Of a DNA stretch of 64,000 bases, positions 1 through 64,000 are shown piece by piece (position 1 is the stretch's first letter; each line of letters opens with the position of its first letter). Source of the stretch: Psococerastis gibbosa (taxonomy: Eukaryota > Arthropoda > Insecta > Psocodea > Psocidae). The DNA lies in the NCBI GenBank assembly GCA_963971405.1, contig OZ020490.1:32203464-32267463 (forward strand), given 5' to 3'. A model generated the notes under the pieces. It made no database searches. It worked only from the letters and a program-made list of their open reading frames with translations, and was not told the DNA's origin. A program made the translations under genes and the position numbers.

Positions 1-517
1 CACGTGGCAGTGTCCTGTGAGTGCACCTGTAAGTACCTTAAGTTCAGGCTTGCTGAGGTTCAGTGCTTTGGCGGTATAGCTCTTAGAGTGAGTGAGGAAT
101 ATTTTGGATTGTCTGTGGCCTGTGACAGACTTCCAGTATGCTTCCTTTCTCTTTTCTTCCCATAGGCCAATCTCTAGGGTTTGGCGGTTTCTCGGGAAGG
201 CGCAGAAGGGTTCAGGCCCAATGAAGGGTAGCGCGCTCCCTTCTCTCGCCAAGGCGTCGGCATTTTCATTGCCTTCGATCCCGGCGTGTCCTGGAACCCA
301 CATGAGGGTGACTTTATTCGTCACTCCCAATGCGTTGAGTGCAAGTATACATTCCCACACCTGCTTGGACTCGTAGCTACTCGAGTCCAGCGCAAGAAGG
401 GAAGCCATGCTGTCGGAGATAATGAATATCTTGCTGTGGCGGTAAGCACGTTTAATGCAATGCGCCGCACATGCGCGTATGGCATAGGTTAATACTAAAC
501 GGCACTGGGCCCTGGGG
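1..517 (-). mobile_element. LINE 3' end: RNase H domain, runs off the left edge
   Basis: Read on the minus strand, an open frame runs from about 517 to base 1 and encodes an RNase H domain followed by the usual LINE tail. The first active-site Asp sits in IIISDSMASLLALDS (near 420-385), and the final His/Asp motif is GHAGIEGNENAD (near 295-260). The stretch LTGALTGHCHV at 30-1 is the post-RNase H motif seen in R1/I/Jockey-like non-LTR elements. The fragment is cut upstream by the DNA transposon at 518-768, so the reverse transcriptase is not visible here. The start of the coding region cannot be defined. Confidence 0.8.
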
Positions 518-768
518 CAGTGACGTAACAGAAGGGTAACAAGTTACGCAACGCGCCTAAGGGCCTCCGGCCAAAGGGGGCCCCCGCAGAAAGGGAAGGA
601 ATACGTAAATTTTTGGGGGTTTCCGGAAGAAATATATAAAATTAAAATAAAAAAATTAATTTAAGGAATGTAAATGAAAGTTTAGGCCTAGTGTAATTTT
701 AAGAAATTGTAGGGGAGGCCCTCTACTCTGTCTTGCGTAAGGGTCCGCAAACAATTTTTACGCCACTG
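518..768. mobile_element. hAT-type MITE inserted in the LINE fragment
   Basis: The termini are CAGTGACGTAACAG and, in reverse complement, CAGTGGCGTAAAAATTG. The flanking octamers CCCTGGGG and AACTGGGG match at 6 of 8 positions, consistent with an aged hAT target duplication. No coding capacity is seen. A poly-G stretch lies inside the left half. Confidence 0.6.
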
Positions 769-1308
769 AACTGGGGTAGGGAAAAATTTGGCGCGAAAAG
801 ACCCCATGAGGTAAGTATTGGGCGTCTAATAAATTTCTCGGGAGCAAATTATTGTCTAGAGTCTAGATAAATATATGTTCAGGAAAGCTATGACGGAGCT
901 AAAAATCTATCCAATGCTTTCTTCTTGCCTAAAATTCAATAAATCTTGCCCTTTGCCAAAGACCACTTTTTGTACAAGGTTGGAAATTTGTTGGGGGGGG
1001 GGGTATAGTTCAGTATAGTTAGAGTTGAATCTTTTTAAATTAGATGAGTTCAAATAATCTACTTCGATGGCCAGGTGCTTGTACTTGTGCGAGTCTCTAC
1101 ACGCCATGCGATGTCGGAACTCAACACGGGTGCTAACTTACTGAGGCGACTGAAGATTTCAATCAATTCACTCAATCAATTCACTAAATATTTGATACGA
1201 ATAAAATAATAACAATAAAAAAAAACAGTTACGAACGACTCACAAGATTGTTTTAATATACATTGTGTATAATTATGAATAATTATTAAATTATATTGTA
1301 GCAGCATT
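769..1308. other. Non-coding stretch with a SINE-2 copy
   Basis: AT-rich sequence downstream of the cysteine-rich gene. A copy of the second SINE family (TTCGATGG...CTCAACAC) lies at about 1060-1200, plus strand. I see no exon. Confidence 0.5.
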
Positions 1309-4300
1309 CTAATTTACTCTAATGCAGCATTTGGTGTTATTGGTACAATCGGTGGCCTCAGTTTTGATAAGAGTCTTCGAACAATATTCAGCCGTGCATT
1401 CGCCACCATATTTTTGACACCTCGTCTCACTCTTTGGCACTGAAATATTAAAATAAATATTATCAATCAATCAATCAATCAATCAATTGCGTATAATATA
1501 AGCACATTCCATTAAAACCTTCAACGCTGGGCTTTAGCAGCCCGTACGCGATCAGGACCAGTTACATCATTAAAAATCAAAATCGGCTTCCAATAAAATT
1601 ACTTTAGACACGGCTTTATTTTAGTTATGAAAGACTTTTTTATTTTAATCTTCTTCTTCTTCATCTTCGTCAGTTCGTCTTCTGGCTCTTCAGCCCTTGA
1701 TGAGCTTTGGCCTACACGACAACACTCCCGGTCATCTCGGCTTTGTACAACGCTCCACCGTCAACGGACTCCTAACTCGCGAAGGCCAGTTTCCAACTCA
1801 TCCTTCCAGCGTTTTTGAGGACGTGCGGTCAGCCGTCTTCCTGTCGTACTTGCTGCTTTGTACATCTTTTTCGTCTGACATTCTTACGACGTGTCCAATA
1901 GCCGCCTCTTATGCGTTGTGTTTATGAACCGGACTATGTCTTCTTCGTTGAGTGTTGCGTCTATATCAGCGTTGTTTGACATATTTCTCCGTCTTCGCGT
2001 AGGACCACATTTATTTTTATATTTATTTATTACTATTTATATAAGACTACTTCCCTTCCGCAGTTCCACGTATTGATTTGTATGGTATAGACTTACAGTA
2101 ACTTACTACCCGACCACTACAGATGGCATTTGGAACACTAACATAAAAATTGAACAAACTCGGTTTTCCGCTTAAGTTTTCGAGTAACAAAGCGTTCCAA
2201 GCGCCGTCATCAAGGCCGTGCCCAAAATCCGAAATAAAAGGGTTTACACTGGATAGAATGGACTTTCATTAATAAAATACGTAAAAAAAATAGGACTCCC
2301 CCCCCCCCAAACAAAAACCTGGACACGGCCTTGGTCATTGGGTAGGTACTATAGGTAGTAAGTACCTACATATACGAACAATAATTTTGCTTGGTAATAG
2401 AACAAAAGAAGTCCTTATTTATTTTATTTATTTATAGTTCAGGATCTGGTGCCAAACCACTGCCTCAGGTTATTCAACCAGGATATTCTTCTTTCTGCAG
2501 CCTGATCGAGGCGATTATAACACCGGTATTTATTTAATCCCCTGGCAGTAAAAATGTAAACAAGATAATTTTGCAATGGAAAGTGCTATTCAAAATTTGT
2601 TTGTTTACAGTTATAATCCTATGGTATTTATTTAACCCCGGTATTATAATCGCCTCGATCAGGCTACAGGTAGAAGCCCGCACCTTTCTAGATCATCCCA
2701 TGGATTATTACATGCAGAAGGCAATACTTTTGGTTCCTCAACACATGGCTCTGAACATTCTTCTTCTGAGGTCACAATCTCAACGATCGGTCGGCAGCAA
2801 CGCCCTGCATATCATTCTCCAGCTCTCTCGGTCCTGCACCTTTCTCTTCAGCTTTTGGTACGTTCGAGTTCCTGTGTCGTCCTTCAGTCGAGAGGAGTTG
2901 ATCTTCGGCCGCTCTAATCCATTGGTTCCCACCACAGTGGCCTCACTGATGGTATGTACCCGATTTTCTCGTCTTTCTGAACATTAGTATTTTCAAAAGT
3001 TGTAAACAAATACTTACCTCCATGGCAGCAAGCAGCTCCTTTACTTGCAGAGTTAGGACAGGTACCAGTTTCACTCAGCTTCGTCTTTGGACATTCTGAT
3101 TTGGCAATGCATATTCCTCCAGCTTTGTTGCATTCGTCTTCTAGTGGGAAGTAGTACTGGTCGAGGTTGGAGACTGAATCTGAGCCCTCACACGAAAGCC
3201 CTAGGAAATAAAATTCGTTGGGGAAATGTTAGTAATAGTACTAGTATAGCAGAATAGTGTCAGGAGCATAGGCGGGGGGGGGGGGGGCACAAGGACGGAT
3301 ACAGAGGGGGGGGTAGGGGGGTAGCTAGCTGCCCCCCCCCAAATTCGTTAAATCTATTGTAAATTAATTTATTACGCTCTAATCTAATCGAATCGATCCT
3401 ACATATGTTTTTCCTATTTTGACCCACAACTACCCCCAAAAAAAATGGGCTGGATCCGTCCCTGGGGGGGGGGGGGGCAGCTGTCGACTGTTCTTGATAG
3501 TTCCTGCAATTTATTGGTTATACTATTGCGCATGCTGTCGCTAACGACTCGACACTGGAGCTGGGGAGGGGAAAGCCCACATGGGTGTAAAGAATAAAAT
3601 TCAACCATATATAATTATAAAATAAAGGCGTACGCAACTTTTTAATTTTGAGAGGGACCTTAGTGTCATCCCCTATTTCGGGACCCATGTTCACCAGGGG
3701 ATAGGGAGTATGTTTAAAAAAAATAAGCCTGAAATAGTGGATTTACGGATTAAATAATGCAGGAAATAATAACGTAATGAATCAGTCGGGCATATACTAC
3801 TAGTATGCCCCTGGGCCGGAATTGTGTGGGGGCTCTTTCTCGGGTAGAAACGCCTTGCACCGTTATATAATCGAACAGGGACGCCGAGTTTTGAAAATTC
3901 TGGGGGGGGGGGGGGGGCAAGAAATCGGTATTCTGGAAACTATTAAGAAAATGCATTGGTAAATGGTTATACTTAAAGTAACTATGATGCAGAGAACGTT
4001 GACCGACGAACACTCGCTCTTTCTATAAAATTTTTGACTATAGTTTATATCAAGGTTTTGTGCCTCTTTATTGTGAATGTTCTATACTTCTAGGGGGGGG
4101 GGGCTGCCCCCCCCCCAGAAACTTGTCTGCGGTTGTCTGCGGGGGCAAGATGGACCGTGTACTCGAATATTTCACTATCATTAAAATATAAAATAGAGAC
4201 ACAGGATGTAAATTAGAATAGAATAAATAGATAGAGTAAGGCGATTTATCATTAATGCCATGGCTCGTTCCTATTTCCCGCCAAACAATTTTGTATTATG

Positions 4301-7300
4301 CAGCTTTTTGTGGGAGCCCCCCACGGCCATGGCCCTCCTGCCCAGCGGCGTAGCCAAGGGGGGGGGGGGTCAGTGGGGTCCGGACCCCCCTCCAAAATTT
4401 AGCAAAATAGCAATTTTTTATTTAGATATTTATCTAAAAAACATTCGCTGGGGAGACCCCGGTCCCCCTTTTTCCAGTTTTGTAAATAAAGTTATCGTCT
4501 GCAAAATTAGTTTTTTTTCAGGCCTAACTTTCACCACCCCATTCAAAAACCTATCGTAAGCGGGTAAACTTTATGAAAACTAGACCCCCCAAAAAAAATC
4601 TGGCTACGCCACTGCTCCTGGTCCCATAACCAAACCCGGCACTGAATAACTGCAATCAAGGAGGCGGGCAGCGGCAAGCAAGGACGACGGGATAGATAGA
4701 TGGAGTTAGAGATAGATATAGATAGAAAGAAGATGATGATAGATAGATATAGTGAGTGATATGTAGATAGATAGATAGATGGATAAGATAGTAGTGTAAG
4801 TAAGTAGTTAAGAAGTTAGCGCGATGATGCACGGTGGGTGCGGTGCGGTGCATGGAAGCCGCGTACGCGAACGTATTGCCACAAAAAAGTATTAGGCAGT
4901 TATAAATACTAGCAAGACACAAAGTCTACAAACAACACACACTAAAATTATCGATCGAAATGGTTTCAAGCTGATATTTTGTGTCTTTATACCTCCTAAT
5001 TTTATACTACGCTAGTTTCGTTTCTCTCCGGCGAATTCGACGCCAACGAAAAAACATCACGAATCAGACGCCGCGGCCCGCCGCGTCGCCGCCGCTTTTT
5101 TCCCTCTCCACACTGCGCTTTGAAATGATATTTAAATGTATGCAATAAGTTTAGCGTAATAGTTTGTATGTCTAATTATATTTTTTATTTTATTTTTATT
5201 TTTTAGTTTTAGGGCAGTGAAGAAAATTGTTTGTTGTGCGGCCTTCCAATTATTGTGCATAAACTGTTTTTGTTTTATTTTGTATGTTCAATACACGTTC
5301 AGTCATTCAACTAAGTAATAATTTGTAATTGTTAATTAATGTGTGGGTATGTTCGTGTTTGTCCTCTATGTCCGTCCCGTCTGACCCTCTGGCTGCTTTC
5401 CTAATTATATGTTAGTTAGTGAGGGCTAAAATTTTCGATTTCGGGATTTCAGCAGCACACACTTTGAGGTCCCAAAAAAGTGGTTATCTTGAACCACAGC
5501 CGCAAACCTGTTGGAACTGATTTTGAGGTAAACAATTTTGCACCGCAATAAATTGCTGGCTTTTTCTCATATTATATATATTTTATTACACTCAACAACA
5601 TGATAAACTCGATATAAATGCGTTAAAGAATAGTGTTCTTCAGTCCCCATGGCCCAGGGTAAATAAATGGCGCCCAGAGAAAGTATGCACATTTCATCAA
5701 GTCCAAAGCGAGAGGAGACTAATGTATCAAAGTTAAAAATTGGGATAATCCAGAAAATTAATAAAGTCTCAAAACAATATTGGATTGGCCACATGAAGTA
5801 GAAAAATAGTTTTAGTCATAATGCAGAACTTACTGACATACTGAAATTATAATTTTTGGACAATAATAATAATAAAAAGTGTATTTTTTCTTAATTTGTT
5901 TTACCTAATAGTAGAAGAGAGTTGAAGTGTCCTCTCATGCCAGCAGCGTGCGAGGGTAGCATTGACGGATCTACGGGGTGGGGGGTAATGAGTAAATTCA
6001 TATGATAGTAAAAAAAGTTTAAAAAATTGAATAAAACTCCCAATTTCAACAAAAAAGTTACCTTTTTAACTTACAAACAACTTGTGAATCTCTCCCCCTA
6101 AATTTTTAAATTTTCCACTGGATCCTCTCTTGAGGGAAGCACAAAGAACTCAACACTCGACAAAATTCCGTCGTGCGTTCAAAATACCATTAAAAAATTT
6201 TAATTTTCCTCTCCCCAAAAATATTTCTGGATACGCCCTGCTGAGTGCTATTTGTTTAGAAAACAAAATTTTGAACGCTTTGCCAAAACAGAGCATGAGC
6301 AGAAAAAAATCTGTATGTAAATGACCTACGACCTAAATACCACACAAGTGTACCTTACGTTAAAAACATGATACCAACTGCCAGAGGCTATGTGTTTGTT
6401 GCTAAATACTACCATTGTTCAGGTACATCTTACTTACATAGTCCAGTGATAGCAAGGCCGTAGCAGGATTTTTTTCCGGGGGGTGAGGGGGGGTTTCAGA
6501 AATTTCATTGGTATTATAGTGGTTTTTATTTTTCCTCTCAAAATCCAATTTTATGTACAGTATCAATACATTTCATTTCGGGGGGGGGGGGGGGGGGGGG
6601 CAACGAAGCCAAACGAGTAGACAATTGATATTAATTCGGCTGTCATATTAAAGCATACAAAAACCGAACTACTCTAAACTTTATTGTTGAACATACTGGG
6701 TTATTGAGCAATAAAGAGACCTCAAAGACGTTTTTTTTTTTTTTCTTTTTCTTTTTAAAAGAAGATTAATAGCATACAAACAATTTAATGAATGTATCCG
6801 ATTGACCTCTTCAGTCGCCTCTGTAAGTTAGTACCCGTGTTGAGTTACGACACGTCTCCGATCGCATGGCGTGTAAAGACTCGCACAATTGCAGGCACGT
6901 TACCACCTAGCCATCGATATTTAATTAAGTATATCTGCCACCTGTTGGCAGCTCAACGCGCACTTTATAATTAACTTTACCCTTTACCTCTATTACAAGA
7001 TTGACAGCTACACAATTCAATGTTGACATTAATTACATTCAGATGGACTTTCAGTTAGCTGTGGCCGTTTTATTAACTCAAAATTATTAATTAACTTCTA
7101 TTTTTGTGGGCCCTACCCACCAAGAATAGATAATTTATCCCCAAAATTTAGCCACTCCTAAAATTCGCTGCCCCTAAAATAGCCGCCCTAGGCGCGGACG
7201 TAGACTGTTAATTCAGGAATACATCACTGTATGATCTACAAGTGTGTAGGCCTACTGTTCATGTCAAGAACATAATTTCAACTAATAAGTGATACTTAAG

Positions 7301-8739
7301 AGTGTAGTCGCGTAGGAAATAGGGACCCAAAAAACCGTTGTTTTTACAAGTTTCTTATTTTTAATTTAATTAACAAAGCAAGATTTTAAACATTTGGCTC
7401 ATCTAACATGTATCATATAATAGGATATTAATATAAATAATTAGATTACTCGTGACTTCGTGGTATTTCATTTTAATAAACAAAAAATAACAAAAACTTT
7501 TTAGAAAAACTTGTTATAACAACCCGAATTAGTAAAACCCAAATAATCGTTAAGAAATTAACTTTGTCTAAGAAACCCACTTGTGTTAGTATAAAACCCT
7601 GAGCGCTTTCGGCAAGAACTGCCATCTACAGAGGGAAACCCACTAGCACAGTTACACCTTATCTGCGATTTGAGATTTGCTCAACTCGAGGAGAAGATGC
7701 AACTAAGTTTTTGTTATTTTTTGTTTAATAGGATATTTTTGGCACTTCGTAGCTTTTTCATAAAGAAATGATTGAGGGCTAAAATTTCACGTATAATAGA
7801 TACCATGAAAAAACTACAATACTAAAAATTAATAATATCCTATTATATGATGCTGATGCATAAAGTAGTCTTCAACAACTTAAATGAAGAAATATTTTAA
7901 TAACTTGCATAGGCCCTAGTTATTTAAATACAAAATAAGAAGTACTAAATTTCGGGCTTCCAATTTCTTACGGGATGTACACTCTTAACAAAGCTACTGT
8001 ATTCAGTACACTCAACAAAAATCCAGTTAATAATAGAACTGCCAGAAAGATTGAAGCAACTAAAGCACTTTCCATAAACAATGCTAATTTACGGTAAATG
8101 CTGAGCCCAAGGCCATACCCAGGTTTTTGTTTAGGGGGGGGGGTCCAGAAAAATTGTTTACATATTATATTAATGAAAGTCAATTCTACTAGTGTTCAAA
8201 TTCAAATAAATTTATTCAAATTCTTAAAACAATACAGGTTTACATAAAATGTACAGCCCCCGTAGGAAAGTGGCCGCCCGAGATTTAATACTTTTTTTTT
8301 TTAAATTAACTAAGCATATTATTAAAGATTTGGCTCATCAAAGTTGTAGAAGCCTACTTCATGCATCATATAATAAGGTATTTTTATTTTTTGAAATTGT
8401 AGTTTTTTCATAAAAATCGATTATACGTGAAAAGTTATTGTTTATAAAATATTTGCATGTTTATGTAAAAACTACAATTTCGAAAATTAAAAATATCTTT
8501 TATAATATGATGCATGAAGTAGTTTTCTACAACTTTGATGAGTCAAATCTTTCATAACATGCTTAGTTAATTAAATAAAAAATAAAAAGTATTACATTTC
8601 GGGCTGCCAATTTCCTACTGCCTGTACACTCTGAACCATTTTTTGTCTCAGTGATATGTACTAGTACGTCTCACTTACATAGTCCAGCGACAGCAAGGAA
8701 GCCAAACACGTAGACAACTGTTGTTATTTTGGTCCCCAT
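1309..8739 (-). CDS. Small secreted cysteine-rich protein, three exons, 124 aa
   Basis: Exons on the minus strand are 8739-8679, 3200-3018 and 1439-1309. All introns are GT-AG and all junctions are phase 1, so the frame is continuous (375 nt, 124 residues plus stop). Exon 1 encodes a hydrophobic signal peptide (MGTKITTVVYVFGFLAVAGL). Exon 2 carries a first cysteine module with the pattern C-x4-GG-x-C-x5-C-x10-CP-x8-CC. Exon 3 carries a second, shorter module, C-x3-YGGEC-x4-C-x11-C-x5-CC, ending CCIRVN. The spacing and double Cys pairs suggest disulfide knots like those of many small secreted arthropod defence or signalling peptides. I do not recognise a named family, and the function is unknown. 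The 5.5-kb first intron is full of transposons. A second, interrupted exon-1-like sequence lies at 6438-6646. Confidence 0.75.
1441..1640. repeat. Intron sequence with a (TCAA)n microsatellite
   Basis: AT-rich intron sequence of the cysteine-rich gene. A TCAATCAATCAA run lies near 1464-1488. No coding signal is seen. Confidence 0.5.
1640..1815 (-). mobile_element. LINE C-terminal fragment
   Basis: The reverse complement resembles the extreme C-terminus of LINE ORF2 proteins, and a close copy lies at 53690-53820. In that copy the minus strand reads RWKDELETDLRELE-like residues. It is degenerate, with an intervening CTT-rich tract. Confidence 0.4.
2211..2333. mobile_element. Short MITE with CAAGGCCGTG termini
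   Basis: Inverted termini are CAAGGCCGTGCCCA and TGGACACGGCCTTG, with a C run inside the right end. A GTCAT direct repeat flanks it. The internal part (ACTGGATAGAATGGACTTTCATTAATAAA) recurs near 22470-22555, so it belongs to a dispersed family. Confidence 0.6.
2450..2960 (-). mobile_element. LINE ORF2 C-terminal remnants
   Basis: The reverse complement of 2750-2910 reads a typical ORF2 end, LKRKVQDRESWR followed by DCDLRRR. Homologous ends lie at 8990-9150, 36690-36940 and 38340-38620. The 2455-2520 part shares CAAACCACTGCCTCAG with 54690-54730. It lies in intron 2 of the cysteine-rich gene. Confidence 0.55.
3290..3464. mobile_element. hAT-type MITE, GACGGATACAG family
   Basis: Termini are CAAGGACGGATACAG and CTGGATCCGTCCCTG, with G runs inside the left end. 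It is homologous to the better preserved copy at 43299-43464 and to a partial copy at 57000-57160. It sits within a longer poly-G tract, which suggests insertion into another member of the group. Confidence 0.6.
3876..4160. mobile_element. Truncated MITE, CAGGGACGCCGAG family
   Basis: The left terminus CAGGGACGCCGAGTTTTG and a following G run match the complete element at 22050-22427. Homology continues to about 4160 (GCAAGATGGACCG), where the right terminus is missing. Confidence 0.55.
4343..4614. mobile_element. hAT-type MITE with G/C tracts
   Basis: Termini are CAGCGGCGTAGCCA and TGGCTACGCCACTG. Flanking octamers are CTCCTGCC and CTCCTGGT (6 of 8). A G run sits 18 bp inside the left end and a C run mirrors it on the right. 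There is no ORF of its own. Confidence 0.7.
4615..5959. other. Intron sequence without recognisable gene
   Basis: This is part of intron 1 of the cysteine-rich gene. It contains a GATA/TAGA-rich microsatellite at about 4690-4800 and a GC-rich patch near 5060-5100 (CGCCGCGGCCCGCCGCG). The remainder is AT-rich and gave no exon or repeat family that I could name. Confidence 0.4.
5960..6131. mobile_element. hAT-type MITE, GCGGATCCACGG family (decayed)
   Basis: It is homologous to the element at 22748-22959 through the internal AGTAAATTCAT and the poly-A/poly-T middle. Flanks are GAGGGTAG and GAGGGAAG (7 of 8). The right terminus GGATCCTCTCTT is diverged. Confidence 0.55.
6438..6646 (-). pseudogene. 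Second exon-1-like sequence of the cysteine-rich gene, split by a repeat
   Basis: On the minus strand this starts MTAELISIVYSFGFV (ATG at 6646-6644). After an interruption at about 6457-6600 it resumes with the last codons and a GTAAGT donor at 6437-6432. It parallels real exon 1 at 8739-8679 (YVFGFLAVAGL). The interruption starts CAAGGCCGTAGCAGG and ends in a 22-base G run, so it is a member of the G/C-tract MITE group. This is either a dead alternative first exon or the remains of a duplicated gene. Confidence 0.6.
6730..6900 (-). repeat. SINE-2 copy
   Basis: Antisense copy of the family also found near 1060, 42832, 45505, 45943 and 61150. It carries GTGTTGAGTTACGACACGTC and the 3' motif GAATGTATCCG-TTGACCTCTTCAGTCG. 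Confidence 0.55.
7296..7988. mobile_element. Fold-back MITE (TTAAGAG family) with a nested element
   Basis: The ends are TTAAGAGTGTA and TACACTCTTAA. The inner halves (CATATAATAGGATATTAAT and its reverse) pair, as in the copies at 8250, 27721 and 41935. The middle is split at about 7472-7736 by another inverted-repeat element whose ends are TAATAAACAAAAAATAACAA and its complement. Confidence 0.6.
8250..8628. mobile_element. Fold-back MITE, full-length palindrome
   Basis: Left TGTACAGCCCCCGTAGGAAA pairs with right TTTCCTACTGCCTGTACA, and the pairing continues through GATTTGGCTCATCAAAGTTG to the centre. There is no coding capacity. It lies just upstream (gene-wise downstream) of exon 1 of the cysteine-rich gene. 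Confidence 0.65.
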
Positions 8740-8792
8740 ATTAAAACACACAAAAACCGAACTTCTCTACACTCTATTGTTAAACCTACTGT

Positions 8793-8800
8793 GCTTATAC
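8793..8800 (-). promoter_or_regulatory. Candidate TATA box of the cysteine-rich gene
   Basis: On the minus strand GGTATAAGCAC lies about 57 bp upstream of the ATG at 8739. That would place the cap site about 30 nt before the start codon. This is position and sequence only. Confidence 0.35.
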
Positions 8801-8989
8801 CTCGGTTTGTTGTGGAAGCCAGTATGCCAGGGTAATCCCATATATTGCATCACTATCACAAGGCCATTACTGCGCGGATGCCGCCTACAGTAAAATTCTA
8901 AGCTGCAAGCCAGTTTTACTATCTTAATGACAACTGGAAGTGATAGGAAAGTGACAATTGTATCCAATTAGGAATTACGAGTAAATCGG

Positions 8990-9150
8990 GGTACCCCCTA
9001 CGGATTTAAGTCTTTACTGAGGTCACAATCTCAACGATTGGTTGGCAGCAACTCCCTGCATATCATCCTCCAGAGTCCAGCTATCTCGGCCCTGCGCCTT
9101 CCTCTTCAGCTCTTGGTACGTTTGGGCTCCTACAGGGCCGTGCCGTCCAT
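8990..9150 (-). mobile_element. LINE ORF2 C-terminal remnant
   Basis: The minus strand reads TYQELKRKAQGRDSW and then NQSLRL, the same C-terminal family as 2750-2910 and 36690-36940. Confidence 0.5.
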
Positions 9151-9240
9151 TGATAAGAAATAATTATACTATATAACATGTAAAGGCAGTTTAGTGTAAG
9201 AAAGGGCCACTGGCCCTAACTACGCTCTACAATAAAGACG

Positions 9241-9276
<36 letters not shown>

Positions 9277-9620
9277 AAAGCGTATAATAAAAACATGTTA
9301 TCAAATAAAATCAACAAGAAATACAAACAATACGAAGAAAAATTCGAACATGCCAACATTCTGCCAGTAACGAAACTATTCAAGTATAAATTAATAAGAG
9401 ATAACTATTTTAAAAAAGAATACCAAATAGATGATAAAGGGAAGTACAATACAAGAAACCCAAAAAAGCTTAAGTTTGAGATAACATATATAGAATAAGA
9501 TTGTTTACGTTAAGCGTATGTATTTTGTAAATTGTATTGTTTTTGGACGTGGGTTAGGCAGAAAAAGACTTTCTAGTCTTAAGTCTCGCCCCGTAAATAT
9601 AAGACGTTTATTATTATTAT
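9277..9620 (+). mobile_element. Truncated LINE 3' end with (TTA)n tail
   Basis: The frame 9295-9498 (67 codons) resembles the C-terminus of CR1/L2-like ORF2 proteins: NILPVTKLFKYKLIRDNY and then YNTRNPKKLKF. It is followed by a short 3' UTR and a TTA microsatellite at 9609-9628. A SINE-like fragment with its own (TTA)n tail precedes it at 9175-9275. Confidence 0.6.
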
Positions 9621-9628
9621 TATTATTA

Positions 9629-9770
9629 TAACAAATACGGAGAGAGATTAAACAAAGTACTTATACCAAAGATATTTAATGAACTTCCTCCACAAATGAA
9701 AAAATTTAAACAGATGGGTGAGTTAAAAGCGGGTATAAAAAGATGGCTGGTCAATGGGAGTTAATAATAA
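9629..9770 (+). mobile_element. Second truncated LINE 3' end
   Basis: Directly after the TTA tail of the previous element, one frame reads KYGERLNKVLIPKIFNELPP and then KAGIKRWLVNGS-stop, a typical ORF2 carboxy terminus, followed by a TAA-rich tail. The ends of both fragments abut, so one insertion probably targeted the tail of the other. Confidence 0.55.
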
Positions 9771-10194
9771 TAATAAAAACTGACATTAAAATAACAAGTT
9801 AAAATAAAATAAAAATAAAATAAAATAAACATTATAAATAAATAACAAAAATAAATGATTAAGCCTTGTTTAGCAGCACTGTATGAGTCTTTTGTCCCAA
9901 ATAAGCGCTAGCTTGGGGATGCGGGATGGTATTATTATGTATTGTATTTTTGTAATATATATATAATATATATATATAAGAAAAAAAAATTATAATTGAC
10001 GCAATGAGGCAACTGTTTCATTAATTAAATAATTCACAAAATAAATTTTTTTAAATAAAAAATTAATAAAGCATAATTGTTTTAAACATTTGCGGGAGTT
10101 ACTTTAGAAAATAGTTCCCGCGTGATTAACCAGAAGCAGTAAGTAAAATATCCGAACAATATTTGAACTTTTACGCGCGAAATTAACTTTTTGT
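9771..10194. other. AT-rich stretch, no gene seen
   Basis: Contains AAAATAAAAT repeats and a TATATA tract near 9955-9982. I see no exon or recognisable RNA. Confidence 0.4.
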
Positions 10195-10318
10195 TTTGTC
10201 AATGCCTTTTCAGGAAGGACTGACTAGTTGAGTGTAAGAGAGGGCTTTATAGCCCTAACTCCGCTTATATAGTAATAGAACAAAAAAGTCTTTATTTATT
10301 TATTTATTTATTTAAAAA
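10195..10318 (+). repeat. tRNA-derived SINE, 3' part
   Basis: Only the body and tail are present: CTAGTTGAGTGTAAGAGAGG, then CCTAACTCCGCT, AATAGAACAAAAAAGTC and a TTTATTTATTTA tail. The tRNA head is lost. Confidence 0.6.
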
Positions 10319-10645
10319 TGTTGCATGGTTCAGTGTTATACAACTGACATGCATACATAATGCTATATTTAACAGATGTGTGCAATAGCTGTGTTTTTCT
10401 CTGTCCTCACCTTGACAGTTGAAATTCATGTACCATAGCTTATTATTTGAGCTAAATATAGAAAAATATTAATAAAATTTTTTTAATAAATTGATCAGAG
10501 CCTATTAGGTGTGTTTGTAATAGCCTAGTGCGTGTCTTATTATGTAAGGTAATAGGTTAAAGAATTAAGAGGTCTAGGACACCTAAGTTCACTTGACCTG
10601 TTATGACTGAGGCAGGCCTATAAATGTATAGTTTGACTTCAGTTA

Positions 10646-10936
10646 GGGCTCTATATTAGTCAGGTATTGTCATCCGCCATGTTGTATCCATTATAAGTCT
10701 GGTGTATAAGCCAAGCATTGGGTGTTTACCTATTAATTTTTAGAAATTTACCGTTGTTTATTTATTATTATTTAAAAAACGTGCTACCAATTAGGGAAGT
10801 AGTTCATAAGAAAATACTAAAACGTATATATTCGTTTTTTCAATATTTTTCAATCTTTTACTTTTCTTACAATACTTACCATATAGGAAATGTGGGATAC
10901 AACATGGCGGATGACAATACCCGGGTATATAGTGCC
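10646..10936. mobile_element. PIF/Harbinger-like MITE, TTA duplication
   Basis: The termini GGGCTCTATATTAG and (reverse complement) GGCACTATATACCC extend into a shared inverted repeat of about 40 bp containing TATTGTCATCCGCCATGTTG. TTA flanks both sides. A second copy lies at 33181-33492. The three-base TTA duplication suggests the PIF/Harbinger superfamily. Confidence 0.7.
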
Positions 10937-11159
10937 TTAACTTCAGTGGCGTATATGATTGTATTGTTTTGATTGTGGGTTGGAGAGGGGGGGGGGGGCA
11001 TAACCAGATCGCCTCTTATTTAGATGGCTACCTACTTCCTACCGAGGGCAAATGCCGGCCATTTATCATTTATTTTAATTATCGGATTTAAATGTTCAAT
11101 AGGTATTCTTGCTCACTATATGCATCAGAATCATTTGATATTAAACTTCTATATTTCTC

Positions 11160-12120
11160 TATTTTCTTAATTTTAGGGAGATTCATCTACCAATTGAGAT
11201 GGCGACCAATGTTCGACTTTCGGAAAATTTCTTCACAACTTTTCATTTCATGACCCCCTGAGCCTAAACCCACCCTCCGTTCAAAATGTTATATATATAT
11301 ATATCGATTTTAGGAAACACTCTAACTTCCGTAAATATTATCCGATTTGGATGAAACTTGGCACAAAAATTGATCATACAAATGCCTTGATCGAGTTCGT
11401 TAACCAACTAGATCCACTATTTAGTTATAAGATGGCGGCCGATTGAAAACTTATATAATTCATATCTCAGTCAATATTGGTCGCAGAGGAATGAATTAAA
11501 ATCTGACTGAAAGATCGTATTATTCTCTACGATAATGGTAATCTACACTTTTTACGACAAATTAACGATTTCAAGATGACGTCCAGTCAAAGTAAAAATA
11601 ATTTAATAAGTAAAAGTTCATAGTCGTCATAGTTTGGAACACAAGAGTGTTTTGTGTGTTGATGTTGTGATCGGGAAAATAATGAAGTTTTTTTTATTTT
11701 CTATTACACATAGCGTCAGGGGCGTAAAGTTGGGCGGGGAGGGGGGGGGGCACGGTCCAACTTGCCCCCCCCAGCTTCTTTTGGCTTTACCCCCCCCCCC
11801 CCCCCCAGCTTCGAGCATTGTAAGACGTGGTTCTTACTTCATAGTCCCCTTTGCAGCAATATGAATATAAGCATTCTTTTTTTAGCTTTGTAAAATCTAC
11901 AGCTATACTTTACAACTATTAAAAAATGCGTAAAACTCTACAATTTTTCTATTATATTATCAATTTTTTCTTCAATCCTGCCTGATGACGTCATAAGGTC
12001 TACTTAGTTTTGCCCCCGTCATCATTCTAAAACTTTACGCCTCTGGGTAGCGTAGAGGAAAAGCAGGGTCTGCGGAATCTCCCTACACCTGATCGGCCAT
12101 AGCCGAAAGGGATTTTTCTT
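11160..12120 (+). repeat. Dispersed repeat R1, copy 1 (carries a MITE)
   Basis: It is homologous over its length to 39722-40368 in inverted orientation. The shared sequence runs from AGGGAGATTCATCTACC to CATAGCCGAAAGGGATTTTT. Copy 1 differs by the 329-bp MITE at 11717-12045. I cannot assign R1 to a named family, and it has no convincing protein. Confidence 0.65.
11717..12045. mobile_element. hAT-type MITE inside R1
   Basis: Termini are CAGGGGCGTAAAGTT and AACTTTACGCCTCTG (13-15 bp paired). Flanking octamers are CATAGCGT and GGTAGCGT (6 of 8). G and C runs lie just inside the left half. It is absent from the homologous R1 copy near 39790. Confidence 0.7.
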
Positions 12121-12780
12121 TCCCATTTCTTTTCTATATTTGTTATATCTTTATTAAATACCCAAAATATAATTGTGTTAAAACAAAATGGCAGCTCTCT
12201 ATTGTCGCATGCTATTTTTTTTCCAAAAGCCACATGCATCACAGTTTAAATAATTCTCCGTGTGACACATTTTTTTCGTTTTCGTGATAGGCTTGCCAAA
12301 ATCATATATTTTCGATAATACCTAAACCCTGTTACATGGCCTCGTAGCAGTACAAACAATGGACTCCCCTTTCCCCCCTCCTTTATTACCTTCTTTCCCC
12401 CCTTTTTATATTCCATATAGATTATGTTAAGTTATATATTACTGTGTATACTATTATTAAGTTATGGTTAACATGAAATAAAAACTTAAAATAGTCTTAT
12501 TATTGGCCAATTGTATTTGTATTGCAATAAAGTCGTTATTCATTCATTCATTCATTCATTCATCATTTATTAAGAGCCGAATACAGTTGGCTAAGATTTT
12601 ATCCTATGGTCAATGTCACCTTGGCGCCATCAGTGACACTCGTTGCCATGTTCTAAACAATACATGGTGATAGGACAGGATGCCACTATGAAAAAGTGGT
12701 CCGACCTGTTTTGTGACGGACGTACCTCGCGTGTTAGGCTCAGCAATATTTAATTGGGGTACCTATCTCACTCAGTACCT
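12121..12780. other. Non-coding, AT-rich
   Basis: No exon seen. A CATT microsatellite is at about 12538-12562. Confidence 0.4.
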
Positions 12781-12782
12781 GA

Positions 12783-12925
12783 TAAATAAATAAATAAATA
12801 AGGACTTTTTTTGTTCTATTACTAAGCCAACCTAGCGGAGTTAGGGCTATAAATCCCTCTCTTACACTCAACTAAGAAAGCCCGGGACCGCCTGCTTTAC
12901 ATGCCCTCCGAAGCATGACCAGAAA
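12783..12925 (-). repeat. tRNA-derived SINE, antisense 3' part
   Basis: Starts with the complement of the TTTATTTA tail, followed by TTGTTCTATTACTAAGCCAA and CCTAGCGGAGTTAGGGC. It ends in CCTCCGAAGCATGACC, before the tRNA head. Confidence 0.65.
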
Positions 12926-12987
12926 AAAAAATATATATATATGTAAAGTACCATTTCCAAAAGAATTGAACTGGTACTGGTTGACAT

Positions 12988-13314
12988 CAAGGCCGTAGCC
13001 AATTTCACCCAGCAGCAGTCTCCAAGGTCCAAATTGTAATGATCATCGCCAATCTGCGATAGAAGACCGATTAAAGAAGAAGAAGAAGAAGAAGAAGAAG
13101 AAGAAGAAGAAGAAGAAGAAGAAGACATTTATTCGGAAACAATACCAAAAAAAGTTTATTCGAACATGTTTTCCAATTTATCAATTAGTAGATTGACAAA
13201 ATGAGTAAAATCATAGTAAATAATTGTCCTATGGTCAAATTTTGGATCCCTCGGCGGAGGGGGGGGTCCATCTGACGTCACGGACCCCCTGAACCCCCTC
13301 TGGCTATGACCTTG
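12988..13314. mobile_element. Probable chimeric MITE with GAA microsatellite
   Basis: Termini CAAGGCCGTAGCCA and TGGCTATGACCTTG match the G/C-tract group, but the flanks show no target duplication. It contains a long (GAA)n run at 13073-13126. The 13020-13070 part is shared with a LINE remnant near 61380-61600. Confidence 0.4.
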
Positions 13315-13359
13315 GATATCCCGTATCCCAAAGCACTGAATTAATCGATGGCATTGCAT

Positions 13360-13645
13360 ATTCTAAATCGGGCAGACCAATACATTAATAATGGCAGGGC
13401 ACGCAATACATTTTAGCGTGAATTTTCCATCATTTCTTCCAAAAATATTTTTTTGCATAAAACCAAATATTTTTTTGGGAAAGCAACTTGTCTGGTATTG
13501 TTACTTTATTTAACACATAAAACATACCTGAAGGTAGAAATCATCAATAGAAAAGTTCGCTGAAAAATTTTGTTTTAGTCATTTTTCATGAAAATTGACT
13601 TATTTTTATTTTTTTACCCCCCGAAACAAACTATTCCTACTCTCC
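13360..13645 (+). repeat. Dispersed repeat R2, copy 1
   Basis: About 275 bp are shared with 44315-44600 in the same orientation, including GGCAGGGCACGCAAT, TTTTGGGAAAGCAACTTGTC and CATTTTTCATGAAAATT. The class is unknown. Confidence 0.55.
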
Positions 13646-14104
13646 CTTAGGGAAATCGAAATGCAGTGAATACCCCTATTATAACTTAATTTAGAATAGA
13701 TAAGTTAAGTATCTACTTAATAGCCTCCTTAAAACAAAAATCTCATCATTTTATAATGCACAAATGAAGAAAATATGACAAGTGGAATACACACACGCCT
13801 TTTAGTGGATTGCGATTGAAGAAATTAAATTCCGAGGAGATTCCGAGGGAATTCCTGTAAAATTCCATCAATTCCGTAGAGACAACGGGAAGTCATAATG
13901 AACAGGAGCACATAAAAATAAGAGGCTCACGTCTGGCCATGGACATGGTAATGATTTTATAAAACCGAAAGGCAAATTCCTACTACCTCCTGCTCTCATG
14001 TTTTGCTAATACAACATTTCTCAATCGAAGACGACGACGTCGACGCGGCGCAACATCGGCCCTCGACTGACCGGCCCCGGAATTTCTTAGAAAAGTCAGG
14101 AAAT

Positions 14105-14280
14105 GCAGATTAGTGGTACGAGGACTCTGATTTTCACCCGCAAGGTTGTTGGTTCGAGTCCCACACATGCTACATTTTCTGGCCATGCTCCGGTCGGCAT
14201 GCTAAGCAGGCGGTCCCGGGCTTTCCTAGATGAGTGTACAAGAGAGCTTTATAGACGTAACTCCAATAGGTTGGCACATG
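14105..14280 (+). repeat. tRNA-derived SINE with B box
   Basis: GGTTCGAGTCC at 14151-14161 is a perfect RNA polymerase III B box. AGTGGTACGAGGACTCTGA upstream is the tRNA-like part. The body continues to 14275. The 3' end (GGTTGGCTTAGCAATAAAAC, 14824-14870) lies beyond the MITE at 14366, which therefore interrupts the SINE. Confidence 0.7.
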
Positions 14281-14365
14281 TACGCAGTACCACATAGAAC
14301 TCTGTCCGGAAAGAGTGTTGTCCCTCAAGCGGTACGCGTCACAGTAAAGTGCAGTGTGTAACTAA

Positions 14366-14748
14366 GGCGCCCATTCCATTGACCGGCTAGGGCTATTTCC
14401 AAAAACAGTGACGTGTAGCAGACATTCAAGAGTTAGGTTGCGTTTCCACCGATCTCGCATTGCAGAATGCAAATGACATTGACGGAAATTAGAATTTTTC
14501 TTTTTATAGAAATCTATTAAAATGTTTGTACTTTACAAATACCATGACGCCATTTTTTAATTTTAGTTTGTTTGTTTGTGATTTTACTGTATGATCATTG
14601 ATCAATTTTAACTATGGCATAGAGGAAAATAAACATTTCCGTCAATTCTGCAATGCGAGGTCGGTGGAAACGCCACCTAAGTCTTGAATGTCTGCTACCA
14701 CGTCACTGTTTTTGGAAATAGCCCTAGCCGGTCAATGGAATGGGCACC
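14366..14748 (+). mobile_element. MITE M1, copy 1
   Basis: 383 bp with termini GGCGCCCATTCCATTGACCG and, in reverse complement, GGTGCCCATTCCATTGACCG. The inverted repeat extends some 90 bp (GGCTAGGGCTATTTCCAAAA). Flanks are TAA and TTA. Two more copies lie at 32662 and 59326. The flank length points to a TA or TWA target, so the superfamily is uncertain. Confidence 0.75.
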
Positions 14749-14870
14749 TTAACTAACTCTGTAACTCAGTTAATGTTGTAATGAATGACCCGACCCTTTG
14801 GTTGTAAATATAATATAAAAAATAGGTTGGCTTAGCAATAAAACAAAAAGTCATTTTTATTTATTTCTTT

Positions 14871-15402
14871 GTTCGTTTTTACCGCACCTCAATGTTTAAT
14901 TTTAATTTTTATATTAATGGGGAATAATTAAATAATTATAATAATAGATAATTATCGTTATTGTTCTGGGTCCTCCTCGGATTAATTAGCGGGGGTTTTG
15001 CAAAGGCGGATCCAGGGGGGGGGGGGCGGACAGGGGTTGAACAGTATTGTCAATATCACAATTTAAAGAATTCTTAAATTTACTGTTCATTAATTTTAAA
15101 CAATTCGTTCGTTCCGTTCGTTCATTCGTGTTCGTTCGTTTTGGCGTCTGTGGTGGGTGGGCGTGTGCGGCGGAGATGTCGTGCAGCAGTCATAAGTAGC
15201 AGGAGAATATAAAAGAAAGAGGCCTTCACTGGCGTCGGTGAACAACAATTCAACAAAATTCGAAATTCACTCATTTGATACCTCCTGTACTTTTAAATTC
15301 TTGGTAGAACATTTCCCAATCTGAGAAGCAACCAACCCAACCAATCAATTTTTATTTATTTGAACGATGCCTACACGTACTTACTTACTTACTGCTTGCA
15401 TG
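14871..15402. other. Non-coding stretch with MITE left end
   Basis: A solitary left terminus (AGGCGGATCCAGG plus G run) is at 15004-15028, and a TTCGTTCG microsatellite is near 15106-15140. No gene seen. Confidence 0.4.
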
Positions 15403-15469
15403 CAGGCGCGGATCTAGAATGAGTCCAAGGAGGGGGCTAAGATTAAATACGAATAAAAAAGATGAATTG

Positions 15470-15510
<41 letters not shown>

Positions 15511-15708
15511 TATAGGGCTGAAATGTTGGGGTTCTATGCATTTTCAGAGCAATAAGGGTTCTATATTGTAGGTAAATAATACAATTAAGACGAAGGGGGG
15601 CTGGGGGTCCCCCCGGGGGAAAATTTGTGAAAAATAGGACTGAAATAGTGGAATTCTACGCATTTTGAGGAACCTAATGCCCCCCCCCCTTCCGTAGATC
15701 CGCGCCTG
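15403..15708. mobile_element. hAT-type MITE with long poly-T
   Basis: Termini are CAGGCGCGGATCTAG and GTAGATCCGCGCCTG. Octamers CTTGCATG and CCTGCATG flank it (7 of 8). A T run of about 33 bases is at 15472-15505, and G/C runs lie near the right end. Confidence 0.75.
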
Positions 15709-16020
15709 CCTGCATGCAGTATAAAATAAACAAATAAAGTAAGTAAAGTAAGACATTTATTTATTTTGTTTAAGTTAGTGGGCACAGTGCAGTAATTGTA
15801 TAACTATAATGTGTATATATATATATATATTGCATATATACTAGTTACTATAGTATATATGAATCTATTACGAATATACAGTATATATAATAATAATAAC
15901 TGTGTATTGACCAGAAATCATTTAAAAAATAAAAATTCAAATACATTTCAGAAAAACACTGCCGACTGATGGCATATACCGCATATATACGGTATAATAT
16001 GCAGTATATACCACCCTTAC
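15709..16020. other. AT-rich, TATA-repeat sequence
   Basis: A TATA dinucleotide tract is at about 15813-15830. The short palindrome GCATATATACGGTATAATATGC is split around 15981-16002. No gene seen. Confidence 0.4.
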
Positions 16021-16145
16021 TAAAAATTATTGAAAAAATAAGACGCAACTGATCCACAATAAAATATAAATATAAAATATAAATAATAAGTGACCGGTTT
16101 CGGTAAGATGTGGATCAGTTGCGTCTTATTTTTTCAATAATTTTA
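16021..16145. repeat. Near-perfect 37-bp inverted repeat (hairpin)
   Basis: 16021-16058 and 16109-16145 are inverted copies with one length difference. The core is AAATAAGACGCAACTGATCC and its complement. The 50-bp loop is AT-rich and contains GACCGGTTTCGG. Confidence 0.85.
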
Positions 16146-16194
16146 AGTATTGTATATATTAAATAATAAGTTCCACGAAGTCACTTTGGAGAAT

Positions 16195-16412
16195 TAGGGA
16201 AAATAAGGACTTTTTATTGTTTCCATTACTAAGCCAACCTAGCGGAGTTAGGGCTATAAAGCCCTCACTGACACTCAACTAGGAAGACCCGGGACCGCCT
16301 GCTTTACATGCCCTCCAAAGCGTAGCCAGTAAATGTAGCCAGTGTGGGACTCGAACCAACAACCTTTCGGGTGAAAGTCAGAGTCCGTACCACTGCGCTG
16401 CATGTCCTGGCA
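16195..16412 (-). repeat. tRNA-derived SINE, complete, antisense
   Basis: It carries the complement of the B box (GGACTCGAACC at 16348-16358), the tRNA-like head to GCATGTCCTGG, and the standard body. It lies at the 5' edge of the LINE insertion. Confidence 0.75.
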
Positions 16413-16955
16413 TGAGAATCTCACTATGATTTATACACCACCCTTAGTCCCTTACATGTATAATATGATTGTATGATCTTGAGTCGGGACAAATTGAGCC
16501 CGTAGGTCCCCCTAATTACTGTATGTTTAATACGGCCAAAGATCTAGACTAGACGTGTTACCTATTAGCTCCCGATTTTATTTTATTTTTAGCAGTAAAA
16601 GTTAAAGTTTCTGTTCGAAATTTCTCCAAAGTGTTCCGTGTAGTTTCCTTTACCGATATACGGTGTGATTTTGTGATTACTAATTTGGAACTATAGTTAA
16701 AAGTAAAAAACAGTTGTGAAAATTGAGATATTTCGGTAATCAGCTGAGTTTGACAGATTCAAACAAGTCGTGCGCAGCATAAGAAGACCACTTCAATACA
16801 ATTAGGACGCACTGTAAGTCGCCTTCTTCTTACACTTAGCACAGTGCAGCACATAAACTTAGACAAGTTGCTTTTCCTTCTGACCAGCTGGTTTTGACAC
16901 TTGAGCTATCCTGTACACCTGTTTCTAACACGATTCTTAGTGATTTGTTTGCAAA

Positions 16956-17900
16956 ATGAATTGCTCAAGGTGCAAGGAACTGGTTAGGGAGGAGGACTGT
17001 CCAACCTGCGTGGCGTGTAAGGGAATATATCACTTTGATTGCTCCATCCAGGAGACAGCTTGGAAAAAGTACCGTAAACAGAGAAAAGCAGAATGGAAGT
17101 GCGCACGGTGCCGCGAAGCTTCTGGAACAACCGTTGGGGACTCTGAGAATGACGATAAAGATAGAAGAGAGAATAACGAAGAAGATTTGGAAAACGTGAC
17201 TGCGGGCAAAGTGTACCAGTTATTTCAACTAATAAGAAAAGACATGCAAAGAAACCATGACGAGACCAGTAAAAAACTAATGGATCTGGAAAAAAGCTAC
17301 TCCTTCCTCTCAGATAAATATGATGAACTTCATAAGAAACTAAGCGAGATTACGAACTTGGAATCGAAGATAACAAAACTAGAAGCTGAGAAAGAGAGAC
17401 ACAACAACCAGATATTTCAAATGCATAGCAGGCTTCTCCATCTCGAGCAGTATAGTAGAAAACAAAATATAGAAATCAGGGAAGTGAAACATACCGCAGG
17501 AGAAAATGTAGAAAATATCGTACTTAAAGTAGCGCAACAACTAAATGTACCCCTAACCAGCAATGGCATCGAAGCAGCCCATCGACTCAAGGCGGCCCCG
17601 GGGAAAATACCCCCTATCATCGCCCGACTGACGAGCAGAAAGACAAGGGACCAGCTACTAAGCGCAAAAAATCAAACAATTACAAACAAGGAAATCACCG
17701 GTGCCAACAATGGAGGGAAAATATACGTCGGAGAGAACCTCTGCCCATTTTACCGCAACCTACTATGGGAAACGAAACAAAAAGCTAAGGACATGTCTTA
17801 TAAGTTTGTGTGGTGGAAGGACGCAGTATTGGTCAGAAAATCAGAAAATTGCAATGTAATAAAAATTAATTGTCTAGATGATCTGGAAAAATTGAAATAA
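16956..17900 (+). CDS. LINE ORF1: PHD finger and coiled-coil protein
   Basis: 314 intact residues. Residues 3-53 form a PHD/treble-clef zinc finger: CSRC, CPTCVACKGIYHFDC, then WKCARC. Residues 90-165 are a heptad-rich coiled coil (LEKSYSFL, LESKITKLEAEKERH, RLLHLEQYSRKQNIEIREV). Residues 165-310 form a basic domain resembling the RRM-like/C-terminal part of LINE ORF1 nucleic-acid chaperones (GIEAAHRL, PPIIARLTSRKTRD, IYVGENL). It probably packages the element RNA. ORF2 starts 41 bp downstream. The intact frame suggests fairly recent insertion. Confidence 0.85.
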   Translation: MNCSRCKELVREEDCPTCVACKGIYHFDCSIQETAWKKYRKQRKAEWKCARCREASGTTVGDSENDDKDRRENNEEDLENVTAGKVYQLFQLIRKDMQRNHDETSKKLMDLEKSYSFLSDKYDELHKKLSEITNLESKITKLEAEKERHNNQIFQMHSRLLHLEQYSRKQNIEIREVKHTAGENVENIVLKVAQQLNVPLTSNGIEAAHRLKAAPGKIPPIIARLTSRKTRDQLLSAKNQTITNKEITGANNGGKIYVGENLCPFYRNLLWETKQKAKDMSYKFVWWKDAVLVRKSENCNVIKINCLDDLEKLK

Positions 17901-17941
17901 ATAAATGAATAAACACCTTTAACCTTGAACTATATCATAAA

Positions 17942-20846
17942 ATGATGCATGATGAGGACGATGAGATATTAAATATAAACCAAATAAACTCAATAGTCAT
18001 TGAAAATTGTCGCCAACTATCCCGAAATATAATAAAAAATGGAAATCTGTACATACTCCATATGAACATACGATCCATTAGTCACAATTTGGATGAATTT
18101 CTTATTTTTCTGCAGAGCCTACCTGTCGTGATTGATATAATTGTGTTAACTGAAGCTTTTATAAATGAAATTAGCCCTGCCTTCAGCCTAGATGGGTATG
18201 ACTTCTTCGCTAAGGGTGGTTCTCTAACACGCAATGAGGGGGTCGTAATATTTTGTAAATCCACCCACAAAGCCTCAGTAGTTGATATTAAAATAACAGA
18301 ATGCACTTCACTATTACTTGAATTGAAACCCCAAAAGGGGGCGAAGTCCCTGTCAGTTCTGGGCATCTACAGAACACCCTCTATTAAAAATACAGAAAAT
18401 TTTATTAATGATCTTGACATGTGCTTACATATGCGCAAAAATCAATTAGGACTAGGCCCTATTTTAGCAGGAGACATAAACATCGACGTGTTAGACAAAG
18501 AGGGGGATGATTATCAAAATATGCTTAGCGGCCATGGCTACGTCCAGTGTATAAATAACTACACCAGAGTTACCGATGTAAGTCAATCATGCATTGACCA
18601 TATTTATATCCCTGAAAACTATTCCACCACCGACATACAATCCTTTGTTATTCAAACATCAATAACTGACCACTATACTCAACTGTTATCCCTACCCATG
18701 CCTTCCCACTATTCAAAAATTGAAAATAAGTTAGGGTGCAAGTTAAAAATAAATAAAATTGATTATAATGCCTTAAATCGGTCCTTAGAACAGGAAAGAT
18801 GGGATAGTGTATATTTAAATAACGACGGCAATGCAACATACAACAATTTCTTACATATCTTCAAGAAACAAATACAAAATAATACTAAGCAGTTCGAAGT
18901 TAGGCCCAACAACAAAACAAAAAAGTTGAAACCATGGATAACAACTGAAATCGTTGAAGCAATACGACATCGTGATAAATTGCATAAAAATAGTAAGAAA
19001 CGACCCCATGACCTCATATTAAAATCTCATGCTAAATCATTCTCGGCCCAAGTTAAAACGCAAATTAAAATAATAAAGTCCACATATTACCAAAACAAAT
19101 TACACGATGCAGGACATAATTTGAGAAAAAAATGGGAAATAGTAAATGAAATAACTGGAGGTACGAAGAAACAAAACATTAAAGAAACTAACATCTCTTC
19201 CAAAGCATTTAACGAATACTTTTTAAAAGTAGGCGCGAACCTTGCCCGTGAAATACCCCATGACCCAGCAAGTCTGAACATTCGCCTAGCAGCAATCCCA
19301 TCTAATCCATATACACTGTTCCTAACCCCTACAACCCCACAAGAAATAAGTACAATAATATCGAATTTAAAAAATTATTCTGCCCCCGGTCATGACAATA
19401 TTACAAACTATACCCTTAAGTCCGTCAAACCCCATATAGCGGAACCGTTAACTCATGCCATCAATGCATCTTTGTCGACCTGTACGTTTCCCGATAGCCT
19501 AAAGCTAGCAATAGTCACTCCAATATTCAAGGACAATAGCCCAGATGACCCTGCAAACTATAGGCCAATATCAGTACTACCTGCTAACAGTAAAATCTAT
19601 GAAAAAGTCCTATATACCTGACTAAGCGATTTTGCCGAAAAACATAAGCTTATTTCTTCCCAGCAATTTGGATTCCAAAAAAACAAGGGAACAACGGAAG
19701 CAATATGTGACCTAATAAATGAATTAAGTGATATTTCTAACAAGAAACAATACAGTCTTTGCATCCTAAATGACTTAAAAAAAGGTTTTGACACTATTTC
19801 CCACAGTATACTACTTAAAAAAATGGAGAAACTAGGGCTCAGAGGGCAAGTCCACACTTTGCTAACCAGTTACCTGACTAATCGAAAACAAAAAACAAAA
19901 ACGTTACCTAGTTCTGACAAATGCATTTGTTTTAGCGATGAAGATACCGTTACGTATGGCATACCCCAAGGCACGGTACTTGGACCATTTTGCTTCAATT
20001 TAATCTTAAATGATTTATTAACCTTAAAACTAAGTAGCAAAATAAATGCATTTGCGGATGATACGATACTAATATGCAGAGGCTCCACAAGAGCCGAGCT
20101 ATATGAGTCTGCAAACAATGATCTGAAAATTGTAAAATCATGGATGAATGACAATTTACTTACTCTAAACTTAAAAAAAAACGTATTATATAGAGTTCAC
20201 TAATTCACAAACCAACATACAAACTGACAACTACCGAATTGAGGGAATCCAAAGAGTAGATAGCGCAAAATATCTTGGTTTGATAATAGACAAAAAACTA
20301 AACTGGCAGGAACAAATTAATACCCTTATATTGAAACTTAGAAAATCTATTTACAAATTCGTCCAAGTTAGGAATATAGTTGATGAACACTTACTGAGAG
20401 CCATATACTTTGCTTTAATACAGTCACACTTACAATATGGGATTATAGCATGGGGGGCTTCATATAAAAATGAACTTGAACGGCTAATTAAAATTCAAAA
20501 GAAAATCCTTAAAATTATGTACAAAAAGCCTAAATTATTCCCCACTGAAGAGCTTTTTCATATTGCCAAAGTCCCAACCATCAATAAAATATTTACCAAA
20601 CAATCTCTAATACAGTTATACAAAAATAAGCTTTTAGGCCTGCATCCCGAAGTCTCCCACGAACATGGCACAAGATATAAAGAGAGAAAACCGCTACTGC
20701 ACGAAAAACCAAGAACAAGTAAAACTAAAAATACAGCGCAATACAAGGCACTCTCTATCTATAATGATCTGCCCAGAAACTTGAAGGATGGTAAAAGCCT
20801 ACGAGTATTTATAACCAAAGCTTCCCAGCACTTGAATCTCTTTTAA
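17942..20846 (+). CDS. LINE ORF2: AP endonuclease and reverse transcriptase, two breaks
   Basis: Residues from about 40 form an AP-like endonuclease (LYILHMNIRSI, IIVLTEAFI, GDINIDVL, SCIDHIYI, SITDHYTQ). The RT follows, with PISVLPANSKIYEKVL, GIPQGTVLGP and the catalytic FADD box at about 20051-20062 (AFADDTILI). A C-terminal region ends at 20846. The frame is interrupted by TGA at 19619-19621, probably a decayed CGA, and by a one-base shift in the A run near 20171-20181, after which the frame 20205-20846 continues (SAKYLGLIIDKKLNW). The A-box motif reads LNDLKKGFD where most elements have an LDLSKAFD-like sequence. It is likely inactive but young. Confidence 0.85.
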
Positions 20847-21168
20847 GAATATGTAATTTTCAACTCCCCCCCCCCCCCCCCCCCTCCCCTTCCAATAAGA
20901 TTCCATTCATTCATTTACTTATTTCAATTCTTTTCAATATTAAACTAATCAGCATCAAGGACAATTTTATTGAGTGCACTGTGAACTTTTAGAAAATAAG
21001 CAACTAACCTAACCTAACGTAATCTTTAATTAATTTTAATTTTTTTTTTAACTAACTTTATTTTTAAGCTTGACTAACATCCCTTTAACTAGCCACGCAC
21101 GGCCTTGGCCTGTGGCAATACCTATGTATCACTATGTAATGTTTATGGGACTGAATAAATATAATAAT
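20847..21168 (+). other. LINE 3' UTR
   Basis: Starts with a C run at 20868-20884 and continues to the TAA-repeat tail. It carries AATAAA-like sequence at 21154-21159. Confidence 0.6.
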
Positions 21169-21333
21169 AATAATAAGTTCCACCAAGTCAATCAAACAAT
21201 GTTTCTTAGGTAGGTAGAAAACTAGTAATATTAATTTTTATGTATATTAAATAATTAATACTGATAAAAATGGAGTAAGTGAGGAATCAAATCAACAAAT
21301 AAAAATGGCTGCTGCGCCTCTACTTGTCACGTT

Positions 21334-21383
21334 GTTCCTCAATGTAACAAAAACATATTAGTGCGACATAAGCAAAAGAGGTT
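21334..21383 (+). promoter_or_regulatory. Bipartite PSE-like element upstream of 5S copy 1
   Basis: GTTCCTCAATG, 32 bp, then AGAGGTT. The spacer contains TATTAGTGCGACATAAGC, similar to the other 5S-linked copies. The 5S gene starts 71 bp after the element. Confidence 0.55.
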
Positions 21384-21454
21384 CCATTGGTGCAAAGCTG
21401 GGAGTGACAGGGAGCGATATTATGTATTGTAGCTTCAACATTACACCAGCTAAT

Positions 21455-21573
21455 GTCAACGACCATACCATGTTGAACACACCGGTTCTCGTCCGATCAC
21501 CGAAGTTAAGCAACATCGGGCGTGGTTAGTACTTGGATGGGTGACCGCTTGGGAACACCACGTGTCGTTGGCT
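21455..21573 (+). rRNA. 5S ribosomal RNA, copy 1
   Basis: 119 nt, identical in sequence to copies 2 and 4. The internal control region is present (AAGTTAAGCAACATCGGGCG, GTACTTGGATGGGTGACC). Transcribed by RNA polymerase III with TFIIIA. Only three T residues follow directly (GGCTTTATAC), with a T5 run 12 bases later, so termination may be less efficient than in the other copies. Confidence 0.95.
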
Positions 21574-21929
21574 TTATACAATGTTTTTGCATATTTTTTT
21601 GTTGTAGTTCTTGTTAAATTTAATTTTAGGTCAAATTTTATTTATGAATTGGATTTACTATAATTTTTAGACTTAATCAAAGGGGAAGTTAATTATTCTT
21701 TGTTTTATTTATTTAATTTTTTATGTATGACTGGCTGACGGGAAGACTTCATTATTAAATCAGTTTGAGTTAACCTTACCTGTGTCCATTCGAGTGTCAG
21801 TCATTTAGCATTATGCCCAATGTGCAACGTACTGTAGCTGGGGTTTGGGATTGTCCACTAGTGAAATTTATTTGAATGTTTGACGATCGAAGCTCGTCAA
21901 TTATCATCGATATCATGTGTGAGAGTCAT

Positions 21930-22555
21930 GGCCGTTCCCAGGGGGGTGGTCCAAGGGGTTCGGACCCCCCTCCCCGAAATAAAAGGGCTTTACACAAATT
22001 TAATTTTATATTTTAGGGACACAATTTGTCATTTTATGGAAACCTGTATCAGAGACGCCGAGTTTTAAAAATTCTGGGGGGGGGGGGACAAGAATTCCGC
22101 CGGTACTCTGGAAAGTATATAAAGAAAATGCATTGGTAAATGGTCACTTAAAATAACTATAATGCAGAAAATGTTGACCGACGTACTTTCGTAGCGCTCT
22201 TTCTATCAAATTATTGACTAAAACCTTTATATCAAGGTTTTTGCCTCTTCATTGCGAATGCTCGTGATTGCCATGGCATTAAGTCTCTGTGTCTACGCGT
22301 GAAACTATATAAATAAATGAACTGCATCACTAAGGACTCTTCGTTTCTGGGGGGCGCTGCCCCCCCAGAAACTAGTTTGTGGAGGCAAGATGGACCGCGC
22401 CCCCCCCCCCCCAAGTCGGCGTCCCTGACCTGTATGGTTTGAAGAATTGGAATACATTTGTTTCAGTTTGAACACTGGATAAAATTGACTTTCATTAATA
22501 AATTACGTTAAAAAAAATTGAAGCCCCCCCCCCCAACCAAAACCTGGGCTTGGCC
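21930..22555. mobile_element. Outer MITE of the CATGGCCG/CAAGGCC group, carrying a nested MITE
   Basis: The left end CATGGCCGTTCCCAGG plus G run is at 21930. The right end ACCTGGGCTTGGCCTT is at 22536-22555, with the same internal right arm as 2240-2333. The element at 22050-22427 is inserted between them. No clear outer target duplication. Confidence 0.45.
22050..22427. mobile_element. hAT-type MITE with perfect 8-bp target duplication
   Basis: Termini CAGAGACGCCGAG and GTCGGCGTCCCTG are flanked by ACCTGTAT on both sides (22042-22049, 22428-22435). A G run at 22077-22088 mirrors a C run at 22400-22412. Confidence 0.85.
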
Positions 22556-22747
22556 TTAAAACACATTAACTGCCAGTCAAATTATCAAAATTCAGGAAGA
22601 GCTCAACGTCCGACATTTTTGGCGGACAGTATTTTTTTCGTAGGAGACCGCGTATACGTCACTAAAAGGTTGCTTCCACCAATTTTGTTGGATATTACAG
22701 TGTTTAGCTTACATTATCTAATTATAGAATACAGGTCGATATGAAAG

Positions 22748-22959
22748 CAATAGCGGATCCACGGGCTGAGGGGGGGGGGTCTGGGGTCATGAACCCCCCC
22801 CCCCCCCTAAATGAGTAAATTCATAGTAAATTTATAAGATACCTAGTATATAAATGTATAAAAAAATTGATTAAAACTCAACTTTTCAACAGAAAAATTA
22901 CCTTTTAAACTTACAAAAAATTTGTGACCCCCCTAAATATTCGGCTGGATCCGCCCTTG
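22748..22959. mobile_element. hAT-type MITE, GCGGATCC family
   Basis: Termini CAATAGCGGATCCACGG and GGCTGGATCCGCCCTTG. Flanks are TATGAAAG and TATGAAAA (7 of 8). G and C runs occupy the inner left end. Confidence 0.8.
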
Positions 22960-22967
22960 TATGAAAA

Positions 22968-24640
22968 GCCGAAAGGGTATACTTCCAAACGTTTCGACTA
23001 CATCTGCGGTCGACATTTTGTGCCCGGCTGTAGTTAGGATGTTTTTCCAGCGGGAGGGGGAAAAATCCTGAAAATATAATAGAAAAATTGTGGGGTTTTA
23101 CGCATTTTGACAGCAGTAAAGCTTGGAATTTTTAGACAAAGACACATTGATATATATTATTGCCAACAAGGGGGGTCAATCCCCGGGGGATAAAAAATAA
23201 TAGTATAGGCGAGGAATAATGGCAATGACAAATGACATCACAACTACAAACAACATCGACCGTGATTGGGGCCCCAATGAGCGGAGCGGTTTCGCGGTTC
23301 GCCAAACATAGAAATATATTAACTGGAATGGCAGGAGCCCTAAAATAAGCAGAGGCGGACGCAGCAACCGACACTGCGGGCAATTGCCCCTTTTGGCTCT
23401 AAAATACAAGAGTTAACTGCACTCAAAATGCGTAAAACCCCAATGTTTCAGCCCTATTTTTCAAAAAAATTTACACAGTGGAGACCCCCGGGCCCCCCTT
23501 CATATCCTCCGAACCCTCTGGCTCATGCGCAAAGGACACTAAGGTCATTAATTTAAAAGCTGCGTACGTCCATGAGATATGAGAACGGTTTTCCCCATTT
23601 TATAGACTTTTATGAAAATCGATGGAGGGGCGCCAAATTATACATCGCCCCCTTAGAAAACCTATCGTTACGCCACTGCCAAGTGCCTCCCCCTTTTATG
23701 AGGTCTCGAGACCACCTCTGACACAACGAACAAAAACAAACAAACAAAAAAACGGTGTTAGTAGTGCGCGGATGAGCGCAGCGGTTGCGTCGTCGTTTAT
23801 TGAGAAAATGTTGTATCAGTATGTAATAAATGATAAGAGGTGAATGTGTGTATTTTCTTCTTTGTCCCAATCCCCAGAGCAGGAGAATTAATTGCTTACT
23901 TATTCAAACCTTCACCTGTTATTTCATCCAGATCATTATGAAGCTCTACCCTGCGGAGTCAGTCAGTAGTGGACTAATAAGAAAATAGGAAAGGAACATG
24001 GCTGGCCGGGGCATTCATTCTCCAAGGTTCGTTCCCTTCATAATACTGTAATTATTATGAATTCATACTACATACATAGTACACACAGTACATAATAAAT
24101 GTATTGTTCTTAATACATAATACGACACTCTCCCTTCATAATATAATACTCAACCAGCTCCAGCCCCAGAAGCCAAAGCAAAAATTGAGGCAGCAAGAAA
24201 GCAATCAGGAAAGACGCGGGAATTAAAGTGTTGAAACTGTTGTTTATTTCAACACACTAATGAGGTCACTTTAATGATTTCTTACAGGGGGGGGGGGGGT
24301 CTAAGTTAGCTCAGCTCTCACGCTATTGTTTTCCTAAAATTTGAATAGATTCTCTCCCCCTCCCCAATATTAATTAATTCATTACACTGCTCTCTCATTT
24401 TTCTTAACCGTTCCGTTCCGTACAGTATATTAATTAAAAATTATAGTATTACAATAAATACGAAGACCGAAGTTATTGCTTTCTTTATCATAAAGATAAC
24501 CGCAACTGCGGAATCCCATATTTTAAAATGATTCTGACTTGTAAGTAAGTAAGTAAGTAAGTGTAATTAATTAATAAATAATAACTAACTAAATTAAATA
24601 AACACTCATTTTTTTGCTCGGTCTCCACCCGCTTTGATCT
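22968..24640. other. Repeat-derived spacer between the LINE region and 5S copy 2
   Basis: Contains fragments of the G/C-tract MITE group (23340-23530, right end GTTACGCCACTG near 23668-23679) and the dispersed motif CATCTGCGGTCGACA (23000). There is a lone G run at 24288-24299 and a GTAA microsatellite at 24541-24560. I see no exon. Confidence 0.4.
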
Positions 24641-24645
24641 CAACT

Positions 24646-24695
24646 ATTCCACAATACACCAAGAACGTAATAGTGGAACATAAGCGAAGGAGGTT
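24646..24695 (+). promoter_or_regulatory. Bipartite PSE-like element upstream of 5S copy 2
   Basis: ATTCCACAATA, 32 bp, then GGAGGTT. The spacer AACGTAATAGTGGAACATAA is nearly identical to that of copy 5. Confidence 0.55.
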
Positions 24696-24754
24696 GCAAT
24701 AACCAGCTCAACAGAACAGAGCTTCCATATAGCCGCAGCTATACTACTTCTAAT

Positions 24755-24873
24755 GTCAACGACCATACCATGTTGAACACACCGGTTCTCGTCCGATCAC
24801 CGAAGTTAAGCAACATCGGGCGTGGTTAGTACTTGGATGGGTGACCGCTTGGGAACACCACGTGTCGTTGGCT
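24755..24873 (+). rRNA. 5S ribosomal RNA, copy 2
   Basis: Full-length, with intact internal promoter blocks. Followed by a T5 terminator (GGCTTTTTGA). The upstream 65 bp share AACAGAGCTT and TAGCCGCAGCTATACTAC with copy 5. Confidence 0.95.
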
Positions 24874-25013
24874 TTTTGATACTTTTTTATGTTTTTGCAC
24901 ATCAGTTCCATTTAAAAAAAATTTAATTTCAGCTTAAATGTTATTGCTTAATTTATGAATACAGTATGATCTTAGCTAATGGAACATACAATATAATATA
25001 TATTGTGTAACAT

Positions 25014-25390
25014 CAGGTGCGGATCTATGGGCCATAGCCCCACCCCCCATTCGGTGTAAAACCCTACTATTTCAGTCTTATTTTTCACACATTTTCTGCC
25101 GGGGGAGACCCCCGGGCCCCCCTCGTGCCCCATTGTATTAATTACCTATAACATAGTAAATTCATTAGATACCTAGTAAGAACATTTTTTTGAGTAAAAC
25201 TCAAAGTTTCAAAAATTTACAAATAGTTCTGCCCCCCCCCCTGAAGTTTCGGCTGGATCCGCCCTTGATAGAACCCTTATTGCTCTAAAAATGCGTAAAA
25301 CCCCATTATTTCAGCCCTTTTTTTTTCAAAAAAAAATTCATAATATCTTACTATTAATTCCCTCCTTGGTCTCGTTCTCATCCGCGCCTG
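25014..25390. mobile_element. hAT-type MITE, GCGGATC family, mosaic
   Basis: Left CAGGTGCGGATCTATGG and right CTCATCCGCGCCTG, with flanks TGTAACAT and CATAACAT (6 of 8). An internal right end of the GGATCCGCCCTTG type at 25250-25267 shows that a second family member is embedded. Confidence 0.55.
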
Positions 25391-25548
25391 CATAACATCA
25401 TCAATGAAAGAAGATATTTATTGTATTTACTTACTGTTATTATGACTTATGAAAAAAAAGAGTGTAGTCGTGTGCTGCCACCTGTGGAGTAAACTGGAAA
25501 CTAATTTTTTCTCTCACAAAAGGTGGAGTCTCGGAGGCAACACCGTTC

Positions 25549-25599
25549 GTTCTTCACTGGAGCAAATTGATAATAGCAAAACAAAAGTCAAAGGAGGTT
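25549..25599 (+). promoter_or_regulatory. Bipartite element A, no 5S behind it
   Basis: GTTCTTCACTG, 33 bp, then GGAGGTT. A T9 run follows within 5 bases, which would act as a polymerase III terminator. First of three tandem elements. Confidence 0.5.
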
Positions 25600-25642
25600 A
25601 AATTTTTTTTTCGATGCGTTCTTGATTCCCGATCCCCACGCT

Positions 25643-25692
25643 GTTCTTCAATGAGACTATTCGCTATTAGTAAACTAAGACAATAGGAGGTT
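25643..25692 (+). promoter_or_regulatory. Bipartite element B, no 5S behind it
   Basis: GTTCTTCAATG, 32 bp, then GGAGGTT. Starts 94 bp after element A. The following sequence GCATTGCAGGCCACGTGATG is palindromic in part (GCCACGTGATGGC). Confidence 0.55.
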
Positions 25693-25766
25693 GCATTGCA
25701 GGCCACGTGATGGCCATTGCACATCATGGCGGCGACCACGTTGGAGGTCAATGACGTTGGGTTGCC

Positions 25767-25816
25767 GTTCTGTTGTAGGACAACTTTCAACCAGGCGAAC
25801 ATGTGAATAGGAGGTT
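25767..25816 (+). promoter_or_regulatory. Bipartite element C, no 5S behind it
   Basis: GTTCTGTTGTA, 32 bp, then GGAGGTT. The first box is the most diverged of the clear set. Starts 124 bp after element B. Confidence 0.45.
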
Positions 25817-26288
25817 GTATTGACCGAATTTTGATTTCTGTATGCGGCTGTGACCTCAAACAGTTATAACACTGATGCAAGTGAATGTGAAACACTAAGG
25901 TGGGTAGGTAGCTGGGATTAGATCCAGGGGGTGGGGCCGTGGGGGTAGGTGCATAAGTTCTATTAAATCGATTGATTTTCGCGGGGTTATTTGAATTTGT
26001 TTTAAAATATAAACATTGAGAATGTGTTTAGGATATCTAGTAAATTCCCTGCACTTTATTACTATGCGTAAATTCATCAAGGAAAACCAAATTCTATCTA
26101 GTGTTAACTCGTCAAACCTTTAGGGAGTCCCTCCCCCCCTGCTCCCCCTTGGAGGTGGGGGTCCGGAATCGTGATCGATCCCCATGGAACTTATTTAAAA
26201 TTAATCCATAAAACAACAAACAGGGGGGGGGGGTAAAATCATAAGATAGTAAAAAAATTAACGTAAATTTAAGATATAGGCTACCTAC

Positions 26289-26646
26289 CATGGCCGTCCG
26301 CAGGATGAAATATGAGATGGGTCAAGTGCGAATGAAAAAAAATTGAAAATTCCACAGTTTTTTTTGTTAGGGGGGGGGCAGGTATGGGATAAAGTAATAT
26401 TATAAATAAAAAATCAATAATTACGATGAATCCTCCAATTGGGCAGTTTAAAAAGTTTTGCTGTAGTTTTCGCGTGTTTTTGTTTAAAAGTTTAGAAGAG
26501 TTAATTTTTTTTAAATTTCTTGTTGTTTATTTAAAAAAAAAAAAACATTCATAGAAATTATGTTTTGTACCTAATTAGTACCATTTTTTCCGGGTCCATC
26601 GAGGTGGGTCAGATGACCCATCTCCCCATAGCTGTGGACGGCCATG
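26289..26646. mobile_element. hAT-type MITE, CATGGCCGTCC family
   Basis: Termini CATGGCCGTCCGCAGG and GCTGTGGACGGCCATG. Flanks are CTACCTAC and CTACCTAT (7 of 8). Confidence 0.8.
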
Positions 26647-26712
26647 CTACCTATATATACCTCTTGTGACCTCCTTACATTTTCCGCTGTATCCGCCCTT
26701 GCTCCTTCAGTC

Positions 26713-26961
26713 CAGGCACGCAGCCAGGGAGGGGGCTTTGGGGGCTGAAGCCCCTCCCGAAATGTAAAAAAAGGGGGGGGAAATTATTTTTTTAGTTTAT
26801 TTATATTTGTTCTCGCTCGATCCAGTGTATATACAGTAGATTCGATAGTGCAAGATACTTCCGCAGATTACGGAAGACTTGACCCGCCGGGTATTCCATA
26901 CCCCCCCCCCAACCCCCTGGTAGTTAGCCCCTCCCGAAATAAAATCCTGACTACGTGCTTG
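26713..26961. mobile_element. hAT-type MITE with perfect 8-bp target duplication
   Basis: Termini CAGGCACGCAGCCAGG and CCTGACTACGTGCTTG are flanked by CTTCAGTC on both sides (26705-26712, 26962-26969). G and C runs are mirrored inside the ends. Confidence 0.85.
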
Positions 26962-27139
26962 CTTCAGTCCATCCAATCCTGACTATCTGCGAATAAATAA
27001 TAGATTTATTTTCAAAAGCTTCGGAATCCACTGCCTCAACACGACACTTCAGCGATGGAATGGTGTACAGATAGAGGACAGGCACTGTATTTCATAAATA
27101 ACAAAACCACATGATGTAAAATAAATAAAATTATAAAGT

Positions 27140-30100
27140 TTATTGCCTCCCTTGTTCTAAAAAAGCTTGAGAATTTCTTCTTGTAAAAAAGAAGGGCGCT
27201 TCTTCTGTCGGACACAGGAATCTCTTCATAATGGGTTCCCAACCTCTTGTCTTGTTCCCGACTGGTTCCCACATGTTGTTCCATAACGCGTTGGCAACTG
27301 GAAGAAAAAGAAATATTTAATCCTATACAGGACTTGATAATACTAAAACTACATTAAAGAAAAAGATGGAAATTGAAAAAACTGCGATAAATGAAAAAAG
27401 GAAGTATGTAAATGCCAACGACACGTGGTGTTCCCAAGTGGTCACCCATCCAAGTACTAACCACGCCCGATGTTGCTTAACTTCGGTGACCTGACGAGAA
27501 CCGGTGTGTTAAAAATGGTATGGTCGTTGAAAATGGTGTCTGTTTATTTTCTGTCTATTTGAAGCTACATAAGATAAAAAAATAAACATAAATATATCTA
27601 CGAGCAAACAATATGAATACAATAAAATCATTAAAAAACCAAAGACAAAGGGGCGTCATTTGGGGATTGAAAAATAATCTATACAGTAACTTGTAACTTC
27701 ATGTTAAAAATAAATTATTATTAAGAGGATATACTATGTAGAAAATGAGCACCCCAAAATTTGTTGTTTTTATTGACATTTTATTTAATTAACAAAGCAG
27801 GTTATTTGGCTCATGTAAGTTGTAGAAGACTACTTCTGCCATGCATGATATAGCAGGAAATATTAAATTTTTGGTAACTTAGTACTGTCAAAAAAACCAC
27901 TGGTGACTAAAATTTCTCGTAAAATGGAATTTATGGAAAGACTAGAAAGCCGAAAAATAAAAATACCCAATGACATTAGCCAAATTTTATATAACTTGCT
28001 AAGTTAATGAAAAAAAAAGAAAAGTATTTAATTTTAGGGTGCCAATTTTCTACGTAGCATACATATCATATCCTCTTAATGAGCGCACTAAATCAGGGGT
28101 TTCCAAACTTTTTTGTCCGTGGACCACGAGATTATTTTCCGTGGACCCTCATGGCTGTGATAGAAAATTCATTAAATTCTAGGACCAAGATCAAGTAGCT
28201 TGTGCCAACAATTACGTGCTAATATTTGATTAAATGTTTAGAGCTGGTACCGGGCGGAATTTGTAGTTCAGTGCCAAACTTATTGTATTTTATTTCAAAT
28301 TTCCAATAACTAACTCAGCTGTTTTATTTTCTTATTTCATACTTTGTTTGGCCCGTGGACCACAGGTTGGGAACCGCTACACCAAATAAAGAGATAAGAA
28401 GTGAAAAAAAGCCTATAAAAAAAACACTTTTTATTTAGTATGTTGCTTTTATAATAATAATATTAATAATAATAATAATAATAATAGATTAGGTAGGAGG
28501 AGGTAGCAAGTAGTAAATCGCTGGCTGGCTCCTCGCCTTGCCTGCCTGCTCCTTCCTTCCTCTACTTGTCACGTTGTTCCTCAATTTACCGAGAACATAG
28601 TAGTGTATCATAACCGAAGGAGGTTACAGCAGAGCCGGGAGCGCGTAATATGTAGCAGCTACATTGTAACCTATTGAAATAGCCTGAGCATTAGCTCACC
28701 TGTTGTCAACGACCATACCATGTTGAACACACCGGTTCTCGTCCGATCACCGAAGTTAAGCAACATCGGGCGTGGTTAGTACTTGGATGGGTGACCGCTT
28801 GGGAACACCACGTGTCGTTGGCTTTTTGACACTTTTTTCATTTTATATTGTTTTTAAAATTAGACAGAATTTAAAATTCTTTCTTATAACCCAGTTTCAC
28901 TTTTTTTTTTTTCTTTGACCATTTTACAATTTTATTTTTAATTGTAAAATTTCAGGTGCGTGGGTGTGATATATAGATTTTTGGCAGAAAATTGTAATTA
29001 ATATCTACAGTAAATTAATTTATTCATGCAGAATCCCATATTTTAAAAGGATTTTTATGAATAAGTATGTGTAAAGAAAGAGAGCTATAGAAATAAAAAT
29101 TAATTTCATTCATTTTTTTTTTTGCTCAGCTTTCAACTATTCCACAATACACCAAGAACGTAATAGTGGAATATAAGCGAAGGAGGTTACAATAAACAGT
29201 TCAACAGAACAGAGCTGGGAATAGGGAGCAAGCATGTACGAATATAGCCGCAGCTATACTACATCTAATATCAACGACCATACCATGTTGAACACACCGG
29301 TTCTCGTCCGATCACCGAAGTTAAGCAACATCGGGCGTGGTTAGTACTTGGATGGGTGACCGCTTGGGAACACCACGTGTCGTTGGCTTTTTTTTACAAT
29401 TTTATATAGTTCTTCATATAACACACAATTTTGAATTAATTTTTTTTCTTACGGTCCAATTCAATAAACCATCTATTTTATATTTGAGATTGGATTATCG
29501 TTCAATTTTGACGCTTTATATAAAGTAAGCTAATACTTTGGAGAAATGACAGTAAAGGTGCAAACGAACTCAACAGAGATTTAAAATTTGAAGGACGTGT
29601 GGTATAGAGCCATAGGTAGAGATAGAAATGACTAAATAATTTCTAAACAAATCAGGCCTGAGTATTTTGACTAGATATTAATTTATTCCTCGTTTTACAG
29701 TCCCAAGAATATGAAATTGGTCTCTTTATTTCATTTTTAGCTCCTTTAATTAATAATAAAAAACATATTTCATTGTAAATTTCCATTTTCAATCAACCCG
29801 TGTGAGTTTTTAAAGGTAGGCTGGCTTTATTTCTTCTGCGGATTTTTTTTCTTGAAAATATGTCCATATCTGTGAAAATTGCGGCTGTGAAACAACTGTG
29901 AACACTTTAAATACATTATATTAGGCCTACAAAATATTAAGAAATCTCTGCCGTATGTATATTTCACATTCATATTTTTGGTCCGTATACTGGATCCACT
30001 TTACCACCATTATTTTGACTTCTAAACTCGTACTTACTGAGAGCGTGGCTTCTCTGACTGAAGTGGAAGCAGTCCGGGGCAAACAGATTGAGATCTGGGG

Positions 30101-33100
30101 CCTCCCCAAAAATTGTGTTCAGGTTATCAGGGGACTCCACCCCCAGAAAGAACGGCTGTAGAACAACTGTGAATTCGTCCGAATCGAATTTACTCATGGC
30201 GGACTATACAGTTGCACGTGAAAAAGAACCACACGATAGATTAATCAACAAAGGAAATAAATAATATTTATTACACCACTATTAGTTATTAATAATTACT
30301 ATAATAATAACTTATTATTCACAGGCTCAAGGCTGTATGTATAGCTCAACCGCTGCTGCATTAACTATTGTACTAACTAACTAACTATGATAATTTGAAT
30401 GTCAAAAAATAAATATCATCAAATTAATGAATGTAATTATGGGGAAGAAGTTGAAAAAGAGGAAAAAAGAACTAACTAGGCAACTAACGTTTTTAATTGC
30501 ATCTACTTACTTCACTTAGTACTCACTTATTAGCATATAATAACTTAAAATCATCTGTCTCTCTCATATCCATCCATCCATCAATCCATACAAGCAATCA
30601 ATCAATCAATCAATCATCACCATTTCCACCACCACATCCATCATCGATCGCCGCGAGTGGGCTTCTGGAGAGAGCACGTTGTTCCCGAATGGAGTAATGG
30701 CGTATTAGAATAGTATAAAAATAGGAGGTTACAAGGTGTGGAAAATTCAACAACATGGATGCCAAAAAAGCACGTCATTCTCCACTACCGAGAGAATTCA
30801 TCCCAGGCTGTTATGAAATGTCATCTAATATGACTGTGACAAAGTTCTTAAAAAGAGTGCAGATAGATCTAAACTAAGTATACAACACAGTTTACACAAA
30901 ATTAATTACGTCGTGACTTAACCGTATAACGAATGGCCCCAACACCCAAGTTTTCAAAACGTTTAAAAGATTCCACCAGACATCTATAACATTAGGAGGT
31001 CAACTCAAAGAAGTCGTTTGCGAAATTTGCTTGCCCAGCCAGTTTACACCGCCATTTTGTTCTTCAATCAGGAAAAAATGGAGCAGTGATGTATAAAATT
31101 AGGAGGTTAGATTAGTGTGTTTGAATTCTCGGTCGCGAGGCGGGCAAGGTTACGCGCCAGGCCGACATTTTATTCATTGATCAATATACAAGGCCGTGGC
31201 CTTAGCAAGGACAAGGACGGGTATTAGGGTTGCATAACTTGTCATTTTTCGGGTTAAATTTTTGTGTTGGGTTTGCAAGCGTTTTGGATGTTCCCAAAGG
31301 CGGCTGGCTATTCGGCCATATTCCACTTGTCAATATTCCGTCATTTAGGCCTATGCATAAAAAATGAGTATATTAAAACTTATTTATAACTTAATTCACA
31401 ATAGAGCCACTTACTATGTTCTTTTCAACTTCCCAGTAGCCATGCAAGATTCTCTCGACAGACTGGGCTTTTGCTTTTTCCACACCCCCGAACAAGCAAG
31501 AGCAGAGAACCAGCTGCTTGGCGTAGCACACAAACGGTACATTCTTTAAGTTCCGCAACTGTAAAATGTCTGAAAAAGAAATAAGAATAAGAAAATTTCA
31601 ATTTTTGCCGTTGTTGCTTGGGCAGACTGTTCTTTTGCTATTCCAACTTACTGAAATCTATAATTATTATTAAACAAATGGTTAGATGGACTTAAATTGC
31701 AAGGCTGTAGCAAGGATTTTATTTGGGGGAGGCTGTAGGTCTATATTTGACCCTATTTAATGTAAATTGTTTTCTTGAGAACTCAATTGTGTAGTAAGTA
31801 GCGTATGCTCTGGAGGTTGTTGTGCTACTCGTATATGAAAGCATAGGCAAATCAAACGTCAATTCATTGGCGGATTTAGCTTTGGTGCGGTCGTGCGGAC
31901 ACAGGCAGATAATATTTTGTAGATATATGGACTAAATCATAATGCTATAATTACGACGGTTTAGATTGTATATAAATAATTGCGAACACCAATCGATTTT
32001 TCAAACATTTGCACCTGTCAGCTGTCCGCCGTTTAGATCTATTGTCATGAACAGTATATACTTACTTGGTATATGTATAAGATTGACAAAAGTCCTTGGC
32101 AATTTGGCCTTGAGATAGGTAAGGGTGGCTTCCAGCATCCGTCTGTGGCCATCTGGAGAATCTTTCTCACCCTCCACGAAACAGAACTCATTACAGATGT
32201 CATTTCCTCCTATCAAAATGTTTACCACCTGCAAATATAGAACCACTCGTAATTGCCTGGTAAAGGTTTAAGGGAAAGCTATTCCTAATTTCCTTTTAAT
32301 ATATGGTCCAGAACCAGTAAACAACTCTGGGCCAGAACAGTTGTTTGTTGGGTCAAGCCCCACACTTGCTACATTTTCTGGCCATGCTTCGGAGGGCATG
32401 TAAAGCAGACGGTCCCGGGTCTTCCTAGTTGAGTATAAGAGAGGGCTTTATAGGCATAACTCGGCTAGGCTGACTAATAGAACAATAAGTCAATATTTAT
32501 TTATTTATTTAGAACAATGGTCGGCAACCTTTTTGTATAAGTGAACCATACTCCTTGTTTTCGGCAACTGAGACCTTTCCAAAACCGCCGACGATAGCAG
32601 AACGATTTCCAGCACAAATTGAGCTTGGGCGGTATGTTTGTGTGTTGTGTCTCTGTGGTTAGGCGCCCATTCCATTGACCGGCTAGGGCTATTTCCAAAA
32701 ACAGTGACGTGGTAGCAGACATTTAAGACTTAGGTTGCGATTCCACCGATCTCGCATTGCAGAATGCAAATGACATTGACGGAAATTAGAATTTTTCTTT
32801 TTATAGAAATCTATTAAAATGTTTGTACTTAACATATCCCATGACGCCATTTTTTAATTTTAGTTTGTTTGTTTGTGATTTTACTGTATGATCATTGATC
32901 AATTTTAACTAGGGCATAGAGGAAAATAAACATTTCCGTCAATTCTGCAATGCGAGGTCGGTGGAAACGCCACCTAAGTCTTGAATGTCTGCTACCACGT
33001 CACCGTTATTGGAAATAGCCCTAACCGGTCAATGGAATGGGCATCTAAACAAGAAGTAGCAGAAATCACAATATTCATGTCAAGCAGTTATGATAAAAAA

Positions 33101-36100
33101 AGTACAAAACATAGTCCCTTCGTAAGCTGAATATGAATATGAGTGTGTTTTATAGTGTTGTTTTTGAGAGTCCTTTTTTAGGGCTCTATATTAGACAGGT
33201 ATTGTCATCCGCCATATTGTATCCATTGTAAGTCTGGTGTATAAGCCTAGCATTAAGTGTTTACTTATTTATTTTTAGAAATTTATCGTAGTTTATTTAT
33301 TATTATTTAAAAAACGTGCTACCAAATAGGTTTTTTGACTTTTTTGAAAAGTTTTCAATAAAAAATGACTAAAACGTGTATTCGTTTTTTTTCTTCTTCA
33401 ATATTTTACTTTTCTTACAATACTTACCATATAGGAAATTAGGAAATATGGGATTCAACATGGCGGATGACAATACCCGGGTATATAGTGCCTTACTTTT
33501 TTTTCTAGTATACTCGAATATTTTTTCTAGTTTTGAAATGGCGAAAGATTAAATAAAAAATAAATAGGTATTGACTTTTTGTTCTATTACTAAGCCAACC
33601 TAGCGGAGTTAAGGCTATAAAGCCCTCTCTTACACTCAACTAGGAAGGCTTTAAATGCCCTCCGGAGCATGGTCAGAAAATTTAGTAAGTGTAGGACACA
33701 AAGCAACAACCTTTCAAGTGAAAGTCAGAGTCTGTACCATTAATCTACTGGATCTTAGGGACAATCAGTCCTGACGAAGATTATAGTTTTGAACTTCACT
33801 AGGCCTTCTAGGGTTAAGATTTCTGAAATTCAACTTTGCACAAAAAACTCAATTTGTTTCTTAGTTAATAAAATTATTATTATTTTATAAATATTTTTAC
33901 CTTCCAGTCTTGAGTGAAATTGATGTAAGGATCACGACGGATCCTGGATACTAAGTCACGAGCCTGTTTTATCAAGGCATCATCCAACGCACCATTCTCT
34001 GCCAAGTTATAACCAGCTAGGGGGCTGGTAGGGTCCGGAGCACCCAAGGCATAGCCTTGCAGTTTCGGTGAGAATTCTTTGAGAATGTTTGGCAGCGTCA
34101 GAAATTTTCGCCAGGTACCTTGTCCCCCTGAAAACATAATATAATCTACAGTCTCTGCCAAGTTGTAACCAGCTAGGGGGCTGTTAGGGTCCGGAGCACC
34201 CAAGGCATAGCCTTGCAGTTTCGGTGAGAATTCCTTGAGAATGTTTGGCAGCGTCAGAAATTTTCGCCAGGTACCTTGTCCCCCTAGAAAACATAATGAA
34301 ATCTACAATCTTCTTCTTTAAATGCCTCTTCTATCGAAGATTGGCGGTGATCATGGCAATTTAGACATTGGAGACTGCTGCTCTGAAAAGGGAAGTCGTG
34401 CTCTTAATAAACCACTGCCGCAAGTTTATCAAACAGGATTCTTTATGTACGCTAATTGTGATTAGCAATTAATGGTATTAAAGGTAATTTTATTAATAAA
34501 AAACGCAATAATGAATGCTGCGCCTACAAATTTTAAGTTATACTATATATTTTTCACTCCTACCATGAGAATGATTATAACCGTGATTCAGTCTTTCGGA
34601 CCTCCAGTCCCCCAATAAATTTTTGTATGTAAACCTGTATGATGTGAAGAATTTATTCATTAATTCATTAATATATTACTTTTAACATTTTTTTGGACCC
34701 CCCCCCTCGAAATCAAAACCTGGCCACGGCCTTGCCCCCAGGGCCTGCTTATTGAGTCTCCAAGGGAGGCCCTACTACCCTGATGTCCTGTCTAAGGGGA
34801 TGAACCTATCTTTACACTTTACCAAGCCTGCAGTGTACTGCCCATGGTGGACACACCCCTGTAATTGAGCCTGGTTTTTTCAGTCCTCACTGTAGGCCAT
34901 TGCTCCATTAGCCATGCTTCGGAGGGCGTGTACAGCAGGCGGTCCTGGGTCTTCCTAGTTGAGTATAAGAGAGGGCTTTGTAGCCCTAACTCCGCTAGGT
35001 AGGCTTAGTAATAGAACAAAAAAGTCCATATTTATTTATTTATTTATTCAGTCCACGAGGGAGGCTGCCACCCTGATGTCCAGCTGTCTAAGCCCTACTG
35101 CCCTAAGGCGATGAAACTGTATCTTTGCGCTCTACCATCAAATACAGATGCATACCTCCCATGGCGGACACACCCCTGTAGTTGAGCCTGGTCTCCTCCT
35201 CACTGTACGCCATTGCACCATTGGCGGCGGTGATACTGTCCCCGAGAGAAGCCACCACCTTGATGTCCTGCGGTCTCAGGCGATGAACACTGCTGGCGGG
35301 CTCATGGGTTTTACTAACGCCGCTGCATGGGAACGGCACCAGCTCAGGAATTGGTTCTTGAGTTCTCTAAAGCAGGAATATACGCACTCAGTATAAATTA
35401 ACAGTCCTAACACTGTGCAAGGCCGTAGCCAAGGGCGGGGGGGGGGGGGGGGTCATGGGGTTCAACCCCCCCCCCCCCCCGAAATGAAATGACTTGATAC
35501 TACAATAGATAGAATCGGATTTTGAGAGGAAAAATAAATATCACTATGTAACATCCAATGAATTCCCCAATTCCCCCCCATTCCCCCCCCCCCCGAAAAC
35601 ATCCTGGCTACGGCCTGGACACTGTGGCATACCGCGAATGGTGGCGAACAGGTTCATGGTGGTGAATCGGGTTAAAACCGAAGGTAGCACTCAACAGCTA
35701 AAGCTAACTAAAAGTAATTTCAACTGAAACGCCCTCCCCCTCCTCCTCTCAGAATTCCTGGGTGCGACCTTGGGCTTCTGAAGATACACGGATTTTTTAT
35801 CTATCTGTATTCTCTTGATTTGGCGAAGTCAGTCCAGTGGGACTTTTGGCCGCTCTAACAATAGTCCTCCACCTTTCGCGGTCTTTAGCCACTGGTCACC
35901 AGGCTGCGGTGTCGAGGTCATCCTGGAATGGTCTGCCCATCTATGTTTTGCTCTTCCTCTAGGTCATCCTCCACGGTGGGTGGTTCCTCAAACAGCTTTG
36001 GTCCGTCTACTATATCGGGCATACGGACATACATCTACCTGCAATAGTATTTACTAATTTTTTTCATCATTAACAATGGCAGGGAACGCGGCTTTCAAGA

Positions 36101-39100
36101 AGAAAATACAAGAGATTCTCTTAGGTAAAGTCCCATACAGTATGGAGGAATGTCACGGGCAGTAGCTGAAAGGACCATGTACATGTGGCCTGCGGGCCAT
36201 ATTTTGCCCTACTCTGGCCTAGGCACAGCGGGGTAAACCGACTCGTATCTGAACTTGCCAAAATCATGCTTCCACCTGTTACACTGCGCCAATGGTAAGC
36301 TTGACACAGTTGTCCATTGAGCTTATAACTTGTAGGTTGACATAGAGGACATGTAGCAGTTTGCTAATTGCCCAAAATTCATAAGAATCCGATATACCGA
36401 AATACATGGGGCCGGACAAGGGACCAATAGGACACTATAATAACGTAGGCCTAGGCAGGGCCGGTTTTCCCAGGCGCGGGGCCTGTGGTGTTTCCATGGC
36501 CTTACCTTAGGATATATTTTCTCGGGCGAGGCGGGGGATGGTTAAACTGACAACAATGTAGCCACGTACTCATGGACGAATTTAGTCCTTATTTTCAGTA
36601 ATTTGAAAAAAATATATATTACATTATACAGTATATTAAAAATTGTGCCAAGCGCTGGGCCTGTGTTTTTTGTCAGACTCGCCACATGGTGAAACCGGCA
36701 ATGGGCCTACGTTTATAAAAAAAGTCCTTCAGGGCAGTCTTTCTTCTGTAGTTGCAATCTAGCGATTGGTTTGCAGCAAATCTTTCCCACCTTCTTCTCC
36801 ACTCCTCCCTGTCTTGGGCCGTTCTCTTGAGTTCCAAGTAGGTTCCGCATCTCATATCTTTCTTGAAGTCTTCTGCGTACGCCTTCCTTGGTCGCCCTCT
36901 TGCATTGGTGCCTTCGATTGTGCCTTCTATTATGGTGCTTAACAGTTTCAGGGCAGTATTAAGATATTACGCCGGGTAGACCGGGCTTGCGTCTCTTAAC
37001 AGACAAAACTTAGTTTTCTCTTCCAAAATAGCAAAGCTTATTGAGTTCTGGCATAATAACCTTGACCTTAGTCGACCTAACCTGAAATCCTAATATTGAC
37101 ACAAATCGGTTTGCCCCCAAGTGTCAAGACTTCCATATTATAATAGCCGGCCATTTCGTTTATACATGTAAACCACATTTCAAGGCTACCGATGAGGTTC
37201 CAAACTTGGCACCTTTATGAGTCTAATTCTTGAGTGCACTGCGCCAATGTCAAGTGTTGACCTAATCTCCATGCTAATGACCTTGAATAATTTGTGACCG
37301 GAAAGGAGAACTTATAAATAAAATACAATTTATTTTCCTTAGCTTATGCAGTAGGCCATGTTGTATCTATAGTATTCGTGTTTTTTTTGTAAAAAAAGGG
37401 GACACGCACAGGGGGGGGGGGCGGTTAGTTGGGGGTCAAGATAGAGGAAACAAAATATGCAGTATCGATTAAATAAGATCGTAATAAATTAACTAACAAT
37501 AGATTTACTAAATTATTTGGGGGGGGGGGGGCAGCTACCTCTCCTGCCCCCCCCCCCCCCTGTATCCGTCTATGATATGGACGCTGTGCGCGAGGCTAGT
37601 CTTGGTGAGATTATTGTTTTTACTGTTATCCCATGACCAAAAGGCAATGAGATTAGTTCACTTTTAATAATAACTGCCCCTCAAAATTGTGTAAGTCTGT
37701 TGTAAGTCAATTTATTACGTTATAATTTAATCGATGTTATACATAAGTTTATTCTGCCAACAGCCTTACCATGTTGAATCATGAAGCATGCTTCAAACTG
37801 CTGCAAACTTGGTAGTGTGCACAGCGTTGGCAGGGGAGCATGGTGGGACAGGATAACGCGCTGAGACTATACCAGTCAGTCTACGTGCGTGTCGCGTCCT
37901 GGTCACCTCCGATTTAATCGTCTGACTTTACGATGTTCCCCATGTGGTTCGGAATGCACTATAATCAGGAGGTCCACCCTGTCAGTCAACTCCTAATCTC
38001 CCCGAGGTGAAAGGGTCTGCCCTTAGGGTGCCTCAAGTTAACAAACAGACACACTCCCCCCCGCCAAGCTGGCAGGGTTGCTAAAAGCAGAAATGCTGAA
38101 AGCAGGCGTTGGAATCAACAACACATAAGTTTATTCTATTTTGACCCATAACAACCTCCTCCCCCAAAATTCCAGGCCTACTATGTGGCCATTGCTAACA
38201 ACAATTAGCAACATTTTTGGAACTGCTTTGACCTGCGACATCCTCAGTGACCGCTATTTTTTAAAAGTTCAATACCTGTGGCCGATCTGTATTAGCCATT
38301 GCATAATTTACATTATATAGTAATCATATATATAAAGAGCAATTAGGCTGTGGCCACCATTCCAACGAGAACAGGCAAATGGATGGGGCATATTCTGAGA
38401 CACGAAGGGTTCCTCAAGAACATCAATGAGGGTATGGTTAAAGGCACCAACTCAAGAGGACGATAGAGGAAGGAGTATCTAGAAGATACCATGAAGGAAC
38501 TAGGGTGCGACATCTATAATGGACTGAAAAGGACCGCACAAAACAGACAAGAGTGGAGGAGAAAAATACAACACCAATCCCTAGATTGCAACTCACGAAG
38601 AAGAATTTATATCAAAGCGGAAGAGGAATATTTTTTGGATTTCATTTGCTTTCAAATGTCTCCGTGAATAGACAACGGTCTGGCATTTTGAAATTAATTA
38701 GCGTGAAACACTTCCTGAGCAGAACATTGACTCATCTTACTTCATCAGAACTATGTCTGATGATTATGTACCACAGCTGTTGCATTCTCAGTCTGTCACG
38801 AGCGGCTTGTTCCTGAAAGATGACTCTGGAAACCCGGCAGAAAATATTTATTTTTCTTAATGTCTCGAACCTTGATGTTCCGTTTACATCACTGCAGCTA
38901 TAGGTTTCTACCAACTACAACTACAACGACTACGTAGAAGCGGTTTATTTTAAAGCTGCTGAATATTTATTTACTCGGGGTTGCATTCCCACTAAAGGGG
39001 ATTTCATGTCATGGTTGACATGAAACCCCCCTCCCCATAGGTATTAATTACCCCTAATTTCATTTTATTTCAGTAAAGCTATTAATTACCCCTGATTTCA

Positions 39101-41380
39101 TTTTATTTAAGTACAGTGAAGTGGGATTTTTTGATGACACTGAAATTAAAGAGAATGCATTTGTATGAGACGTTAAATATTGACACGCCGAAATCCGATA
39201 CAGTTCTTACTATTATTTATTTAGCATACTAAGGAAGTTACTAAAAATTTGATTTATTCCAGTTGTAGAAGGCTTTTGCAAACATCATAATATAGGCTAC
39301 TGTAGTAGTATTATCATGTAGATAGAGTATTTTTAATTTTTAGTGTTACAGTTTTCCCATGAATTTTAGTCTCTAGTAATTTTCATGAAAAAATTGCAGC
39401 ACGAAAACAATAAAAAAATTAGTTAATGTGCGATGAACGAAATAGTTATCTACAACGTCAACAAACAAAATATTTAGTTGTTTGCTTACATTAAATTGTC
39501 AGTCAACTCCCCTTATCATCGCTGAGGTGAAGGAGTCTGCCCTTAGGGTGTCTCAAGTAAATACAAAGCTTACTTCCCCCCCCCCCCCCGTAGGCTGACA
39601 GGGTTACTTAAAGCAGAAATGCTAAAAGCAGGTGTTGGAAAACAAACAAAGTAAAAAAAAAGTAAATCCCCCTATTACACACTCGAATATTGGACGATTC
39701 AATAAAATATATTGGTCCAAGGAAAAAATCCCTTTCGGCTCTGGCCGATCAGGAGTAGGGAAATTCCGCAGATCTTGCTTTTCCTATACGCTACCAACGC
39801 TATGTACTCTATGTACAATAATAACAAATAAAAAATTCTTCATTATTTTCCCGACCACAACATCAACACACAAAACACTCTTGTGTTCCAAATATCGAAC
39901 CACAATGCCGACTATGAACTTTTATTTATCAAATTATTTTCACTTTGACTGGATGCCATCTTAAAATGGTTGTTTTGTCGTAAAAAGTGTAGATTACCAT
40001 TATCGTAGATAATAATATGGGCTTTCAGTCAGATTTTAATTCATTCCTCTGCGACCAATATTGACTGAGATATGAATTATGTAAGGTTTCAATCGGCTGC
40101 CATCTTATAACTAAATGGTGGATCTAGCTGGTTAACGAACTCGATCAAGGCATTTGTATGATCAATTTTTGTGCCAAGTTTCATCAAAATCGGATAATAT
40201 TTACGGAAGTTAGAGTGTTTCCTAAAATCGATATATATATATATATAACATTTTGAACGGAGGGTGGTTTTAGGCTCAGGGGATCATGAAATGAAAAGTT
40301 GTGAAGAAATTTTCCGAAAGTCGAACATTGGTCGCCATCTCAATAGGTAGATGAATCTCCCTAAAATCATATAAGGTTCGCGTACTTTAACATAAACATT
40401 ATGAATATTTCTTATAAATAATGGGTCGAATAAATATTGGAATGTATACTCAGAGCCATTGGAAACATCAGATTTTTGAGGTGCCAATTGTCTACGCTCC
40501 ATATCCTATTGAAAACTACTCGGACCGTTATAAAGGCAATTGTGAAACTTACTTTTAACCCAGGTATCAGCCCGAATCTAAGCGGCAACATCCATATTTG
40601 TTTAGGCACTTCCGCTAAAACCTCGGTGACTTCATGGAACGCGTTCAAAACCTTTTGAACCCTATTAGCAGTATTTCCCAACTCTTCAGCACTGCTTACA
40701 ACCTCTTCTTCATCTTCTTTCTTCAAATCTTCATGCTTATTTTCAGCTTTAAGAATCCCACTCTTAACATCACCACTTATATATTCTTTCAGCACAGTTC
40801 CATTAGTATTAGCAATCTTGTGACTTTCTGTTTCATCCTTATTGGCTGATCGACTATTCAAATCACTACTAACTGTCTCTTTCCTTTTCGAACGACTTTC
40901 AAGTTGCTTCGAAGTTTCACTGTCGTTTTTCTCAGTTATTCTATCATTTTTATCAACCCGTAGACTTCCTGTATCATTATTGGGCCTAGTGGAATTTTCT
41001 TTCAGAGATTGATATTTTATGTTAACATTTTCAGCTACTTTAGGAACAACTGAAGATTCATCTGGATTTTGAGAATTATTTTTCTTATTTATGTTTGATG
41101 GAGATTGTTTTAAATCTACAAGATGCGAATAATTTACTATGTCCACACCATTGTTTTCTTTTCTAAAACTTACAGTCTTCTCCATTGGCGGAGACAAAAC
41201 TGCAGTCTTTACACTATTTAATTTACTGAGTTTATTAATAAAATTAATAAAGGAATCACCAGTGGTTACAAAATTTGAAAATTCAGTCGTTGTTCCCACA
41301 TTATCCCTTTTCACTATTGCACCTTGACATAAAACTGAGCCAATTACGGCAACGATAAACAAATTAACTTTTAACGACAT
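27140..41380 (-). CDS. PLB1: Phospholipase B1-like secreted SGNH esterase, seven exons
   Basis: Exons on the minus strand: 41380-40553, 35366-35156, 34127-33901, 32228-32066, 31569-31415, 30203-30038, 27297-27140. All junctions are GT-AG with matching phases (635 residues). SGNH blocks seen: GDSITA with nucleophile Ser320, GGND at 429-432, and CFHFS with Asp572/His575. The family-typical stretches VHRLRPQDIKV, GTWRKFLTLPNIL and NALWNNMWEPVGNK are also present. The family hydrolyses acyl ester bonds of phospholipids and lysophospholipids. Exon 1 gives a signal peptide (MSLKVNLFIVAVIGSVLCQG) and a long polar, Lys/Glu/Ser-rich linker with no homology I recognise. It is joined to exon 2 only by compatible phase 0 and strand, so it is the least certain exon. 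No C-terminal membrane anchor is seen after RRNSQAF. AATAAA overlaps the stop codon. Exon 3 has a duplicated 5' part upstream. Confidence 0.85.
27413..27531 (-). pseudogene. 5S rRNA pseudogene, copy 3, inverted
   Basis: About 119 nt in the opposite orientation to the other copies. Changes include a GATCGG-to-TCAGG alteration in the 5' half and TTAAAAATGG for TTCAACATGG. The T-run terminator is lost (GGCATTTAC), and no bipartite element lies upstream. It sits in the last phospholipase intron, in the same direction as that gene. Confidence 0.8.
27721..28079. mobile_element. Fold-back MITE with TTAA ends
   Basis: Ends are TTAAGAGGATAT and ATATCCTCTTAA. The arms pair through GTAGAAAATGAGCACCCC / GGGTGCCAATTTTCTAC and onward. 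It is a sibling of 41935-42337. Confidence 0.75.
28094..28379. mobile_element. hAT-type MITE, GGTTTCCAAAC family
   Basis: Left CAGGGGTTTCCAAAC and right GGTTGGGAACCGCTA. Octamers CACTAAAT and CACCAAAT flank it (7 of 8). Inner motifs GTGGACCACGAG and CCGTGGACCACAGG are inverted. It lies 14 bp from the previous MITE. Confidence 0.7.
28576..28625 (+). promoter_or_regulatory. Bipartite PSE-like element upstream of 5S copy 4
   Basis: GTTCCTCAATT, 32 bp, then GGAGGTT. The preceding TACTTGTCACGTT is shared with copy 1. Confidence 0.55.
28705..28823 (+). rRNA. 5S ribosomal RNA, copy 4
   Basis: Full-length and identical to copies 1 and 2, with a T5 terminator. It lies antisense within the last intron of the phospholipase B1-like gene. 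Confidence 0.95.
29139..29188 (+). promoter_or_regulatory. Bipartite PSE-like element upstream of 5S copy 5
   Basis: ATTCCACAATA, 32 bp, then GGAGGTT, with TATAAGC just before the second box. Confidence 0.55.
29270..29388 (+). rRNA. 5S ribosomal RNA, copy 5
   Basis: Full-length. The first base is A rather than G; otherwise it matches copies 1, 2 and 4. The terminator is T8. Antisense in the last phospholipase intron, 565 bp after copy 4. Confidence 0.95.
29389..30037. other. Intron sequence, nothing recognised
   Basis: Lies between 5S copy 5 and phospholipase exon 6. AT-rich, without a repeat family or RNA gene that I could identify. Confidence 0.4.
30681..30730 (+). promoter_or_regulatory. 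Bipartite element D, no 5S behind it
   Basis: GTTCCCGAATG, 32 bp, then GGAGGTT. The spacer ends GTATAAAAATA, the best TATA-like sequence of the set, and CACGTT precedes the first box as in 5S copies 1 and 4. Located in phospholipase intron 5, antisense. Confidence 0.55.
31059..31108 (+). promoter_or_regulatory. Bipartite element F, no 5S behind it
   Basis: GTTCTTCAATC, 32 bp, then GGAGGTT. The spacer ends GTATAAAATTA. A weaker relative (CTATAACATTAGGAGGT) ends near 31000. Confidence 0.5.
32330..32515 (+). repeat. tRNA-derived SINE
   Basis: Body CATGCTTCGGAGGGCATG to CTATTAGT-like sequence with a TTTATTTATTTA tail. The B box is decayed (GGGTCAAGCCC). A fragment ATGGTCGGCAACCTTTTTG, the left end of another hAT repeat, begins at 32517. 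Confidence 0.6.
32662..33045 (+). mobile_element. MITE M1, copy 2
   Basis: 384 bp, about the same length as copy 1 and with the same terminal inverted repeats. Flanks are TTA and TAA. Lies in phospholipase intron 3. Confidence 0.75.
33181..33492. mobile_element. PIF/Harbinger-like MITE, copy 2
   Basis: Sibling of 10646-10936 with the same termini and TTA on both sides. Lies in phospholipase intron 3. Confidence 0.7.
33560..33755 (-). repeat. tRNA-derived SINE, antisense
   Basis: TGTTCTATTACTAAGCCAAC through ACAACCTTTCAAGTGAAAGT. The middle (CCCGGGACCGCCTG) is deleted relative to other copies. Confidence 0.65.
34128..34287 (-). repeat. Tandem duplicate of the 5' part of phospholipase exon 3
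   Basis: A unit of about 156 bp (34001-34156 versus 34157-34312) duplicates the acceptor, the first ~130 nt of exon 3 and adjoining intron. The upstream copy has its own acceptor (TTTTCTAG at about 34290-34283) and stays open into exon 3, adding 52 residues if used. Substitutions between the copies are few (CCTACC/CCTAAC). Confidence 0.75.
34310..34740. other. Intron sequence with LINE and MITE remnants
   Basis: 34310-34445 shares TCGAAGATTGGCGGTGATCA and GAGACTGCTGCTCTGA with sites near 13050, 54655 and 61580. 34692-34735 is a right-end MITE remnant (C run, CTGGCCACGGCCTTG). Confidence 0.4.
34905..35052 (+). repeat. tRNA-derived SINE, 3' part
   Basis: GCCATGCTTCGGAGGGC, then GTTGAGTATAAGAGAGGGC and GGCTTAGTAATAGAACAAAA with a TTTATT tail. 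It ends about 100 bp from phospholipase exon 2. Confidence 0.65.
35418..35618. mobile_element. hAT-type MITE with perfect target duplication and G/C tracts
   Basis: Termini CAAGGCCGTAGCCAAGG and CCTGGCTACGGCCTGG, with ACACTGTG on both sides (35410-35417, 35619-35626). G runs of about 15 face C runs of 12-16. It lies 52 bp upstream of phospholipase exon 2. Confidence 0.9.
35815..35980 (-). mobile_element. LINE ORF2 C-terminal remnant
   Basis: The minus strand reads GRPRGRAKHRWADHFQDDLD, then AKDRERWRTIV, a typical ORF2 end. It is truncated on both sides. Confidence 0.6.
36235..36415 (+). repeat. Dispersed repeat R3, copy 1
   Basis: Shares ACTCGTATCTG, TCATGCTT, CAATGGTAAGCTTG and AAATACATGGGG with 47195-47390, which lies in and beside the EEF1AKMT1 intron. 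Confidence 0.5.
36456..36703. mobile_element. hAT-type MITE, CAGGGCCGGTTT family
   Basis: Termini CAGGGCCGGTTTTCCC and GGTGAAACCGGCAATG. Flanks are GGCCTAGG and GGCCTACG (7 of 8). Confidence 0.7.
36712..36940 (-). mobile_element. LINE ORF2 C-terminal fragment
   Basis: The minus strand reads GRPRKAYAEDFKKDMRCGTY, then LKRTAQDREEWRRRWERFAA and DCNYRRK. It is open over its length and homologous to 38340-38620. Confidence 0.65.
37380..38110. repeat. MITE remnants and dispersed repeat R4
   Basis: 37400-37575 holds G/C runs with an inverted CTGTATCCGTC terminus of the GACGGATACAG family. 37975-38110 (GTCTGCCCTTAGGGTG, AAAGCAGAAATGCT) repeats at 39495-39645. 37770-37960 is partly shared with 63440-63570. 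Confidence 0.45.
38340..38620 (+). mobile_element. LINE ORF2 C-terminal fragment
   Basis: Reads GKWMGHILRHEGFLKNINEG, then LKRTAQNRQEWRRKIQHQ and LDCNSRRR, with one stop codon where the family has Arg-Pro-Arg. Located in phospholipase intron 1. Confidence 0.65.
39000..39480. repeat. Hairpin, short tandem repeat and fold-back remnant
   Basis: 39000-39033 folds (GGGGATTTCATGTCA / TGACATGAAACCCC). 39040-39112 contains two copies of TATTAATTACCCCT with ATTTCATTTTATTT. 39230-39480 is a decayed member of the TTAA fold-back family (GTTGTAGAAGGCTTTT and its inverse). Confidence 0.45.
39722..40368 (-). repeat. Dispersed repeat R1, copy 2, without the MITE
   Basis: Inverted homologue of 11160-12120. 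At the MITE position it reads, on the minus strand, ACATAGCGTTGGTAGCGTAT, retaining both flanking octamers. It lies about 185 bp from phospholipase exon 1. Confidence 0.65.
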
Positions 41381-41934
41381 TTTTATTGCACTTTGTGGTT
41401 TATTGTGATATAGTTGTTACATCACAGTGACAGTAAAACACTTGTTCTAGAGCGTTGTAGTGAAATCGAAAGTCGCTGCGTTATGAGCAAAGTGTCGCGC
41501 ACATGCCGTTACGGTAGCTACCGGGGTACTGGAGTGCAAGTTGGTTTTTGCTGGAGAAGTAAGGAGCTGCAGTGGTTGGTGCTGGCCAGGGCCAAATTAA
41601 CGAAGCATTGAAATTATAGGTTCGATAGATAAGTAGCAGTATGCTTAGGTTTCATCATCAGATTAAGAAATGACATAAGGAAAGAAATGAGGATAATAAT
41701 GCGAAATAACGAAATCCAGAGTATCAACTTAAAATATTAATGGCATGTGAAAATATTGAAAATGTGTCGGTAAGCTAGCTGAAGGAATAGCAATAATAAT
41801 TTTCATATTACAAGTCAAGTACCTATACAATTTTAGTATTAGTGGTTCAGAGGGGCAACGTTAGAATTTTCCCGTGATGGGCCCCTCAAACTAAGATTAA
41901 GAGTAAGATACTAATTACTAACTAATAAACTAAG
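41381..41934. other. Upstream region of the phospholipase gene
   Basis: 5' flank of exon 1. No clear TATA box close to the ATG was recognised. A left MITE terminus (CAGAGGGGCAACG) occurs near 41852. No other gene seen. Confidence 0.4.
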
Positions 41935-42337
41935 TTAAGAGGACATGCTACGTAGAAAATTAGCACCCCAAAATGTGTTGTTTTTATGGACTTTTCATTT
42001 TTTATTTAATTAACAAAGCAAGTCATTAAAGATTTGGCTCATGGAAGTTGTAGAAGACTACTTCGTGCATCATATAATCGGGTATTTTTACTTTTCGGTT
42101 TTGTAGTTCTTCCAAAAATCCCAGAATACGCATAATTTTAGTCCGTTCTGTTATTTATGAAAGAACTAAGGTACCAAAAATTTAATATTTCCTATTACAC
42201 GATGCATGAAGCAGTCTTCTACAACTTCCATGAGCCAAATTTTGAATGACTTGCTTTGTTAATTAAATAAAAAATAAAAAGTCAATAAAAACAACAAATT
42301 TTGGGGTGCTCATTTTCTACGTAGCATGTCCTCTTAA
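41935..42337. mobile_element. Fold-back MITE, best preserved TTAA copy
   Basis: 403 bp. The ends TTAAGAGGACATGCTACGTA and its exact complement are followed by arms pairing almost to the centre (GAAGTTGTAGAAGACTAC / GTAGTCTTCTACAACTTC). The TTAA at both ends may be the target duplication, as in piggyBac-type elements, but the inner terminus GAGGAC is not typical of that group. Confidence 0.8.
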
Positions 42338-43298
42338 AAACTAATATAAAAAAAGACTAACTAATTATAAAAAATACGGTAAACAATGAATCGTTGTATA
42401 TAAAATTGTTTTTCAGAATATGAACAATGCAAGATACATTGTATAGCATAAACAAAGTTTTTTTTTTTAAATGTATGTGTATATACAGTATATGTATACA
42501 CCCTGCCAAACTTAATAGGGGACAAGCATGGGCCGGCCACGGCAACGTTAAGCTTTCTAAGCAAGACCGGAGTCATGCCCCACCTGTAGACAAACTCAGT
42601 AAAACCATTCTAAACCACCCATGACTTCCGCACACAAACACCGACCGGCGCAAATACTCGAAGAGTCCCGCGCCTTAAAAAAAAAAAAGTATATGTACCG
42701 TACATATGGCATTCACTTGGTACTTTATTATTTCTGTAATGTAATTACAATTGCGCTAAGTGAAGTTCTAGCCGAAGAAATGTTTTTATGTATTTAATTT
42801 ACACGATGGAAAATACAATCTGTACAGTTAAAACTTCGATGGCATAGTGGTAGCTTGTTCGTGCGAGTCTCCGCGATCGGTGGCCTGTCGTAACTCAACA
42901 CAGGTAGGATTGCCTACAGATGCGACAGAAGAGGTTATTCGCATACATTCATTCAATTATTTGTACCGTATGCGAATGTTAAAAAACCAGTGGTTTGTCT
43001 GAACACAGATACTGTACCTATTTATCGCTCTTAAAGTGAAAACGTGCGGAAAAACAATATTTTTCCCAACAAGAGAAATTACAAAACTTAAAATTTATTA
43101 TTATTACTAACATAACTATAACATAACAGATTTAACAATAATAAGGAAAGAACAAAAACAAAATTTTAAAGCAGACTTACATTTACAATTTATATTGGCA
43201 GAGACGTCAGAACGGTGGCTGGACATGGGGGGGAGGGCCGGATGACCTGGCTGGATTGGCTACTCGCCTTTCCAAAAGGGGGACCTCTGTCCTCTACC
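42338..43298. other. Non-coding stretch with SINE-2 copy
   Basis: SINE-2 copy at 42832-42975, plus strand (GGCATAGTGGTAGCTTGTTC, CGTAACTCAACACAGG). The sequence CACACAAACACCGACCGGCG near 42630 recurs at 51958-51982. No exon seen. Confidence 0.45.
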
Positions 43299-43464
43299 CA
43301 ATGACGGATACAGGGGGGGGGGGTAGGGGGTATCTGCCCCTCCAAATTTGGTAAATTTATTGTAAATTGATTTATTACGCTCTGAATTAATAGATCCTAC
43401 ACATGTTTTTCTTATTTTGACCCACAACTACCCCCCCCCCCCAAAGGGGCTGGATCCGTCCCTG
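43299..43464. mobile_element. hAT-type MITE with perfect target duplication
   Basis: Termini CAATGACGGATACAGG and GGCTGGATCCGTCCCTG, flanked by CCTCTACC on both sides (43291-43298, 43465-43472). G and C runs lie inside each end. Confidence 0.9.
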
Positions 43465-44314
43465 CCTCTACCCTAATACTTGCTCTCGTACAGGCCTACC
43501 TGTCAGCGATTTCCATCGGGTAACGCACCGGATGGTAGGTTTCGCCCTGACAGCTTATGTCTGATGCTGTTTTGCCACAATGCGGCAGAGTTCCTTATTA
43601 ATTATTGTAATCGCGAGTTATTGTAGAATTTTAAAACAGATACATCTGGGCAGGCTCTCTGCGTCTTTAGTCTTTTTGTGACACATATGAACTATGTAAA
43701 AATAATAATCATACAAAATAATGTTCTATTATATTACTTGTGTATTACTTTAATTTTTCATCACTATCCTGGCAGCAGATGGCGGTAACGCCAAGAGTGG
43801 GCGTAGGATAAAGTAAAGCAAGTACTTTAATTTTTGTCGGAAACTATTAAGTATGTATGTTGTGGCCTCTTCATCCCTTATGAAGACACAGTGCGATTGA
43901 CAGACAATAGACCGGATCGACTAGGATGGCAATTTCACCTTGACTAGGTCTCTATGTGGCAAAACTCGGGTTAACAGTCAATACCACATTTATTTCATAT
44001 TAAACGAAGGGCCGATTGGCTCAAATGACCATGATACCATACTGGGAACTAATTAATTATAATGCACTAGCAGTCCAGTGCTGGATTAACCCATGGGCAC
44101 TTGGGGCACAGGCCTACAAAAATGTCCCCCTCAAACGTGCATCATATAATCGGGTAATTTTACTTTTCGGTTTTGTAGTTTTTTCCAAAAATCCCAGATT
44201 ACGCGAAATATTAGTCCCCTCTGGTTTTTATGAAAGAACTAAGGTATCAAAAATGTAATATTTCCTATTATAAATACACCTGACGTCACTCGTCACTGGT
44301 GGTGAGGTAAATTC
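43465..44314. other. Non-coding, with repeat fragments
   Basis: A left terminus CAGTGCTGGATTAACCC is at 44075. 44135-44275 is half of a TTAA fold-back element (CATCATATAATCGGGTAATT). No exon seen. Confidence 0.4.
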
Positions 44315-44990
44315 TAGATAGGTCAGACCAACACATTACCACACAGCAATACTGGCAGGGCACGCAATGCATTTGAGCGTGAATTTTCTATCATTTTTTC
44401 AAAAAAACATTTTTTTGTACAAAAACAAATACTTTTTTGGGAAAGCAACTTGTCCTGTTTCGTTACTCAATTTAACACCTAAAACATACCTGAAATTAGA
44501 TATAATCGATAGAAAGGTGTCGCAGAAAAATGATTTTTTAGTCATTTTTCATTAAAATTTAGTCATTTTTATTTTTTTACCCCCAGAAGCAAACTATCAA
44601 GGGGCAAGCGACCCCCGCATTTTATCAACATTAACAACAACTACAATATATGTGAATTTAAAAGAAATCGTTGGAGCCGTTTTTGGAAAATAATTTTTTT
44701 AGACGTTTTTTTGAAGTTTTTTAAAAATAAAAACCCCCCAAATTGAGTTAGCCCAAAATAAAAAAAATGGTCCCGAGGTATGATTTTTGTGAACCTACAT
44801 GCCGAATTTCATCAAAATCGACCGAGTAGTTTGCCCGGAAATCGACGAACAGACAGACAGACAGACAGACATTTCGTAAAAACCACTTTTTTGGGTTCCT
44901 GGGACCTTAAAACGTGTAAATCCGTTGATATCTCGGAATCGAAAATTTCGACCGTCACAAAGCTTTCCTTATACTACGTATAAATTGGAA
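44315..44990 (+). repeat. Dispersed repeat R2 copy 2 and an adjoining conserved tail
   Basis: 44315-44600 matches 13360-13645. 44795-44980 contains CCGAATTTCATCAAAATCGA, an ACAG microsatellite and GATATCTCGGAATCGAAAAT, a composition common in dispersed arthropod repeats. Confidence 0.5.
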
Positions 44991-44991
44991 A

Positions 44992-45212
44992 GCAATAAAT
45001 AAATAAATAACTTTTCTGTTCTATTACTAAGACAAACTAGTTTAGATAGGGCTACAAAGCCCTCTCTTACGCTCAACAAGGAAGGCCCGGGACCACCTGC
45101 TTTACATGCCCTCCGAATCATGGCCAAAAAATATATCGATTGTGGGACTCAAACCAACAACCTTTCGGGTGAAAGTTGCTGCAGTCTGCACCACTACTCT
45201 ACATGTCCTGAC
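44992..45212 (-). repeat. tRNA-derived SINE, complete, antisense
   Basis: Tail complement AATAAATAAATAAATAAC, body, decayed B box complement (GGGACTCAAACC) and head to ACATGTCCTG. Confidence 0.7.
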
Positions 45213-46893
45213 TAAATCCTAAATTGGGTCATTTTAACCGACCGACATATTTCGTCTAGACACAAGGTCTAGCCTATTGCAATACTATAATGTAATACTA
45301 TATTGTAGGTATCTAACTTCACATGTCATTCCATTAATTTATTACTCCAGAGAATGACTTAATAGATGATATCTTTAACGCATGAAGTGTGAAATTTGTG
45401 TGTATAATTGTACTGTGCGTACATCCCATGGTCATGTTATCTTACAATTAGAGCGGAAATACCAGCTGAGGTGGCTGACGACCCAATACCGGTTTCAGAC
45501 TTTCAGTGGCATGCTAGCGGCTGCGAGTCACTACACGTCATGTGATCGGAGACGTGTCGTAACTCACGGGTAATAACATAGGCTAACCTGCAGAGACGAC
45601 TGAAGAGGTTAATGGCCCTGATAACTCAAATATTTATTTAATCGAAGATTTATTTGGATTTATTTTTTGTGCGCATGTTGTTTCCATATACTGTATGTAT
45701 CTGAATCAGAATTGTTTTTTTTTTTTTTAAATTTTGGTACCGCCATAAACCAATTTTCACTCATACTCATATTTATTGGTCGAATATTGGAACAATATTA
45801 GATATAAACAATATTAATCAGGGGGATTAAGGTACATTCATAAAAAAAATTTTGTATGCACTTAATATTGTATTAAAAAATAAAAATAAAATAATTGTCC
45901 TCCGGACTTTAAATATCAGACTAGTTTCATTTTCATAGAAGATTAATTGCACACAAAAAATTTAAAGAATGTATCCGAATAACTTCTTCAGCCGCCTCAC
46001 TAAGTAACTCATACAGTGCCTACTTGTGTTGAGTTACGACACGTCTCCAATCGTATAGTATGTACAGGCTCGCACTGCACTGCCACCGAAGCCACCTGAG
46101 AATAAGGGTGGCAGAGTCTACGATAGCTGGGAAACGTCGTAGCCAGAACTGTAGAGCCAGGACGGTTGTTGCATGGGTCCATGGGTATAGCGAAGCTAGG
46201 AATGGATTCAGTCCCACCTGGTCCGGATTTTAGGTCAGACCGATCCGAAGAAAGTACAGAGGACAGAAAGTAGCTTAATTTTGACTGTATTGGGCTTATG
46301 GCGAGAACTACCTGCTTACACTGGGAAACAACCGCGCCTGACCTACGGATGGGTGGGTATCTCACCCACCTGGCAACTATATCTCCTATTATGATTGGGC
46401 TAATGGGCGCGAAAAACTCCAGGACCATCGTTTGGGAGTACTTGATTGTCGACAGAAAAAATATCAACACAACGCAATGAAAAAAACGCACAATATGAAA
46501 CATGCAAATGCAAAACTAAACTAAATCTTACTTACTGTCAAGCGACATTTTTTCAACTTACCCAAACTTATCGTCTATAAAGCAAAAGTGAAAACGGTTA
46601 CTAACGGTATAAGCAAAATATCTTTACGGTACAGGAAATTGCTGAATTTTGGTAAAAACACCATAATTTCTATGAAAGTAAATTTCGGTCTCCATATTTA
46701 GGGTCGGTGCTTACATTCTACAGCTCATTTACGCTTTGTGGCTCAGGCTTTATGGACCTGTTTCGAATAGACATCTATAGACAAATGACGTCAAATACCA
46801 ATGTTTTGTTTGGTTGGACTCAAGTATTTTTCTATGCGAAAGAGATCCATAGCAGTAATGCAGAACATAACTCAATTTAAATATTATATTGAT
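45213..46893. other. Intergenic region with two SINE-2 copies
   Basis: SINE-2 copies at about 45505-45625 (plus) and 45943-46080 (minus). A small hairpin GGTGGGTATCTCACCCACC lies near 46352-46371. The 164-codon minus-strand frame at 46009-46503 overlaps SINE-2 and shows no recognisable domain. Confidence 0.4.
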
Positions 46894-47819
46894 TTAAACA
46901 GGTAATTCGCCAAAATTTGTATAACAACGGAATTCATTCGCTAAGTTATTTTTATGTTTCGGTAAAAAACTACACGGTTTTACATTACCAACACGTAGAG
47001 CTATATCCTCCATGGTGGCACCAGTGCAGAGGACGATCTTCGTGTCTGCACTTTTCTTGAGTAGTTGTACTGTTCGGAAGGTTTTTGAAAGGCATTCTTC
47101 CGATAAAAATGGCGGATCCGCTAATATTACATCAAACGAGTTGTGAAGTCTGAAAAGACAAAAGACAATGTTACTAGTAGTTAAAGACTCGTATCTGTAC
47201 TTGATTAAGTCATGCTTTCGCCTGTTTCATTGCGTCAATGGTTAGCTTGTCTCAGCTAGTCCATTATCGCTTGTAGTCGGTGTAGGTTGACATCGAGAAC
47301 ATACTATACCAGTTTGTCAATGGCCAAAAATACATAAGGAAACAATACAAACAATTTCCGAAATGCATGGGGTCGTTGGCAATGGAAAAGGGACCTATGG
47401 GTCTGGGTCCATAAAAAGCCTTCAAAATAAGAGTCTCCGTAACTCTTTGCAACGTCTATCTGATTTTTTAAAAGTGAAACTAACCTTTCATCTACGTTCA
47501 GAGGTTGCCTATAGTCGTAAAACTGAAAGCTGTCACCAAACTTGGAAAATCTCTTATCAAATTCCAAAAGCGTTACAGAAACTTCCTCATCCAGCAGCGG
47601 CTGGCACAGCGTTGGACAGCTTACTAGGGCCACTTTGCATCCATTTTTAGCGAGATGACTGACAGCTCGACATAACGTTTCTGTTGTTTCTTCGTCGTAC
47701 CAAAATTGACTTAGCTGCCAGTCTTCGTTGTCGGTTTCTGCGTTTTTCTCATGCAGAAACTGCTGTAATATAGCCATCGTATCAGCAGGGAGCGTTGGGA
47801 CATCGTCATCATCGGACAT
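46894..47819 (-). CDS. EEF1AKMT1: eEF1A lysine methyltransferase 1 (formerly N6AMT2), two coding exons
   Basis: Exons 47819-47485 and 47149-46894 (minus), junction phase 2, 196 residues. Exon 1 starts MSDDDDVPTLPADTMAILQQ and carries the family signatures NEDWQLSQFWYDEET and LEFDKRFSKFG. Exon 2 supplies the catalytic DPPF motif (residues 123-126) in FDVILADPPFLSEECL, then IVLCTGATMED and the signature NNLANEFRCYTNFG. Human EEF1AKMT1 is 214 aa and methylates a lysine of elongation factor eEF1A using S-adenosylmethionine. I chose the ATG at 47819 because it follows directly after a splice acceptor (TTTACAG, ending 47823), which implies a 5' UTR intron. The upstream in-frame ATG at 47849 would lie in that intron. 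Divergent from GCLM. Confidence 0.93.
47195..47390 (+). repeat. Dispersed repeat R3, copy 2
   Basis: Occupies most of the EEF1AKMT1 intron. Homologous to 36235-36415. Confidence 0.5.
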
Positions 47820-48269
47820 TTTCTGTAAATCAATAAATATATAAACCAATCAATCAATTAATCAACCATTGTCCGTGATCCACCAAGGTGAGATAGATGG
47901 TGTCTTAACTACATTTTTTTTTTTTTTTTGCGCTACATGGACGCGCTTAATAAGACCATTGACCAATCTCCTTTGACTTCTTCTGCCATCGATATCGTTG
48001 CAGTTGTTGCATTTATAAGTTGCCTCATGTGCTAATCTACTGCGTTCACTTGATACTATTCAGTTCATCGATATTATTCACTGTTCAATGCCACTAATAA
48101 CATCATCTTCTGAACTAGATGGCGTCCAATGATTCCATCACCTGGGTTGCCTACTTATGCTCTCCATTCTCGCTCTGTTCACAGAATCTTCTTTGTCTAG
48201 GATCTCATCTATCTTTGCCTTAAATTATCAATCGAAGGCGATGGTTATTAGTTCGAGAGCTATGGAATG

Positions 48270-48985
48270 TTCGGAATAGTTGGTTCTTGGTGGTAATCAA
48301 GTAGAGTGGGTCAAATCCTTCAAGTATCTTGGAATACTCATTGATTCCCGCCTTACCTTAAATTTTCACTATGAGACGATCTCAAGTAAAACGAAATGCA
48401 AAATGTCGCTGTTTCGTAAGGTGAAATTCCTTCTGCCACGTACCGCTAAAATCACTTTGTTCAACTCTTTAATTCGGCCACACTACTACTACTGTACAAC
48501 AGTGTTTTACCCGGCGAACCGCTGCGCGCTTGACGCTCTGCAGAAGCAAGTGAATGAAGCTATGCGTGTTATTTTAAATAAACCTAGAGATGCCAGAGGG
48601 AACCGGGATACTGAGGTGGCAGTCATGAGACGCAATCTGGGATGGAACACGCTCGAGGAATCTACTTTTTATCGAAGGTATGACATTTCTGTTTAAAATA
48701 ACCAAGGGTTTGCTTCCATCGTATTTAAATTCCCTTGTTCAGTATAACTCGGATGTCCATTAACATGCCACAAGGAATTTTACAGGATTTGCACAAGTTT
48801 CGGCCACGGGCTCATCCTCAAAGTCACTTTTTGCAAATGGTATAGCGCAATACAATCGACTGAGTCAAGCTATTCGTGTGTGTGGAACAGTGTCGTCATT
48901 TAAAAAGAAGATATGCGAAGAAAGTCGAGTGTACAACTTCAGCTGTAGTACAGCGGGAGAAAACATTTATTCGAAGCGTTAGGAC
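48270..48985 (+). mobile_element. Truncated LINE: C-terminal half of a reverse transcriptase
   Basis: An open frame to 48696 reads WVKSFKYLGILIDSRLTLNF and LFNSLIRPHYYYCTTVFYPA, the post-catalytic RT region. Homology continues after a frame change (LPSYLNSLVQYNSD, YNRLSQAIRVCGTV) to about 48981. This is a different clade from the 16-21 kb LINE. It lies between EEF1AKMT1 and GCLM. Confidence 0.75.
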
Positions 48986-49367
48986 CAAGAGGTTGTTTAT
49001 ATTAGCCTTTGGCTACCAAGCAACAACAACAATCTGCAAATGAATGTACAAAATCCACTTAGAATAGCCGTTGTCTGTCGTACTTGTAGTCCATTTTTTT
49101 GGCTTCGACGTGCAAGTGTGCAACCATCCCCAAATTCTAAGAGGCCTTAAAATAATTATACTTACATCTTAAGTCGGTTTTATTAATTTAAATTATAAAA
49201 TTTCCCGGTAGCTAATTTGTAATTTGCTTTGTTTACAAACAAAAGCATGTATTGTCGCATTGTCGCAATTATCGATATTCGGTACCGATCAAATCGAAAT
49301 GTCGGCAATGTCGCGCTCTCGTTACTGTCGTCTGCTGACCAACTGAATCACAAAAACTGAAAAACAG

Positions 49368-50652
49368 TAGAGGTGCGACGAGCGATACACCGGCCTGTAT
49401 CGATTCATTTCGAGTCGGGTAGTGAAATGAATCGATTCTTTCTTTCGATACAATGATACACCGGGCTTCTGATGCAGCCCAAAATCACAGTATAAGAAGA
49501 CATATCTTTGCAACTAACTTCACTGAGCTGCTAAGAGAATGTATGATAATATATTTCGGGTTTCGTCTTAGTTGTTGGGTTTGTCATTTAAAGCGTCATG
49601 ATTAATTTCGGGTTTAACAGTCAATTTAAAATAAAGTGAACCCAGGCTCAAACGAGTGAACGATGCAGTGATACACCAATTCAGCGAATGCTCGAATCAG
49701 ATTGAATTTAAAAGACAGGGAAGCCATTTAGTCTGCTACAAATTTGTCTGCCATCTTATGACTATATCAAACCAATCTCAATATTAGTTGAGAGGGTTAT
49801 TACCTGACACGTTATGATTTCTTTCGGGTAGCTGGGACATCATAGTTTACTAACTGCTACTTAGTTTAACACCGATGCAGCAGCTGAGCAGCGCTACCCT
49901 GAGTCCCTGACCACCCCTAGCCGCCATATATATTGATAACGGTACGTAGTACGTACAGGGTCAGTCGTCTGGGTTTCCGGTCTGTATACAGCCGGGGGGG
50001 GGGGGCGGGGCCCTCGGGGTGATTGCTATAACGCTAGCCGCCATACACAAGGTCAGGGTATACAACCCCGGCCCTCCAGGGCCGTGCCGCTGGGGCCTCC
50101 GTGGTGATTGTGTACCGGAAGCGGTTTACGCCCGGCGCCGAGACTAATCTAAATTCTAAACAGTACTCTGAACTGTATCAATAATCAATTCCGCTAATGC
50201 CCGATTGCTCGAACCGGATTGAATTTAAAAGATAGGAAGATCTATTAGCCTGCCACTAATTTGTCTACCATCCTATGGTTATAACTAACCAATCCAATTA
50301 TAAGTTGAGGAGGTTATCACCTGACACGCTATGATTTCTTTCGGGTAGCAGGGACATCTAAGTCTACAAGCCGCAATAGAAATTGGCATAAGAAGGTTTG
50401 TTTTAATAAATGTAAACATTAAGATGTACCAGGCATCTTATACTGAAAAAAATGAAAAATACCGATACTTCATAATAAGATGAGAGATAAGATATACAAA
50501 TTGTGCGAGTTAAGCGCTCATTTTAAAATTTTAATTTTTGTGGGTTGGTGTATCGCTGTATTGAAACATTTTGCACTGTGTCGTTTGATGTACCGATGCA
50601 GCGCACTGTATCGATTCTTTCGAGTCGGGTAGTATCGCTCGTCGCACCTCTA
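49368..50652. mobile_element. Non-autonomous hAT element, 1285 bp, just upstream of GCLM
   Basis: Termini TAGAGGTGCGACGAGCGATA and TATCGCTCGTCGCACCTCTA form perfect 20-bp inverted repeats with AAAAACAG on both sides (49360-49367, 50653-50660). GTATCGATTC-type subterminal repeats occur at both ends. Internally, 49650-49870 is repeated at 50180-50370 (CTTTCGGGTAGC, CCTGACACG). A G run lies at 49993-50005. There is no transposase ORF. It ends 86 bp before the GCLM start codon. Confidence 0.9.
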
Positions 50653-50738
50653 AAAAACAGTCACAAACAAAATTTTGAGTTCTGTTCCTGTTGACATTTT
50701 ACACAATTTTACAAGTTTAGCCGATACTCGTTGGCAAA

Positions 50739-53700
50739 ATGGTATTTAAAATTCCCGAGAACGCCAAGAAAATCTACGTAAATACGGGAAACATTTTGAA
50801 TCTAAATGAAATTAAGAAATTAACTGGGCATAACCGTGCGGACGAGGTATGACATGCTAGGACTTAGCTACTTCTTCTCAAGGATGAACCGGCTTGCTTC
50901 AATTTTATTGCGTATTATGCTGCAACATGAGCCTTTTTAAGCTCAAGTTTAAACATCATACAATGGCAAATTGAGCAGCTTAATTTTTAAGTCTCCAGCT
51001 AGAAACAATTGGCATGAATTAGGCTATGATAATGAAATCTGTAAGGTCACATGTATTATAGGTTGTACCGGATCTGCATACTGTAGATGTTAGGCCCATA
51101 TTTTGTCCTTCACCGTAATTTGTGCAGTATTCTCCCACAGAATCTAGGAAATAATTAATAATAGCTTATTTCATTGGAAAGCATGGTAGGCCTGCCATGT
51201 GTTTTTGATTGATAAGGATTGAGGTAAGTAAACATGTTTGGCTATCTCTTACTACAAGGCTACAATGGTTAGCGTAGCATGTTGTGAGTATACTTTTTAT
51301 CACTTAATTATCAATCGAACATCTTGAGCATTTTAGAATCCGTCTTCGCGCCTTCCGCCTCGCCGCCAATTTACAAAAAGTACCTACGCGCATTTCGTTG
51401 TGGCCAGGTTTTCTGCCATTAATTCTTTCTTGCTCTCTGCTTTCAGCTTGTAGAGAGCTTGAAGATCACCCTAGCAACGGCAGAAGGTGTAAATGACGAT
51501 GGAAATTCGTCTATTATTCAGGTAGTACTTTTATTTTTTAAGAGGAAGGTGATCGTTGATATCGGCTTATGTTCGTATATGTAAAGTAAAAATACATTTA
51601 TTTCCTTCAAATATTTTTTAACAATAATATACATAAATTACATAAGACATTATCAAGTTTTGGCGCAGTGATTTTTTCGGTCATCGGTAAAGGTTAAGCT
51701 ATCCCGCGGTTCAACCAGTGGATGAAAATGTACTGAAGTGGAAGGCAAACGTCCCACTGACAAGATAATTTGCATTTTAAGCAAGGATTGTTTTATTTGC
51801 ATGGCTGACATGTTCCTTCCATAAAAGTTTTGTCATAAGTGCCTTGTACCTAGTAATGCAAACATTCGATGCCTTCTCCCCACACCGGCCACACCTGTAG
51901 ACAGACACATTCTAATCCAAAAACACCAACGGTAACCAAATAAGGCAACACCTTCGCGCGCACACACCGACCGGCGCAAATACTCGAAAGAGTCCCGCGC
52001 CTAATAATTAATAAATTAAAATTCGATATAAAAAGAGCTGTAAGTAAATAACTATGCTTCATCGACCTTTAATACTCTCAGAAATGGGTATCTCTTTGGC
52101 TAAATAAACGATAAATAATTAAACTTTGTTATTTTATTAGGGGGTAGATTAACTAGACTTTTGCTCGTGATTCTTATAGTGGACAGAAGTTTACTGACTT
52201 ATCAAATTATAACTCAGCAAAAATTATAAATTATATGCAATGAAATAGTACTGTACAAATTGAATAGTGCAATTTAAATAGATGTTTGGTTTTCTTAGGT
52301 ATCAAGAAATGACGGGACCGTCGGAGAAGGGAATGATGCTGTCGGTCGGGAAAGTCTAAAAATAAGTGTAAAATGTTTTATCCAATCTGCCAATCCAGAA
52401 GAACTGAAAGACGCTTTAACAAATGGTAATTGCTAATTTTTCATCTAGTTGAGTTCATGTTGAGTACTCTCCGTGACAAAAGACAATGTGGCTTTGACTG
52501 TGTATCGCAACCATAGAAATATCTTAACTGGAACGGCAGGAGCTATAATATCCCTTCCAGGGCCCCCTTTTACCATAAGCCAATTATCAGAGATAAGTAC
52601 CAATCTAAAAAATATCCAAGTCTTACACAGTGCATCATAGCTGAGCGGATACCTGGACCCTGTCAAAACTCTGTACTTAACGTCACGAAAATGGATTCGC
52701 TGGTGCTAGCCTGCAAATTGGAACCGTCAGCCGGTTGTCTAGTCTGCAGGAGATTTGAGCTGTCGTACAGGAACTGAGCTAGAGTGGTTCGGTTGCTGAT
52801 GTTGGAGTCAGCGATATTGACACTGACGTATTTGTAGCTAATACCATATCGTTAATTTACAGTTTTCTCCGCTCTTAATGTCACGAAGCTGGATTCGCTG
52901 GTGCTGGCCTGCAAATTGGAACGTCAGCGTCAGCGGTGTTGTCTGGTCTGCAGGAGATTTGGACTGTCGTACAGGAACTGAGCGAGAGTGGTTCGGTTGC
53001 TGATGTTGGAGTCAGCGATATTGACACTGACGTATTTGTAGCTAATACCGTATCGTTAATTTACAGTTTTCTCCGCTCTTAATGTCACGAAACTGGATTC
53101 GCTGGTGCTGGCCTGCAAATTGGAACCGTCAGCGGTGTTGTCTGGTCTGCAGGAGATTTGGGCTGTCGTACAGGAACTGAGCGAGAGTGGTTCTGTTGCT
53201 GATGTTGGAGTCAGCGATATTGACACTGACGTATTTGTAGCTCTGTACAACTGGGCAAAGGTGAGTAATTATGCTATGGAGTGTTGGAATATCTGGCATG
53301 GCAAATGTGAGACTTTCGTGGGTGCTGAAGTTTGTGGCCAGACTTAGATTGCATGACCGCTGAAATTGCCATGTGTAATACTGTAATGTTCATAGAAAGG
53401 CATTATGTAGGTTAAGGGTCGGGGGCACGGCAGCGGCGCCGCGTTTGCAGACGACTCTGTTAAGAGCGCTTCTCAGGCCGTATTTAAGTTTTCCGGAGAG
53501 TGTCATCTCCGGTCTTCGTCAACAGGCCCAATTGAAATAATTGAATAGGAGATAGGAGATATAAAACATAAAAGATGTGTCTAATCTTGTCAGTAATGCC
53601 TCTGTACTACCCGACCACGATCGGAAGACATTCGGAACACCTTGTTCATTCTAAAACTTGCATAAGCGGAACACCGAGTTTTAGTGGATTTCTATATTCT

Positions 53701-55390
53701 TCTTCTTCTTCTGACTCTACAGCCAGCTACTATCTCGGTTGTACAAGGCTCCACCATCTACGGATTTCCAACTCGCGAAGGTCAGTTTCCAACTCATCCT
53801 TCCAGCGTTCTTCCTTAATGGATTTTTATAAATTTTCCAAATGTCCTCTTATCGTGGTAGGATAGTATGCGGGGCTACTGCATTTCTAGGCGTTGTCTAA
53901 TACAATTTATCTTCTTTCACAAATGATAGTTTTAATTTCAAATTTTAAGTTGAAGCTTTTTAAGAGCATTTTCATTAAATAATAGATCGTAGCTTGAAAA
54001 TACCTTGTAGGCGATTTTGCTGGACAAGCAAGCAGTAAAAAGCAACATTCACTTTTCTAAAACATTTCATAAGCTCTGAACTTATATACTAATATAATAT
54101 ATATATATATATAATATATAACATACTTATATAACTAATGCTGCAGATGGAAAACTTAACGACACGCTGAAAAGCTGACTATTTGTCGCTTACGTCGTAT
54201 TGTCATCACACCATCGTAATGCTACATGTGACTTTTGCAGGTGAAACCGCGAATTATTCAGATTAACCTGGCCGTCTGTTGCGTAGTACCGCCCATTCTC
54301 CAAGAGTTTTGTAAAGATAACAATGTGCAACTGTTGACGCATAGTGACCCGCTAGGTAAGTAGCAGCTGTAGTAGTATGAATGAATGAACCGCCTAACAC
54401 TACTAAGTCTTTTTTTCATGTTAACCATAACTTAATAACAGTATACATAGTAATATTTAACTTAAATTATCGTATATGGAATATAAAAGGGGGTGGGAAG
54501 AAGGTAATAAAGGAGGGGGGGGAGAGGGGTCCATTGTTTGTACTGCTACGAGGCCAGGTAAAATGTTTTTGGGTATAAAACAGGTAAACCTACTTCTCTC
54601 TCCATATATATAGATATAAGATTGGCAATCATTGCGTCGAGGCAATTTGGACCTTTGAGACTGCTGCTCTGATGTGGGAAGTGGTGCTCTTGCCAAACCA
54701 CTGCCTCAGATGTTTCAACCAGGATGTTCTTCTTCTGCCGTGAGCCCTCGGTTTTTCTATCTTCCCTTGGATTATTACATGCAGAGGCGATATTTTTCGT
54801 TCCTCATCACATAGCTGAAGTATGTTAGATTCCGCTTCTTAACCGTCAACAGCAACTTCTTTCTGTGCTTATTCGTCTCAGGAATCCTCAGGACCTCGAC
54901 GTACTTGACGTGGGCTCAATATTAATATTAATATTTACTTCCTTTTACTTCTACAGCTTCCTTATCCTCATGGAAGGCCGGCGACATTACAGCAGCTTTT
55001 CCACACAGCCCTGTCCTGGGTTGAGAGCCCCAAACTTCTGATATCCCCGGCGATCTTTCTTCCCAGTGTAACTTTCGGCCTCCCTGGTGGTCTTCTTCCT
55101 TGTATCTCCCGGTTCATTATACTCTTTTGACTAGGTGGTTTTCGTCTATACGTAGTACATCTCCCCCCAGTTCAGCCTCTGTTCTCATGTACGTCACTCA
55201 TCTCATGCATTATATCTTTACCGGTATTTCTTTTTCAGATATCCTACCTCGACCTGCCCTGTGTCAAGCATTCGGGTTGTCAGATACGAACGTTGTGAGC
55301 CTGGATTGGGTTGTGCGATACCTGACGCACATTCACTACCGTGGAGTTCTGCATAGCAAAGGATACCTAGTCAGCATTACCAAAGGCTAA
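50739..55390 (+). CDS. GCLM: Glutamate-cysteine ligase regulatory (modifier) subunit, six exons
   Basis: Exons 50739-50846, 51447-51521, 52299-52425, 53067-53260, 54241-54355 and 55239-55390. All introns are GT-AG and phases agree, giving 256 residues (human 274). Signatures match GCLM: VNTGNILNLNEIKKL at the N-terminus; VTKLDSLVLACKLEP and VGVSDIDTDVFVALYNWAKV in the aldo-keto-reductase-like barrel; INLAVCCVVPPILQEF; VQLLTHSDP; and C-terminal RYLTHIHYRGVLHSKGYLVS. The subunit binds the catalytic subunit GCLC in the cytosol and raises its affinity for glutamate and its resistance to glutathione feedback, in the first step of glutathione synthesis. Exon 3 to 4 is phase 1 (codon split G|TT). 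Two decayed copies of exon 4 precede it, and a hAT element sits in the promoter region. Confidence 0.95.
52670..53060 (+). pseudogene. Two decayed tandem copies of GCLM exon 4
   Basis: Copy 1 (about 52672-52836) has no acceptor and starts with an in-frame stop. Copy 2 (about 52863-53040) has the same TTAATTTACAG acceptor as the real exon but carries a small insertion (GTCAGCGTCAGCGG) that shifts the frame. Both lack the exon 3' end with its GTGAGT donor and end at the same point (TTTGTAGCTAATACC). Repeat period 198-204 bp. Confidence 0.85.
53690..53820 (-). mobile_element. LINE C-terminal fragment in GCLM intron 4
   Basis: The minus strand reads RWKDELETDLRELE, then RRWWSLVQPR. It matches 1640-1815. 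Confidence 0.45.
54400..54960. other. GCLM intron 5 with LINE remnant
   Basis: 54655-54790 shares GAGACTGCTGCTCTGATG and CCAAACCACTGCCTCAG with 34380 and 2455. A G-rich tract lies at 54488-54530. No exon seen here. Confidence 0.4.
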
Positions 55391-55991
55391 GTTAATGTCC
55401 AGCTTGTTTGCTATGTAAGGTACGGGTTTCTTAAAATTGTGCCAGATGTTTTTAATTTTTTTTTTTTTGTTGGAATCTGACACTAGATATTGTTTCAGTC
55501 ATCCCACAACCTTACCGACTAAACAATGACCATTAATGGCATTTTATGGAAATTATTTACGTATTATTATTACAAGGACTTTCACGGTCGCAGTCAAATG
55601 AAGAAGCAGTAGAATTTGGGCTGATAGGCTGTGGTCGATCTGAAAGGGTGTTCCAAACGTTTCGATGACATCTGCGGTCGACAGTGGAACTGCAAAGCTC
55701 CTGAGATACAATCTTAGATGTCTACGTAGTTCCACTGAAGATGTTGACCGCTGATGTTGACGGAATGATTGTAAGTACCATGGCCTATTAGACCGGATTC
55801 TACTGCCTCATAATCGACTTATATAGCATACTCAAGTATATTTATAAATAATCAAAAATACAAATTAGCAAAAAATTGACCTACCGCAAGACGTCGGCTC
55901 ATGTGCGGTTTAAATCATACATTATTTTATTAAAACAATTTTACATTATACATTGTGAAAACAATATGAATCACGAATTGTTGTATGTGAA
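55391..55991. other. GCLM 3' flank with a dispersed inverted-repeat remnant
   Basis: 55600-55800 contains TGGGCTGATAGGC, AACGTTTCGATGACATCTGC and GGATTCTACTGCC, a decayed relative of 61411-61571. No strong AATAAA close to the stop was recognised. Confidence 0.4.
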
Positions 55992-56213
55992 CTGTCTATT
56001 ACAAAGTAGAGTGTAAACAAGACGGCCGGCGGTCGCCATCTTTGTTATTGTTGTAAAATACATTCTAATGTCACAATCATGAGTGCATTAATTGTCTAGG
56101 ATAATCCTTTATATTAATGCACTCAAGATTGTGAAATAGGAATGTATTTTAAAATAATGACAATAATGGCGGTGGGCGGCCATAGTGTTTATACTGTAAG
56201 TGCTAATAGACAG
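55992..56213. mobile_element. Fold-back MITE, 222 bp
   Basis: CTGTCTATTA and TAATAGACAG ends. The centre pairs tightly: ATACATTCTAATGTCACAAT / ATTGTGAAATAGGAATGTAT, with ATGAGTGCATTAAT / ATTAATGCACTCA. A long RNA hairpin would form if transcribed. Confidence 0.75.
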
Positions 56214-56905
56214 TCCATGTATAACAGTAGTTAGATGAGATTAGCTTGTACTTGCTTGTAGATGAGCATCCGCAGCGTTAACAATGAAGTAGCAAAAAGT
56301 GGTGACTAAAATGGATTGGAGGTTCTCGTCATAAGGAAATTACAGACTTAATAAAGCTGCTTAGATTGCGAGTTAAGTGCGCAGTAACTTAGTGCGACGG
56401 ATTCTGTAGGCAAGCCTGCTGGATTGTATATTTGTTTTTCATTTGTCGCATTTTTTTTTATGTTAGACCCCAAAAAGTCACATTTCCTTTGCCAACCTTT
56501 GTCATTCCCCACGTATGAGGTTCATTTGTGTAGTCATTTTGTAGATGGCAGCACCAGTTGCTAAGATATCAAAGCGTTGATTTTTCCATAAGCCTCAATA
56601 ATATTTTAAAATTATTTTATTTATGTATTATTTTAAAGTGATATTTTTCTATAAATCAAGGAGAATGTTTATGTTAAATTATATGCAGCGCAATAAGGTC
56701 CAGGTATATTAAAAATATTTAAAAAAAAAATATTAAGAGAATTAATTAGATTCTAAACACTTAGTTTTCCCATACTAACGCCGGTCATTTTAAATATAAT
56801 ATGGATATCTTATTGTCGTCAGCGATCCTGGTGACCAAAACTATCCCTACAGAACCGTATTTCCCATTACGTTCTACCCTACGATCCAAATTCTCTTATC
56901 AAGTA
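56214..56905. other. Intergenic, nothing recognised
   Basis: AT-rich. No exon, RNA gene or named repeat seen. Confidence 0.4.
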
Positions 56906-56913
56906 CCAGCCAC

Positions 56914-58078
56914 CAGTGGCGGAGCGTGGGATGATTGCGAGTGTAATGCTTGAAGAACAATTTTATTATATACTTATTATATACGAAGCAAAGACGGGCA
57001 CAGCGAAGGAGGGGGGGTAGCTGCTCCCCCCAACTCCCCAAAAAATATTTGGTAAATCAATTGTAAATTAATTTATTATGCTCTGATTTAATCGATCCTA
57101 CATATGTTTTTCCTATTTTGACCCACAACTACCCCCCCCCCCCCAAGATACCAAGTACAGTAGGCATTTTTTTTTTACGGCACCGACGTTTCTCCTCATA
57201 TGTACAAGCAGAGAAAGATTTCTGCTTTAATTCGTCAATCAGACATTCACACATGGTCACTTGGAACCGTATAAACAATTGCACAATCACATGCAAAGAA
57301 AAACTAAAAACAAAACAATAATTAATTAATAATAAGTAACACCGGCTGAAAACGCACACGCGGTCAAAGAAGTAAGTGAATTCCGGGGAAATGGGAATAA
57401 AGCAACCCTTAGCGTTTAGGGGAGGACAGTACAACGCTACCCTCGAAGCCGATTGAAATTCCCCGGAATTGGGAGGTTTTACCGGAAAATGGCAGCCCTG
57501 GTTTGATGTTTCCCACTATTTATGTCGTTGAAATTAAAGAAGAAGGAAACATGCATCATTTTATATAGCATGTTGGATCTTCTTAAAACGTTAAAATTTG
57601 AAAACAAAAAGAAAACATTTGAATTACAACGTGGCGAGATTCTTAATTTTCTTAGACTGCGTTGACAACATCATGCTCACACAATCTTATTTGAACGTGG
57701 CTTCCTATGGATTTCAACTCAATTCTAAATACATTCTAAGGATTTGTTGCCACGTAGCTACACATTTTGAAAACTGCGATCCGAGTTTTTAGCGTGTACT
57801 TAGCTTACCTATTTTTTTTCCTATGTTAAGGCCCCATATGGTTCATTAACACACAAATGCTAGTGCCTCATAGAAATGACTACGCCTGCCGGGTGGCCTG
57901 CTGCCTTCCCAGTTCTCTACTCTTATATCGCTACACAATGTCAGGCTGATGAGTCATGTTTCAAACTTTTTTGTGCATAATCGTATAGTTTTATTATTTT
58001 ACTAAAAGACATTTTCCCTTCATCGATCTTTTTAGGGTAATGCGGCATTACCCACCTTACATGCACGCTCCGCCACTG
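56914..58078. mobile_element. Non-autonomous hAT element, 1165 bp
   Basis: Perfect 15-bp termini CAGTGGCGGAGCGTG / CACGCTCCGCCACTG, flanked by CCAGCCAC on both sides (56906-56913, 58079-58086). A partial GACGGATACAG-family MITE with G/C runs sits inside at about 56990-57160. The remaining interior has no transposase-like frame. Confidence 0.9.
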
Positions 58079-58086
58079 CCAGCCAC

Positions 58087-58800
58087 ACAACCCCCACCAC
58101 CTGGCACGTTTTTCCTTAAAAATAAAATTATCGGGCTCATCGTGAATTCGTCAATGCTGAATAAAAATCCGGGTTTGGGGTGACTACTACGTAAATTATT
58201 GTGGGTTTATTATGCCATTTAGTATTAACTTATTTTTGGGATTTTTGGGGGTTAAAAATATAAACAAAACATTCCTGAATAGCACTTTCCATACTAAAAT
58301 TATCTTGTTTTGCATTTTTAATCTCAACGGGCCTACTATGCCTTTTAGTATTACCGTAACCAATTTCTGAGGTTAAAAATGTAAACAAAACAATTTTGAA
58401 TAGCACTTTCTATTGTATATTTGGTTTACATTTTTAATCTCAGGTTAAGAATAAAAGTAATAGGCATACTAGGCTTAAACACATTCTTCGGTAAATTTTG
58501 ATTTGAATTACATTAAATTTCTTTAAATTTTAATTATTAAGAAGCTAAGAATTCAAACGAAGGTGTTAGGTAAAGTCGCAATGAAAATATAGCTGGATCT
58601 TTATTTTATTTTAAAAAGGAACTTTGTAGTATATTAAATGTATTTTGTCACAAAAAGGTCTAGTGATTGGTCAGAATTTGCCGCCCCCCCCCCCCGGGGA
58701 TCCGCCATTGCACAATTATGTACTTTTCAATGTTAACAACATTCCATAACTTATACAATTGTATATAAAACAATTAGAGAAAGGATAATGTGGAAAAAAA
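58087..58800. other. Intergenic with short direct repeats and a MITE end
   Basis: A motif (AGTATTA-CTTA then GTTAAAAATATAAACAAAAC) is repeated near 58210-58270, 58345-58400 and 58440. A C run with GGGGATCCGCCATTG at 58682-58710 is a solitary right terminus. No gene seen. Confidence 0.4.
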
Positions 58801-58802
58801 AT

Positions 58803-58876
58803 TGGCGGAATCGGGATTCGAACCCGAAGTCTCAACCTTGTTGGGGTGGTGTGCTGACCACTGCACTAAATCATTA
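58803..58876 (-). tRNA. tRNA-Val(AAC)-like sequence, probably a pseudogene
   Basis: On the minus strand: D-arm-like TAGTGCAGTGGTCAGCAC, an anticodon arm with loop CCAACAA (anticodon AAC), and a perfect T arm CGGGTTCGAATCCCG containing the B box. A T8 run follows. The 7-bp acceptor stem does not pair, so it is either a decayed tRNA gene or the head of a tRNA-derived repeat. Confidence 0.45.
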
Positions 58877-58879
58877 TTC

Positions 58880-59322
58880 CCACGCCTCCATTTCCTCCCG
58901 TTCTTTGATTAATCCCGAAGTACGAGAAGATATGTGTTGGGCAAGGTGAAGGCTCGTGCTTTTTTCCCATATATTTTCTCTAATTCCCCTGCCCCTAGAG
59001 ACTTTTCTAAAAAAATTAAATTGGTGCTCGGTACCTCTAATTTGTTGTAAGGTAACATGCGATATTAATCTATCAAATAATTTGTCAGGGAAGGGATACA
59101 ACGATTGGTTGTATTGAAGTGGGTTAGTAACGAAGGGTTCTTTAGGTTAAAATAAAAAGTTTCCGGTGTGTAAGCTTTTTAAGATTGATAAATTTTTAAA
59201 CTTTAATGTTTATGTACTATTTTAATATTTGTGACTGGTTAAACTAGCCACTATGCACGGAGAGGTCAGGGGTTGGTAGAGAACTAGACTATTAAATGAA
59301 AGGTCGAGATCGAGACATGACC
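58880..59322. other. Intergenic, nothing recognised
   Basis: AT-rich with no exon that I could support. Confidence 0.35.
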
Positions 59323-59325
59323 TAA

Positions 59326-59945
59326 GGCGCCCATTCCACCGACCGGCTAGGGCTATTTACAAAAACGGTGACGTGGTAGCAGACATTCAAGACTTAGGTG
59401 GGGTTTCCACCGACCTCGCATTGCAGAATTGACGGAAATGTTTATTTTCCTCTATGCCATAGTAAAAATTGATCAATGATCATACAGTAAAATCACAAAC
59501 AAACAAACTAAAATTAAAAAATGGCGTCATGGGATATGTTAAGTACAAACATTTTAATAGATTTCTATAAAAAGAAAAATTCTAATTTCCGTCAATGTCA
59601 TTTGCATTTGCATGCGAGGCAGTGGCGGCGCTAGAAATTTTAAGGTGGGGGGGCCATGGAGGGGCATGACTTTTATCTGGGGGGGCCAATGAAAAAACAA
59701 AACACTTTCATTGGGAGTAGGTATACCGTTCAATAATTCAGTAATTTAACAAGATGTAAAATATCTCAAAACTGGGGGGGCCCCGGAGGGGCCGGAGAAA
59801 CTTTTGGGGGGGCCAGGCCCCCTCGGGCACCCCCGTAGCGCCGCCACTGATGCGAGGTCGGTGGAAATGCCCCCTAAGTCTTGAATGTCTGCTACCACGT
59901 CACCGTTTTTGTAAATAGCCCGAGCCGGTCGTTGGAATGGGCACC
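59326..59945 (-). mobile_element. MITE M1, copy 3, carrying a nested MITE
   Basis: Internal sequence is inverted relative to copies 1 and 2. TAA on both sides (59323-59325, 59946-59948). Without the insertion at 59620-59849 and one 8-bp duplication its length (382 bp) equals that of the other copies. Confidence 0.85.
59620..59849. mobile_element. hAT-type MITE nested in M1 copy 3
   Basis: Termini CAGTGGCGGCGCTAG and GTAGCGCCGCCACTG. ATGCGAGG on both sides (59612-59619, 59850-59857). The pre-insertion site is visible in M1 copies 1 and 2 (CAATGCGAGGTCGG). Confidence 0.93.
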
Positions 59946-59948
59946 TAA

Positions 59949-60855
59949 AAGGAAAACATTTTCCTTCTTACCTTACCTACAACGGTAGGGGAAAACGCGT
60001 CAAATTTCTGTGTTACTGACCACAGCATCTCAAATGGAGCAGTGGTCAAGAAAGAGGTTTTTCTGCCAGTCCCTAGGCCTAGGCCCGCATTGGGTTATCT
60101 CGCCAAGACGTTTTTTATTAATATGGGTGCGCCAAACCCGAAAAACAGAGTTCTGTATAGGAGAAATGTGGCTTTCGCTACCCGCCAAAATATATTTTTT
60201 TAATTTCTGTAATTTCTTTAATTTCTAATATTTTTTTATTTCCCACTCACCGCGTCTCATATGGCCAGCAAATTGAAAAAAAAAAACGTAGCCGGTGCCC
60301 CTAGAATTCAAAATATAATTTTTACATGCACAAGTGCAAAAACGCTACCACCATCTAAATTATTTTTAAAATAGTTGTAACTTTATTTGTGCTAAAGTTT
60401 ATTTAACCTACTTGTAACTTTTTTAATGGAAAAAAATCGATCGCCAATCGCAATTTTGTAGTTCACAAAAAATCCAAACCATTGATTGTAGACTTGAATT
60501 GGGCGCTCGAATGCCCCATCTCTCCGATGTAGAACTCTACATAGCCCCAGCAGATCGTACTTAAATCAAGAAAGCAATAAAAGGCCACTTGTTTGATTAG
60601 TATAAAAATTATTGAACTCACTTAATATTATATCCGTGGCACATTATGCCAGCCTATCTCGAATTTGTAAGATGTAATTTTGTACAAATTTCCATTGTCG
60701 CTGTTTGCTGTTGTGGAAAGAATTAAAAATGTATATTTAATAATATTTATATGTTTTAGTTTTTCATTTAATTCATAAGACCATGTAGAACGTTGATGTT
60801 GGTCACCCTTGGATTAATCGGTTTACAATGTTTTATTTGATTTACTACGGAGTAG
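59949..60855. other. Intergenic, nothing recognised
   Basis: A 72-codon frame at 60010-60228 has no recognisable domain. Otherwise AT-rich. Confidence 0.35.
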
Positions 60856-60857
60856 AC

Positions 60858-60965
60858 CAAGCGGTCCCATGTCTTCCTAGTTGAATACAAGAGAGGGTTT
60901 TATAGTCCTAACTCCGCTAGGTTGGCTTAGTAATAGAACAAAAAAATCAATATTTATTTACTATT
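60858..60965 (+). repeat. tRNA-derived SINE, 3' part
   Basis: CGGTCCCATGTCTTCCTAGT to CTTAGTAATAGAACAAAAAA and a TTTATTTA tail. Followed by a short fold-back fragment (GAAAGTTGTAGAGGACTAC) at 61005-61025. Confidence 0.6.
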
Positions 60966-61149
60966 ATTGTTTACTACGTAAGTTATTATGATTTGGTTTA
61001 TGAAAGTTGTAGAGGACTACTTCATATACAATATCATTATTTTTATTATTTTTATTTATTATTATTATTGGTGTTGTAATTATTTAATGTAGGCTACTTA
61101 ACGGAGGACTAGAAGTTCACTTATTACAAAGTTCATAGACAAAAAGGAC

Positions 61150-61300
61150 TTCGATGGGATAGTGGTAGCTTGTTCGTACTTGTACAAGTCTCTTGCGATC
61201 GCGGTGACCTGTCGTAACTCAACACAGGTATTACATACAGAGCCGACTGAAGAGGTTATTCCGATACGTTCATTGAATTGTTTGTATACGAATAATCTTT
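61150..61300 (+). repeat. SINE-2 copy
   Basis: TTCGATGGGATAGTGGTAGC, an A-box-like start, then CGTAACTCAACACAGGTA and GAAGAGGTTATTCCGATACG. Confidence 0.6.
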
Positions 61301-61410
61301 TAAAAAAGAAAAACACAAATAGTACCAAAACCCCTATGATATTGTGCATTTTCAGAGCAGAAGTCTCCTTGGTCCAAATTTGCGACAATGATCGCCAATG
61401 TAATTGCAAA

Positions 61411-61571
61411 GAACCAGTTGAATCCGGGCTGATGGGCCGTGCGAGCCACCGAGGTTCAACCTTCGAAGTCTACGCAGCGCCACTGAAGATGTCGACCGCA
61501 GATGTTGACGAAACGTTTGGAAGTTCACTTTCAATTGGACCACGGCCCATCAGCCCGGATTCTACTGGTTC
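61411..61571. mobile_element. Inverted-repeat element, 161 bp
   Basis: GAACCAGTTGAATCCGGGCT-GATGGGCCGTG and its complement form 31-bp arms with one mismatch. The centre contains GATGTTGACGAAACGTTTGG, a dispersed motif also near 22995 and 55660. Confidence 0.7.
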
Positions 61572-61599
61572 TTCAATGATCGCCAATCTTCGCTAGAAG

Positions 61600-62395
61600 A
61601 GGCATATATAGAAAGAAACACAATGCTATTGACTTAAGTACAAAAATTTAATTATATTAATTACAATATCTTACATTTTCTGGAAAAACATAAATAAATT
61701 CTACATAAATTATCTATCCCTAGTCATAGCCTCAGAAATTTAGGGTCACCGAATAAGGCTCTACTATAATGGAAGAGTACCATAAATAGGGTCATACATT
61801 CATTCATTCATAAATATTTCAACGTTACCTGGGCAAAGGCTGTTGGAAATTAATTTTATAATTTTCATATGCCTGTTTTTTATGCTTGTGCAACTTTGAT
61901 GACAAAAGCAACCTGTACTCCACATGCGTTATACCGACTTGTTTCTCTTTAGATACAAATCTTTACTATTGTAAAACTAAACTAAGTTGTGCCTTACGTC
62001 ACTATAGATAAATCAGGGTGAGAAACACTGTGCAAGTGTTACGAGAACAACTGTCATCTTGCAAATGATTTATATATATATGAAAGCTCTAGACTCTAGA
62101 GTATATACGTATGTATATATCCTTTCTATGATGACTGTTGTTTGCATAGCACTTGAACAATATGTCTCAGTCAACTTAACGCGATTCGTCTGCTGTGACG
62201 TATGGCTCAACTCTGTGCAGTATTGCTATAGTACAAGACATCGTCTCTCTGTTGCATCCCGGCTGACTAAAACGAATATTAGTCTTAGATCATACATTTT
62301 CTAGGATCCTCACTATTAAATTCCATTCTTGCTTTTATACAGTCTCTTATACAATTCTATCATCTCAACAAATAATACTGTAAATTCGGATCTTA
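61600..62395. other. Downstream flank of the SLC22 gene, no exon identified
   Basis: Could include 3' UTR. A TATATATATA/CTCTAGACTCTAGAG tract lies at 62070-62104, the latter a perfect short palindrome. Confidence 0.35.
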
Positions 62396-62599
62396 TATAG
62401 CAGGTGGTTGCGGGACCGGGTCTGGCGTAAAATAAAGATAAGAAAAGCTTGCAGTTTGATTATTTACATACAACGTTGTCTCTTTTTAAGTTGCGTTTTG
62501 CAAGGTTTATAAGAAGAAAACACTTTGCCCAATGTCAACACGGAATTACAACCTTATGCTTAATTTACGCCAGACTCGCTCCCGCAACCCCCTGCTATA
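62396..62599. mobile_element. MITE with TA flanks, 204 bp
   Basis: TATAGCAGGTGGTTGCGGGA pairs with TCCCGCAACCCCCTGCTATA-type sequence at the right end. The shared inner GGTCTGGCGTAAA / TTTACGCCAGACTC extends the arms to about 35 bp. Probably a TA target, as in Tc1/mariner-like elements. Confidence 0.7.
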
Positions 62600-63752
62600 A
62601 AAGGGCCCTAAGAGCTGCATGCTACAAAATTTTCAGTTGTAAGAGAATCTTATGAAATCACACATTATCTTGAACCCTCCCAATCAAAACGAATTCTACA
62701 TCTATTTCTACAGTCTCAGCAAATAGTCTAATACTGTAAATACTGAACGTATAACGACAAGAACAGCCATACGTTGCAAAAAATCTCATGAGATCATACA
62801 ATTTCAAGGAACCTTTCAAAAAAACGTCTCATCTTGTTATTTTTCTCGCAATTATCACCTCAGCTATTGAAGCTGATCTCATGATGGATCTTATTCAAGG
62901 TGATTCTTGATTGGTTTTCCTTGATCTTATGGAATCTCTTAAAATCAGTGAAGATCTGTAGGTTTCTCCTCGAATAGACGCTCTCACGGATCCCATTAAT
63001 GGTGAAGATCTCATAAATGGTTTAACGGGTGTCTCATCTTCTCGTCTCCTAGGAAATACAAATGAAGTTTTGTGTTACTAAGGTTGCCTTTGAATTTTTA
63101 AATAAAGAAGGTAATGAAGGAAAATTGTTCGTTAAACATGGACATAATGCTACCCAGGGCCGTAGGACGCCTGCCGCCTACGCCTGTCTGTCCCAAAACA
63201 CTCTGTTCGTGGAACGACGTCCCGGGTCACTTCTTTAACTAGCCGCTATCACAGAAAGGGGCAGTTAACGCATCCAACGTGAACCTTGTGTAGGGAAGAC
63301 CTGGACGGTATTTCTCTGCAAAATGCGAGCTGGTTTAGTGTCTGTACACCTTCCAAGGCCTCTTAGGTTATACCCTTATTAGGGAATGAGGGATAGTTAC
63401 TGCATTAAAACAACAACCGCCAACCATACCAAGTAGAATCCACCAGAACAAAGCCTGTTTAAACCAGCAACAAACTCGGTGGTGTGGACAGCGCAGCTTT
63501 GGCACGGGAACACCTGATTCGTGTGACTATACTATGTTCCCCATTGGTACGGAATCCATTAAATAGAAGAGGCATTTGAAGAAGTAGATGACGGTCCAGG
63601 TGTCATCCGTATCAGGCATATAGAGATCGAAAATTGACTGGCTATATAGAAGCGTATTACTTCCATCACCACATCTAGGCGTACTACTTCCCCTAAATGC
63701 CGTCTTTCTGATCTCATTTTGGCCTAGACAGCCCCTAATCTTTCGTACTCAC
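62600..63752. other. Intron or 3' region of the SLC22 gene
   Basis: The segment after the donor at 63752. ACTGTAAAT and ATCATACA motifs repeat at about 360-bp distance on both sides of the MITE. 62850-63045 repeats GAAGATCT/CTCATAA words. I could not identify the next coding exon. Confidence 0.35.
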
Positions 63753-64000
63753 CTTTTAATGCACGGCATATCCATAAACTTCTGATCCAGTCCAAAGTTC
63801 TCACCGTCCTCCAACGTCTGTGGCAACACTTGACCTAAAGTTTCAGGGATGAACAGACAGAGGACACCGCCAAAGATACCGAGCACACCTAGGATGATTA
63901 GTGGTAGTGCGGGGCTGACGTTGGCGAGGTAGACGACGAAGGGTGCGAGGATACTGGAGACGTAGCCCATGATATGAATGAGAGCGACGCCTTGCGCCCG
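63753..64000 (-). CDS. Organic cation/carnitine transporter-like, SLC22 family, C-terminal exon (partial)
   Basis: The exon is open from the right edge to a GTGAGT donor at 63752. It begins RAQGVALIHIMGYVSSILAP, the conserved SLC22 segment after transmembrane helix 10. Two hydrophobic helices follow, then IPETLGQVLPQTLEDGENFG, the signature that closes the 12-helix major facilitator domain in SLC22 proteins. FGLDQKFMDMPCIKR begins the cytoplasmic tail, which must continue in a further exon. These plasma-membrane proteins carry organic cations, anions or carnitine; the substrate cannot be told from this exon. Confidence 0.85.

Follow-up and report, generated by a model that had tools for sequence, protein, structure and literature searches.

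A directional 27-base sequence core in Psococerastis gibbosa, concentrated in one half-megabase domain and lying upstream of most 5S rRNA genes examined there

The known gene-external upstream elements of insect 5S rRNA genes are situated no more than about 40 bp from the start, and in Drosophila Kipferl guides Rhino to piRNA clusters. To our knowledge, Drosophila snRNA promoters have no counterpart of the 27-bp core described below. In the excerpts of the literature consulted, the closest systems are the Drosophila snRNA PSEA with its TATA or PSEB element (PMC4227766), the Ruby motif of nematode piRNA loci (PMC6436959, PMC11822377) and the GRGGN sequence preferred by Kipferl (PMC9531945). Among the papers listed by literature searches for a description, none dealt with an element such as the present one. 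The snRNA promoters share with eight of the nine original window sites two short boxes at a rigid distance, but the core here is absent before the examined U1, U2, U5 and U6 genes, stands at variable distances from 5S genes and forms facing pairs. Like the Ruby motif in those excerpts, the core appears repeatedly within one chromosomal domain with unrelated sequence downstream of it; it differs in sequence and length, in its strand pairing and in its association with 5S genes, and tens of clear sites stand against over 15,000 piRNA loci in C. elegans (PMC7917550, excerpt). It resembles the Kipferl sites at piRNA clusters in its G-rich end and in occurring both in a domain and in transposon sequence, whereas the conserved sequence here is 27 bp long, oriented and tied to 5S genes.

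The window, namely the whole stretch of 64,000 nucleotides that was analysed (OZ020490.1, positions 32,203,464 to 32,267,463), contains on its plus strand all nine two-box sites reported in an earlier sequence-only reading. The distance from box one to the second box is 32 bp as claimed (33 bp at 25549), and the second box is GGAGGTT at eight of the nine sites and AGAGGTT at 21377. Four sites precede 5S genes on the same strand, whose starts lie 66 to 88 bp past the first G of the second box: the element at 21334-21383, with box one GTTCCTCAATG, is 78 bp before the gene at 21455-21573; that at 24646-24695, with ATTCCACAATA, is 66 bp before 24755-24873; that at 28576-28625, with a flank akin to that of 21334, is 86 bp before 28705-28823; and that at 29139-29188, with a flank akin to that of 24646, is 88 bp before 29270-29388 (the 5S genes score 116.8 bits, the last 113.5). 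The other five have no 5S gene behind them. Three of these, at 25549-25599, 25643-25692 (the top two-box score, 47.5 bits) and 25767-25816, are in tandem at 94 and 124 bp, and two more, with cores containing TATAAAAATA and TATAAAATTA respectively, lie at 30681-30730 and 31059-31108. With a two-box matrix trained on these same nine sites, they score 32.8-47.5 bits, more than expected by chance, since 15 Markov-shuffled windows gave 17.8 at most. Box one, tested by leave-one-out, was the best local match at the exact offset in eight of the nine sites; it was not supported at 25767, where the core is strong.

The best-conserved part of these sites is larger than GGAGGTT. It is a directional 27-base core, approximately TATTAGNANAACATRANNATAGGAGGT, which runs continuously from -21 to +5 relative to the first G of GGAGGT. 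The supposed spacer, with its TATA-like stretch before GGAGGT, contains conserved positions, and we accordingly regard the continuous core as the best-conserved unit. The core also occurs in the window outside the original nine sites. A lone copy with GGAGGTC, devoid of box one, is found at 30975-31000 on the plus strand (first G at 30995), with 14.5 bits under the two-box matrix and 24.6 bits under a core matrix for which it was itself a training site; another, an exact match to the genome pattern, lies on the minus strand at 4991-5016 (first G at 4996). Furthermore, two facing pairs are formed by cores at 13901-13926 (plus) and 13985-14010 (minus), with first Gs at 13921 and 13990 and 69 bp between them, and by cores at 15198-15223 (plus) and 15280-15305 (minus; weaker, 7.5 bits), with first Gs at 15218 and 15285, 67 bp apart.

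Across the whole genome the core has 97 matches with at most one mismatch, as against 16 for the reversed pattern, and 567 as against 342 with at most two. Since the window sites contributed to the search pattern for the 97, some of the conservation seen within the core follows from the method. As many as 26 of the 97 lie in the 0.51 Mb of C15:31.93-32.44 Mb, where about 0.12 would be expected under an even spread; a search of viral contigs, made with one pattern, gave no match. Merging three matches whose contexts were identical to others left 94 contexts, 39 of which match no other (60 bp, E 1e-6). The strict two-box pattern behaves differently: with spacing of 30-34 it has six genomic matches as against five for the reversed control, three of the six being inside the window, so that no excess is seen outside it. 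Likewise, box one does not reach 6 bits near -43 at any of 55 other core sites, where its mean score nevertheless ranks first and third at offsets -42 and -43. The sites, their spacing and the 5S link given in the sequence-only reading stand; the scan for the strict pair, a check which that reading itself named, went against it.

The placement of the element upstream of 5S genes on their own strand holds well beyond the window. In the C15 domain the core is found upstream and on the same strand, at 6 bits or more, in 13 of 14 non-tandem 5S units, the sole core-less unit among those scored being a degenerate copy, the fifth in the window, at 27413-27531 on the minus strand. Outside the domain it accompanies two of 13 such units (11 are without it). 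A second matrix, built from 50 sites outside both the 5S-linked set and the repeat R discussed below, gives at 8 bits or more 12 of 14 units in the domain, two of 13 elsewhere and one of 600 control tiles. The agreement of strand and side in the domain (12-13 of 14) is beyond chance. These counts derive from a search that scored 47 5S candidates only, and further 5S genes may exist; three array copies and C1:26310771 (ambiguous letters) were left out, copies directly behind another 5S gene were treated as tandem and not counted, among them two members of the triple at C15:32092190-32092603, and the first copy of each array possibly lies outside the scored set. Masking the core separates the 15 5S-linked sites into ten groups, of which the domain holds nine, and the flanks of different groups show no detectable similarity. 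The distance from the first G of GGAGGT to the 5S start is 59-242 bp; hence the core, while upstream and on the same strand as are the known insect 5S elements, lies farther away than these and also stands without 5S genes. The core is missing from intact 5S genes on other chromosomes and from those array copies that were examined, which argues that it is not needed for 5S transcription.

Another constraint comes from the pairing of cores. A facing partner is present at 12 of 63 core sites, mostly at distances of 65-84 bp with six of the 12 at 65-69 bp, while a back-to-back partner within 200 bp is present at none of the 63. The independent facing pairs number about eight, as two sites are mutual partners and two groups are paralogous. 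Any mechanism would have to satisfy this sharp rule. At L085 two sites stand back-to-back about 360 bp apart, beyond the 200-bp range examined.

We tentatively favor, with somewhat less than even confidence, the proposal that a putative sequence-specific factor uses the element as an oriented upstream control site, of the promoter or activator kind. One protein would read the core as a single long site, recognizing about 27 bp, or about 50 bp at sites with box one. The transcription machinery would be placed with the help of the TATA-like stretch that precedes GGAGGT, and action would go in the direction of GGAGGT, its targets being the 5S genes and, at lone sites, putative transcripts. Facing pairs would bind two copies of the factor. 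As tandem-array 5S copies elsewhere are without it, the element would be a domain-specific adaptation rather than a general 5S requirement, and the variable distance to the 5S start fits poorly with a core-promoter role. Also against the control-site proposal, a facing pair is hard to understand as two promoters aimed at one another, no clear asymmetry of splice sites or poly(A) words points to a direction, and a decayed dispersed repeat contains the same core. If the proposal is correct, the core offers a handle on the regulation of the dispersed 5S group as distinct from the tandem arrays, and on the marking of a half-megabase domain by sequence. A bolder version, which we regard as doubtful, is that the domain possesses its own promoter code, in which one factor acting through the 27-bp oriented core, single or in facing pairs, switches on the linked 5S genes and many putative short transcripts, the core also being carried by mobile repeats. 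Were this so, it would represent a domain of small-RNA units with a dedicated element in an animal outside the nematodes.

The leading alternative, possible though we consider it rather unlikely, is that the core is the site of a long zinc-finger protein whose role is to mark or insulate a chromatin domain, or to keep transposable elements silent, in a manner analogous to Kipferl (we do not claim the Kipferl system itself), and is not a promoter. The length of the motif, its interrupted and oriented form and its rigid register would suit such a protein, as would the preferred spacing in half of the facing pairs, the concentration of cores in one domain and their occurrence in a family of mobile repeats. 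GAGGT, the end of the core, is compatible with the GRGGN preference in the excerpt of PMC9531945, though GRGGN is short and common and the resemblance consequently weak. A strand- and side-specific link to 5S genes would, however, be unexpected for a plain architectural site.

Repeat R raises a further possibility, to which we give a low probability, that the core is a relic of mobile elements, once part of a promoter or transposase-binding region in old transposons, and that 5S copies spread with it. R is an old, decayed, dispersed repeat with two direct cores and a weaker reverse core, and several small families, spotted by eye and partly grouped, bear the core too. Scoring 40 of 512 candidates gave 51 matches to R (a number that includes the query itself and some fragments of a single copy), which are 67-92% identical when the query is excluded; 15 of the 51 share the same starting query base. 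About 30 genome sites outside the window, in the group of repeat R, show homology past the motif and multiple copies. In 12 R copies not chosen by motif the core columns have values of 0.90 and 0.88 as against 0.88 for the rest, and since they are hardly more conserved than the remainder these copies look neutral, whereas the window sites keep the core (identity 0.62) with flanks at chance. Flank identity between unrelated window sites is 0.25-0.28, which argues that they are not copies of a longer repeat, in agreement with the earlier reading; in the genome, moreover, neither of the lone-site regions 25530-25900 and 30640-31180 has a match other than itself. A copied repeat was on these grounds rejected as the origin of the window sites, and the contexts without a match and the ten flank groups likewise count against a mobile relic. 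A miniature transposon with terminal repeats was also discarded, as inspection by eye, uncounted, revealed no target duplications around facing pairs.

It is also improbable, in our estimate, that the core is a divergent promoter firing outward from GGAGGT, with box one as the start region, back-to-back starts about 150 bp apart and the 5S gene or a second core serving the other direction. This would accommodate the facing arrangement of partners without back-to-back pairs within 200 bp, the elevated CpG at -90 to -51 (55.6 per kb as against 27-29 further out) and the initiator-like ATTG that box one displays when read outward. But CpG rises on the inner side too, to 39-43 per kb in three of the five bins from +30 to +229, box one is without a strong match at the 55 other sites, in one 5S group the second core has a 5S gene on its outer side, and the TATA-like word reads inward. 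No clear directional signal came from splice sites, poly(A) words, T-runs, reading frames or folding. At 31 sites, strict splice-donor words numbered 0 sense and 2 antisense outward and 1 and 1 inward; poly(A) words 75 and 90 outward and 59 and 74 inward; and T-runs of at least five 126 and 103 outward and 123 and 85 inward.

Lastly, the earlier reading had likened the two boxes to the PSE and TATA of snRNA genes and suggested a set of small RNA genes. Its appeal lies in the fixed distance of the boxes at eight of nine window sites, the ranking of offsets -42 and -43 mentioned above, the single-domain clustering reminiscent of C. elegans piRNAs (PMC6436959, excerpt) and, judged by the excerpt of PMC4227766, the resemblance of box one to the ATTCTCAACTG stretch in the PSEA probe of Drosophila U6; at 30681 a distance of 33 bp separates the start of box one from that of the TATA word behind it, near the U6-type 21 bp plus 12 bp of the same source. 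We collected 120 bp upstream of 23 snRNA genes (nine of 27 U1, six of 11 U2, six of eight U5 and two of six U6 matches). The core precedes none of them, the best score on either strand being -3.6 bits as against about 20-45 for genuine sites, and box one occurs at no common position. A Gibbs search for an snRNA PSE, with 16 of the 23 regions contributing, gave 7.36 bits as against 6.85-7.47 in shuffled sequence; the genome's own PSE was not recovered by it, and the core may be a diverged SNAPc site. The proposal of small RNA genes gained no positive evidence. No Rfam family matched the lone sites: searches at gathering score (window and 20 core-bearing loci) and permissively (25400-31400) returned only 5S and tRNA and two matches below gathering score, STnc540 and GcvB, which we took for chance, and no fixed T-run terminator was found at core sites. 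Nor was there a general folding signal, the mean z over 29 sites being -0.1 and 0.2 in the two directions, with L116 alone standing at -3.3. Given the core-less snRNA upstream regions, the lack of a strict two-box excess and the lack of a strong box one at 55 sites, an SNAPc-type promoter driving small RNAs, analogous to nematode piRNA minigenes, is unsupported and very unlikely.

As a single case in favor of the control-site proposal, which could lie within reach of chance, an exact core is located 214 bp before the ATG of a gene for a leucine-rich-repeat protein, pointing in the same direction and identical at 25 of 26 positions to a 5S-linked core.

The element's core, a directional 27-base unit spanning about -21 to +5 relative to the first G of GGAGGT (the base at which core positions are counted), is associated with the 5S genes of a ~0.51-Mb domain of contig C15 (31.93-32.44 Mb). 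By its sequence the 5S looks arthropod. Upstream sequence could be read for 27 5S units that are not in tandem. Of these, 13 of the 14 domain units have a same-strand core within 300 bp upstream (59-105 bp away in ten, 174-242 bp in three), the sole miss being the degenerate copy at 27413-27531 (-) in the window; of the 13 units elsewhere, 2 have one. A second matrix, trained on 50 sites neither 5S-linked nor within repeat R (an old dispersed repeat that also carries cores), recovered 12/14 domain and 2/13 other units at 8 bits, versus 0/240 and 1/360 control tiles. Comparing the flanks of the 15 5S-linked sites, with their core masked, separates them into ten groups, of which nine include a domain member; the association thus arose or was retained many times. 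The tandem 5S arrays at C15:1.56, 4.6 and 5.05 Mb belong to another sequence class, which starts GCCAACGGCC, and no core was found at the array copies examined. Dispersed 5S genes on four contigs (loci L035, L061, L062 and L064) have in common ~100-200 bp of core-free upstream sequence, 75-87% identical, and are a second 5S family having its own upstream region.

All nine plus-strand elements located by the sequence-only reading lie where it placed them, with 32 bp (33 at 25549) between the first box, GTTCYTCAATG, and a second box that is GGAGGTT in eight and AGAGGTT in one; 5S genes stand behind four sites and none behind the other five. When they are aligned, the spacer proves to be conserved in places as well, with an AG invariant 16-17 bp 5' of GGAGGTT and an A/T-rich stretch directly before it. 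In leave-one-out scoring the first box is the top local match at precisely the expected offset in all sites except 25767. Mean flank identity between unrelated sites is at the chance level (0.25 upstream, 0.28 downstream of the element), versus 0.62 in the core, and the lone-site regions 25530-25900 and 30640-31180 have no genome match beyond themselves; hence the sites did not arise by copying of a longer repeat, as had been argued. The genome-wide excess expected of the strict two-box pattern did not appear in the 409 Mb (68 contigs) scanned, with 6 matches, three of them in the window (C15:32203464-32267463), against 5 in the reversed control. The core alone gave 97 matches versus 16 reversed at up to one mismatch, and 567 versus 342 at up to two; counted from the match list, 26 of the 97 fall in C15:31,925,743-32,437,109. 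These 26 exceed 0.6 bits only at positions -20 to +5, with weaker positions (0.3-0.6 bits) scattered and including -51 to -37; as the core pattern itself picked them, what is informative here is that nothing beyond the core is strongly conserved. At 55 other sites no 6-bit match to the first box occurs at offsets -48 to -38; by mean score, -42 nevertheless comes first among the offsets and -43 third, and by eye a TTCT-type word is seen near the expected position at minus-strand 13990 and 15285 and one site of locus L031.

With limits of 60 bp and E 1e-6, 30 of 94 distinct core contexts form one linked group centred on repeat R, another 25 belong to smaller groups, and 39 are unlinked; the R group accounts for about a third of the genome core count and for none of the nine window sites. 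R, seen at L105, L092 and L161-L172, is at least ~370 bp long with a sharp T-rich end, and has two direct cores 96 bp apart (measured in L089) plus a weaker reverse core. With a 420-base copy as query, 512 candidates were obtained, of which 40 were scored; these yielded at least 51 matches, including the query itself and some pieces of one copy, and 15 of the matches start at an identical base of the query, at the T-rich end. In 12 copies not selected by motif the core columns match the consensus at 0.90 and 0.88, about as well as the rest (0.88), so that R copies look neutral. R also includes a sequence resembling a CTCF site.

Three features, namely the strand-specific 5S link, the length of the register and a TATA-like word, favor the core as a candidate promoter or activator site that lies upstream and would act in the direction of GGAGGT. 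At L084 an exact core (C19:35287989-35288014, minus strand), 25/26 identical to a 5S-linked core, has the same direction as a gene for a leucine-rich-repeat protein, presumably Toll-like, whose ATG follows 214 bp later and whose frame extends to the locus end; this single gene-start case could be chance. The varying distance to 5S and the occurrence of facing pairs speak for a site bound by a protein, not necessarily a core promoter; the main rival is therefore that an architectural or silencing factor reads the core. Among 63 sites outside R, 12 have a reverse core of at least 6 bits within 200 bp downstream (0.2 expected from shuffles; about eight independent cases after allowing for partners and paralogues), at first-G distances of 65, 65, 66, 67, 69, 69, 75, 77, 84, 103, 104 and 158 bp, and none has one within 200 bp upstream; direct neighbors number three downstream and five upstream. 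Rescanning the window with a matrix built from the nine sites detected two such pairs (13921 +/13990 - and 15218 +/15285 -) and further cores at 30995, a tenth core, and 4996 (-). CpG density peaks on the outer side of the core, at 55.6 per kb between -90 and -51, though the inner side also reaches 43; folding, T-runs, splice words and poly(A) words gave no clear direction at core sites. For 23 snRNA genes (nine U1, six U2, six U5, two U6) the preceding 120 bp hold no core on either strand (best -3.6 bits), which rules out that the core is the snRNA genes' own promoter element. It may still be a diverged SNAPc site, since a search for an element common to 16 of these regions yielded nothing better than shuffled sequence.

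In the stretches searched, Rfam reported nothing besides 5S and tRNA at gathering score; a partial tRNA match of 37.6 bits at 58811-58868 (-) has no ARAGORN call. The window further contains a non-LTR retrotransposon at 16944-20846 (+) in several frames, of which the first carries a Baculo_FP_2nd domain and one further on a reverse transcriptase domain, and a frame at 33880-34302 (-) with an internally repeated peptide (GQGTWRKFLTLPNILKEF...) and no Pfam match. Exon-like frames at 46894-47849 (-), of which 47304-47822 matches N6-adenineMlase (PF10237), presumably encode an EEF1AKMT1-like protein.
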